Origin: Owenia fusiformis
Taxonomy: Eukaryota > Annelida > Polychaeta > Sabellida > Oweniidae
DNA length: 64,000 nucleotides
Direction of reading: 5' to 3'
Assembly (NCBI GenBank): GCA_903813345.2
Contig: CAIIXF020000001.1
Location: 2,790,001-2,854,000 of the forward strand
Positions 1 through 64,000 of the stretch are shown one piece after another. Under the pieces are notes generated by a model that was not told the origin of the DNA, made no database searches, and was given only the letters and a program-made list of their open reading frames with translations. The position numbers and the translations under genes were made by a program. Position 1 is the first letter of the stretch; each line of letters begins with the position of its first letter.

Positions 1-50
1 AGCTTCATTTCAAAAGATAATGTCTTGAAATATCTGAAATGTAATTTCAG

Positions 51-370
51 AATATGCTGTGCCAAAACTACGAGAAGCTAAAATGAGGATGATACCCTCC
101 CAAACATGTTCTGAAAGGATTTTAACGACGGACAACCAGTATTTATGCGCAGGGTATGCTACGGGATATGTCGGGGGTTGTGAGGAAGACTCCGGTGGCC
201 CTCTAGTTTGTATGGACATGAATAAACGCTGGAATCTACTAGGGACCTACAGTGGAGGACCAATGAATTGTGGGGTTGGTAGCGGTGTGAGACCCGTAGA
301 ACCAAATGTGTTTGCTAGAATAACTCACTTCTCAACTTGGATGGATAGTATTATGAGACTGAATCGGTAA
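51..370 (+). CDS. S1 (chymotrypsin-fold) serine protease, C-terminal exon (partial)
   Basis: This is the last coding exon of a secreted serine endopeptidase; earlier exons lie left of the window. The exon follows an acceptor (TTTCAG, 45-50) and enters in phase with two leftover bases before TAT GCT GTG. It ends at TAA 368-370. The translation has the S1 signature around the nucleophile, GGCEEDSGGPLVC, with the serine codon at 191-193, then the conserved C..CAGY and the C-terminal NVFARITHFSTWMDSIM helix. The catalytic His and Asp would lie upstream. In chymotrypsin numbering the residue before the Asp194-Ser195 pair is Glu, where nearly all active members have Gly193 (oxyanion hole). Position 189 is Gly, so trypsin-like Arg/Lys specificity is not expected. 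Trp215 appears replaced by Gly. The family assignment is firm; activity and substrate are unknown. Confidence 0.88.
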
Positions 371-3300
371 TAGGAAAGTTACAGGGGCCAGTTACTCAAA
401 AGCATATACATTATACATAATTGTGAATCTTTTAATCAATCATTGATAATTTTGCCTTTTCTTGCAACTGAATGATTAACTTGATGCCATGATTAAAAAG
501 CAATTCATTATCCATGGGATATTTTACATGTGGATATGACATGCGGCTTTATAATTTCATAATTCACAATATGGTATTGCAAACAACAAAGGCTTTCGAG
601 TAACATCTTTCAAATTCAGGATTGAACAAAAATCACTTCCTACCTTGTATGTAAACTTATTACTTATTCTACTCTGCCTGCCTAATGAACAAACAAACAA
701 ACAAAATTATGCAAAGCTACATGAAATGTCTCAAATTCATCGCTTATTCATTTATCTGTGGCTGTGCAGATCACAGTGTAGAAAAGCCCAGATTGGTTGC
801 TGAAAAAGTCTTGTTAAGGTGTTTGTTGTATTGCTCCATATGTGCAAATATTCTATGGAAAAGAAATACGGGCACATTGATTATAGGTGTATTTATGTAG
901 TTTATCCGTTTATCATACACATTTATACCATCATTTGCTTTGTAAAGAGCCTACATAAAAATATTCAAATTTCTTATCCTACTCTTCTTCAGTAATGAAG
1001 CAATCGCATGCTACAGTAAAACCTGTCTTATCCAAACACCAGATGTTCAGATTATAGAGGTGTTCAGATATGCAGGTTTTACAGTAGCCCAGTGTGTGTG
1101 TGTGGTCGCTATACAGATATAATTGACACCAAATGTGTCAACTCTTTATATCATTTGAAATCCCTGGTTAAAGATATTCAGAGTGGTTTTTCACTTGATT
1201 ACACTTGTATTTAAAAAATTAAATCATGTGATGTAGCAACGAGACGTATGTGATAATAGGACCATTTTACAGTATATAAAGTCTGTGGTATTTATAATAT
1301 TCAGGGATAATCACATGTACCCAATCTGATATAGATAGAGCCTTTTTGCTTAGTTTAAGTGACTATACGTAAGTTAAAAATGAAATTGCACCATATTGAA
1401 TGATAAGAAATTGTCATAAAATCCTTAGTGAAGAAATTCCATCGACATGTATTATATTCCCATATGTATACTTGTATCATTCCATTCTTTGAATGGTAAC
1501 TAGATCAATGCATTTTTGACATAAACGAGGCAGGGGCTTTGTTTCTTATTAACATGTTGTAGTACCAGTAACTTACTAGTACTTATTGGCACTAGTGCTA
1601 ACCTATTTGTTAAGTACTACATTTACGTTAAGTGCAGAAGCGCTTGTCAGATGATTTTCTATAAAGGAGCTGCTTTTTTCATGAGACTGATCAAACCAGT
1701 TTATTGTTTTCAAAATCTTGTTTGAATTTTCTCAGATTCAAAAATTTAAATCATTGATTTTTTACTATTTTGAGACAGAGAGCTTACACACTAATTACAC
1801 ACTCCCTCTGGGACATGTTTCTGTATGTTAATTCAACCAATCCATTCTCTTTTGCTTTCTACTAATGATTTACCCCCTATGAAAAATAGGTGTATACTAT
1901 CAGGGGGAAAGTCAGGATCTAAAAGTGCCTCGCTTGGCTACACCCGTGACTATAACAAAAGCAAAAATAAGTATACAATGTACATATATTTATATTTGAG
2001 GTTGTGAAACTGTACTTTCGTAGATGTACACATATATATTTTTATATCTAAATGTTATGAAAAGTGTGCCACAAGCACTACATATATCACATTAGATACA
2101 TGTATATAATATCATGTAATATCTGAACAATGAAAGCTCATTTTATATCTAGAAGTTTTAAAATGAATGAAACAACTGTACAGCATGCCATATAGGTATA
2201 TATTTTAGTGGTATACACTGTATTTACAATGAACATTTTATAGATGATTTATATTAGACTTTCTCCCACTTACAAATGATATATATTTTGTATTGTTCTA
2301 ATGTGTCTAGAAGTATGCAGTACCATAGGGGAGTTTGTCATAAATATGTCTGAAGAACCGTTAAAATATATTTAACATAACACTTCATATGTCTAAACCT
2401 CTTATCAGCTTATTCACTTCATACAAACGTGCGTATTAGATCGGTTAAAACAGATAGCGGGTTTATATTTTATTTAGGCAAGTGTTTGCTTTATACAGCA
2501 CTCTGATAACCGATACCTCAATCTTAGGGTCTACCTATCCATATGCTACATGGTACATAATATCACATATTAGGTATATCGAAGAATGAAAATTATTCCA
2601 AATATTTAGGATATTCGTATACTATTGAGTATGTGACCAGGTTGTGTAAACAAATATACAATATACATTCCAAGTGATTTTATTCCCGTATTGTTAGAAT
2701 TATTGTGATTTTCTTTAAAATGGGGCGTGATAAAATCAAGGTGTTGAATATTATCTGAAGAGTTTTTAAAGTCACTGTGACCTGATAAACTTGTTTTAAA
2801 AATGCAATATCTGTAGTAAATGACAATTTAAGAAACTATTGCAAAAATTATCTATCATAACATTTTTGTGTACTACAAATGTGTAGATTTTTAAAAATGG
2901 TTTATATAAGTTGTACATATTAGAAATCTTTACTATTTTAAAGTGTTTTAGTGTAGATGTATAAAAGCATAGGCATTTATCCCATGATTGTATAAAAAAT
3001 GGTAGATATTCATCCTTTCTTAAATGGCGCTAAAATGGTTGCTTTTGTATATAAAAATAACACTGAGATGTTACACAGTGAACTTTACTGATGTGAGTAA
3101 ACTTAATTTCACTTATGTTTATTTATATTTTTATATTAACAAAATATATTATGATATGATGCTTTTGTAAATGCTTTTGTTGTGTTCTTTTCTCATTCAT
3201 GTACATCGCTTTCAACGTTGTTTTTTTTATTATAAATGAGTCATGATCTATGTGTTCTTATTGAACTTTCAATATGTCTTGAATGAATAGCATTATTGTA

Positions 3301-4030
3301 TCCTTTAAAATTCTTTATAATACGATTTTATTAAAAAGCTTTCTTCGCTTTTGTTGTTAAAGTTCATCCATTATAAAGCCACAACTTCATTTTAACCAAA
3401 CAATAAATGACTATTTGTTGGAGGAGACTCGAAATTGTATTGAAATATATTTTAGACTTAAACCAAGTCCCAGGTAGTCATTGATATATTCTCGACACCT
3501 TTCTTTTGATACTAGAGTTACCGTGACCCAGACGTGTTGTCCCTCTGCTATGGTAAAGCTTTACCAAACAAGCAACCCAGGACAAAGTATATAGACTTAA
3601 CGAAATGGTTGTATGCGTTTGCCCTTATGTGTCCCTGTTTCATTTCCTTAGGCGTAGATTTAAGGTGACACAGTATATGCTCCTAAATAGAGGGATCATT
3701 TAAAGATCTGCATTAACTTGAGTTATATTTTATGATTTATTACAAATTTGAACAGATTGGAGGTCTAATGATTGTAAACATCAATTTTATAAGGCAAACA
3801 GTTGACAAAACCATCTTCAAAGGGATTTTTTGTTAAAGTTAAAAACGCAAGAAATGAGCATCCTTAAGTGAGTTGAGTTCGATAATAAACATGGGTTTAT
3901 GTTGGAAAAGTCAGTAACGAACAAACTTTTCATTAAAAATGAACTCATTGAAAGTTAATTGGTTATTGATTAGTTGTATTCTTAGAATGTATCAATGATG
4001 AATCACGGGACTTTTCATGGAAAATTAACT
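371..4030. other. 3' flank of the protease gene; no further exon seen
   Basis: AT-rich sequence with stop codons in every frame and only short chance ORFs. It probably begins with the protease 3' UTR. The clearest exact AATAAA is at 3402-3407, and an ATTAAA lies near 1218, so the transcript end is not fixed. The only structured element I see is the 75-bp MITE at 1012-1086. Confidence 0.5.
1012..1086. mobile_element. Minimal pogo/Tigger-like MITE, 75 bp
   Basis: It is flanked by TA and begins CAGTAAAACCTGTCTTATC. The right end (GTGTTCAGATATGCAGGTTT) is its imperfect inverse. The two terminal repeats meet with almost nothing between them, so this is the shortest copy of a family found at eight or more other places in the window. 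The family call rests on the CAG...TA terminus and TA duplication. Confidence 0.6.
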
Positions 4031-4290
4031 AGATGCAAGTAGAAATAATCTTGATTTACATCATTAATCTTGATTTAGGTCATTAATATTAAGAATTTAG
4101 TCAAAGTGATGTCATATTTGAAATCTACGATAAAATTACATCTAAGAATATGATTTTAAATCTATAAAATAATGAAGAGTGAAATATTTCACTTTTCTTG
4201 GGTTGGACAAATAGTATTTCCTTTTACTGGACATACTTTCATTTGTATAATGGTCAGACACATAAGGGTCACTTATGAAAATTGATCCAA
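4031..4290 (+). repeat. Diverged copy of a ~250-bp repeat (copy 1)
   Basis: It starts AGATGCAAGTAGAAATAATC and ends near CACTTATGAAAATTGATCC. It is directly followed by a second, better preserved copy in the same orientation (4297-4560), and an inverted copy lies at 5991-6225. Shared landmarks are a GAAATATTTCACTTTT block and TTTTACTGGACATA. Confidence 0.6.
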
Positions 4291-4626
4291 TATCCCAGAT
4301 GCGAGTAGAAATAATCTTGATTTACGTCATTAAAAATTCACAGTTCAGTCAAACTGATGTCATCTGGTTTTGAAAAGAGTTTATCAACTTTGAAAATTTA
4401 ATTTTCTTTGAAAATGTGACTTCTAGGTCGGGGAGACTCCCCATAGACCCCATGTTGTAAAACCACAAAAAGTGAAATATTTTTTCTTGTGTTTGGCAGA
4501 TAACATTGTCTTTTACTGGACATATTTTAATCTGATAAAAGCACAATAAGAGTAACCCCCCTGATGTTTTGGCTCTAAGATGTATAAGAAGTTGGTCTAT
4601 CTACTTACCAACTTTGAGGCTTCAAC

Positions 4627-4935
4627 CCGGGGGGGGGGGTACTCCCATATATTTGCTACATGGGGACGTACCGCTAAAGTGGGTCACTTTTTCGCTGAAA
4701 AATCCTTAGATGTGGGTCCCATTTTGATGAAAAAATCCCTCGAACTGGGTCTTCTTTTTGAAAAATCCTAAAACTGCGGATTATTTTTGAAATAAATTGC
4801 CGGAAGTGGGTCTTGTTTTTTGAAAATTACCTTGAAGTGGGTCTATTTTTGAAAGAAAAACTCTAGATGTGGGTCCATTTTAGAGAAAAAAATCCCTAGA
4901 TGTTGGTAGAAATTTTGAGTATCAGCGGCACCCCC
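4627..4935 (+). repeat. Degenerate minisatellite, ~35-45 bp units
   Basis: After a run of G (about 4629-4639) and GTACTCCCATATATTTGC, a unit of the form 'AAAAATCCCTAGATGTGGGTCC + ATTTTTGA' recurs about six times with divergence. The block closes with AGCGGCACCCCCCTGTA, which is loosely inverse to the opening GGGGGGTAC...GTACCGCT. A chance ORF crosses it, but nothing suggests coding. Confidence 0.6.
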
Positions 4936-5905
4936 CTGTACAAAGTGACTTTGGACTAATTGTGTTTTTATCCAACAGTTGGTTGTTCTGATGGTTGTAC
5001 TGTCAATATATCGGAGATACTGTGCCCTCAGTTTGTTCTCAAGATAGATATCTTATATATGAGCAATTAAGGGAGATCACTGATTGTCTGGGGATGAAAC
5101 CAAGGCGACATTCCCCCTTTAATATGAAATCTGATTGTGTATTTACCTTTTACAAGGAGTTGGTACATGTTTGTTAAAAAATATAACCCATAACCATAAC
5201 CCATTAATGTAATAATGTACTCGAGCCCCTTTTCATTATAATAACGAAAGCTTTCTCTCTAAATATATATATTATAGTTTGAAAAAATTCCCACGTAAAA
5301 ATTGAATAAATCACATTTAGGTGGGCAAGCACCTCTTAAAATCTTCACTTGTAATTATCATAGGCCAAGGGAAACACTAGTAAGGCCATAAGAAGTAAAT
5401 TCTTTGTTTTGTGTCCCCTTGCTTGCACGGTTTTGAGTAAATCAGAAAAAAACAAACACATCCAAATAGCGCAAGGGCCTGAAAGTACTATCGCATTTCG
5501 TTCAGTCAGAATCAGAAATGACGGACGTTTTGATGTCGATCAAAATTGACAGTGTTATTGATTACTTTGGCATACATTGTGCATTTTCTTATTTTGGTTA
5601 CCTTTGATTAATAGCTATGTTTAAATATATTGTATATGATGTTATAGATATGTGTTTGTAATTATTGAAAATTGGTATGTCATCCCTTTATTTGCCCATA
5701 CATTTCTTAAGCAAACAAGTTTGTATTTTTTCTTGAGTTTGTGTTTGTTTTCCTTGTACCATTGCATGATTTTGATTTTGCCAGGACACAAAACAAAGAA
5801 TCTACTTCTTATGGCCTAAGCTGTATTTCACTTCTATATACAGCTATTTCTTTTCCCTTGGCCTATGGTAATTACCCAAATGCGAGTAGGTAGTTACCAG
5901 TTTCA

Positions 5906-5919
5906 CCACCAGGTGGCTG
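5906..5919 (+). promoter_or_regulatory. CTCF-like motif inside the foldback element
   Basis: CCACCAGGTGGCTG matches 13 of 14 positions of the bilaterian CTCF core consensus CCASYAGRKGGCRS. It is a sequence match only; occupancy is unknown. Confidence 0.3.
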
Positions 5920-6630
5920 ATTCGGGTCAATTAACATGGCAGGTATATAAGAAAGTTCCCTTAAACTTGAATATTATCAATTTAAGTGGCTCAATTTTCA
6001 TATAACCCTTATGTGTCTGATACTTATACTAATGAAAATATGTCCAGTAAAGCAAAATATTATCTGGTCACTAAAAGAAAAGATATTTCATTTTTTGTGA
6101 TTTTATAGCATGGGGTCTATGGGGAATCTCCCCGAGCTAGAAGTCACATTTTCAAAGAAAATTAATTTTAAAGTTGATAAACAATTGTTAATGACGTAAA
6201 TCAAGATTATTTCTACTCGCATCTGGGTTATTATATGCCATTTCAGGCATGTAAGGAATCTCAGAAATCACCCCCAACATAGAATTTGAACAGATAGTTG
6301 AATTTTCTGAAAGGAAAATCTACCCCCATCTCTCTGTACCAAAGAAATTTTTTTAAGTCTCATTGGTACAGAAAGATGGGGGGATGAATTTTCATGGGAT
6401 CTTCATCTAGAACTGCCCCCCCCCACATTTCTTAAGTCAGTAAGTTGATAATCTCCAACCAAATCTAACATTCTAATGTCAACAAATGAACTATTCATTG
6501 TATTTTTGTAAATCTATAATTAATCAGTTATCACATGTTAAAAATAAAAAAAAACTGATCAGATTTCAATCCATTTCCCACATTTCATATTTAGCCAATC
6601 ATTGTAAGGGAGTTTTATTTTCTAAATCTG

Positions 6631-6644
6631 CCACCAGATGGCAT
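6631..6644 (+). promoter_or_regulatory. CTCF-like motif in the EXT1 promoter
   Basis: CCACCAGATGGCAT matches 13 of 14 positions of the CTCF core consensus. It lies about 150 bp before the EXT1 start codon and 40 bp before a YY1-like site, a usual place for promoter-proximal CTCF. Confidence 0.4.
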
Positions 6645-6670
6645 CCATTTTGAAGTCTCAGTTTAAAAGA

Positions 6671-6700
6671 AAAATGGCGGACGAGAAGTCGAGGTTTTAG
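6671..6700 (+). promoter_or_regulatory. YY1-like site and upstream ORF in the EXT1 5' leader
   Basis: AAAATGGCGGAC (6671-6682) resembles the YY1 consensus AAnATGGCGGC, which often sits at or just after the transcription start of TATA-less genes. The same ATG (6674) opens an 8-codon upstream ORF (MADEKSRF, stop TAG at 6698-6700). If transcription starts before 6674, this ORF could reduce translation of EXT1. I see no TATA box. Confidence 0.4.
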
Positions 6701-6792
6701 TTTTTCTGTCTATTTCCTCTGAATGTACATCTATAGGTCCCAATGGTGTAGTTTAAAGGGATCCAAGACGGAGGTCAGGACTTGTAGGATAG

Positions 6793-7688
6793 ATGCAGGC
6801 CAAAAAGAGGTATGTGCTCCTAGCCTCGAGCGTGATATGCCTCGGATTGTGCTATTACATCGGCTTGCTAAGATTTCTTCAAAATGGTGAAAATTTATCA
6901 AAATACAAACATCAAAAACTGGTTGGTTTCATGGACCACAAAGACTTCAGATATGACCAGGATTTACATCTGTCAGCCAGGCATAGGAGAGATACATGGG
7001 TTCATAAAATATCTCACAAACATTGTCGCATGGAGACATGTTTTGACATGTCAAAATGTAAGGGGGATTTCAAAGTGTATCTTTATCCACAGTCACAGGA
7101 AAAAGTGTCATCAGCTTATAGCAAAATCCTCACATCTCTGCAGAAATCACGCTATTACACAACAGATCCAGCACAAGCGTGTGTCTTTGTCCTTTCCATC
7201 GACACTCTGGACAGGGATCATCTCTCAAAAGACTATATCAAAAATATCCAGTCTAAAATTGAAAGTCTCGGAACTTGGAACAATGGCCGTAACCATTTAT
7301 TATTCAATTTGTATTCAGGAACTTGGCCGGACTATGTTGAAGACCTTGGCTTTGATATAGGAGAAGCGATGCTTGCTAAAGCTAGTATAGAAGTAGTAAA
7401 TTTTAGATCAGGGTTTGATATTTCTATACCGCTATGGCACAAAGAGCACCCTCAGTCAGGGGCGGGGTCTGGCAACTTACAGACAACAACCATACCCTCT
7501 CTACGCACATATACATTAGTATTCAAAGGTAAACGTTATCTAACTGGAATAGGTTCAGAGACCAGAAATTCATTGTTTCATTTACATAATGGGAATGACA
7601 TAATTTTGCTTACATCCTGTCGACACGGAAAGGACTGGCAGGATTTCCAGGACAAAAGATGTGCCACGGATAATGCAGAGTATGACAA
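6793..7688 (+). CDS. EXT1: EXT1 coding exon 1 (residues 1-298)
   Basis: It starts at ATG 6793 because MQAKKRY is the invariant EXT1 N-terminus. It encodes the membrane anchor, a variable stem and most of the GT47 domain, including [32 protein letters not shown] and [13 protein letters not shown], which are close to vertebrate EXT1. The donor is AA|GTAAGT at 7689, leaving two bases of a Lys codon. The downstream in-frame TAAG reading is intronic. Confidence 0.95.
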
Positions 7689-10600
7689 GTAAGTCCTATA
7701 CTAGATATTAAGTCCTTACTTTTAGTTTTAGACCACATGACTCTTTGTAGATGTGATCAATCTCAGTTTGATTTTCAGTACTCAAAAACAGTTTTTATAC
7801 TCACATTTGAACTGTTTTTACTCACAATGAGTTCATTTCACACTCAGGATCATTCTGAGATATACTCACAATGTTACGTGTCTGTATTCATAATCAGACA
7901 ATATATTCCGAATACATTATAGTTACACATCTTGGAATTTCAAAATTGTCTACTAAATTATAGTACCCTGTTGGTTTGAAAGAGCACATTAATATGTTGT
8001 CATTTTTCATTTTTAAAATATTTTTTATTCCAGGTCATGTTTTATTTCCAGAAAATTTCTCATTTATATGATTGACATTTTTATTTTCCTATTAACACAA
8101 ACATTTTCACAGCACAGTAGTCGTGACACATCAACAGATAGTAATTGTGGTATAAAAGTACATGTATATATGTAGTATATCCAAACATGACTGACTGTTG
8201 AAATAGTTTATACTAGTCCCCTGTAGGATGTCCATTTAGCAGGTAAAAAGATCCAAGGAACAGAACCAAGCTTTCAAACATTCTTTAAAGTAGTAGAAAA
8301 ATGTTTTGAAATATCCAAAAAAAGGTATTTCATTTACCAGGGAAGTTTATTTGATCATATACACAATGTTATACATGTGTTATTAAATATTTGTAAGGGC
8401 CATCCTTATCACAACATGTGGGTGTCGTGAGGGTTCTGATAACTCAGAGGATGTCTGTTATAAGTCTGTACAGATTGTTCATTTATTTTTAAAATCAGGA
8501 AATAATATGTCAATAATTTGTCAATGAGCTACTTGAAGTTTTCCAAAATGATGATATCATCCTAAGTTCACTAAAACATGTGGTTTTATACTTTCAAATC
8601 AAAGACTCCTTCCTCTTTGGTGAGTTTGGTCTCAATTTTGTAAAAGTTTGATATTTGTATGTGTAGTGAACAGGGGTAAATATGTGATTGTTTGGTATTA
8701 CTTTAACTAATAAATTTGTTGTATGACTTTCGTATCAATATCTCAAGAGTTGAGAATTAAACAATTTGCTAAGTGTGTGTGGGAAGATTGGATAGGCCAA
8801 GGCTTGTCCAAGATTTATCTGAAAGCCACGACGTGACGATACTTCATTGTATAGATTGTTTGTCTGTCTCAATCCCAAAGACGAAAGATATCAACCTAAA
8901 TTCATTCATAGCTTATCAAGCACATACCTTTGAAAGTTTAAAGTATTTCAGCTATGCCATATTATCGTACAGCTGACTATTGACTTTTATTATCAAAAGT
9001 TTCCCCTCCTATATATATGTATACAATTTGAAGTTCTCAAGCTAGAGTTAATGTTAGCCTTACACTTACCCAATCATTATTTACACATTATGGCGAACTG
9101 TAAAGATACGACTTACTCATTTTCAAGAGTTACTTCATACTTGTATATATTTTGATACGGCAAACTTAAACCAACTATAGTATATTGCTTTCTTTAATAA
9201 CCATTTATTTTCGATAATTTCAAAACTGTCACATCTTTGATATAAATTGTGATTTACATTTCAACTGGGCCAAACCTTACATGCTAACATCTACTGATTT
9301 TGAATCTTACGACTTCTGATCTTACGATTTGTTGTTTAAATATTCCGATATTTTAGTGACGTGGGCTGTTCATATAACAATTGGACAACTCCCACATATC
9401 AGAGAATGTAGAACTTTAAGGTTAACAGTAACTTTGTTACTATGATAGTTAAAACATTATCAATAATTGAAAATGAAATAGGAAGCCGGACTTTTAATTT
9501 TAAGAAAATTGACAAGAATGAGTCATTTAAAGTCCTTTAGATAAATAGATAATTGCTACTTGTGGGTAATGATAAGCTGACTAAGATTTGAAAAGGCCAC
9601 ACAGATATGGACTATGAACATATTGCAAATGGTATTTCAGACAAATTCTCTTAATTCAGATATAAGACTTGTCTGGTAAACCACTTCACTACCGAATCTA
9701 GATAAATAATTTAATATTCCTTTAATTATATGTGTCATTGTGATATATGTGAGATATATTTATGAGGTTTAGACATTTAAGATAAACTTATTCTACCTGT
9801 TTATATATTATAACTGAACTCTATAACTGAACTCTACATACATTTACCACATATGTATGTACCCGAACTATATGTATATTTACCAGACAGAATATGTCAT
9901 TTTCTTGTCTAAAATATATACACCTTCCTCCAAAATACCACTTATGTTTAGGTAACTTTTCAAATACCTTTGTAATATTTATTTTAAGTTTTATGCCGTA
10001 AAAGGGTTTATTAGTAGGTAACTCACATTTAGTTGCTACGATAATGTTTACAAAAATGATTACATGAAGGAAAGTTTTCTTTAGATATTACTTGAGTGCA
10101 ACACTGCACCTTGAAATAAATAAATAATTACGTTCACTAAGATTTGGTTGAACATTTCTAAAGATTGAAATAATCCAGTAGTGAATATAATTTTGGCCTG
10201 CTTTTCTAGTAAGAAAATTAACAGTTACAAGATGTTGGAATGTTGAGGCTTGTCTAGTATAAAAATGCTAACTATGTAAGTCTCCCTGAATCTACCATCA
10301 ATCATTTATAGTCAAATACAATGACAGAAACTTGGTGATTTTTAAGTGGCGTTAATTTCGAAATAATGTGATCTCACCATATTTGTGTTCAGCAACACGA
10401 TTTTGAAACATATCACTTATAATTTATTAATGACATGCGGTTATATCAAACCATTCAATAAGTTCTATCTATTGTCTTATTATTAATGTATAATATATGA
10501 TTTTGATATGATTTGGAACATTGGGATCGAATCATAATGAGGAGCCATCGTATGATAGAAGTACAGATCTATAGAAGTACAGATGCATAGAAGTACAGAT

Positions 10601-13600
10601 GTGTGATAGAAGTACAGATGTATTGAAGTACAGATGCATAGAAGTACAGATATATAGAAGTACAGATGCATAGAAGTACAGATGTATAATAGTAGATTTG
10701 GAACATTGGGATCGAATCATAATGAGGAGCCATCGTATGATAGAAGTACAGATCTATAGAAGTACAGATGCATAGAAGTACAGATGTATGATAGAAGTAC
10801 AGATGTATTGAAGTACAGATGCATAGAAGTACAGATATATAGAAGTACAGATGCATAGAAGTACAGATGTATAATAGTAGTACAGATATATAATAGAAGT
10901 ACAGATGTATAATAGAAGTACATCTGTACTATTAAAGTATTACCAACTTAATGGAAGGAGTTTGTCACATAGTGAATGTATCATCAATGAGGTATGAGAA
11001 TGATAACATTAACCTCGTGTGAACTTTGTGACAGTTCAAGTAAATTGATGGATAATTTCACAGTTATACATGTGAAACATGCCATTTGGTTGTGTATGGA
11101 CTCCTATGTTGTCCCTTACAGTCTCATATTCAAACACTATTTCAGGGGAAAAAAGAAGAAAATTTCAGGGAATTTCAGGGGGATACAAAGATTTGATATA
11201 AGTCTTCCAGATCTGCTTCAAACCAAAAGAGTTAATCACATTTTTTTCTTTTTTGAGTACTTTTTTAACATATGTGAGAATCCAATATTTCTATCTTCAA
11301 GGGAGTCCTATTGGAAAGTGACTTTTTCATGTCTGGGATTCTTATAATGGTGTGTTGATATCTCTGTCTCAGACCATAGCTTTATAGTTTAGGTTAAAAT
11401 AACATGTGTTGACTGATATGAGTAGCTTGACAGAAAATATTATCAGAAGCCTAGGCAAACACTTGAAAGTTATCCTCTAAACATATCTCAGTTTCAAAAA
11501 GTGGGGTAATTAAAGTCGTATAGTATTATTTTCCAACTTATTGCACCCGTAATTATAGCGTTGATGGTCTTTATTATGACATTGATCACTGTGATTCCAG
11601 ACGTGTAAACTCCTCTTAAAAATACCTCGTTTAAAACAAGTGCGTCACAAATACATCCCCTTTTAAGTTTGACATTAAAAGAACAGTTGAAAAGAACGTT
11701 TTTCTCAGTTTCAAGATGGAGGGTGATGACATCATTGAACAGTTACCAGATTTCAGTGTTTAGAGATGGACCAACCAAAACTGAAGGCTTCATAAACAAA
11801 ACTGTCAGGCTCGATTTTACATGACCAAACAAATGTATGTGTAGCTCTGGAAAGCATGCAAAAAGTGAAATGGTTTTAAATTACACGATTGCTCCAAACG
11901 TTTCTGTGTTTGTCTACAAATCGCCACATTCTTTCAGTCATCTCATGTAGAAGTATATCTTCTCTCTTTCTTATGGGGTTGCTTCCTTCATATAAGCTCT
12001 CCTCTTATCCTAAATTGTTTTCATATTTTGCTAAATACCACTAGAAAAATGTTTTGGTAGAGACTTTGAAGATGATAGGTTTATAAACTGTGCTCTTGTG
12101 AACCTAAGGCCAGTCGGTTTCTGAGATACCTATTAAGAAAATGACATTTTTGTTGTGTTTAAGTGATGTTTAGTTAAGATGGAATCAAGTAAAAATTAGT
12201 GAATTTTACAGCAGATATTGCACAATATGAATTCAAATAATATAAAATCAAAGTGTTCCCCCAAACTATAGAAATAGACCAGAAAATGGGAGATAAGGGA
12301 AACTTATGGGGAAGTCTGTATAATATGCTTAGTCCAGTGTATTTGTACAGAACAAGGAGATAAATCTCAAGCCTTTGGTGCTTGATGCTAGCAAAGTTCT
12401 ACTTTGTTTTCCTATATGTGAATCCATGATATATATTGAAAGACAAATCAGTGTTACAAGAAACCTGTTATCTCATGCCTTTATCTGTGATGGTGTATGA
12501 CCTTGTACTTGGTGAATCATTCAGAGCATCGTATGGTGTTGAAACAAGATCTCTGGCATCTATGTCATGTCTGGTGATATCATCAACTCATACCCTTTTC
12601 CATACCCTTTCCATAGTTTCGTTTGCTTACTCTAAGCTCCCTCCAGGTCCCAGGGTATATTCAAGAGTCTGTGCCACATGGTAGAAATTAACCTTCCTTT
12701 GCTTTGAAAAAATCGAAAGTAGGATATTCAAATTGTTTTTTCCCAGACAGCCATTTATATTTTACAGTTAGGTGAATAATTTCAATGTTTGGGCATTTGT
12801 TATGGCACATCAGACATACAACCACATAATACCATCTGATGGCTTGTAAATATTTCTAATTGATTACAGCACTGTTAACAAGGCCCTGATTGTTTAGCTT
12901 AGAGAATTAAAACCAGATTTTGTGTTAATCATTATAAATGCTTTGTCTGTATCTCCTCCATTCATACATATGAATTGTGTTTATAGCAGACATTTGCTAA
13001 TCTGACCCATGTTGAGGCACAGGACCTATACTCACCACAAGACCTGGTAAACAGATCCTTAAACAACACTCCAGACAGTGGCTGTGGAGATAATGAGATG
13101 GTCACTTTAGAAGTGTGCTAGGTGTTCTCCCCAGGATTTTTTTATCTCAAGTGGGTGCACATTTGTCATGTTTGCAGTTCACTCGTAAAATATGCTTATG
13201 CTTTCTTATGTTTTCTTATTTCCATCTAATTTTCATGTGGTTTTCAAATCGCAATGAGGCAGCACCTTGTTTAGACCACTGACCCATTATTTCTTTATAG
13301 GATATAGGTTTTAAAGGGGGGGGGGGGAGGTTTCAAATTGACCTTCAAAACACATTTATACTTCAACAGACCTTCATCTTTTCTTATTTCTGGACTAACA
13401 ATGAATGGACCAAGGAGCTCAAACTTACATATATGTTATTGAAAGTTACAATATGCTATGTTATAATTTTCAATATCTAAGTCAAACTTGACCCAGGGTC
13501 AATGGATTATGGCCTAACTTGTGACTTTATAGACGTTTTGTAGCATAGAAACATTCCATTCAATAATGTAATACTATTTTCTACTAGACTTCCTACAGGA

Positions 13601-16600
13601 TTAAGTAAGAAACCACTTTGCAGCGTGTGCAAGGCCTCTGTTTTCCCCCAACAATCTTTACTGAGCCATAAATGTGATAATTCTATGATAAATGTATTCT
13701 AAAGCGCTGCACTCATTCACTCTTGTTGAGAAATGGTGGAATTTATGAGTGGATTATCAAGAGTAGGTCACGGTTTATAACAACCTGGTTATTGGTTTGG
13801 TAGTCCTGCATCAAGCCCCTGAACTCACATTATTCTTAGAGTGAGTAGGAGAAAGCATATGTGGTGGATACAGGGGATATATGCAAAACTATGCATTCTG
13901 GTTTACCAGACCCCTTTTATCTGCTGCTTTCGTGGAAAGTTCAAGACAAATGGGGCGTGTGTATTGCAATGGATTGGACTGGTTTATTTGAAGGTAATTC
14001 ACTCTTTCCTCCCACTTATGTTACAATACAATTTTTAAGACTGATGAATATATGCCTGTAAGGCCAGATATGTTATTTATCTGGTAAGAAACTGGAATAG
14101 TGCTAAATGAGGCCTTTGCCCCTCCCCATGATCAGTGCCCACTTTGTGCTTTAGGCCCATGAGGTATGGAAGAATGATCATTGCAAGACAAGAAGTGGAG
14201 CTGACATTTCTAGAATTGATGCCACATGTGATTGTCAGTGTCATTGACTCATATGTCATGTCAGTTATATTGTTTTTATACAGTGATTCAGACTCTACGT
14301 TTCCCCCTTCATAGAAGATGTTGACACTTTGAAAGTGCATATATGTATTACAATTGTAACTCTCTTAAGAGCAGTATCATCTTTAAGATATAAAATTGAA
14401 CTATTTAAAAGGGTAGTGTCTTCCATGATGGATTATTTGTTTCATTTGATGAGTTCTAGCATCTCTTACGATATACTTGTATTTAAAATACCTCTTAGAT
14501 GAGTACCATATAATGTTTATATTTGGAACCTGATAAATAATTCATTTCATAGCATTTGTGTCGTCGTTTATCTATCACTTTTTCTGATTGATGTTTTCAA
14601 TTTTATTAATGACATATTGCTTTTCCAGATCCATTTGCTTTTTTAATAGAGGTCTAATTTAGAATGCCCCTCAGAGCTAAGACCCATTTATATTATGGTT
14701 TCAACATTCTTAGATACTTAGTTGATACTGCAGTAAGATTCATTACAGACAGTTAAATAAAGTAGATAGGTTCTGTATTTTAGGGATCATCCTACCTTAA
14801 GCCTATAGGCTTAATAATAGGCTTAATAATTGCAGATGAAGCTCTCTTTTGAAGGAGCAAAAATCAGATTATTGAGAAGGGTAGAATCTCCCAAGTCTGA
14901 TCAAAACATTGCATGCTTCATCCAGGTAGAAATTAGCAATGTTTAAGACCACAGAGAATATTTCCGATTTCTGGAATTGATTATCTCCCATCCAGCACTC
15001 TTGTGTATCCAGGCCTCTTCAAACCCTTGGATAACTGGTACATGAAGAACCTGTGGATCAAAACATGCCATATCAGCATATTTAAAGGAAGTTAACTTTC
15101 CCAGAGTTAAACAGTTATAAAAAATTCCAGACAAAATATCATTTTTTTATCTCGTCTATCAGTGTGTATTAAACAATGAAGATTTGTGTAATAGTTCTAA
15201 AGAGTCTTAGGAAGTAATGAAGCCAAGTTAATGCAATTTGTGATAATATTGCCAGAACTAATTTCCGAAACAAAACAACACCTAAGAAACACTTTTCAGT
15301 AATCTTAAACATGAAATTTCAACAAGTTGATGAGACTAACTTCCTGGCATTGCTTGAGATATTTAACATGACTGATGTTTGAGATACCAAATGCCAGATT
15401 ATTGCTGGTATCAATCTTATATACAGTAAAACCTGTCTAATTCAGATGCTTCTCGAATCAGCCAGAAGTGTTCAATTGAGCAGGTGTTCACATTTCGATC
15501 TTTTATAAACATGAAAATTAACAGGAGATAAAAAATTTGGAAAGAGTAAAAGTGTTCACATTGAGATGTGTTTGAATTGGACAGGTGTTCATATATAAAG
15601 ATGTTACTGTACTGTTAAGAACCCTTTCCTGTGTGAATAGATTGCGACAAAATTGTGCAGTAGCCAAAACATGATGTTCTGCCAAAGTTAACCAAATATG
15701 GTGAATGAAAATATTTTGAGAAAATTATGAATTGTTTAATGTAAGAATCAATGGGACTTTCAACTTCCATCATGTGATATTGATAGGTTATTGGCCAAGA
15801 CAAAAATGCATTCTGCTTCTTCGCTTTGAACTATATAAACTGCAAAAAGTAAATTGTCTAGGAGGATATGGGTGTTCTTTTGTGGGTCATACTTTTGTGT
15901 CTTATTTAAACATAAACTTTGCCACTTATTGAATGTGTCTCAAAACATAAAAAGCAACTATATCAAGTTTCTTATCATGATATTTGTGTTATTTTTAGCT
16001 CTTGCTGAAAGTTTTTTTAAATCCTTAGTATTGGGGGTGGGATTTGGGTATTTTATCAACAGTATACAATTTTTTTACCCTTTGCAATCGTTTGACTTCA
16101 CTTCTTAAAATAGAGCTTCATAGTTTAACTAGACCCTGCACGCAGGGTTCAATTTTTTCTGCTTGCTTTAAACAAAATTGAGAGTTTTTTTAAAAAAAAG
16201 AAAAATATAACTGTTTCCATAATAAAATGTTGATTTCTATTCATTTTGCCTGTTGTTTTTTTCATTTATTTTGCCTTTTTCTTATTGTTTTTGCCTGTTC
16301 TTTTTATTCCTTTTGCCTGTTGATTTTATTCATTTTGCCCTTTGCCTCAAATTCTAATGATCAGTACACTTGATTCGATCAATCTATTAGCACTGAGGGG
16401 TGTGATAGTTTTGTTTCTAATGCGAAACAAGTGATGTAAGATCAATTCTTACATGCTATATACTTCCCAAGTTCCCTGTAAAACATCATGTTATTTAAAC
16501 AAAGGCTTCAACAGCCTATCAATTACACATATCAGAAGGTGAGATTATCAATACTCCTGGCTACCAGTAATGAATTGTCCATATAAGGCTACTTAGTCCC

Positions 16601-19600
16601 AGGCTGTCCATATTTACAAAAAGCATGTTGAAGTACTGGGTTTACATCAATCCAATGTGTGATGTTCCATGAAATTTTGTATTTAGAAGTAGTAAAAGGC
16701 TGTTCTCGTCAACTAAAATGTGTAAATGAAAATTGAATTATCTACATTTCTAAAAAGCTATATTTTGTTGAAGAGATGGGACCAAGTTAAAAATTGAAAA
16801 TGTGTAGACAAGTTAAGTTTAACATCTTGAGATGACCCCTAGAGAGCCTGTCTCAAATTATAATTTGGTGGTTAAAATTATTTTCTTAAGAGACAACCCC
16901 TCAAGTGCTTATGACTAAAAAAGTTGATTTTGTGGTTGAAATTGTTTTCTTTGGGAAACGCTATTGTTTTGATGCGCTGAACATAATCTAAAATGTACTA
17001 TTAAAACTTTGTCAGACCCATGTAACTAAACATCCTCCTCTGTAACCTTGCATGATTTTCATTAGATTTATTTTGTGGATAAGTAACCTCTATTTCCTGT
17101 TTTGCTTGTAGGCTATAGAGAAAGAGATTCTTGAATATAATTCTTATTGTATTGTATATAGTACATATTTATTATTATGAGATAGAGGGTTGAAGGTTAG
17201 AATGTGCCCCAGGCATTGCAAATCTTGTGAAAGGTGGTTGCCATAGGTCCATCCCAGATATATTTACAAATGTAGTGTCTATGTCACTACGACCTAGTAA
17301 GATAACAAGTCAATAGCTACCTGTAATTCAACTTTCAGTATGCTCAAGCTTTATCATGAATATCGCTAATGAAGATGCACATATGGAAATCAAAATTGTT
17401 ATTGGAATTATATGTGACAATATTTCCTTTTCAATATCCCGTAGTTGTATCAACAGCTTACGCTTTCAAGTACACATATTGAGCCCAGAGTGTTAAGCGA
17501 GTCATAAATAAAAAAAAAAGATTGAAGAAATATGACTTGTAAATGTGCAGTATTTTAAACTAAATAGTTTCATATTTTGACAAATTTATTTCAGTGTTTA
17601 TAAATCTTGGTTCAGTAGATTGTTATTAACGAATATAAGTTTTATCGAAAAGTGAAGTTAAACCTTCTTTAAATCTCAATTAGAAAGATAAAAGTCCAGT
17701 AGGTGTTTTACAAATACATTGTTGAAGTGTTCTATGTATAGCTAGGGTTATCAGGTTGTGAATAGAAACATATGTTTGAGATTTTAACACCTCTACATCA
17801 GGACATCATATATGAGAATTTAACATGATGTCCAGTTTTATTTTCAAGAGTCGCCTATTCAAGTTAATTTAACAATATCAAAAATAAATGTGATAATTCT
17901 TTCAATTGTTTTTTTTGAAGATGTTTTTGAAATGAGTATAAATTCCAATTACATTTAATTGACACAAGCTATTTTTTATTCCAAGCTGACAGTAATTGGC
18001 GTTATATCGCTTTTATTAGACCATAATTGTTTATTTTTCGTATTCAAGATGAATATGTGTAAAACAGCAGGCCCTGCTCTTTGCGTGTTACCCTCCCCCC
18101 AGGCAGCCTCCATACATACTTTTCGCCTAACACAAATGTGTGTGTTTTTGTGTGAAGTTTTTTATAACTTTGAACTTTGTGCGCTCAGTAGGTTAACTGT
18201 TTATTAAAGGCAACTACTACATGTGACATGCCAGACAAAAACAGTAGGTGGCGCCATTAACACATTTTATTTTTCATCCACATAATTATTCCAATAATTA
18301 TGATTCAATGATAGTTTGTATAGAAGTGTTTCCGTTTATTATTCACTTTTGTTTTCATGTATTATATGTTTATGTAAAATTGAATTTAATGCTACTGTCT
18401 GAAAAACTTCTCTGGCCCAGATATTAGACATCATTACCAAAAGTGAGTTTATGGTTTATAATGCAGCAATTAAATGATTTGAATAAAACGTACATGAGAA
18501 ATGTTCAATATTTATCAACATTTTGAATTTTGTAATTAGTCATCAGATGTTTTCTACTGATTTTCTTATCAAGTAGAGTCAGCTGGTATGCTTTTAGTTT
18601 GCATCAATTAAATGACTAGTGTTTGTATTATATCCTGCGTTAGATATTACAATCAATTTTATTGCCTGTCCTTAATATGCTACTACAAACACATATTCTT
18701 ACAGCCTTACAGACAGAAATACATGACGTTCAACAAGTCAAATTTATGGCTGTTTTAGAGTTTGAGCTCTTAGTTTTTAGTAGTTTGAGCTTTTTATCTG
18801 TATTATATGTGTGATATACGGCGGTGCTATCACCGTTAACATGTATTGATTGTAGGATATTTAATGCCATCAAACTCAACTTTTGTGAGCCATTTCACTT
18901 AGAGTTAATGTCTGTTCAGTTAAAAGTTGATAATCTTGATCACCTATTTATCCCAAAATAACATTATAACACATACTAATTTTAGACTGAATAATACTGA
19001 AAAGTGGTCAATAATATATGACAGAAAGCAGTATTTGAATCAGATAGAATTAGAACTATATAAACTATCATCTGAAACTTTTGCTATTAAAGGGTGACGC
19101 ATATCGTTTAGCAAATCGAACGCTCGTTTCTGGTGTTGCTCACCGTTTAGTATAAAAGGCCCGATCCCGGAATAATACTCAAGGGTTCACAGGTTCGAGA
19201 TCGTTGTGTCAACACCTCTAACTGTTATATAGCATAAGTATATTATAGATCGTCACACATTTATAAAAGGGTGATTTTTATTTTGACAAATCAATTCCAC
19301 ATTTATGGGTGAAGTTTCAGGATCTTCTGTTTGTGTATAATAAGGAAAAATTGGCATCTAAATTTCCCCATAATGTAATAGCACACAGATTGGCATATGA
19401 AATATCCTACAAATGAAACAAAGCAAGACAAACCGGTTTCTAATACAAGGATTTATATTGGATGTTGTACATGTATTCTTTGAACGCAATCACTCTTTGG
19501 ATAACGTTTTCAAAATCATTATAAACAGATTACTTTATCTCAAAGACAATTTCAATAAACTGGATTTTACAGAACTCCCCTTATTTCTTAAAAATGGACT

Positions 19601-22600
19601 GATCCAGTTGATTCGCCTGGAGCCGCCATATTGTTTTTATACGGGATGCTAATCGGAACCCTTTAAAATAATGGACTTGGGACTTATTTACCAATGCTTG
19701 GAAAGAACAAATTAATTTGCTCTGAAAGCTAATGCATTAACAGAATGGCATATAAAGCTAACACGAGACCTCTGTTAGCATGATACATTTATGGTGATCC
19801 CTCCCGGCAGCTTTCTGATGGCTTCTCATTGAAGACAAACATCTAGGATGATATCTCTTTAATGAACTCCCTATTAACTAAGACGTAATCATACATTTGC
19901 AGTTCACTTTTACGAAAATTACTTATTTGGGAAGGAAATTATCAGAATTTTAGCTCCTTATAGTGTCGGTTTGACTTTTGTAAGTTAACACACCTTTGGC
20001 AGATCAGGCGTAATATCATGGGGCGAAATGTCATATTTTATTCTAAAATGTTCGCCGTGTTTTGTTCTGCAATTTAAGTTTCCATGTATCTATAATAATA
20101 TTTGTTATATTGAGTGGCTTAATGGATATACCGTATCCTGTTATGATTGTTGTATGATTTGGTATCAAGCTTAATATTGATTGATTGCTCTTAGCTTCAG
20201 GATGTCCTTTGTAATGAATTTCTTAACATTTTTGAAAAAAATATTTCACCAAGAATATGGGCCCCCTTGGAAACTCCAGATGAGTATGCTTACAGCTATT
20301 TGGTATTTTAATAATAATGAAAAATTCCAAGACAGGAGTAAATCGATGTGTCATGCTGATCTATTTGTGATTTCCTTGTGAATCCAGGTCATTATGACAT
20401 TTTATTGGCTATTTCTCTGGAAGGTGTCAATGCGTACTTCTAATCTGTTATTTTTCCATGGATCGCCCCATGTGCTACAAAATCTGTGAAATGTAACTGA
20501 ATCAATAATTATCAGACATGTTTTAATTATAAATGGTTCATTACTTTTTCACTGGGTCCTTACTAGATTAGGAAACGGGAGTTGTATTACTAGGAGTATT
20601 ATCAACAAATAGCATTGATTTATCATTAAACCTAACAATGCACTATCAACATTCAATTGCTTTGATATTTAGCCTGCAATTAACAGTAGACTAATCCTAT
20701 ATACTAGCTTAGGCTTGAATAATTTAGAGAACTAATCCTATACAAATGAGTCTGATATCGGTAGAATTTGATTAGTCAAATTGAGTACATTCATTTTTTA
20801 CTTGTTGTTTGTTCTATCTGCCATTTCTTCGCCAATTCTTCTTTTTTATGTTTTTGTTTGTTTGATTATGCAACCATTGGAATCAAAGGTCAACATGCAA
20901 CCAACTCATTCGTTACGCTCTCATATCTCAGCCATATGACAAGAAGAGAATCTTGAGATATTCAAAATAGAGTACATGTTTGAATACCTACAATCATCTT
21001 ACCGTTCAGAGAACAGTTAAGTCAATGTTTTAAAGTGTAGTGACCCAAGATTACTCATCCTGATCTATCAAACCCTCTCTTAGCTATTCAGTAAAACCTC
21101 TAATTTGAACACTACACATACTGGCCAAATGTGTTTGGATTGGCAGGTGTTCACATTTTAGGTTTAACATGAAAGTCTGTGGCAGATTAAAAGCACTAAG
21201 TAAAAGGCGTTCATATTGAGAAGTGATCATGGAAGAAAAGTATACAGGTTTAATAGTACTATTTATTCTTCAATGAGAGGAGTACGATCGCTGTTAAAAC
21301 CACAATGCCCTAGACTAATTATATTTCATAATTATCTAGACTAAATATATACATCTTGTAATACACAGTATGAATTAAGAGGTTAGATAACAAATTAACA
21401 ATAATTCATTTTTATCACCATGTGACTTTTTGCCAAGCAGAAGAATTGAGGTGGCAGCAGAAGGTGGTCATGACAAGAAAAATAATTACTATTTTATTGT
21501 TGTGACTTTTTGCCAAGTAGCAGAAGGTAGTCATGACAAGAAAAATAATCACTATTTTATTGTTTGAGAATGATCTCATTGCTTGCTTGTCACTCACACT
21601 GTGTAGTTATCATATCTCTCTACTCTTAGGTGCCAAAGTAAGTACAGTTGATATAAATCACAATGATATTTACATCATGGTGTTGACTAAACCTGACTGC
21701 AATGTCAAGTTTAGGTTTTCTAACATTTGATCTCAATTATTCTACTCTTTGAATTTGAAGGAGGGCTAATTCTGAATGTCAAGCTGGTAGCTTCATGTCA
21801 TCATGATTCCATCCCATATCAGTGTAATACTATAATTTTATCACCAACTAATATACTTTTTAAGTGATTGATTATATATGAATGTCATCTTGTGCTCTTT
21901 TAGTGGATTGATACAGGGATCAATTAGTACAAAAATGAGTAGTTGTTTGGTAATGATTAATGAAAATAGAGGATATGAAATGGACATTAATGTTGTCACT
22001 ACCATTGGGTTTCCCCTTTCTTTGAATGTGTTCTCCATTGAGATACAAAATAACATAATGAGTTGAGTTACAGACCACTAGCACGGAGAGGAGAAGGGGT
22101 TAAATGAGATGTGAAAGGGGAAACAGTTTGTGAGACACATTCTGGTAGGAAAAATGGTCTGGGAGAGTTTTTAATTTGATTGAAAGTTTCTCATTCAGTT
22201 CTTTGATTTCTAATATATGTGATTTTCCCCTTGGGAGGCAAGTATCCCTTCTAGGTGCCAAAGGATCTGATGTATGGTTGTATACTTTGTATGGTTGTAT
22301 ACTTTGTATGGTTGTGTACTTTGTATGGTTGTGTGGGTGTATGATAGTGTACTTTATTGCTCTTGACAAACAGAACAAACAAACACTTCTAATGTTGATG
22401 TTTTACTTATATTGTCATAATCCATCTGGATAGGCTATTGATATGAAAACTCCCTTTCTTATATGCATATAAGCTATGAATTGAAAATACTTTCTTGACA
22501 CATTTCGATTACTGATCGTGAACATTTTATTTTGATGAACTGTGTTATAAAGTGTACTTGAATATCATCTGGTGATCCGAGGTTATCAAAGCCATCCATT

Positions 22601-25600
22601 CATATTTATAGCTCAAACAACAATTGAACTCTTGAAGACTTGACGGGATGAATTGTTGGGGCATTCTGTTCGTTTAATGTAGATAGCCTAGAGCACCATC
22701 TATTGAGAGTTTTCAGAGTCATTACAAAAATAATAGTTGAACTCTTTGAAGAATTAACGCAGATGAACATTGTTGGGTCAAGCTGTCTGTAATGTAGATC
22801 AGCTAGAGCACCATCTATTGAGAGTTTGCAGAGAGCCATTACAGTATATATGTACTTTCTATTACATATGGTTTTCTATATACATATTGCTACTCACTGC
22901 AAGTTGATCAATTTCAAGTTCAATTTGGATATGTCTCAAATTCAGAGAGTTTCTCTCCCTGAAACATATAAAAATGTTTAAGAAGCCAACTGATAAGGAC
23001 TGAGTTGCTATTTAGCATGCAGCTTGTCCCTTTGGGGTAAAGTGAGGTATAACATGGAGACATTATAGTCTGACCTCACGTCCATACCTTGACCCAATGG
23101 ACTGACCCGTCATGCTCATCTCTCACCTACATGTCAGTAGATTGTTTATCACAGCGTATTAGGATTAATTGGAGTTGGCACTAAGTATTACAATTTCACT
23201 CATCTGCTTAGATTGATAGAATGGAAGATACTGTTGTAGTAGTCTAGCTACAAGGCCTTTTGACCAATACTAAACATCTCCACCGTGTCAGAAGGTGTAT
23301 AGCCAAGTAGTAAGAGGGGGGTTTACTGGGGGCTTGAAGCTAGACTTCTGTTGTAGATTTATTTTCTATTTATTTTCGTGTAGCAACAATTTCATCCATT
23401 CTTCTACAGAAATCCACAACAATGTAACCTTGATTGTGAATGATTGTTTTCCTTTAGTAGCATCTGTATAATCCAGTCTTTACATCACCAAAATATTTTG
23501 ACATCCTGTTGGATTGAAGGTTACTTGCCATATGGAAAACTGGTAGTAATAGTTATAATACAGAAGTACAATATTTAGCTTTAACAGTTTACTTAGGAGA
23601 TCTTGACTGCAATGTATGTGATACAGGAACAGGTGGTGACGTGTGTGGAGTTGTGGATTCACTCAGCTTCTATGGCAACCCTTTTCATGTGTTACATGTG
23701 TTTTCAGAGAGATTCTCTTTAGTTGTTACTATTAGCTTGTGGATGTCCGGGTTCCTCTTTGGCTTATACTATTACTTATGAAAGTTTGCAGTGTTATGTA
23801 ATCCAGTTATTTATTTATTTAGTGAATATCTGAATTTTCACCTTTAAATTCAGCTCAAATTGAATCACTAATTTTAAAAAATATGATTCCATATCAAAAA
23901 CATGTATGATATGCTTTCTATAGTCTTGCGTCAAGCCCTTATGTCCATCTAGAGACATTATGCAATACTACTATATGCAGTATTTAAGAAACACTTTAGG
24001 TTGCTCCCACATACCAATTTCATGCTTAAAGATCATACTGAAATATATTATATGACGGATGATTAATGATTAGAACTTGTAAGGCTCTAGCCTGGCTAGG
24101 GGTACATTCTAAAGTGGCAGATCTCAGAGCTTTGCTGGTACCAAGCTATGTAAGGTTACCTCTCAACATCCAAGGCCAAGTGACACATTCTGATTCATTA
24201 GGGTCCCCCTTTCTCTCAAGCTTGAGAGGGACAGCCAGAAGTCTTGCTTCAAGTCTCTGAACACCACCAGATTGTGGGGAATGTAAAGTGGGGGCTGGGG
24301 GAGGGTTATAAGGGCTTGTAGCTAGACTAACACAGCCTGTACTCTAAGGGATACTACAAGCAGTAGATCCCACATTGCAAGTGTCATAAGACCCTGGATT
24401 CCTATTGGTTAGCCATGCTACCCTCTTAGGATCTACATAATTTCAAAGTTTTGAATTATGGGCTTAGCAACCTTCTGTTGCTTTATTATGTTGTCTTTGG
24501 AAAATAATTTAGATTCAAAAATATCTTCAACAGCTTTATATCTCCTTATTCTGGGCCGACTCAGGGGATCAATTAGTATCTCTTTTTCGAAAGAAACAAA
24601 AATCAAGCTGTTAAGTTGATAAGGGTAATACGTCTTTTAATTTTGTTCAGGGAAAAAGAGAACAGATTGGGAGGGGGCGGTTTTATATTAGAAATTGAGA
24701 AGATTAACAAAAATAAAAGTGTCTCAAATAATATAGAAAACATGCATCAATGAACAATTCCAGTAAAAATGGCAATCACAAGTGAAATAGAAATTGCTAG
24801 CTGACAGCTGATGGATTCTACATTGGGGACAATTGAATAAAACTGGGGAATGACCATTATAATGCATTTAGTAATGGATGAAGGATATGTATTGTCACTT
24901 CAATTGATTGTTCCATCTGTGATTGTTCCTCTCAAGAGAGACGAAAATCAGATTATTGCTGTATAAGAAGACATAATGTATCTACAAGGTGACTTCTATG
25001 ACCAGCCTCGTACTCTAAGAATTAAATAAGTCAACTTTCAAGTCCTTTTATCTCCCTGCCCCGTTATTCTGGGTCCCCTGTACATCTCAACTCCATATAA
25101 GGGATTGAGGCGGAGCTTGAGACTTAATGAAAAATACTAGAATTCATTTAATATGCGGGGGTACAATCAGTGGGTGCCTGTATAATTTTGATTGAAAATA
25201 ATCTATTTAACCAGTCTTTTGTATCTGTCTACATAAATTAATATTGAATTGTTCGTAATACTTATGTCTACATATGGAACCCACATCTTCACAAATTAAC
25301 AATTTAATTAAATCATGGAGAGGAAATTTGTGAGGATGTTGCTATGTAAACCTGTATGAGATGATATACCAGCATCCAGGTTGCTGTCATTAGAGCTAAT
25401 TACTTAAAAAACATACATAAGGCAGGTATAGGTTGATTGGTTACATGGGAATATCAATGCACAGGGTACTTATAGAAAGTATGGGTAAACCAGAGAAGGA
25501 ATATACAGGGCAGACATATGATTAGGTACAAAGTATATAGGGATATCAATATACAGGGGATGGGGGGTGGGCAGATCTGGTTGATAAGGTAGATGGGACC

Positions 25601-28600
25601 ATCAATACAGAGGGCACATTTAGATTTGTCACCCTATGGCTTTGACCACTCTAAACTAAATGTTCAGTATTATCATCTCTGCCTTGTATACAAGTATATA
25701 TTGGATGACCCAAGAAGCCTCAACTCATTTCATGGTCATCTGATTTTATCTTGAATACATGTTTTCTTGATGCAAACCAGTGTTATATTTGCCCCAGGTG
25801 AAGTCTCGCATACCTGCGTTTTTATTTCTTGACAGTGAGGTCAGTGTTAAAAGATTTCTTGTCAAGATTGCTAGAGTTTGTGCCTCAGTGGAAATAAATA
25901 ACACTCGTGAAATTAAGGAGTTACTTTTAGGAACGGGTATATGCTTTAACAGTGCTGAATTATGTACATTAGGGGGTGTCAATGATTTTAAGGTCAAAAT
26001 GACAGGTTAGCACATTTTTGGCAATTGAGTTAGTGTAAATCAATAGAGAATTGTCTCAGTTGTAGCCTTTTCTTGGGAATGTTCATCAGACTGACTGAGA
26101 TATTGTGGATTTATATGATTTTATACATAAGAAAATATTAATGGTGAATTAGGTAGTTGTCCGATGTAGATGAGTGAAAGTCCCCCAACAGTTTACGCAT
26201 TTTTGGTAATATACGGTAAAACTTGTGTCTAATGAGCTGTGAACACTCTGTTCGATAGAATTTCTCAAATGTGAACCCGTCTTTATACCCTTTGCATTTG
26301 TTCGACTTGGCTTCTCAAAAGAGAGCTTCACCTTTGGTAGATTATAACTAGACTCTGCGTGCAGGGTAGTCTTTATATGAACATGATATTAAGTTGGCAT
26401 CAGCATTGTTCACTCAGGGGAAGTTTTACTGTATATTAAAGACAATAGAAAAACTAATTAATAGGCTTCACTTCACTGGAATATTCACAAGTGAAAATGA
26501 GCTCCTTTGATCTACTTCTAAGAGTTACTTTTGATTACTCCATTGTGTTTATACAATGTATGGATTGTTCTAATGGATAAACATAATTGAACATGAGAAC
26601 AATTCAAATCCAGTATTTTTATTATTTAATCCTTGAACTTTTCCATCAGTATATAAAGAGTAGAAAAGCATGCATTGATTTTCTTAATTAGCCCAAGCTT
26701 CATTGATACGTATATTCATGATAGTAATAGTGCGAAAGGAATTGTTATTCTAATGTCTATGAAGTGTCCATTGGGATTTTGATCCTTAATGAGTCATTGT
26801 CGGAAATATTATCCTTTGTCTGAGTGATCCTCCGGGAGGCTGGTTATAGTTGTTAGGAGTCTCTTCGAGATGCTGTCGTTTACAGACATTCTTTGGGGGG
26901 AATGAAAACATTCGGGTCTGAAATTCCTACTGTAACGTCATAGAAACTGAAAGTAAAAAATTGATTAATGTTATGTCAATCTGGAATTATTTGTTGTCGC
27001 AAGAAACAAATTATTTCTATTATCTTAAAGAATAAGTAAAGGGGAAGTCATTAGCCCTGTGTTAAATTACATTCCTTCCTCTTCTGTCCATCGAAGATGT
27101 TCCCGATTGTTGGGAGATTTACCGAAGCGTAGAAATAGCTTCAGAAGATGAAAAATGGTGCTTTATAAGATGCAATCTAATTTCCTGATAATCCAATACT
27201 AATAAGAGACACGAGGAAACAATTACTCTGAGAGCCTATTGAAGGATTCATGAAAGCTGTCAGTGAATGGGATAGTTACAGAATGGTCTTTAGCAAACCA
27301 GGGAAATATAACACCAATGCTTCAGTCTAATCTAATCACTTCTCACTCTCTGCCTTCTAGAGTTACTGGAAGGATTAGTGATGCAATTAAAATACTTTGT
27401 ATTGTTAGAAAGATTAAAGAATGTAAGCATTTTGACAGTTTTACTTGGGGTTGTGTTAACCAGTTGTAGCCTAGAAAGAGAAATGGTGTCAAGAGTTATG
27501 CTGATAAAGAAAATACATTTATATTTGTAGAATCTAAATGAAACCAGTTTTATACTCTTCAGAGTCATTTTTTTGTTATTTTCCTTCATCAGTAGTAAGT
27601 TATTAGAAAAAAGAATGAAGGAACGTTATACAAAAATATTTATACAGTAAACCCGATCTGATCATAACGCCATTTGGACAATCAAAGGTGTTTGAAATAG
27701 CAAGTGTTCACATTTTAAGATTAGCAAGGTATTCAATGATAGATTACAAAATTGGGATGAAAAGTGTTCATGTTGAGAGGTGTTCGGATTGTAGATGTGT
27801 TCAGATATTGTAACTATATGAACTTACTGGGTTGAGACGTAATCACTTGATCTACTCCTGGAAGTATGCACTGGGATGCACCCAACAGTGGTAAACTCTC
27901 CATTCCAGCGGACTGAAAAGTAAAAAAACAGGAATTGAAATTAAATCATGAAATTCATACTTGTAAAAAAATTATTATTTGCTACCATTGTATGTCAAGC
28001 ACTGTATTGTATGATACTGTTTTATTCAACTCATCAAAGAATATTAAGTATAATCAAGTAGTGCCATTGAAAATACAAGTCAAAATCGAACCTATATAAA
28101 CCATATAAAATATCCTACCTGTAGCTCCACTTGACTCTTTGTACTCAGCTCCCCACATTGACACCTCGACCCCAGCCTCGGGAATGCTAGCACCCAAGTA
28201 GGCCTCCCCATAGAATGTAGAGTTCCTCGGCACCTCCTCTGGATACCACTCCCATGTGATTGGTCGCTTCTCACATTTTCTTGTTTTCATGTCAATGCGA
28301 TATTCAACATGCTGGAAATTAGGACAGAATTCAGTTGAATCAGAATATCTGTTAAATAATATATTTCAAGATCCACAGTCAATATAAAATATGTACAACT
28401 AGGTCATCTCTAAGATACAAACATATAGTTCTGGTATTACTGAGAAAACCACAAATTTGTTACATTGTTCAAGGATTTATATTTAGAAAGTTATTTTGAT
28501 TTGTTGTTATTTGATATCTTTCCGATATCCTTTATGAAGATTGCTAGTATCAAGAGCTGCAAACAATTGAGAAATGATAGTGCTATTCAAAACAATGGGG

Positions 28601-31600
28601 ATCTTGACCACCCTGTTTCTACAATGTCAGAGCCTAGTACTTGTGCTAGATCATATGATTGAAAAGGGTTAAGCTTAACTCACCTCCCTGTGTAGGTAGA
28701 GTGAATCTGAGTATTCAGTCCTGTTGTCAAAGTAGATTTTGTCAACAAATCGCACTCTCTGGTTGTATGCATCATAAGACACCTTCCCATATCTTTGGTA
28801 CTTGTAGTTGTGGTCATGCTACAAAGCATCAGTTCATACTAAAGTAGTATTAATATTTTATAATGAGACTCAATGATCTCCAGTCTCTAAACTTCTGACT
28901 TAAGTGCCTCAAACTATTCCAAATCTGGAGAATTCTCAATTTTCAACTACAAGCAGGTATAACTTGTTTTTGGATAAACAATTTGACAGATTATCGAGAT
29001 TATACTGTGAATAGATTAATGATTATTAACGTGTTACAATATAAGGTAGAGATACTTACAGATGCTGCATCTCCCTCCCATTCCATGGGAGCCTCTGAAA
29101 GGAAATGTAATAAACTGTACACTACACTATATTACACTACACTATATTACACTACACTATACTACACTACACTATGCTATACCGGCGAGCAATCAACTAC
29201 ATATAATACATTGAGGCTAACAGCCTTGTAAGCAGTTTGTATAGATCTGTTTTAAAAAAGCAAAATTAAAATATTGAGTATTGTGTTAAATGAAATGTGT
29301 TACCATCTTCATTATCAGCCCCTTTGTAAAATATTAGTTATGGTAATAGATATTGAGATGCAGAGACAGCATGCAGCACATTATACACAAAGTATCAAAG
29401 AAAATTTCACAAATAGTTCTTTGTTTAAATCTAGGAACATTTTGCTCAAAAAGATCAAATATTTGGAAATAATTCTGTTATACATAAATTGATAATATTT
29501 TGAATACATACCACATCTGGCAGGGAACTGTGCAGAGGCAGCTGCCACTAAACACAATGTGGAAACAAACAGCAACATTTTGTAGATCAATCTCCTAGGA
29601 TACCTTGAATACAATGATATAACCGTCACACCTCCTTTCAGCTCTGTCTCTTTGGTATCAACAAAACATGGTCCTTCATTGCACATTCAATGTTCATAAT
29701 CATCCTTCTATTTGTCATCATAGAGACTTGTAGGTTTTGATCGAAGATGAGACCTATGTGTGTTTATTTGTGTCTAGTAGATCTTGTGATGTGTTTTAAC
29801 AATTGAGACTCATCATATCTTCATTGTAGATGATCGTAAAAGTAGGTCAATTGATGCACTTAGATATATATGGTACATGAGCAATGTGACCACTTTCAGA
29901 TAACTATGAACAATACAATGCCCTACATGTCTTTATATAATGGTTTGAAACCTCATCTTGGATTACCATTGGTATGAAGTTTTCTTGAAAATTCAAACTG
30001 GTAAGCGAGTATGTTGAAACCTGGGTATTAAGGTGGTCCCATTATGCACCTATTTTGCCAGATTTTTGTTTTACTCTTCCTACCTTAACACATTTGTCTG
30101 GTCAGGCATCTAGAAGAACCTATTGTGATATCAAGTCGCAACTAATTTCTATCACAAACTGTCTTTGTAAAATTAATATCAGATTCTCAAATCTGTGATT
30201 TTTACTGGTGCAATTAAGGTTCAATTTGATGAACCACATATTTGATTTTAAGGTATGACATATAATCACCATTTGATTAGCATTAGAGAGGGGAGGGGGG
30301 AATCATCAGCAACATAGTCACCATTCAGCTTTCTTAACTTTTTCCATTATCCTGAACAGTCTCACACAAAGCTCCGTTAAAATAAATGAAGGGGCACCCC
30401 AGTTGTTATATTTCTTGGAGATGTGTGTATAACTGTATAAGATGTTCAAGTAGAATAAATTTTGGCCGTAACATGTTTTTCTACTCTATTTGTGTATTGT
30501 CTTTCATAATACCTATGGGGCTTTTGCATTTATGTTCTATACCTCAGGCAGAGAGATGTTCTATCAGCAGGTTTACTCTCATATCAATCTAAGGTTCTAC
30601 ATCTACGTTTATTCTGAAGGAGTCTCAGGTGCGTTGTCTGGCTAAAAGCCGCAAATCGCAACTGTTATTGCGATCAGTTAAATCACATGTGTGAACAGTA
30701 TGTGACTTCATAATTGAAAATACATGTAGATATCTAATTTTTGATAACATGTCGATATTGCTTTGATGTATTTCAACGGTGACTTGTGCAGAACAGATTA
30801 CTTCAGAGAATTTTATTATTGGTGGCTGTAGGGAGGTGTTGCAGGTTGAATCATACAGGGATTTGCGGCTGCTAACCTGTTATAATAATGATGAAGGAGA
30901 CGTTTGGGAATAGCACAATATATGCTCCGATGACAGTTAATGCGGGAATGGGTGGAGAAATTATGGTATATCAATGCACATCAATCAAATTCAAGAAAAC
31001 CATTTGTGCTTATGAAAACACCCTTACCAATACAGAAGTTTGATTCTGCTTATTGAAAAGAAAGTCTCATCTGATACACAAGGCTGTGACACTCAGATAA
31101 GCTTATTAGTTTCATTTGGAAGCATTTTTCTTAGGGCAATAAACCGATAACGATAACGTCAGATAACTGAAGATGATGATTTAGGCAAAAACACACTGAT
31201 TAGCTTAGTTGTAGACTCATTAACCAACAGTTAGAAATATATCCTAACTTAAACATTAAGTGTAAAGACATAAACTGTCAGTTACCCACATTTACAAAAC
31301 AACCTGTCTGCGTACATGTATATCATGTTAATAACCATTCATGCATTAATAACATGGGAATTGAGATAAGACCAAATGTCAAAATATATAATAGATAACT
31401 AAGATTGCTAATAATGCCTTGATATCATGAATTAATATGGCATTAATGTGCACTGTTTTGATCGTATAATCCAATGATGTTAATAGTTATTTATTCATAA
31501 CTCAAAAACATCTTTGACTTAGATTATGACTTAGACTTAGACAACCTTTGACTTAGACTACATTTACAAATACCTAGCTTTAAGATATCTTTAAACACAT

Positions 31601-34600
31601 CACAAATCAGCTAAATAAATATAGATTCTTGAAAGCAGTTTTAGATTGAGGAAACCATCTGATCTTAGTACAATTTCCTTTCCCCTCTCACCTCCCTTGA
31701 TCACTCTCCAATTATATGATATCTCCTTATGTTCTCCTGCTACAACCAAGCAGATCCCTTCAGGTGGAGAATGGACCCTAGTGATATATGATCAGTGTTT
31801 GTTTGAGCTCAATGATTTCCCAATCAGGATAACGCTTCTTCTTCTTACCCTCTCCAAGAGGTTGACCTTATGCACACTCTTTAAATTTGAGACCATCCCT
31901 TGAGTCAGGACATTACATTTTCTGTATTTAGCTATAATTCATACCGCCTCCTAATTCAACTCTAATAAAAAGTCAAAAAATTCTATCTTTGAATTGGTAA
32001 GGTTTATTAGCACCAACACTAAGATCATCTATAATAGTCAAAAGTTAGGGTAACTAATCAATGGGGATTTAGGGTATCTGCTTAGTCTGGTCTCCTCAGT
32101 TGGTGGAAGGCTTAGAGTTCAATGTTTGTTTTCTCTGGCGCAATCAGTCAGGCGAGGTGAAATATTGAGATGTTGAAAATAAAGTGTTTTCTTATGTTTT
32201 CATCAGCTTGGAGGATTTACTTTAATTTGTTGTCAGTATCTCCCCTTACTTACAATTGGAAATATTCATTATTTGGCGCTGATATCTATTGAGTTTGGAT
32301 CCTTTTGATGTAGCATTCCAAGTAATTGTGATATAGAAGCTTTAAAAGTTCTGCTTTTTTCCAGATTCATTTTTTTAGTCCACAGAGTTGCATTCTAAGT
32401 TCTTTTTTTATTTTATTTTATGCAATAAAACATGAAAAAGAGAAATTGAATAAAAATAATGTATCAGGCTTGCACGTCTCTAAAATATTTATTATTTCAG
32501 ATTAAGGATCGGATATCAGGTCAATATGTCATCTTTTTGACACTATCATTGACGTCATCTTCATATTTTTCAGATGTTCAACCTTGGTTAATGTTATGAA
32601 TTGAAAAACACATCAAGCGGCAAATGATTCGAAAGTGCACATACTTTGAACCATTTATATCATCCACCTACTGATTAGCTTAATTTGATTATTTTACATC
32701 TGTATGATGGATATTTCGATGTATTTTCAGGTATGACTATAAAGTTTTGCTTCACAACTCCACATTCTGTCTGGTACCAAGGGGTCGTAGACTTGGCTCG
32801 TTCAGGTAGGTGCTCCATTATGTAGAATAATTGAAATAACTAAGTTTATGACACAATCATAGGAAAACGTGGCACAAAAGAATGGAGAGCTGGGTCATTT
32901 TGAGTCGATTTTTAAAGCTGTGTTGAAGACTGTTAATGTTGCTGCCATCAGAGTTGTATATTGTCAACGAAATAGAAATCAGAAAGTGTTTTTGGTCATT
33001 TATATTGCTCAATCAACCATGGGATGACCTGCTATTTGAATCAAAACTTGAATTATTCATTTTATCATCCATTCTGTCAGACTGCATCATTCAGATCAAT
33101 TTTGAAAATGTAAATAAGTAAATAGTTTTTTTATTCAGGTTCCTTGAAGCACTCCAAGCTGGTTGTGTCCCTGTGTTGCTAAGCAACGGTTGGGAGCTGC
33201 CATTCTCTGAGATCATCAACTGGAACAAGGCAGTTGTCTGGGGAGACGAGCGACTACTGTTCCAGGTAAGAATATAGAGATTATCCCATATTAGGGCTAG
33301 TATATTTGTCAATCAACAACAGTAAAACCTATACATCTGAACACCTCTCTATGTAATATCTTTTTTCGTCTCATTTTCAATCTGAACTTGTTTGGTCAGT
33401 TCCCATGGTGTTCATATTAGACAGACTTTATTGTATGTAACTATATTATATATTATGTTTTCCTTCTTGGAATGTAAATGGAATCACAATTGACTGGTTT
33501 GACCAGTGTCATGATGTGTGAACATGTATTAATCAGAAATTGCCTTCATTTCCCCAATGGGTCCCACATAACGAGGCAAAGTAGCGCTAACTATTGGTTT
33601 ATCGCATTATGATGAGTAATGGAGACACACTATGAATTGGGATGAGTTTTATGATAGGAAACACTTCCCTTTATCTTTCTAAGGTCTTATTTGGTGAACA
33701 TGACTTTTATTCAAGAGCTTGTAAAATAAGGAGATAACCACTCAAAAGGCATCATCAAGTACTCCAGTTTCTTTTACATAAAATCTATATCAGCCAAGCT
33801 TACAAATATTATTTGAAGGTAGATGTATAGTGTCTGAAGTCTGATAATACTTTGAAATGTTTACAAAATGTAATCCCAAATAAGGTATATTGGCGGGACT
33901 AATGTATCTCATGTTTTTTGTCCCTTAATGACTGTCTGTACCAATTTTATATACAGAGTTACACAAAAATGCAACTTTTTAATTGTAATTTTACTTTACG
34001 TTATCTCTTTGTCACCCTTACATATCCCACAAAATCCATTTTCATTTAATTATGTTTTGTTTCAAACGAGACAGTCATACTAAATTGCTCTCTATTTCAT
34101 TCACTAATAACATTATCATTCTCATGTTACAAAAGATAAAAATGAATTTTGGAGAACGAAAAGTATGGCTTGTTTGTGTGTAAAGGTCTAATTGCAATCT
34201 ACACACAAAAATTAATAATGAACTGCACGAATATTCAATAACATTAAATCTTACTTCTAATCATACTTGATGGCCATGTTTGGCTTGTTAATCCCTTTTA
34301 TAGGGTTCTTATAGGCCCTGGCATACAATTGTTAATTAATTATAAATTACATGAGGTCATGAATATTTAATTTTGATAGCTTGGGTTTGGTTGATTTTTG
34401 ACATTTTGGGTCAATCTGTAAAATTCTGCCAGTTTTTGGAAAATTGGGACTTAAGACTTATGGAGAATTAATGCCCTCAATTTTTTAAACATTAAATTTT
34501 AATCACCTTTGGGGCTTCACATCCCCCTATACACTAGTATAGTCTCAACATCAATCATCCTTGTCCATAAAGCTGAATTATTTATGATACAGTTAGTAAA

Positions 34601-37600
34601 AGTAGTTGTATATGATGATAATGCAGTTGATGTAAGAATGCAGTATTATGGTGGGTTAATGGGAGAACTGACAAATAAACTACTTTAAGGAGATTTAATG
34701 AGATCTAACTTGTGCTGCTGGGAATAATAGCATTCTATACTTTGGCATTCTTTCTATTCCCTACTGAATGGAAATGTTCAACATAATGCAACATGCCATG
34801 TCAAGGATTGTTTTAAAATGTCTAAATGTAGCTATGCTATATCCAAGAATTTGTTGGAGTAAAGTTATGGTTCATGGATGACTGAACCTGTATGTTACAA
34901 ATATTTGAGATGAAGATTTTCAGATTTTATTTTTATGTCGTTTTAATGATGTTGAATGACATGCAGTAGCATAAAAATATAAATGAATTACACGCATCAA
35001 AATTTACTAAAGTGTATGATATGTAACTCACCATGTATTTACATTAAATCATCATCTCTTCTATCTGGCACTGATATATTGCAGTGGGGTTGAATAGACA
35101 TATAATAAAGGAGCTCTATATCAGATCCGGTCAGAGTGACCTAGTTCCAGACTTTAGAAGTTACATTGTAGGAACCTTCTAATATAACATTTGAATCTTA
35201 GAGATACCTAGACCCTAGAAATTACATTGTGTTTACATTGATGCAGTGTCAATTTTTTATATGGCAACTTATATCTAAAGATTGCAAATCAATCGGTCAG
35301 CAGAAAAATCTAGCCATGATTTTTTTAATTTTATATTTTCCAAAGTAGACTGCAGATATTTCTCTTAGAAAATGAGGATTGTGATGTGGTATCCCAACTG
35401 ATGAAGAGCTTCGGGGCTTATCTTGTTGAAGCAGGTTCTCAGTTTCACATCACTCTCCATTACAGCATGGTTAATTGTATTAGATTCATTTGGCTTAACA
35501 TTGATGTGCTTTACGTAACTAATCAAGATAAGTCGAATCTCTGTTATTTACGACGGCTCCATAATCAAACCAAGATCGCGTATCGTAATATCAAAGTACT
35601 TTGCAACCATAGAGAGATATAAATTTTATGACATTGCCTAAGTATATTTTTTATGTCGAGAAACTGAAAATCGGCGTGTTCCTATTATATGGACTATATT
35701 TCATATTCGTGTTGATAGCCTATCAGAATGCAACAACATCAAAATCAATGGCCCACGCATATAGCAATCTCCAGAAAATCTAATTTATATGACTTTGAAA
35801 TAATTCTCACAGGAGAGATCCTTCATTGTGTCAGGACTGGCATTTTGTGATTGATTCTGGATATTACTTGTTGGTTCATTGGTTTGTTATAACATCTCTC
35901 GAAATCTGACAGTCAACTCTGATATGTCACTTAAACAAATGGGATACGATAATGATTTCCAAAATGAATTATTTACAATTTTGTACCAGAAGTGTAACAA
36001 AAAGTTGAATTTATGATTATATATTGATTGCCACATTTTTGTGGTGACATATTGTTATAGCCTCCAACTTTTTGTAGATGGGTTCGGTTGTTTGTGTTTA
36101 GCATTTGGCAGTTGGTGAATAAAGCTCATTCTTATTCTTACATTTAGGTTTCATAGTCCTAGTGTGGGGATTAAATGATTATAATTCTTGCTTGAGATAA
36201 GGGAATTCCCAAGTGTTGCTTTTATTTTTGGTTTTCAGTTATCACTCTTCATCTGATTGAAAATAAGATAGCTTCGTACATTTAAAGTGGATTATCCAAT
36301 TTCATAAAATATAAATGTGTGTGTCTAATTCTCATTATTCGCTGTCTAGTGTCAATCTATACTTACTTTGAAGCTGCTGTATTAAATTGGTGCCAGTTCT
36401 CCTAAGTCTTAAATGTTTCATCTTTCTGTGCATGCTAGAATCTCATCTCTGAGATGGCAGTCTGTTATTTGTTCTTTCAATTTCATTTGATATGTTATTT
36501 ATGTGATTAAAATAGAAGTCTAAATGCATCAAGTTGATGCTTCTTGTCACATATTGAAGGGAAAATTAATGGTTTCTTGGGATTGCAGAATCTAATGAAG
36601 GTGTTAGCGCTTTCATCTGTATTTATTAGTCTGTAATGATACAATTACAGCCACAATCAGGAATCAGAATTGCTTAATGCAATGGTTAGCAGCTCAAGGT
36701 CTAGGTTAAAATTCTGTACCTTTGTGTTCTAACTAGAGGGAGGGGAGGTGGATACAAGATACATATGTCTTGTAGTCATGTTGCATACAAGTTGACATTA
36801 TACTCCCCGTTGAGCCGTTTTTCTCATTGTTCATATTCTATAACCCGACTCCTTATCTTTCATCAGGTACCATTGGAGGATATATGAGGGGATGTGATAT
36901 CATATGATATAAAAAGGATATGATTTTTGTCCAAGAGCAAATTCCAATAATTGCACAAGATGAGAATGTTTTCTTTAAATTCGATGAAAAAGTGATAACA
37001 TTTCTTCCCAAAATATGTATGATACAGAAAAGCTCCAAAGCACTATAAACTAATAAAGCCAGTCATTAATTCACCCAGGGGTGATTAATAGATACTCGTG
37101 TTGGCAGACAATTCTGTTTTAGAAGATTCAAAGAAAATACTTCAATTATTGATCAAGGAATTTGTAGACAGTTTGTCTGAGACGACCTTTATTAAATGCA
37201 GATTTGCATGCAAGTTGAAAACATTCTCATGGACAATTGTGACAAACATGGTAGGAACCGGTGTAAAACATTGTAACCAAGGTAACTGGTGTAAAACGTA
37301 AAACTAATATTTTTATTATCCTCAAATCTCCGCATTATGCCATTTTGGAATAGCAATCAGTTGGCCAAATATGAAGAAATTAATCCAAAGCTGGCACTGA
37401 GATAGTCAAATATCTTGAAACTCAAGAATCAATTAAGGAGATGCAAAATCAATTAAAAGTGATGATTCTGTTATGAGAGGAATTACACGAGGTATACGAT
37501 AAGTTATCAAAGTCACTTTCAATTTTTACGCTGCAATAAGCATCTGGATAGATTGGATCAAATGAATGTGGCCAGTTCTAATATACGACCATTTCATATA

Positions 37601-40600
37601 GTTTCTGAAGCTCTTGGCTGGCTTGGATTAGATTAACATTGCAATAGTGGACGTTTATCTTGGTCTTATTGCAAATCAATATGTAGAAGACACTTTAAGT
37701 TTCAAAGTTATTGATAACGTTGAAGGGTGCTTTTATCTCAAGCTGGTTTACCAATGGCACTTGGAGGGCATTCTAATGAATATTACATTCAAATTATCAT
37801 TGTTTCTCTGAACATTGTGTTTGTAATTAGAACAAATGGTTATCCTCTATGATACCGTTAGGGACAGAATTTTCAAAAACAGTCATCACCATTGGTAGTT
37901 TTTTCACAAAATTGTGTTGTATAAATGTTAATATTGTGTGAATTCAAAAGGAGATATGTTTTTCTAAATGAATGTGTTTTATTCGTAAACGAAGTAATTT
38001 GCATTTGAGGAGCAAAGTGTTATTTTGTAAACATGTTCAAAGCACTTTTTCTCTTCATCAGACACAATCCATTTATTTTCTCCATAATGGGTGAAAATGA
38101 ATGTCACTCGGATTGTCAGTGAGTGTCTATAGTGGAAGGTCAAAGTGATTCGAGACATGGGATTCTTCATAAATAAAATTGTGCGCTAGATTGAAGATGA
38201 TTTGATAAGATTTTAGTTTTTGCAAAATGGTATCTTGGTATCGGTCATGTTGTTCTTGCTTTAAACCAAAATAGGCATGAAATTAATCTAATCAGAAATA
38301 TTTGTGGGGTCATATGTCATTCATATATTTTAATAGAGAAGATGAAGTATTACGACTTTGTCCATATTTCAAGAATTATTGCCAGTTTGTTTCATAGTTG
38401 ATTACAAAAGGAGGTGTATCATTAGTTGCTTGTCACAGTTAAGAATATATATTGCCATAAAACTCTCGCATAGTTATTGTTCGCTTCATTTGACATGTTC
38501 ATTAATATTTGCCGCCTGGCTAAGTCTCTCTATAACCCCATGCTTGCTTTAAAACACCAAGGGATTTACAGGTCACGTTAAAAGCGAGTGTTTAATGGCG
38601 ATTGATTCTACAGTTATATCTTGATCTACGTCATCAATCCAATTTATTAATTCAATTTCCGAAAAAAATAATTTGATAACTGCCACAATTTTATAAAATA
38701 TTCTTATCGCCAAGGGTGATGTCTATGAAACGCATTGTAAATATTGATACAGATACATTTTCTTAAAATGTACCAATTGAAAGCAATAAATGCTGTACCA
38801 CAAATCATACCTTTTGAAAGCTATATATTATGATGAGTTGAAGTTGTTCAAAACCAGTAACTGGGTGGTATCAAAAAATTATATATGTTCAGAAATTTTT
38901 GATTTGAGCGATTATAGCGAATATTAAAGGCAGTAAGTTGATATTAAAACTTGGAGAAGATATTACAGAATCAGGAAATATTCTTTTGTCGAGTCTAACA
39001 TCTTTTTAATTTAACTGATTTGCGTTTGGGAAATCTTTGAGTCTTAAAGCCCATGATTAATTTAAACCCATTAGAGAAACATTCCATTTGGGACCTTCCA
39101 AACCAGGGCTCCATCTCTTGCCATTTAGTTTCTTCGGCACAAATATTTCTTCAAACTGACAAAGAATAACAAAAAATATCAAACTAATTTTTATATCTCT
39201 TTTGGGAATAAAAGCCTAGACTTAAGTTACTTCATCTAATTAAAGTGACAATGAGTTATATAAGTGAATGGTTGAGCCTCACTTCTTGCATATAATATAT
39301 TCCGTAATGGCTGGTCACATCACTCTCATTAGCAAGGGCCTCTGAACTGAATTGCAGTAAAAGTCATGCAGGATGAGCTATATTGTCCGCACTTGCTTTT
39401 AATCTTGCATGAAATCCCTGTATTATGTATGATATCCCCAACTGGCTTGGGACGTGTATATAACATGGGACTGATGATTTAAAGTGGCGGTAAAGAAAAG
39501 ATAGTGTAAGATGATAGAAACAATCTTTTCAAAAAGCATTCTCACTTATGGAAGGTATTGAAGATTCCAGATGCAGAAAAGTCAAAATTCAATAGAATCA
39601 GAAAAGGGGGCTCTGTTTTTTTTCGCTTTATAACTTTAATAATCAAATCATCAAGTCAAATCATTATCGTGAAGTAAAAGTAAAGTCAGAATTATTGGAT
39701 GTTTTAGAAAATAAAAATAAATTGCAAAATCATATCAATTTATGAAAAGTTAATCGTAACTTGTCTTGAGTCTTTGTTGCCCCTTTTTGTAAGAATATTA
39801 CTTTTAGCTCCATCAGAAAAATTGCTTCAGTTCTATATCAAGTATTCTCGGGTGAAGATGATATTTTTCAATTGAGAGCTCACGTTCCAAGTTTCACATT
39901 GAGCGTATCTGAATTCTGTTAGATTAGCTTTGGAATGATAACAAAACCAACATTTGGATGTAGAGTAAAACCTGTATATCTGAACACCATTCTAATCTGA
40001 ACAAATCTTAATGTGAACACATTTTAGGTCCCACTTAGGCTTCTATGTTAAAAAATCTTGAAATGTGAACACCTGCCAATGTGAACTCTTTTGGCTGGTC
40101 CCAGTCGTGCTCTGATTAGACAGGTTTTACTGTATCTTGCCTAGTATTATATAGAGTTGTTCCTATAATCATTTGCCAATTTGTATGAGTTTTACATGTG
40201 ATAGCTTTACTCAGTTACTTATTGGATATTATCAAAATGATGTATTGTAATTGTATATAATTATTATAGAATGTTATTACATGCATCCATACGTGTCTGT
40301 ATCACGTTGTCTGCCATGCTGCATTGTGAAGAAAATCTGCCTTGTGTGCTATTACATTTAACTTATTTTTCTCATTCTCCAGCAAGCAATCTTTGTTAAG
40401 GGATATATACAAGCCCATGGTATGGGAATCAAGCCCATAGCCTCTAGGCTACACATGATCTTTTCGCAAGAGATCCCATTATCTTTACCAGTTTAACTTA
40501 ACCCTATGGCTTGATTTGTCATTTGAGCTCATTTGAGAATTGTTTTTGTTTTTCAGATCCCGTCCATTGTGCGTTCCATGTCGCACCAAGACATCTTGTC

Positions 40601-43600
40601 TCTTCAACAACAGACCCAACTTCTATGGGACTCTTACTTTGCTTCCATTGACAGCATTGTCGACACAACTTTGGAGGTAAGATACCATGAGATCCTTAGT
40701 CTCAGACAACTAGGATGATATATTTATCTTCCCTCTAAAATTAAGCTAGGAGTAGTAATAGGAGAATTAAATACAATCTGGATCTTCTGAGAGGGATATT
40801 AACTCTTAATAAAGGATGAAGATCCTACATTGTTTTATTTTCCTGACACTAAATAGGTGACACTTGAATAAATGAACAAATACAATATACATAGTATACT
40901 CTCATCTTACATAAAATCATTTTAATGAGTTGATCTTTCAATGACCCAAGATTACTACTTTTTGAGTTGAATTTGAGGTTAATAAAACAATGAATTATTT
41001 CCCAGTAAGTTAAGAATAAACATGAGTTTACAAATCGAAATTCGCTGATATTGTCCAAGGAAAGACAATGCCATGCACCCTATTATTTTTGTTTTCAAAC
41101 CTGGTATCATTATGGCCCAGCACACAATATGATGGCATTTGTGAGTGACTATGATCTCCATATACATTCCTGGTCCCAAATGTTTATTCATTCATATTTC
41201 AAGAAATCAAGTAGGTGCTGAATAAGCGCCAAATTACATTGTCTCACAGTGTCAATAGTTTAAATCTTTGTTTATAAATATATCTGGAGTTTATTTAATG
41301 ACAATTTATTACAACACATTAAGTTCTAAAAGAGGTGTATATTTGTAGTCAGTCTAATTGGCTCTAATCCTTTATTTAAGGAGTTATACAGGTAACAACC
41401 AAAACCAGTAAAAGTAAACATTGACACAAGTCGTGTTTTATGATAGGTGAAGAGTCTAAAGGTTGGCTCACCCTTTAAAGGAATGTTATTCTCCAGATTG
41501 TCTGTAGATAGCAATGTGCAGTTAGCTGTATAATATACAAAGAATTGTATCCCTTTAAAGAGCCACTTAAGCAAAAAATGTAGGCAGTCAGTGTGTTTGT
41601 TTGCTTTATGTGAGTGTATCCAACTTCTGTAATTATTCACTTTGTCAGTTTATATTCTCATATTATAGATATATATTGACTTATTGGGTCGTGCCAACTT
41701 ATTTGTAAGTAAGAAAATTATTTGCGCACTTTGGGGAAATGTCATTTTCTCATACGCATAATAACAGAAGAATCAATCTTAGATATTTCTGAGATAAAAC
41801 ATTGTTTTTAATGTTAATGTCAAACTAAGATGTCGAAATGACAAATGTTTTTTGGATCCTGTTTTCTATATGCTCTATGTCCCCTTGGGGTTTGAATTTG
41901 GGTTTTTGTTGACTGTGCTGAGTTGTGAACAAGTTGTTGAGTTGTGAACATGTAATGTTATGAATACATACACTCCCCTCCATAAGTCTGGCAACTGAAA
42001 GTCCCCCTATTAATCACTCTTCAAAACCTATTTATGTTTTAAGACTGTGATTTAAAAAGAATCATCAGATTTACCATAATTATGAATATCCAAATAATTG
42101 CAATTAATGAGCAAAATTAAGATTCAAACATTGCCAGGCTTTTATATGCAATCCAATGAAAACCTCTGGTTGCCAAACTTATGGAGGGGAGTGTACATAC
42201 TTGGCCATTTGGATGCACAGACCATATTTCCTTATATTATGTAATTATGATGTGTATCTAAGATACTACTGTGCTTTATAAATGGATATTGGGAACTACT
42301 TACTCAATATATATTTTTGAATATGATATTTGATGTCCCTACAGGGTGTCCAATAACTTGAGAAAACACTGTTCATAATACAGAATATTCACTAAGTTTA
42401 TATTACAATGATTTATTGATGATTTGTTTTTTCAGATACTGAAAGATCGTGTCATGCTCCACCGTCGATCCAGCCTCGTTTGGAATAGTGTACCAGGTGG
42501 ACTGTCTTCCGTGCCAGACTATTCTGACAATATACAGAGTCTGCCTTTTTATTACCACTATCTGGGCCGGGAACCTGGATTGAAGTTTACTGCTGTAGTA
42601 TATGCTACAAATTGTATTTTGCTCACTAGTTCACCTTTGTATAAACTACTAAAAAATATAGGCAAATCACAGTCATTAGATAGGGTGAGTGGGTGCTAAG
42701 AGACTGATGGTGTTCAAATGTTAACAATTTGAGAAAAAAATTTGTTATGGTAACCTCCCTATTCCTTCCATAATTTGAAACTAGATTTACTATTCACATT
42801 CTAGCATCGAAAATTAATATTTTGCGCTATCCGAATTGCCATTTCCCTCTCCTATACATTGGAATTAATTTCAATCTTCCATATTGGTGGGCATATGAAC
42901 ACCATCGCCAACTGGTCAACAGAGTTTGATTCAGAATGTCTGATAAAAGTAACTCAACAGTACATGTTGATCACAACTCTAGAATGATGATAATATACTA
43001 TTGTATACATATCCACTGTAAGAGCCTGTTTCTCAACTATATTGCAGCTCTCAATTTGTCAAATTCAATATCAGCCATTGGTTCATGAATTTGTGATAGG
43101 CAATTAAATTTGAATCCGCCTTATCTGTATGTTTCACCAGATGTTTGAAAATAAATAAATGAAATGAAATGAAAATGAATTTCACGCATGGTTCTCCAAA
43201 ATATAGTGCTTTCTTAATCAAGGGGAGGTATTAAATAATGAAGATCTATTAGACCATGATTGTTTATTAAACTTTTCTGTGGTCTGTTTCAGATAATTAT
43301 TATATGGCACTGCGATACCCCTCCACCCCCTTGGAATCGCTGGCCATTGGAGTCCAGTACGCCAATACATATTGTACAGAGTCATAAGTCATATGTACGG
43401 GTGAGTACACATTGTAAATATATTGATATGAACAAAGTGTATAATATACTTTATACCACTCTAAGTCCAATTACAGTTGTATAACATGGGTCTATAACAA
43501 CGATATACAGTGGAGAGTGGTATATCGTCATCGTATACAACTCCTCCGTATACACTCCAGCGTATACCACTGTAGAAGTGCATTCTGGGAACTAATGAAT

Positions 43601-46600
43601 AAAAAAAATCATGAAAATTTTCATGATTTCCTAGAATCAAGTGACGTCATAAATGGTGCCGGCATGATTTGCTAGAATCAAGCCACGTCATAAATGGTTC
43701 GAGATCAACATCAGCATTATTGAGTTGGCTATGGGATATTTTTATGGTTTTTATTGTCGATTGTGTTCGAATCAACTGTACATTGAACTTAGAGTGGCAT
43801 AATAAGATTATATAATGGTTCATTCTGTATATCGTGCATTTTATACTCTTGTGAGAATATACTATATTCACTCGTTCGCTACGCTCACTTGTGAATATAT
43901 AACATACTCACTCGAGTATAAACACGATATACAGAAAGAACCATTATATAACCTCATAGTATATAAGAGATGGTATATAGTGTACAATGTAAGATATGTC
44001 AAAATATGCTCTATGTGCTCTATTCAATAATAGTTCTTTATTCCATAATTATTGGATATACCAATAATATTAACATTAATATAGTATTTGAAGACCAATC
44101 CCTCCTCTGCATAATCCTGGGATGGTATATTTTATATTCATCAGTTACAATATGTTTGTCATATTAATATCTACAGTAAAACCTCTATATCAGAACACCT
44201 GTCTAATTTGAACACCCTTAAACACTTTTTCTCAGTCCCTAATTTATTATTTCCCATTGACTCACATGTTAAAAATTTGCGATATGAACACCTGCTAATC
44301 TGAACACTTTTGGCCAGTCCGATTGGTGTTCATATTAGACAGGTTTTACTGTATTTTATATCTGCACTCTGCAGTAATACTTTAATGATGAACTATAATA
44401 CTTGAAGTCTGTGGGAACATACAATAAGTACTGTATTTGATAGTTCTCGGGGTAATTGATTAAACGCCTACTAAGTCTCATCTATAAACATTTATCCTAA
44501 TACGGCAGCACTGCCTGATAAGCTAGCTATGTAAATTATTACTAGTTGTTAGGTGCATTTTTGTTTTCTCCATTACATCTTATATATTCTACACGTATCC
44601 TGCTTTTTCACAATGTTTCTAAAAAATATTTGAATAGAATAGTTGAAATTCCGACATTGAATTGTAATTGAGGGGGTTAATTACATATGCCAACTATATG
44701 AATTCCCTCTCTTCTCACAATACGTTGTTTTACACAAGACACAAAAGCGCCATGATGTTTTATGTCTCGGCAGACAGCAACACGGTGAGGTGGGATGGGA
44801 GATTAATGTTATTATGATTCAACAGATAACAGTTTACAAACAAACCCAAAGTGTTGCTGTGCTAAACTTAGACCTGGTTTGTATTTTGGGAATTATAACT
44901 AAACTTATAGTGTTATATCATTCAAGGGATGTTGCCAAATTACCAAAATATACATTTACATAAAAACTTCATTATCAGAAATTAATAGGGTCGTTTGAAC
45001 CATTACTGCAACGTGGATATTGATTTTGGTCACAATGAAATCTTCTTTAGCTTTGTGTGTCTCTGCAGTCATTTGTTTCAATAATTAACTTTTACGACAC
45101 AATCGACACATTTTGGATAATTGTATATGTTCCCTTGTGCTATCGTTGTAAATAGGCAGGCAATGGTTTGAAATAGATAGGATGTTCAGGTGTACCTGAC
45201 TGGTGCACTGTATCTATGCTACACCTGGTATAACAGTGGGTTGATATAGCTACCTACTAACAGGTCCCTAAAATCAGAGCATCTAGCTTGTTATAATGCT
45301 ATAATATAGAACATTCAGGGGGGATACAAAACCTCAGGATTTCTCTGCAGCACTTCATCTCTGTGTATACATTGTGATAGTCATCACATCTTTCTGTTTC
45401 AAACTATCAAACATCTTGATAAAAGCCTGTGATCTTTTACTATGCTTTGATACATTTAAGGCAAAGTTTAGAGAACATGATGAGTGAGTGTCTGCAGCAG
45501 GTATTACCATGGAGATCATATAACAAAGAGGGGTGTAGATATACTTTTAATTAGCTGAGAGGTGTGGAACTGAATCCATGAGGTTAAAGGGGAATAATCT
45601 TGTATCACCATCAGATCAGTCATGTTCAGATTGCAATATTTCTCAAGTTGACAACATGTTTGTCTCAGATGATCACATGGTGGTTAGGCTATACCTTGAT
45701 TAAATCTAGGAGTTGTATGGGAAACCTCACCTGCTCCCCTCTTATGCCTTCCTACTCTGGGAGGTGTCCGTCATTTCAGAAAAATATTGGTATGACTACA
45801 GTAAAACCTGTATATTCAAACACCTGTCTTATCTGAACACCTCTCAATGTGAACACTTTTTATTATCCCATCGAACGAAGTTCGGAGGGATATAGGGAAC
45901 GCCTCCGTCCGTCCGTACGTACGTACGTCCGTCCGTCCGTCTGTCCGTCCGTCCGTCCGTCCGGGCAATAACTCAAATACCGTTGGCCCGATTTTGTTCA
46001 TATTTCGTACACATATACCCTATGGGGGTAGAAGTTCTGCTCGAAAGCCGATTTTCAAAATGGCCGCTCATTTCAAAATGGCGGCCATTTTAGTGACGAT
46101 TTTACAGTAATTTAGGTGCAATATGTAAAACTGTAATAGCAATATGTTTTAAATGTAAAAAAATTATAAAGGACATTAATAATGCTACAAATGTAGATAT
46201 TAAAAAGCACATGGCAGCCATCTTGAAAAATGGCGGCCTTTACTCGTCATTTTACGATTTTTGCTGTAACTCAAAAAATAGTGGAGCGATTTTGTTCATA
46301 TTTGGTGTGTGAATACTATAAGCATTGCACACTGTCTAAAGACACTTTTGGTAGAAGGTGGCCATTTTGAAAAATGGCCACCATTTTAACGTATTTTACT
46401 ATAACTCGAAAAGTAGTGGAGCGATTTTGTTCATATTTGGTATGTGAATACTATAAGCATGGCACACTGTCCTATGACACTTTTGGTAGAAGGCGGCCAT
46501 TTTGAAAACAATTTTGAAAAATGGCCGCCATTTTAATGTATTTTACATAACTCGAAAAGTAGTTGAGCGATTTTGTTCGTATTTGGTATGTGAATACTAT

Positions 46601-49600
46601 AAGCATGGCACACTGTCCTATGACACTTTTGGTAGAAGGTGGCCATTTTGAAAACAATTTTGAAAAATGGCCGCCATTTTAACGTATTTTACTAATACTC
46701 GAAAAGTAGTGGAGCGATTTTGTTCATATTTGGTATGTGAATACTATAAGCATGGAACACCGTCTATTTCTAATGACGCTTTTGGTAGAAGGTGGCCATT
46801 TTGAAAAATGGCTATTCTACTATAACTCGAAAAGTAGTGGAGTGATTTTGTTCATATTTGATATGTGAATACTTTAAGCATGGCACATTGTCTAATAAAA
46901 CTTTGAGGAGTAGTCGGCCATTTTGAAAAATGGCCACCATTTTTATGTGTGTTATTTTACAAGTACGTGTGCAATTTTTCAAAATATTTTAGAGGTGGCT
47001 ACTTAAAAGCATATTATTTCTTCTGATGACAACTTGGCTAGTGAGCAACCATTTTGAAAATGGTGGCTTTTCTGGTGTGTTGTTTTATGATATTTGCACT
47101 TCGTTTGTAAAAATGCCAGCCATTTCTGTTCGATGGGATTCGCTACGCTTTGGCATTGCCGTTGTTCTTGTTGGTCCCTGATCTCCCATTGACTAATATA
47201 TTGAGAAAACTATGTGAATACTTGCTAATCTGAACACTTCAGATTCATCCTTAGTAGGTATGCAAGGGTAATAAGGACTTCAACAACCTTAGAATGGTCC
47301 ATCCCTGAGTGAGCCCCAGAATGGCCCATCCCTTAGTGAACCCCAGAATGGTCCATCCCTTAGTGATGTTGCCAGCCCCAAAGGATAACAAAGCCTAGAT
47401 TAACACTTCTAAAACTAAACCACCCAAAGTTTACATAACATAAAATAATAACATTGTCTGCAATTGTCATTAAAGAAGAAAAAGACAAAACACATAGGAA
47501 ATAAAATTACAAGTATACACTCTAAAACAATGTGCAATTAGAGGTTATCATACTTATCATAATAATGTCAGTTTGACAATTTATATTGATTGATATCATA
47601 CGGTTGTGTCTGATGTTATGTTTTCTTTTGATGCAGTTCAGTTTCACAGGGGATTCTGTTATTAATACGCACTTATTTGTACAAGAAAAAATGTTGCTCT
47701 GACATTCCATGAAGGAACACACACAGTGACTCTATTCTCTTCAAGGTCAAATTGCCCTTCTCTTGAGACTAAATATTACCCTTGTATCTCAAAAAACATC
47801 ATACTTAAAGTTGTTTGTACTTAATTAAACGTTAATTCCAAAAGATCTTTGCCCTAGAAGGATGTACTTATGTGATATCTTATTCTAGTGTTTTCAAGCT
47901 CTTGTGTCTGTCTGAAACCAGGTAAAACAGTCTGAACCTCAGGTGACCTGAGAATCAGAGAAGCCACTTTATTTTTGAAGTCAAGTTGATTTTGAATTGA
48001 TTTGCAAGAACTCGTACATCAGCATTATTGTGGTAAGACACCCAGGCACCCCTAGTTCTCCGTGACTTCTGGTCCCAAAGCGATTTCAATCATCGGTGTA
48101 ACTTTTTTATCTTGTAATACTGTTGTATTGTGTTTATAATTGAAATGTAATATCCAGTTAAACTTACATTGGGCTTGGGACACTGTATTTGCTGTAATTG
48201 GAGGTGCCAAATATCCTGCCAAATATAGATGGCGTACTATGACGGTTTGGAGCCTTGGACATTTAGAACTAGAAATGCTCATTTTGAAGACTCTGGTTGA
48301 TATTTCTGAGATGGCACATTCACTGCTTTTTCTGTAATTTTCCATAGATTTCTTTAAAAAGATATTAAAGAAGGAGGTTTTGATTATTACTAAACATATC
48401 TCCCTGGTGATGGCGCTGTGCATATTGGTATCATTGAATGTTTCAGCATGTGTATTGGTAGAGTTGTTTCAAGATGTATTAAATCCATCTAAATTAGCTC
48501 TCATTTACTCAATCTTCATAGAATATCTTAAAGCATGTTGGTGACAAGCTTTTTGGCAGATAAGTTTTGGATGTAGGATGTGGTAGCCAGTGTTATTTCA
48601 GTCTTTGTGGAAATTCTTATTTCTGTAATTTGATGCCTCGCAGAATTTGCGATCAGTTGAACTTTGTGGTGATCTGTTGAAAGATACCTCATGTGGTTCC
48701 CATACTCACAGGGAGTAAAGAAAACATCACATCCAGTAAATATTACGTGATATCATTAAATAGAAATTGGCATTATCTGGAATTCTTGCAACTCATTCAG
48801 TTCATTTATAAAAAAGTTAGAAAGGTCATGAGAGAGTGGCTGTGGCATCCACTGTTTAGACTATCATTTGTCTTCTTCTATAGGCTGCTGGGAATCATTT
48901 CACGATTGTTATTTTTCTCATCACATGACTGTTCAGTAACGGGAAAGCACCGATGCCTCGCAACCAAAGATGTCCTAGCAAAATTCAGATTCTTATTAGT
49001 TAGGTTAGGGCTTATTAGGGTTTTCTTCGGCCATCTTCGTTTTCAGTCACCCATTCAGTAACATTCCAAATAAGATTCAAAATTCTAAATGATCGTATAG
49101 ATTTAATAAATTCATTTCGTTTTTATTATTTCCAACTATAATACCTTCTATTGACCCTTAATCATGTCAGCCTCTTTGACATATGGGTGACAAGAGGTTT
49201 TTACATGTGTATGGCTGTAGTACCTTCAATTGTACAATCTGATTTGTTAAGTGATCCATCTCGCATGAATTGATTACATGCTGATTGGCAATACGTGGAA
49301 TGGCTTTCCTACTTTGACTATCAATCCATTGCACAATTAGAGTGGAAATTAGCATCAAATCTAGCTGATCAGTAGTAATTCTCTCTCTGAATGACATCTA
49401 AATGCGTTAGACTTGATGAATGGGGTAGACGTATATTTTAAGTTCCAGTAATTACAGGGCATAAAGAAAACAGATATTCATTTAACATGATGTTAGATTA
49501 ACATTTAAAGGCCATTTGTGCCAAGGTATTGGATTTACAAGTTGAAATTAGATTTTTCCGTTTCATTGTGACTCTGAAAGTGTCCAATTGGAGTTTCACC

Positions 49601-52600
49601 TGATTTCAATAGAATTACACAGTTCCTTGAATTTTTATTTTCATTTAGTAGGATATTGTACATTTTAAAGAAAGATTATTGTTCATGGAATTTCTTGATA
49701 TTTTATCAGTTTGATTCAAGATAGATGGAAATGATTTTCTTCCTCCTCCTTAGGTCAAGCCGACTTGTGGTTATCTCTAACACATACCTTAGATCATGTT
49801 CTAACAGCCTCAGCATCATTTAAGGACCATTTACACATGTTCATAGGCAAACATAGCTCAAGTCTGTGTTATATTGGACCACAAAGAATAAGCTGTACTG
49901 CTTCAACTTCCTGTCAAAAGGTGACGAAAAGTTAATCTTTGCCTAGTATGATATGTTATTTAACAGATCTTTATATATTCCTTGTTGTTTTGGTTAGTTG
50001 TTTAAACTTGGAATAAACACTTATTTTCAACAAGTTTGCACAAGAATTTAAAAGACAAACATTATGTCTAATCTTTGAAACCTCAAGTTACTCATATCAT
50101 CAGTTATATTAATTAAGGAGGAGATTAAACATGAATGAGTTTTCACTTTGCATCAGAAAATACTTGATATTTGTGAAATATAACAAGTAGTCGTCTATAG
50201 ACCAATGAGAACATGTAGCCATCTATAGGCCATTCAGGTAATAAGTAGTCATTTATGGACCAATCAGATAGCAAGTTACTTACTATCTTTGGCCAAATTA
50301 GATAACATGTGACCACCTATAGACCAATCAAATTAAAGGGACACATTTATTATACGCATCAATGAAAAAATAATATTTAAAGTTGTTGTTAAACTTTTCT
50401 GATAGCAATTGCAATATCATATATAGATACTAGAAAAAACTTCTTTTTATCTTAACAACTATGATATTAGATGATCTTAGCTACCCAATCTTACACTTTA
50501 TACCAATGAATTACTTAATCCTAAATTAGCATGTACATAATATCCATAATATGCAATTTTCCACTTTAACTGCCTACAATTAGGTAACAAATTACTGATT
50601 CAAAAGTCAATATCAATCAAATACAGGATATTACTTTTTGCAACTACATGTACGTTAATCCAGTTCTGGTTGATGGTATCAACTATAATAGCTAACTACC
50701 CTTTGGTGAAAATAGCATGATTTTGTTTCACATGCATCCAGTTCAGAGCCAAAGTAGAGGGGTGATATTTTTGAAAAGCTTTAAGAGAATTACAAGACAA
50801 TATGGAAAATATATCTAGGTTAAGATGACACGAGCACAATTTGACTGTATTTGTTGACCATTTGTTGTCAACATTTAAAAGTGTTTAGTGATGCCATGAT
50901 CTTATTTGGCATTACACTAAACTAAGGTCAAAGTGTGCTTTTTACGACAAATATATGCAATTTTTTTGTTGCGTTGACGTCGTTGTGTACTAAGTTAAGG
51001 TTCAAAGCGCTCATCTCTTTGGCGTTATTCATATTCACAATAGTGGATGTGAACTGAATGTCATGTATATACCAGTTTCGTTTTATTATTTAGAAAATCA
51101 GTGCCAATTTTATTTTAAGATAGTACTTATTGTATGTTTCAGACAATCACTGCCAAATTTATTTTACTGTAGTTCTAGGTTTCAGATAATAAGTATCATA
51201 CAAATTGTATAATAGTACTTATTGAATATTTCAGACAATTTGTATAATAGTATTATTGAATATTTCATACAATTTGTATAATAGTACTTATTGAATATTT
51301 CATACAATTGCATAATAGTGCTTATCACATGTTTCAGACAATCAGTGCCAGATCTATTGTATGATAGTACTTATTGTATATTTCAGACATCAGTGCCAGA
51401 TCTATTGTAAAATAGTACTTATTGTATGTTTCAGACAATCAGTGCCAGAGCTATTGTATGATAGTACTTATTGTATGTTTCAGATAATCAGTGCCAGATC
51501 TATTGTATGATAGTACTTATTGTATGTTTCAGACAATCAGTGCCAGATCTATTGTATGATAGTAGTTATTGTATGTTTCAGACAATCAGTGCCAGATCTA
51601 TTGTATAATAGTACTTATTGTATGTTTCAGACAATCAGTGCCAGATCTATTGTATAATAGTACTTATTGTATGTTTCAGACAATCAGTTGTATGATAGTA
51701 CTTATTGTATGTTTCAGACAATCAGTGCCAGGTTTATTCCCTACAAAGACATCCAGACAGAAGCAGTGCTGAGCCTGGATGAAGATGCCTTATTGACCAC
51801 AGATGAGGTAGGTGTCTTTACAGTAATACATGTGGCTAATATTCAAATGATTTTTATCAACCAAGTGTTGTATTGTTGTTAGCGCTGGTGGGTGTCATCA
51901 AAATTTCATGAAAAAACGCTTTAACTTCTGGTTTTGTTTTGGGCATGCTTTGTAAATAACTTAGTGACCATTTTGAGTTTTTGGATAAAAAGTGTGATAT
52001 TTATCATTATGTGCCTTGTTTTAATCATAATTTATTTAGCCCAGAAGGAACAGACTGCACGATTACATTTTGCCATACATGTCCTGGACTTTTAGATATA
52101 AAATTATAAGTTAGATCTCTTTAACGTGCTCATCATCTCATTACATCATGTCATTACATTATTGCTATGTTCCAGGTGGATTTTGCATTCTCTGTGTGGC
52201 GGGAGTTCCCAGAAAGGATTGTGGGATACCCGGGTCGCAACCACTACTGGAGTGATGCTCATGAGAGGTGGGCATACACATCAAAGTGGACCAATGATTA
52301 CTCCATGGTTCTCACAAGTGCTGCTTTTATACACAGGTTTGTAGAAACCCAAAGATATATACAGGGTGACACAAGAACAATGGAATCATCATGAATTTTA
52401 TTGTATAGAGTGTCACTGAATGATACAATCAGATTTTAAGAAATTATGTTTAATTTACATGTTAGGACTAACCTACACATGATAATTTAAGAAGATTCAG
52501 TCATAATTGAGAACGTTAAAAGTGTTGCATTTTTTGTGTCACCCTGTATTACAGTTTTATTAGGAGTATTATTCTCTTTTTAATTCATAATCCAAGAGCA

Positions 52601-53337
52601 CTTTATGAGAGAATTTGCAGAGTTAAAATAGTTTGATAGTTCCTTACCCATCATAATCTCCATGGTAACAACAATGGATTATGGAATTGTTTCAGGTCTG
52701 AATATTCTGTACTCCAGCCTTATTGAAGAACAGCATAGAACTGCAGTTCTTTTTAGATTGATTTTATTGGTGATATTTAATGGTATACACTCAAAATGAA
52801 TTCTTTGGGAAGAGAGAATGAATAAAAATTGCATACTTTGTATTTGGTTCTTGTCTCCCAACACTTAATATAAAAAGAGCTGTTTGTATAAACATGTTTT
52901 ACTGTACCATTCTTTCTTATTCAAAGTTTGAAGATACTATGTGTACTGTAATAAAAAGGCAATCTTTGTTTATTTGCAGGTATTATTTGCATTACTATAG
53001 CAACTATACCAGTAAACTGCTGTTAAAGACTGTCAATCAACTCCACAATTGTGAAGACATTCTCATGAACTTTGTTGTTAGTCACCTGACCAAGCAACCG
53101 CCAATCAAAGTCACACAACGAAAACTTTACAAAGACTCCATGGCCCCAGGCCGAACGTCAAAATGGCTTGAGGCAGAGCATTTCAATCAACGGCAAATAT
53201 GTATGAATACATTTGTTGATGCCTTTGGTTACGTTCCATTGAAGCGCTCTAGCGCTCGCTTTGATCCACTTCTATATAAAGACCCTGTTGCAAATTTTAG
53301 AAAAAAGTACAAACAAATCGAAGCAGTGGTTTCCTGA
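6793..53337 (+). CDS. EXT1: Exostosin-1, heparan sulfate co-polymerase (whole gene, 9 coding exons)
   Basis: EXT1 works with EXT2 in the Golgi and adds alternating GlcA and GlcNAc to growing heparan sulfate chains. The joined exons are 6793-7688, 32731-32805, 33139-33265, 40557-40676, 42436-42684, 43293-43400, 51718-51807, 52176-52336 and 52980-53337. Together they give 2184 nt, 727 residues plus stop, against 746 in human EXT1; phase is kept at every junction. The order is a short cytosolic MQAKKRY start typical of EXT1, one membrane segment (about residues 8-28, type II), a GT47 domain (about 80-400) with the [12 protein letters not shown] loop at exons 2-3, and a GT64 domain (about 460-720) with SLDEDALL carrying the metal-binding DxD motif (546-548) and NCEDILMNF (632-640). 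The identification is very firm; splice sites are by eye. Confidence 0.95.
7689..10509 (+). other. EXT1 intron 1, first part; nothing recognised
   Basis: AT-rich intronic DNA. Short ORFs at 7737 and 8773 show no family motif and no suitable splice sites. I see no repeat or RNA gene. Confidence 0.5.
10510..10930. repeat. Minisatellite of ~16-bp units with a 185-bp higher-order duplication
   Basis: The base unit is ATAGAAGTACAGATGT with variants (ATGCATAG, ATATATAG, ATGTATGATAG). A 185-bp block starting GATTTGGAACATTGGGATCG occurs at 10510 and again at 10695, so the non-repetitive leader was duplicated with its repeats. The array ends with an inverted half unit (TACATCTGTACT, about 10919-10930). 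Long minus-strand ORFs rich in Leu/Tyr/Cys through this region come from the repeat and are not genes. Confidence 0.85.
10931..15421 (+). other. EXT1 intron 1, no recognised gene
   Basis: Intronic AT-rich DNA with a G12 run at 13316-13327. ORFs at 10994, 12436, 13841, 13861 and 14077 (-) have no recognisable domain and are best read as chance. Confidence 0.5.
15422..15611. mobile_element. pogo/Tigger-like MITE
   Basis: It runs from TACAGTAAAACCTGTCTAAT to ATGTTACTGTA. It has inner GTGTTCACAT blocks and the same layout as the other family copies (15422, 21088, 27643, 33320, 39961, 44172). Confidence 0.65.
16077..16149 (+). repeat. Short interspersed repeat ending in a CCCTGC hairpin (copy 1)
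   Basis: ACCCTTTGCAATCGTTTGAC, then CTTAAAATAGAGCTTCA, ending TAGACCCTGCACGCAGGG. The last part is a perfect stem (CCCTGC/GCAGGG). A second copy lies at 26287-26368 in the same orientation, inside a MITE. Confidence 0.55.
16222..16345 (+). repeat. T-rich minisatellite, ~22-25-bp units
   Basis: Repeated 'ATTCATTTTGCCTGTTGTTTT'-like units, about five copies with divergence. Confidence 0.6.
18241..18254 (+). promoter_or_regulatory. CTCF-like motif in EXT1 intron 1
   Basis: ACAGTAGGTGGCGC matches 13 of 14 positions of the bilaterian CTCF consensus, and AGGTGGCGC is its strongest part. It lies about 8.6 kb from the 3' end of the nested ependymin-related gene. Confidence 0.4.
19132..19216 (+). 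other. tRNA-like segment (possible tRNA pseudogene or SINE head)
   Basis: GGTGTTG (19132-19138) and CAACACC (19210-19216) form a perfect 7-bp acceptor-like stem 85 nt end to end. GGTTCGAGATC within it resembles a pol III B box (GGTTCGANNCC). The T loop is too long and no clear anticodon arm forms, so it is not a working tRNA. A TATAAAAG string (about 19151) lies inside. Confidence 0.25.
21088..21259. mobile_element. pogo/Tigger-like MITE, diverged
   Basis: It begins TCAGTAAAACCTCTAATTTG. It has inner GTGTTCACATTTTAGG and GGCGTTCATATTGAG blocks and ends ATACAGGTTTAATAG. Confidence 0.55.
21421..21563. repeat. Tandem duplication, two copies of 63-80 bp
   Basis: TGTGACTTTTTGCCAAG starts both copies (21421 and 21501) and AAAAATAATNACTATTTTATTG ends both. 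Copy 1 has about 17 extra bases. Confidence 0.75.
22272..22335 (+). repeat. 17-bp tandem repeat, about 4 copies
   Basis: The unit is GTATGGTTGTATACTTT. Confidence 0.8.
22619..22843 (+). repeat. Tandem duplication of ~112 bp
   Basis: Both copies run from AATTGAACTCTTGAAG (22622) or AGTTGAACTCTTTGAAG (22735) to GAGAGTTTKCAGAG..CATTACA. Both share AGAGCACCATCTATTGAGAG, whose inverse loosely resembles a CTCF core. Confidence 0.7.
22844..26211 (+). other. EXT1 intron 1, no gene recognised; weak ~85-bp repeats at 25420-25620
   Basis: A unit containing 'GGGATATCAATATACAGGG' with a preceding GCAGG/GCAGA recurs about three times at 25420-25620. ORFs at 24066, 25746 (-) and 25780 show no domain. Confidence 0.45.
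26212..26434. mobile_element. pogo/Tigger-like MITE with an inserted short repeat
   Basis: Ends are TACGGTAAAACTTGTGTCTA and GGGAAGTTTTACTGTA. The interior holds the second copy of the CCCTGC-hairpin repeat (26287-26368), so it was probably inserted or carried. Confidence 0.55.
26618..26623 (-). terminator. Candidate poly(A) signal of the ependymin-related gene
   Basis: AATAAA on the minus strand, about 260 nt past the stop codon. Confidence 0.4.
26880..26946 (-). CDS. EPDR1: Ependymin-related exon 6 (C-terminus)
   Basis: 67 nt after CTTTCAG, stop TAA at 26882-26880. It encodes [20 protein letters not shown] and then CL. 'DP.VF.PP..C' is the signature end of ependymin-related proteins, which makes this distant small exon secure. 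Confidence 0.9.
26880..29578 (-). CDS. EPDR1: Secreted ependymin-related protein (whole gene, 6 exons, nested in EXT1 intron 1)
   Basis: Coding exons on the minus strand are 29512-29578, 29060-29094, 28684-28818, 28119-28311, 27828-27912 and 26880-26946. Together they are 582 nt, 193 residues plus stop, with phase kept at all five GT-AG junctions. The protein has a signal peptide ([16 protein letters not shown], cleaved before QF), then [11 protein letters not shown], a [17 protein letters not shown] block, [15 protein letters not shown], and the family ending [17 protein letters not shown]. The family's conserved cysteines are present (residue 22 in ARC, KCEK, GCIP, KEC). Ependymin-related proteins are secreted or lysosomal calcium- and lipid-binding proteins of deuterostomes and lophotrochozoans, with varied and poorly known roles. 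It lies antisense to EXT1, so co-regulation or interference is possible but unproven. Confidence 0.93.
27643..27812. mobile_element. pogo/Tigger-like MITE next to ependymin-related exon 5
   Basis: It starts TACAGTAAACCCGATCTGAT and has inner AAGTGTTCACATTTT and AGGTGTTCGGATT blocks. The right end (GTTCAGATATTGTAACTATA) is decayed. Confidence 0.55.
27828..27912 (-). CDS. EPDR1: Ependymin-related exon 5
   Basis: 85 nt, acceptor CTTTTCAG and donor CCA|GTAAGT. It encodes [20 protein letters not shown] and then RSSDYVST. Read without splicing it would stop at once (CAG TAA), but the better donor CA|GTAAGT continues in frame to exon 6 with the family ending. A MITE (27643-27812) begins 15 bp beyond this donor. 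Confidence 0.88.
28119..28311 (-). CDS. EPDR1: Ependymin-related exon 4
   Basis: 193 nt, acceptor ATTTCCAG and donor ACAG|GTAGGA. It encodes [20 protein letters not shown] and [20 protein letters not shown]. The acidic/aromatic pattern and single Cys fit the family's central barrel. Confidence 0.92.
28684..28818 (-). CDS. EPDR1: Ependymin-related exon 3
   Basis: 135 nt, phase 0, acceptor TTTGTAG and donor GAG|GTGAGT. It encodes [20 protein letters not shown], then [23 protein letters not shown] is a possible N-glycosylation site, as is common in the family. Confidence 0.92.
29060..29094 (-). CDS. EPDR1: Ependymin-related exon 2 (35 nt)
   Basis: A micro-exon between CTTTCAG and GTAAGT encoding [12 protein letters not shown] across the junction. 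The EAP..WEG motif is the usual start of mature ependymin-related proteins. Confidence 0.85.
29118..29180 (+). repeat. 15-bp tandem repeat, 4 copies
   Basis: TACACTACACTATAT and variants, in the first intron of the nested gene just upstream of its 35-nt exon 2. Confidence 0.85.
29512..29578 (-). CDS. EPDR1: Ependymin-related exon 1 (signal peptide, residues 1-22)
   Basis: ATG at 29578-29576, donor TGTG|GTATGT. The frame stays open upstream to an earlier ATG near 29686. I chose the inner ATG because it begins directly with a normal signal peptide. Confidence 0.88.
29931..29939 (-). promoter_or_regulatory. Candidate TATA box of the ependymin-related gene
   Basis: TATATAAAG on the minus strand about 355 bp before the start codon. 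This would place the transcript start near 29900 with a 5' UTR of about 320 nt, or less if there is a leader intron. Confidence 0.3.
29940..32730 (+). other. EXT1 intron 1, last part; nothing recognised
   Basis: No repeat family or domain seen. The ORFs at 30386 and 31646 look like chance. Confidence 0.45.
32731..32805 (+). CDS. EXT1: EXT1 coding exon 2 (residues 299-324)
   Basis: 75 nt between TTTTCAG and GTAGGT. It encodes [20 protein letters not shown] and then LGSF. It contains an N-glycosylation sequon (HNST, residues 308-310) at the same place as human HNAT. It also holds the RGRR stretch, a hot spot of missense mutations in human hereditary multiple exostoses. Confidence 0.95.
33139..33265 (+). 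CDS. EXT1: EXT1 coding exon 3 (residues 324-366)
   Basis: 127 nt after TTATTCAG, donor CAG|GTAAGA. It encodes [20 protein letters not shown] and then [20 protein letters not shown], the nucleotide-sugar-binding end of the GT47 fold. Intron 2 is only 333 nt, compared with 25 kb for intron 1. Confidence 0.95.
33320..33436. mobile_element. pogo/Tigger-like MITE, short copy
   Basis: CAGTAAAACCTATACATCTG to ATTAGACAGACTTTATTGTA, 117 bp, in EXT1 intron 3. Confidence 0.65.
33437..39960 (+). other. EXT1 intron 3 interior; nothing recognised
   Basis: AT-rich intron with short ORFs (for example 35386, 36853 (-), 37098) lacking motifs or supporting splice sites. Confidence 0.45.
39961..40134. mobile_element. 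pogo/Tigger-like MITE
   Basis: TAGAGTAAAACCTGTATATC to GACAGGTTTTACTGTA, with GTGAACACCTGCCAATGTG inside. A well preserved copy. Confidence 0.7.
40557..40676 (+). CDS. EXT1: EXT1 coding exon 4 (residues 367-406)
   Basis: 120 nt, phase 0 at both ends, acceptor TTTTTCAG and donor GAG|GTAAGA. It encodes [20 protein letters not shown] and then [20 protein letters not shown], matching the end of the GT47 domain of EXT1. Confidence 0.94.
41971..42193. mobile_element. Tc1/mariner-like MITE, 223 bp, intron 4 of EXT1
   Basis: Terminal inverted repeats CACTCCCCTCCATAAGTYTG / inverse CAAACTTATGGAGGGGAGTG, 26 bp with one mismatch, flanked on both sides by TA. No reading frame inside. Confidence 0.8.
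42436..42684 (+). CDS. EXT1: EXT1 coding exon 5 (residues 407-489)
   Basis: 249 nt, acceptor TTTTTTCAG and donor AGG|GTGAGT, phase 0. It encodes [20 protein letters not shown], the inter-domain region, and the start of GT64 (LKFTAVVYA, equivalent to human SKFTAVIHA). Confidence 0.93.
43293..43400 (+). CDS. EXT1: EXT1 coding exon 6 (residues 490-525)
   Basis: 108 nt, acceptor CTGTTTCAG and donor CGG|GTGAGT, phase 0. It encodes [20 protein letters not shown], matching human ILVLWNCDKPLPAKHRWP in the GT64 domain. The run of four prolines is longer than in vertebrates. Confidence 0.92.
43487..43960. mobile_element. Composite hairpin element in EXT1 intron 6
   Basis: The core 43811-43948 is a ~138-bp near-palindrome: TATAATGGTTCATTCTGTAT at the left, and at the right its inverse, ACAGAAAGAACCATTATA. 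The tip is TTCACTCGTTCGCTACGCTC. The left part (43487-43590) carries related GATATACAGTGG / CCACTGTA arms. Between them, a ~41-bp block with CAAGTGACGTCATAAATGGT is repeated twice (43625-43705), and one copy contains a perfect CRE palindrome TGACGTCA. Confidence 0.65.
44172..44353. mobile_element. pogo/Tigger-like MITE, best preserved copy
   Basis: TACAGTAAAACCTCTATATC to TTAGACAGGTTTTACTGTA. The interior shows the family layout: ...GAACACTTTTTCTCAGTCCC..TTTCCCATTGACTCACATG..GAACACCTGCTAATCTGAAC... This copy served as the reference for the split copy at 45797. Confidence 0.75.
45797..47240. mobile_element. pogo/Tigger-like MITE split by a 1.3-kb insertion
   Basis: The left half (45797-45860) and right half (47171-47240) rejoin at '..GAACACTTTT' and 'TTGGTCCCTGATCTCCC', matching the intact copy at 44172-44353. 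The right terminal repeat is lost after TAATCTGAACACTTC. Confidence 0.7.
45861..47170. mobile_element. Inserted 1.3-kb element with (CCGT)n head and palindromic tandem units
   Basis: It has an 11-bp inverted repeat near the ends (TCCCATCGAAC at 45866, GTTCGATGGGA at 47128) and a CGTCCGTCCG simple-repeat block at 45906-45963. Next come about six ~120-150-bp tandem units (45968-46950), each opening with ACTCGAAAAGTAGTGGAGCG and ATTTTGTTCATATTTGG. Most units end in a GGCCATTTTGAAAAATGGCC palindrome with YY1-like ATGGCSGCC words. No protein-coding potential seen. Confidence 0.7.
47287..47366 (+). repeat. ~31-bp tandem repeat, about 3 copies
   Basis: AGAATGGTCCATCCCTTAGTG followed by AGCCCC or AACCCC. 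Confidence 0.75.
47367..51092 (+). other. EXT1 intron 6, right part; ~35-bp degenerate repeat at 50183-50336
   Basis: About five diverged units of the type ACAAGTAGTCATCTATAGAC + CAATCAGAT at 50183-50336. The 122-codon ORF at 48693-49061 and the 123-codon ORF at 48052-48423 (-) show no family motif and I do not call them genes. Confidence 0.5.
51093..51717 (+). repeat. 49-bp tandem array carrying duplicated splice acceptors of EXT1 exon 7
   Basis: The unit is the last ~29 nt of intron 6 (TACTTATTGTATGTTTCAG) joined to the first ~20 nt of exon 7 (ACAATCAGTGCCAG...). Near-identical copies place exon-like starts at 51338, 51387, 51435, 51484, 51533, 51582, 51631 and 51680, mostly 49 bp apart. 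The true exon follows at 51718 after a unit shortened by 11 bp. Before 51338 the copies are decayed (AATCACTGCCAAATTTATTT at 51146) and include a shorter ~36-bp subunit. The array ends exactly at the functional splice site. Confidence 0.93.
51718..51807 (+). CDS. EXT1: EXT1 coding exon 7 (residues 526-555), with the GT64 DxD motif
   Basis: 90 nt, phase 0, donor GAG|GTAGGT. It encodes [20 protein letters not shown] and then [10 protein letters not shown]; the DED triplet (546-548) binds the divalent metal and UDP-sugar in GT64 enzymes. I chose this acceptor over eight upstream look-alikes because only this one continues in frame into RFIPYKDI. All the others reach a stop codon. Confidence 0.94.
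52176..52336 (+). CDS. EXT1: EXT1 coding exon 8 (residues 556-609)
   Basis: 161 nt after TGTTCCAG. It encodes [20 protein letters not shown] and then [20 protein letters not shown], followed by [13 protein letters not shown]; these are among the most conserved stretches of GT64. The donor is CACAG|GTTTGT, a weaker but acceptable GT site. Confidence 0.94.
52362..52546. mobile_element. MITE with CAGGGTGACACAA termini, intron 8 of EXT1
   Basis: CAGGGTGACACAAGAA at the left and TTTTTGTGTCACCCTG at the right, flanked by TA on both sides; 185 bp, non-coding. Termini resembling this (ACAGGGTGTCC at 42343, GGACACCCTGTAT at 55069) hint at further decayed relatives. Confidence 0.75.
52980..53337 (+). 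CDS. EXT1: EXT1 coding exon 9, C-terminus (residues 609-727)
   Basis: 358 nt, acceptor TTTGCAG at 52973-52979, stop TGA at 53335-53337. It encodes [61 protein letters not shown] and the lysine-rich tail. One exon here covers what several exons encode in human EXT1. A chance ORF begins upstream in the intron (52894) and should not be taken as the exon start. Confidence 0.94.
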
Positions 53338-56300
53338 TAGAGTGATTTCCGAGTAAAATAGGAAACATATTCAGTCGAAGGAGTTCTCGGTAGCCAATCA
53401 GTAGTCAGCATCGATGGATAGGAGCCATTCAGCTGAAAAGCTATTCAGTTTTGTACACAGACACAAAAATAGGGAGTTAGTTCATTTTAGTTCATTTTAT
53501 TTGAGTCATTTATTGTTGCAGTGCTTAAGACTGTAAATGTGTAGCTATAACTCTTCAGTTCACTATTATTATCATTGGAATCTCATCTCATGTATTGCTC
53601 ATAAATAAGTCATCAATTTCACAAAGTAAATTGAAAGAATTGTAATTTAAATGCACAATATATGTTGACAAACAAATCATATTGCTGATTGTATTTATTC
53701 AAAGTTTAGACTTGGAATTGCTTTTCATTATGTAAAAATTGTATATTTATGCAACTGTATTCACAGAAATATAGCTAAATGAAAATGAAATATTAAAAGC
53801 TAGATTTGTGCAGAAAGTGCCTCAAAATGTGGCTGCCAATTTCGAAATCATTGCTATTTGAAATAATAAAGTTGTTACATATTTGTTGTTTATATTATTG
53901 ACTTACAGGAACAAGTTTGAATATTTATAGATTGTAAACAAGTGAAATATTCATGAAATGGCCCCCTGAAATTATTACCTATTTGGCAGTTTGTATGAAA
54001 TGAAAACTTGATGTATCATTTGGTAGTTTTATTTCAATATGCAACATTAAGCCATGGCCACTTGACATGAGTTTTTGTGACTCGTCCTTGTGTACAGTTG
54101 CATATTTTAGCTGAGATGAAATTCCAAAGTCATTCTTTTCTTTTCAATGGTGCTTCAGATGCACACAAGCACCATTGAATAATTAACTTTAAAATTACAC
54201 ACTTGATAAATGGAAACGATAATTATGATAGCGGATAGATATATATTATAAAACCATTGCAGTATTTTTAACAAAATGATATTCATGTAGTACTGTAGTT
54301 ATGTATTTACTGTACATTGGTGTCTCCTTTCATAATCAAGTCGCTTTTGTGCCATTTCTGGTTAAATTAATTCCAAGGTTAACTTACATATAACACTATA
54401 TCTGGCCAAGATAAATCATTATACCATATTAGGACAGTATGAATCATATTAGGTCAGTAATGACCAAATAAGGTAAACTTGCATCACATTTTGTACCATA
54501 TTCTTACAAATAATACTATAGGTAGCTTCAATTCATTTAATAATGTAATGTTTTTTGATATATGTTTCACACAATTTTTAATAAATTATGTCTAGCTGTA
54601 AATTTTAATTGATATTATGAAATTTTTGAGATGTTACATGTACAATTAAATGATGATGAATTAATGATAGGGTAAAAAGATTCAAAAGAATGCATTTGCA
54701 AATTCTTTTAATCTTTTGTGTACAAGATAATTGTGTTTGGCCAACTTCTGACAAGTTTGGTATAATGACTAAACGCTTGTGGTCTTTTGGCATAAAGGCT
54801 TATTGTTTTATGGCTTAAATGCTTATGATCTTTATGCAAAAAGGCTTATGAGGAAAGATGATAGATATTCATTTTGCATGCTTTTACAAGAAAATAACAA
54901 AGAGAACATGAGGTCTTCAGTGTGTTTTTAATCCAACGCTTCATAGTCACATTTCCCCAGTCTATAACAGTGTGTAGTATTCTGGGTAAGTACAATTGTA
55001 CCATATTACATGGTGTCCATGAAGTCTCTTTACAATTACAAAGTCTGTGTAAAATGGAACTTTTTGGACACCCTGTATATTGCTGACCTGTTTACGTGAG
55101 TACAATTCTGACCCAATCGTCATGTTAGTTTGTGGTATTATTGGCTCAACAAGAAGCGAGGTTCACCTTTTGAGTAGCCCCTTACTTGAGCTGCAATTCC
55201 GCAGTAAGTTTATGATATGATGAGGGTCGTGAATTGTCCACATTGTTTATGTCTAGTACAGCTTTCCTTACCCAAAGAACCAGCATAATAACTTTAGCAA
55301 ACAATGCCAAGATGGTTGCCATAAAGAAACATTTCAAATTATTTACATCAATGTTTAATAAATATTTAATTGTGATATTGAAAAACAAGCAATAAATTGA
55401 ATTGTTTACTTCCATCTTGGCACTCTTTGTTTTTGAATTGTAGATGAATTGAAGTATTTAGTCCTGTGTATTATGTTTCATGTGAAGCAGTGCACTGTAT
55501 TATAGAACAGTGTAATGTACTGTTACAAACTCGTAGTGTACCTCTAGTGTGCTGGATGTATATAATGTCAGCAGTCAGTCCACACATCACATGTACAAGT
55601 AGTTTATTTATTCTCAGTTTTTAAAGCTGAAATATGTACAGTACAAGAATTGATTTTTATCAAATTTTATCTTAAACTACAGTACATTAGATAATGATAC
55701 GGTTTTAATACTAAATTGTTTTTTTTATTTAATTTTTATTATTTCTATTGAATACACAATAATAAGATAAAAATGTTGTTTGCATCTTGATTTTAATTGG
55801 TAGAATTTGATAAACGGTTTATACTCAGATAATATATTATGGTTTTCAAAATATATGGTTATCCTAATATCTAATGGTGTACACCCTGTAATAATTGGTT
55901 CAGTATGCCAACCAGTAGAAGGCCAATTTTCAGCATTATTTATATATTCCTTATATTATCCTGTTTGTATGCTATGTTTTGTATGTACATCTAGTGACTT
56001 ACATGTATCGAAGGGTGTTTCATTTAATCTTTCTACTCGGTTGTCTCTGTTGGAACATTTCAAAAACTTACTGAATTTTCTATACTCATTATAACAGGGC
56101 ATCAATAGTTGAGTGCAATTTCTATCCAAATTGGGGTGTTGATATATCAAACAATTCAATGAGAAAACAAAAAGAACCTGAAAAAATCATCAAGGCATTC
56201 TCCAAATTGAGGTTCATCAATCCTAGGGCCAATCATGCACTGAAATGCTGTTATATTATAAAGGGGTGGACACTGGACAGTATCCATGTTCAAGTACTAT

Positions 56301-59229
56301 TTAAGACTTACAGGATGTGTACATAGAATATAATGCAAGCTCTTATCAATATGTCAAGCCTTTTGAGAATACTGGATCATATCAAACATAAGTTGCTTTT
56401 TGCCAAATCTGTTTCTGCAATAATGCTAATCATGTTATGACATAAATCATGTTATCTGCACATAGGGGGATATGATGTGTTCAATGTACAATACTGTATG
56501 TTACATGTAGCTATATCACTATGTAACAACATGCAATGAATGTGATGGCATTTATTATGATACCAGCAAAATACAGTGTATTTAAAGTTATTATGAACAG
56601 GAAAAATTCAGGATGGATAGTTTGAAATAACAACTTTTTTCATAAGACATTCTGTGTTGGCCTAATTTCTGTATATTTTACTGTCTAGCACACAGGTCCA
56701 AGATATTGCCAGTGTAAATGAGCCATTTTTGGCCTGTGTTGAAGACTAAAAAATGCAGTTCAGTGTTGTTGTCAACCAGCAAATGATACAAGGGCTATTG
56801 TTTATTCTGGGTATGATCCAGTCTTTCTGGTGATCCATTCTGCTTTGACGTTTGCCAAATGAAATAACAGCATCATTTTTAGTTCTCATATTATTTTCTA
56901 ATCTTTTTTAGTATGTTCAATCAAGTATTGCAACAACGACTCGTATTTTACGCATCTGACATTTTTCTGTATAGTCCACCAACTAGCCACGCCTTATTAG
57001 TGTTTTACATTTTTAGTTCAATCAATCAATTGATGTACAGTAGGTTAATATTGCATTAAACTCTACAGGATTGTAAAGTGACATGTTATTGTTGCTTTGC
57101 TGTCTTGATTGAGTTGATTGAGCAGCTTTGCTTCCCTCGAGTTAACCAATGGCAATGCCCGAGACATCACACTCATTATTAAGGGTTTTGTCTCATATGA
57201 ATCAAGTTATACCATTGGCTGATAAAGTGTAAAGTTTTATGATATATGTACATGTATGAATTAAATCAATGTTTTGTGAAGATTTTGATGAATAAATAAT
57301 TTGATACAAAATATAATAATGATGTTTGTTTCTGATGTTTTATCCAATAAAGTCCCATATCACGTTTAGAACGGGGATTCTGGAAAAGTCATTGGATAAT
57401 GGGAAGAATACTTTAACTATCTAAGGAGGCAGGTCATTTCCACTGATACAAAGAAGACGAGAATTTTAAATTTTCGTTGAGCACTTCAAGAATTCTGACC
57501 TCGATAAAAGCAAACAAACAAAGTTGTTAACATACAAAATGTCACTACCTGCTATTTGTTACAGATGATGAACACCAACTGCCAAACACCATCCACAGAG
57601 TTGGAGACTATAACAATATGTCAGCACTTATGAAGTGACATAAAAAGCATTGAACCATGCAGCACATTTTACATCATTCATCCAGATCATATTCATATTT
57701 TACTCCAAATGCACATACAGTTTTCATTATATATTTTAAAGATTGAGGACTCTGATCTACGTGCTTTTTGGGGATCTCTTTTAGACATGATAAAGTATGC
57801 CCCTTCACTCATATGCAAATACTAGCTGGCAATCACCATGAAACTACAAAAGCAAAGGGGATGTACATGTTAATATTTTTTCATTTATTTGAATAACAAA
57901 GTTTTGTACAATACATTAGGTAGCACAATTGTATGCTACTTGTACTTAAATAATATTACACAATATTTTGAGACTATGATGTGTTTAATATCATGATGTG
58001 TTCCCCTGTCCAACTAAATCTAAAATGTGAAATGGAATCAGAAAGCTGAAGATACCACACATGTGGGCGCAAATGAGTTTGAAATACATTCAAAAAAATA
58101 TTGGCTTTATAATGGATAAAGCAATTTTTCACTGAACATGGTGATTTAACACTTTATCCATTAAAAAGCCAAAATGAGGTAACTGAAACAAAGAGACATA
58201 TTTCACCCCAGTAAATACTGATCGAATGATTGATTGATTGATTGATTGATTCCATTACTTATATTCTACCAAGCAATACAGTCAAACCTTTTGAAGTGGA
58301 ACACCTTTGATACCTTAAAATAGTGTTCCACTTGGGAGGTGTTCCACTTCAAGAGGTTCACTTTACAAGTTAATGAGTGGATAGATTTTGAAGTGTTCCC
58401 CTTATAGATGTGTTCCACTTAAAAAAGTGTTCCACTTAAAAAGAAACAAATGTATTATGTAAATCACCATAACACAAACAAGTATACTAGGACAGCATAC
58501 ATTGAGCACACAACACATTGGAAGCATTTTCACATTTTCAAAAGTATATGTACAAAATTCACAAAATGTTTTTCAAAAATATGCAAATTTTTAAATCAAC
58601 AGATCAATTTTTAAAATGACAAATTGTTAAAATGCATTATTGAAAATTACACACCATTCAATATTCAATCATTATTCCACAAATCTGTAATATGACTAGT
58701 TTCAGTGATTTTTATAGTGCAAATTGTACAAAGATGGAAGAAGTCTCTAAGATGGGGCCTGGAAGGTGTATATATGAATTCATGTATCGGATAATCTTAA
58801 AGAATCACTTGTTATACATGTTCCCTGGACCTTAACATCCCCAATTCCCTGTAGATATGAGTTGACTCTTTTTTGGCCCTATCTTAGTGATCCTCCCTCC
58901 CCCAAAATACAATAAAGATAAACTCTACACTATATGAGCACATTTGGTGTCTGTAAACATTTGCAACATTTTATTGTGATAATATGCCCCTATATGGATT
59001 ACGGAGTGGTTAGAAGGAAATTGTACAAATATGGTTATTTAGTTGCAATAATTTTGATTTTACAGAAAGAAAATCCATATGTTTGAAAATATCAAAAACG
59101 TACATAGGAAACCTACCAAATCAATATACCATTCAACATTATCTAGTTATTGGTAAAACGGGGTATAGCTGATCAGATACTATGGGATACAGGTTTGCAT
59201 AAAATCCAGAGAAAACTTTTGTTAGGGTT
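53338..59229 (+). other. EXT1 3' UTR and intergenic space between convergent genes
   Basis: The first poly(A) signal after the EXT1 stop is AATAAA at 53865-53870, giving a 3' UTR of about 550 nt. Further signals at 57291-57296 and 57346-57351 would allow one of about 4 kb. There is no convincing exon. A (TGAT)n run lies at about 58227-58250, and a decayed MITE-like block opens ACAGTCAAACCTTTTGAAGT with repeated GTGTTCCACTT at 58279-58440. Confidence 0.5.
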
Positions 59230-60962
59230 GTTCTAAATCCAGATTATATTGAGTTTTGCCACACAGCATTCTGATTGTACTAAAACATAGGATTCAGTAT
59301 TGCCCTAAAACACAGGATTCAAGACTGCTTTAAATCCAGATTGCTCTAAAACACAGGATTCAGGATTGCTCTTAGTCCAGATTGCTCTAAAACACAGGAT
59401 TCAGGATTGCTCTAAAACACAGGATTGCTCTGAATCTAGATAGAGGATTCAAGATTATTTAAAAGCAGATGATTCAGGATTACTCTAAATCCAGATTGAG
59501 GATTCAGGATTGCTCTAAATCCAGATTGAGGATTCAGGATTGCTCTAAAACACAGGACTGCTCTCTGAATCTAGATAGAGGATTCCAGATTATTTAAAAG
59601 CAGATGATTCAGGATTGCTCTAAATCCAGATTGAGGATTCAGGATTACTCTAAAACACAGGATTGAGGATTCAGGATTGCTCTAAAACACAGGACTGCTC
59701 TCTGAATCTAGATAGAGGATTCCAGATTATTTAAAAGCAGATTTAGGATTGCTCTAAATCCAGATTGAGGATTCAGGATTGCTCTAAATCCAGATTGAGG
59801 ATTCAGGATTGCTCTAAAACACAGGACTGCTCTCTGAATCTAGATAGAGGATTCCAGATTATTTAAAAGCAGATTTAGGATTGCTCTAAATCCAGATTGA
59901 GGATTCAGGATTGCTCTAAAACACAGGATTCAGGATTGCTCTAAAACACAGGACTGCTCTGAATCTAGATAGAGGATTCCAGATTATTTAAAAGCAGATG
60001 ATTCAGGATTGCTCTAAATCCAGATTGAGGATTCAGGATTGCTCTAAAACCAGATTGAGGATTCAGGATTACTCTAAATCCAGATTCAGGATTACTCTAA
60101 ATCCAGATTGAGGATTCAGAATTGCTCTAAATCCAGATTGAGGATTCAGGATTGCTCTAAATCCAGATTGAGGATTCAGGATTATTCTAAATCCAGATTG
60201 AGGATTCAGGATTGCTCTAAAACCAGATTGAGGATTGCTCTAAAACCAGATTGAGGATTCAGAATTGCTCTAAATCCAGATTGAGGATTCAGGATTGCTC
60301 TAAATCCAGATTGAGGATTCAGGATTATTCTAAATCCAGATTGAGGATTCAGGATTGCTCTAAAACCAGATTGAGGATTCAGGATTACTCTAAATCCAGA
60401 TTCAGGATTACTCTAAATCCAGATTGAGGATTCAGAATTGCTCTAAATCCAGATTGAGGATTCAGGATTGCTCTAAATCCAGATTGAGGATTCAGGATTA
60501 TTCTAAATCCAGATTGAGGATTCAGGATTGCTCTAAAACCAGATTGAGGATTCAGGATTGCTCTAAAACACAGGATTGAGGATTCAGGATTACTCTAAAT
60601 CCAGATTGAGGATTCAGGATTGCTCTACATCCAGATTGAGGATTCAGGATTATTCTAAATCCAGATTGAGGATTCAGGATTGCTCTAAAACACAGGATTG
60701 AGGATTCAGGATTACTCTAAATCCAGATTCAGGATTGCTCTAAAACACAGGATTGAGGATTCAGAATTGCTCTAAATCCAGATTGAGGATTCAGGATTGC
60801 TCTAAATCCAGATTGAGGATTCAGGATTATTCTAAATCCAGATTGAGGATTCAGGATTGCTCTAAAACCAGATTGAGGATTCAGGATTGCTCTAAAACAC
60901 AGGATTGAGGATTCAGGATTACTCTAAATCCAGATTGAGGATTCAGGATTGCTCTACATCCA
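59230..60962. repeat. 1.7-kb minisatellite of 30-bp units with higher-order structure
   Basis: The monomer is CAGATTGAGGATTCAGGATT followed by GCTCTAAATC, roughly 55 copies. Variants replace AAATC with AAAACACAGGATT. In the left half, a block with GAATCTAGATAGAGGATTCC recurs at about 59432, 59567, 59704, 59836 and 59961, a ~125-137-bp higher-order period. In the right half, a different ~120-bp block beginning GATTCAGAATTGCTCT recurs. Each monomer holds a GGATT-GCTCTA-AATCC inverted pair. Confidence 0.95.
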
Positions 60963-60998
60963 CATCACACAAGAAGCTCAATGATTGCTAGCAACATA

Positions 60999-61004
60999 TT
61001 TATT
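60999..61004 (-). terminator. Candidate poly(A) signal of the Hippo kinase gene
   Basis: AATAAA on the minus strand only 14 nt after the stop codon. If used, the mRNA would have a 3' UTR of only a few tens of nucleotides and would end before the minisatellite. Confidence 0.45.
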
Positions 61005-61017
61005 AAAAGCACATGTA

Positions 61018-61176
61018 CTAGAAGTTTTGTTGTCTTTTCTTCTTAGCTTCTATAGCGTCATGAATTGGTTGCCTCTTGGCATGATATCGTTTATGAAGTT
61101 CCTCAATCTCACGCTCCATTTCTGGATCTAGGCTTGCTATTCTTTGTTCTAACTCTTCTAAACTCATATTCGTAAT
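61018..61176 (-). CDS. STK3: STK3-like last exon, SARAH domain
   Basis: 159 nt, acceptor TTTTTTCAG, stop TAG. It encodes the whole SARAH helix and the invariant basic end KKKRQQNF. Confidence 0.95.
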   Translation of the reverse strand: MTNMSLEELEQRIASLDPEMEREIEELHKRYHAKRQPIHDAIEAKKKRQQNF

Positions 61177-61624
61177 CTGAAAAAATGATAACTTATATTC
61201 AGCTAATTATAAAGTTTATGTTACATTTATTTTGTCAGTGATTAGGCAATATGAGAATTGAATTAATAATCGTTTTGATATGCATGGTTCAAAAGATTTG
61301 TATTATACAGATTTGTCTTATATTGTTTCTTAAATATTGTCTAGCATGTTTTCTCTTTAAAAGTACATCCATTTTTAGAGCTTGTGGCACTTACAAAATC
61401 AAAGTCCCCTTCGATAAAATTCCTCTGAAATAAAGGTCCACTGGGGGGTAGGGCTTGCTTCTGTGGGGGAGGAGTAGGGGCTGGCTGGGGGGTACTGACT
61501 GGTGGAGAAGGTTGCACTGGTGGGGGTTGCACTGCTTGCTGGGGGGACTGTTCCCGTTCTTGCCTTTCAAAGTGGTCCAAATAAGCTGGGCGGTATTTGC
61601 TCTTTGCATTCTCTGTGTCATGTC
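61018..61624 (-). CDS. STK3: Hippo kinase STK3/STK4 (MST2/MST1) C-terminus, last two exons (partial)
   Basis: STK3/4 is the upstream kinase of the Hippo growth-control pathway. It dimerises and binds SAV and RASSF through its C-terminal SARAH helix, and phosphorylates LATS and MOB1. The exons are 61395-61624 and 61018-61176 (minus strand), joined in phase. The first gives KSKYRPAYLDHFERQERE, a proline/glutamine-rich linker, then EGDFDF. The second gives MSLEELEQRIASLDPEMERE, IEELHKRYHAKRQPIHDAIE and AKKKRQQNF. The last 50 residues match vertebrate STK3/4 SARAH almost residue for residue, with GDFDF..NMSLEEL nearer STK3. The kinase domain lies beyond the right edge. Confidence 0.93.
61395..61624 (-). 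CDS. STK3: STK3-like penultimate exon, Pro-rich linker
   Basis: 230 nt, acceptor TTTTAG and donor TTT|GTAAGT; enters with two bases of a split codon. Residues PAYLDHFERQE correspond to vertebrate PSFLEYFEQKE just before SARAH. They are followed by a stretch with several PxxP motifs (QPPPVQPSPPVST, PAPTPPPQKQALPP) that vertebrate STK3/4 lack. Confidence 0.92.
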
Positions 61625-61793
61625 CTAAAATATTTTATATATTGTTAAGTATGTTGTACATCAAAAAATAGTCTTATCATGGGCCTCCCAAAAATCCTAT
61701 GTTTAAAAGCACATACAGAGAATATATATAAGTGTATGTGAGTATATGTGTAAGTGAGTATGTGTGCTACTTCTGCAAAGAAAACAGCTATCT

Positions 61794-61807
61794 ACAATAG
61801 ATGGCAG
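61794..61807 (+). promoter_or_regulatory. Weak CTCF-like motif
   Basis: ACAATAGATGGCAG matches 12 of 14 consensus positions. It lies in the intron upstream of the kinase's penultimate exon. Confidence 0.2.
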
Positions 61808-62367
61808 CAGCTGACTGTATTGAAATTACTAGGCATTGTCTGAAAATAATTATGGTATTCATAAATGGGGATTCCCCTAAAAATGTATAAAAGGTATAAT
61901 ATGATGTCATAAAATGTTTAATTGCTTGCAAATATTTCGATCCTCTTACAGTTTTTACACCTTATCTTCTGCTCTTTGATAAGCTCCTGCATTAGAATTA
62001 CAGTATACATGACAAATTAACTGTATTAACTATTAATACAGTATGAGATGTTCAAGTAAATATAAAGGCATAAGATCAACAACTACCAACAAAGAATGCA
62101 ATCAATAAATAAATTCCCTGACTATGCCCTAACGCCACAGATTTGACTGACACAATGTACAAAACACAAACACAATTCAGAATTGAGCCTACATGATATT
62201 ACAAAATACAGCCATGGATGTATGTTTCAAAGTTTATCATCTGTAGATAAAAAGCATGATGTAACACTTTCTTTTTAACTTATCTGGTATTAAATTTAAT
62301 AAACATAACATATTTAATATACAACTAGGCACGACACATTTTGCCTGTCAACTTTTGTATTGCAAAG

Positions 62368-63140
62368 ATGGGGTTTCTTTCAGACCACAAATGGCATGCC
62401 TGCTACATGTACTTGCTCTGTCTTGCTTTAATTGTCATCACAGAGGCTCAAAGGTATGTATAATTTACTTTAACGGTTTAAAATGTGAATTATGGTGTCA
62501 TATTTGGATTAACCTTCAAAACAACTAGAACAAATAATGATGAAAAAAAATGTTAATGGATCCATGGATATTATACAGATTTGAACAAAAGAACAGAGCT
62601 CATTGGTCACTTAACCCTTTATACCTGAAACGAGAAACCCCACAAGCGCATTTCTATTTTTCAATTATTGAAAACTCATAAAAAAACAAAATGAAACTAG
62701 AACTTAACATCTGATATACTTTAAAAATCTTATAAATATAGGAACAAGTACTTGAAAATGATAAATGTTCAAATCAAATTACTCACTACTGGAATATTTG
62801 ACAATCTTTTTTGTACAAAGGTTATATTGTGATGTAAGCACAGTCAACTATCAAATATTCTATCAGAGCAACAATCCTATCACATAATTTTCTCTTGAAA
62901 TAAATAATAGCATCTGCAGATATCTCAACATTTTCCTGTTTAGCTATAGTTTCATTTGTTTCATAAAATATGAAAAGTTGCTAACATTTCAGCAAGTAAG
63001 CCAAAACTTTAAAAGTTTAATCAATTAAAATTTGTGTTTTAACTCATAACCTTAAACAATATTTCAGGTCCTTTCGACATTTAGATTTCATAAAAGAGCA
63101 GTTAAGAAACTATTGTAATAAAATTTTATTTGAAGAATAG
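62368..63140 (+). CDS. Candidate small secreted peptide gene, two exons
   Basis: Exon 62368-62453 begins ATG GGG and encodes MGFLSDHKWHACYMYLLCLA, LIVITEAQ, a plausible signal peptide, with donor AG|GTATGT. A downstream acceptor ATATTTCAG at 63067 would join in phase to RSFRHLDFIKEQLRNYCNKI, LFEE and TAG (63138-63140), giving 52 residues. The mature part has one Cys and no dibasic site, and I know no such family. The first exon could instead belong to a longer gene running right. It lies antisense in the presumed span of the kinase gene. The call rests only on the signal peptide and the matching splice phase. Confidence 0.28.
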
Positions 63141-63177
63141 GACTGGGGAGATCTAAAGCTTATTCTTCACGCTTCCT

Positions 63178-63274
63178 AGTCAACTCGTACCCAAGACAAC
63201 TCATACCCAAGACAACTGGTACCTAAGACAACTCGTACCCAAGACAACTGGTACCCAAGACAACTCGTACCCAA
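63178..63274 (+). repeat. 16-bp tandem repeat, 6 copies
   Basis: GACAACTCGTACCCAA with CAT and GGT variants of the CGT position. The core GGTACC/GTAC is self-complementary. Confidence 0.85.
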
Positions 63275-64000
63275 GATTATTTTCAGTATTATGGTTGCAT
63301 ATTGGGGAAAAAATAGAGTTTGTAATGCTTTCATGTTATAATGTGAATCAAATAATCCTCAATATTTTTTGAATTTAGACGACATTTTTTCTCAATGGAT
63401 CAGTAAAGCATTTTTTTTATTAAATAAAAGAAGTGCTTGAAGCGCTTGTTCTCAACATTTTTTTGTCAAACATATATATAAATAAATATAATTACAACAT
63501 TAGATCTGACACTTGTTCCAAACACTCATATATAAACATACAATATTTTGAAAAATGATCATGAACATGTGGAATAAACATATTGTAACGGCTAGCCTAA
63601 TTTGGGTAGTGTGGGTGTTTTTAGACTAGGCTAGGTCACTTTGGGGATACGTTGTACACATTAAATGTACGTGTGAAAATAAAGAGACACAATAATTAAT
63701 GAAAGCTTAACAATATATATTCTGGCTTCATCCGCCTCAAAATAATACAACACAAATTGATACTAAGTTTCAGTTTCAGAGGTGCGAATTATAAGTCCTT
63801 TATGCAATTATATTTGTATATTTATCTCTATATATAAATGTTCATCACTAATATAGTTTTTCATCAGCTGAGCGATGCATATTCTAAGTCCACCAAGTTG
63901 AAGATATAATCTAAGTTCATCAAATGAGTTGGTGAATATTCTAAGTCTATCAAACTGAAGATGTATGGAATCTGCTAAGTTCTTCAGATTATCGATGAAT
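63275..64000. other. Right edge; nothing recognised
   Basis: AT-rich. Near 63880-63990 a 'ATTCTAAGTCCACCAAGTTGA / CTAAGTTCATCAAATGAG' phrase recurs three times, suggesting the start of another minisatellite cut by the window end. Confidence 0.4.

Follow-up and report, generated by a model that had tools for sequence, protein, structure and literature searches.

A minisatellite across the intron 6/exon 7 border of EXT1 in Owenia fusiformis, probably a by-product of repeat growth

EXT1 and the repeat array before its exon 7

The window analyzed here, a stretch of 64 kb, belongs to an O. fusiformis genome assembly of 498 Mb in 525 contigs, in which contigs C1 to C12 measure 31.9-62.2 Mb each. 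Its GC content is 33.6%; that of lancelets, which enter the comparison below, is about 41%. An EXT1 gene of nine coding exons was placed by homology on the forward strand at 6793-53337, using phmmer, tblastn, splice sites, and the stop of the open reading frame, which lies at 53337. The first coding exon matched human EXT1 (PDB 7sch_A) in phmmer with an E value of 2.4e-106, and tblastn with an approximate human EXT1 query returned nine collinear pieces from 6793 to 53322. Elsewhere in the window, an open frame at 38-370 (forward strand) resembles by eye the terminal part of a trypsin-like protease, and open frames at 28054-29686 (reverse strand, inside EXT1 intron 1) resemble, again by eye, pieces of an ependymin-like gene.

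Exon 6, located by tblastn and splice-site reading, occupies 43293-43400 (forward strand, 108 nt) and ends in phase 0. The initial annotation had given 43400 as the donor of this exon; that position is indeed its last base, but the donor, GTGAGT, starts with the first intron base at 43401. Exon 7, at 51718-51807 on the forward strand, is 90 nt long, encodes 30 residues in phase 0, and is followed by the donor GTAGGT at 51808. It is flanked by an intron of 8,317 nt (43401-51717) before it and one of 368 nt (51808-52175) after it. The reading frame of exon 7 is open and homologous to human EXT1, its coding sequence is intact, and it matched the Glyco_transf_64 family with an E value of 1e-4. Exon 8 of human EXT1 is presumably likewise 90 nt long, in phase 0, and begins with the same residue, so that the border of exon 7 looks ancient and the true acceptor at 51718 secure.

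Examination of the 3' end of intron 6 revealed a tandem array, reported by TRF at 51307-51738 (period 49, 9.1 copies, score 668) together with a second array of 34-bp period at 51196-51342. Each 49-bp unit spans the border, as had been proposed, joining 28 nt from the end of intron 6 to ~21 nt from the start of exon 7. The main array, defined by TRF and unit comparison at 51338-51717 on the forward strand, comprises eight units of 48-49 bp, the final one being 38 bp. All eight decoy acceptors listed in the initial annotation (51338, 51387, 51435, 51484, 51533, 51582, 51631, and 51680, forward strand) were recovered, each having TTTCAG and an exon-like start, as does the true site at 51718. The intronic half of the true junction (51690-51717, forward strand, 28 nt) holds CTTAT, a possible branch site whose A would lie at -14.

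The extent of the array, in contrast to the eight decoys, had been drawn too short. Four further AG decoys at 51094, 51143, 51186, and 51235 bring the number to about a dozen, and two more upstream copies, at 51269 and 51304, have AG changed to AT. The first three of these decoys lie in an outer, older-looking part of the array (51084-51195, forward strand), in which two copies, 51094 and 51143, still agree with exon 7 at 18 of its first 21 bases. The decoy at 51235 and the two AT copies belong to a stretch of 34-35 bp units (51196-51337, forward strand) from which most of the exon part is gone. The arrangement is not of the NAGNAG tandem-acceptor type, as the AGs of the main array are 38-49 bases apart and each has its own upstream tract.

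The eight main copies share 22-28 of the last 28 intron bases with the true site in ungapped comparison, that is, 22 at 51338 and 26-28 from 51387 onward. Over the exon part, ungapped identity is 18-19 of 21, except at 51387, where a 1-base deletion leaves 6 of 21, and at 51680, where the shortened unit leaves 13 of 21. Three decoys equal the true junction over all 32 bases. The six outer copies retain 11-26 of the 28 intron bases, likewise ungapped, and are on the whole more diverged than the copies from 51387 on, with the exception of 51143, which still has 26.

When the 32-base junction was searched against the window, at least 24 matching bases were found at 10 places on the forward strand, which are the true site plus nine of its copies in the array; on the reverse strand no place reached 24, the best having 22. 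A whole-genome search, of a kind that skips common words, returned 10 matches, all local, and thus no junction copy outside the array. On this basis an origin of the unit from a dispersed element was rejected. Exon 7 is also the sole case among the eight EXT1 acceptors to have such upstream copies.

The exon part of the unit encodes ISAR(F), which tblastn aligned to MSSRF of the human protein, pointing to the exon as the likely source of the repeat. The 18 of 21 exon bases matched by the copies at 51094 and 51143 indicate that the copied stretch included coding sequence. Judged from this protein conservation, copying is likely to have proceeded from the exon into the intron.

Other tandem repeats occur in the window. 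Within intron 6 of EXT1, three 146-bp units with AAAATGGCCGCCATTTT stand in tandem at 46364-46807, and a 111-bp unit at 509-739 of locus L036 resembles this 146-bp unit. Intron 1 holds, at 10510-10911, a 185-bp unit in two copies 99% alike, composed of short ATAGAAGTACAGATGT repeats. A large 30/60-bp minisatellite (~53 copies of 30 bp) lies downstream of EXT1 at 59420-60962.

Strength of the decoy acceptors and their effect on the reading frame

Acceptors were scored with a TTTCAG-like matrix built from 78 acceptors of p450, ABC, and myosin genes of the same genome; being trained on sites that it selects itself, the matrix leans to TTTCAG. The true acceptor at 51718 scored 9.4, above 55% of these 78. 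From 51338 to 51680 in order, the main decoys scored 6.9, 10.9, 9.4, 9.4, 9.4, 9.8, 9.4, and 9.4 (range 6.9-10.9), seven of the eight thereby equaling or exceeding the true site, and the older decoys at 51094, 51143, 51186, and 51235 scored 6.0, 9.4, 7.6, and 10.0. AGs scoring no lower than one unit below the true site numbered 9 of 48 in 51051-51717 versus 2 of 386 elsewhere in intron 6. Of the seven other EXT1 acceptors that were scored (range 7.5-12.1), five stand above that of exon 7. Nothing in the core splice signal, then, marks out the true site, and since three decoys do not differ from the true junction at any of 32 bases, whatever chooses the true site must lie outside that signal. 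The EXT1 array is in effect a natural version of a duplicated-splice-site experiment.

With the corresponding own-genome donor matrix, the exon 7 donor at 51808 scored 9.2. A cryptic donor, CAG|GTTTAT, lies inside exon 7 at 51732, 14 bases past the true acceptor, with a score of 6.1 (own-genome 25th percentile, 5.7); it is absent from the decoy units.

Read from the phase-0 end of exon 6, the eight decoys in order meet their first stop at codon 9, 8, 9, 9, 9, 9, 9, and 31, that of 51680 falling inside exon 7. These are the stops described in the initial annotation, and use of any of the eight would, as stated there, cut EXT1 short, either ahead of or inside the exon encoding SLDED, which we take to be the DxD motif of EXT1. 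The same annotation had read the premature stops as an argument for function, which does not survive comparison with the remainder of the intron. Reading from any of the 386 intron 6 AGs outside the array likewise ends at a stop ahead of or inside exon 7, in 170 cases within nine codons. A truncated product is thus what any intronic site would be expected to give and is uninformative on function, and stop codons were rejected as a sign of it.

Arrays at exon borders of other genes

The genes that supplied the acceptor matrix were also surveyed for repeats at their exon borders. The family matches reported numbered 223 (106 p450, 25 ABC, and 92 myosin), of which 99 were entered and 94 lay inside 73 loci. 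From 93 candidate acceptors, 78 with a score >3 were kept and 15 dropped, and 84 of 92 candidate donors were kept.

One array was noticed by eye in the TRF list and stands outside all border counts given below. It precedes an ABC-transporter exon carrying the H-loop (L056/L031; RTVLVIAHRLSTIQNADLIAVVSHGAIKE) on the minus strand of C6 at 9938.1-9939.3 kb and consists of ten units of 114-115 bp, nine of which carry most of the exon and an intact TTTCAG decoy. These nine decoys score 9.6-13.6 versus 12.8 for the true site, all nine lead to stops, and a lone extra TTTCAGGAAGGAC lies ~540 bases further upstream. A myosin exon (L072, C1 57.3737 Mb; ATYARDALCKAIYSRLFAWL) has a border-spanning array of 61-bp units at 1003-1280 on the reverse strand of the locus, with four upstream decoys scoring 8.3-12.3 versus a true score of 10.0, all giving stops; its acceptor had been re-placed by hand from 1170 to 1231 ahead of the TRF border count. 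In the ABC gene L033 (C12 12.569 Mb), three tandem AG|AATGTGTCA acceptors are spaced ~21 bp apart, the upstream decoys scoring 9.2 and -0.3 versus 12.5 for the true site. Its paralogue L034 (C12 12.554 Mb) has, ~166 nt before the exon, a degenerate copy of the beginning of that exon. On the donor side, the myosin gene L066 (C4 17.297 Mb) has four tandem donors, ACAG|GTAGGG, in a 34-bp unit at 2305-2440 on the reverse strand of the locus. The script placed the donor on the second of the four, and by its sequence we regard the array as a donor-side counterpart of the lancelet repeats discussed below.

Five border arrays (EXT1, two ABC, and two myosin) in a small sample show that the kind is not unique to EXT1. 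The initial annotation had held that the EXT1 array goes beyond what is usual for an intronic repeat; with four more such arrays in the same genome, three of them at acceptors and one at a donor, and border-spanning minisatellites known in lancelets, this claim had to be abandoned.

We then compared borders with other parts of these genes, in a census that is small, with overlapping loci and many paralogues, and with EXT1 and the C6 ABC array left out of its TRF count. Requiring a period of at least 15, a score of at least 50, and at least 8 bases on each side, TRF arrays were found at 3 of 162 borders (2 of 78 acceptors and 1 of 84 donors), at 187 of 3,914 intron points (in 21 of 71 loci), and at 2 of 1,400 exon-interior points. 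No border array was found by this count among the 28 p450 loci.

The 32-base junctions of the 78 acceptors were also scanned against the 700 bases upstream of each. The null, consisting of 5,446 comparisons with sequence that flanks loci of other contigs, had a maximum of 23/32, and two of the 78 acceptors exceeded it, L072 with 28 and L034 with 24; L033 reached 20 because the scan is blind to copies 21 bases apart. A scan in both directions found at least 23/32 at two of 78 acceptors (L034 and L072) and one of 84 donors (L066), versus 43 of 857 intronic control windows, 39 of which had at least 24. By the junction scans as well as by the TRF count, borders carry such repeats no more often than introns do, and a border rate between the intron and exon rates fits incidental capture of borders.

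Choice of the true acceptor and comparison with known systems

The name "mirages" was given in lancelet Adh3 to tandem repeats lying across an exon-intron border, and further cases come from the lancelet globins BflGb6 and BflGb9, troponin C, and PGBD5, according to excerpts of PMC3087553 and PMC3902484. Regular splicing is reportedly undisturbed by them; the mRNA evidence in these excerpts is RT-PCR for the globins, and blocking of mRNA decay is not mentioned there. As such border arrays are known in lancelets and recur in the present genome, we consider the EXT1 array to have arisen probably through growth of a minisatellite that took in an exon border, rather than to be a device for regulating the gene.

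A tandem duplication at the border of intron 6 and exon 7 would have copied the 3' end of the intron along with the first ~21 exon nt, and repeat expansion would then have added up to about twelve copies ahead of the real acceptor. The 3'-most copy alone is joined to the body of exon 7 and to a strong donor 90 nt downstream. With a long intron of 8,317 nt before exon 7 and one of 368 nt after it, recognition across the exon is plausible, and U2AF/U2 at the nearest acceptor together with U1 at 51808 would then select the true site. The remaining decoys would be skipped, or would give low-level noise presumably cleared by nonsense-mediated decay. The array is probably a by-product of the frequent minisatellites of this genome, and a regulatory role is unnecessary to explain it. 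It is a good deal more probable than otherwise that the true site is dominant and that the decoys are silent or contribute noise.

For exon-defined exons, excerpts of PMC9225289 propose a proximity rule across the exon, which favors 51718 as the acceptor nearest the donor. In human data from the same excerpts, competing 3' sites at least 20 nt apart lean upstream, less so under exon definition; such a lean would favor the decoys and is the main point against incidental repeat growth with the true site dominant. Also counting against it, the true site is not strong, being outscored by five of seven other EXT1 acceptors, and exons extended to the three nearest decoys (51680, 51631, and 51582) would be 128, 177, and 226 nt long, which are normal sizes.

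These same features, decoy scores equal to that of the true site, exons of 128-226 nt, and the upstream bias in human data (PMC9225289, in excerpt), lend support to a low-level leak, in which the three nearest decoys would be used at a few percent as harmless splicing noise. Arguing against it, aberrant mRNA was reportedly absent in lancelets, or regular splicing undisturbed (PMC3087553 and PMC3902484), by globin RT-PCR with a decay block unmentioned. We give such a leak an even chance; it is a noisy version of the explanation by incidental repeat growth and overlaps it.

The initial annotation went further and proposed that decoy use rises with copy number and that the stop-bearing products are degraded, array length thereby tuning EXT1 and heparan sulfate. 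In keeping with this proposal, just one of the eight decoys scores below the true site, premature stops follow from all eight, and lancelet minisatellites of this kind are unstable in length (PMC3087553, in excerpt). TTTCAG has, moreover, 0 substitutions in the nine main copies, versus 12 in the 22 columns upstream of it. This last count is biased, however, as copies were picked by TTTCAG, and two older copies lack the AG. The stops are the default among intron 6 AGs (386 of 386), the like arrays in ABC and myosin genes point to a general by-product, and the features of the sequence indicate neither selection nor decoy usage. We therefore regard this tuning as improbable. Equally doubtful is its wider form, in which the decoys compete measurably and an unstable copy number sets the fraction of EXT1 mRNA that is decayed. 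Were it true, then, given the arrays at borders of several other genes of this genome, differences in repeat length could widely cause variation in expression, both inherited and perhaps somatic. Better supported is the alternative offered in the same annotation, namely selection of the true site by exon-definition signals.

Tandem arrays are prone to miscounting, and the length or even the existence of the array might be an assembly artefact, but the copies differ singly (a 1-base deletion, a 38-bp unit, and single substitutions) and the assembly has arrays of this sort at other places, making this very unlikely. Least likely are tandem 21-nt microexons, in which a unit acceptor and a GTATGA 21 nt downstream would produce in-frame TISARSI cassettes: ACA ATC AGT GCC AGA TCT ATT is open and in frame, with GTATGATA next in several units, but the introns between units would measure 28 nt, and the reading was rejected on donor scores of at most 1.7 for GTATGA and 2.6 for GTATGTTT, below the own-genome 5th percentile of 3.9 (84 donors).

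Among known systems, Turri is said to have described in 1995 a human IFI6 minisatellite that supplies several splice donors, which are used in the transcript. Its unit holds a splice site, as in EXT1, yet on the donor side, whereas the EXT1 array is on the acceptor side; the donor array of the myosin gene L066 is the closer parallel. In poison exons and alternative splicing coupled to decay, the choice of splice site creates premature stops. Such stops would likewise follow if the EXT1 decoys were used.

The nearest relatives are the lancelet mirages. These and the EXT1 array alike span a border, carry a splice signal and a piece of the exon in each unit, and adjoin the true site, and BflGb6, like EXT1, repeats the 3' end of an intron with the 5' part of an exon. 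They differ in unit size (49 bp in EXT1 versus 150-160 bp in BflGb6 and 10-72 bp in Adh3), in copy number (~12 decoys versus 3-6 units in BflGb6), and in host gene, EXT1 here versus Adh3, globins, troponin C, and PGBD5. Mirage copies are expected to homogenize in the interior of a cluster rather than at its edge; in EXT1 the lower identity of most outer copies would fit this, whereas the 26 of 28 intron bases of the copy at 51143 would not. As in mirages, the units before EXT1 exon 7 span the border with its splice signal, and the true border forms one end of the array with the coding sequence of the exon intact; in structure, the EXT1 array is almost certainly a mirage minisatellite. Together with the arrays in ABC and myosin genes, it suggests that mirages of the lancelet type may be common in another animal genome, where they bear on splice-site choice, on errors of gene annotation, and on the idea that such repeats seed new introns.
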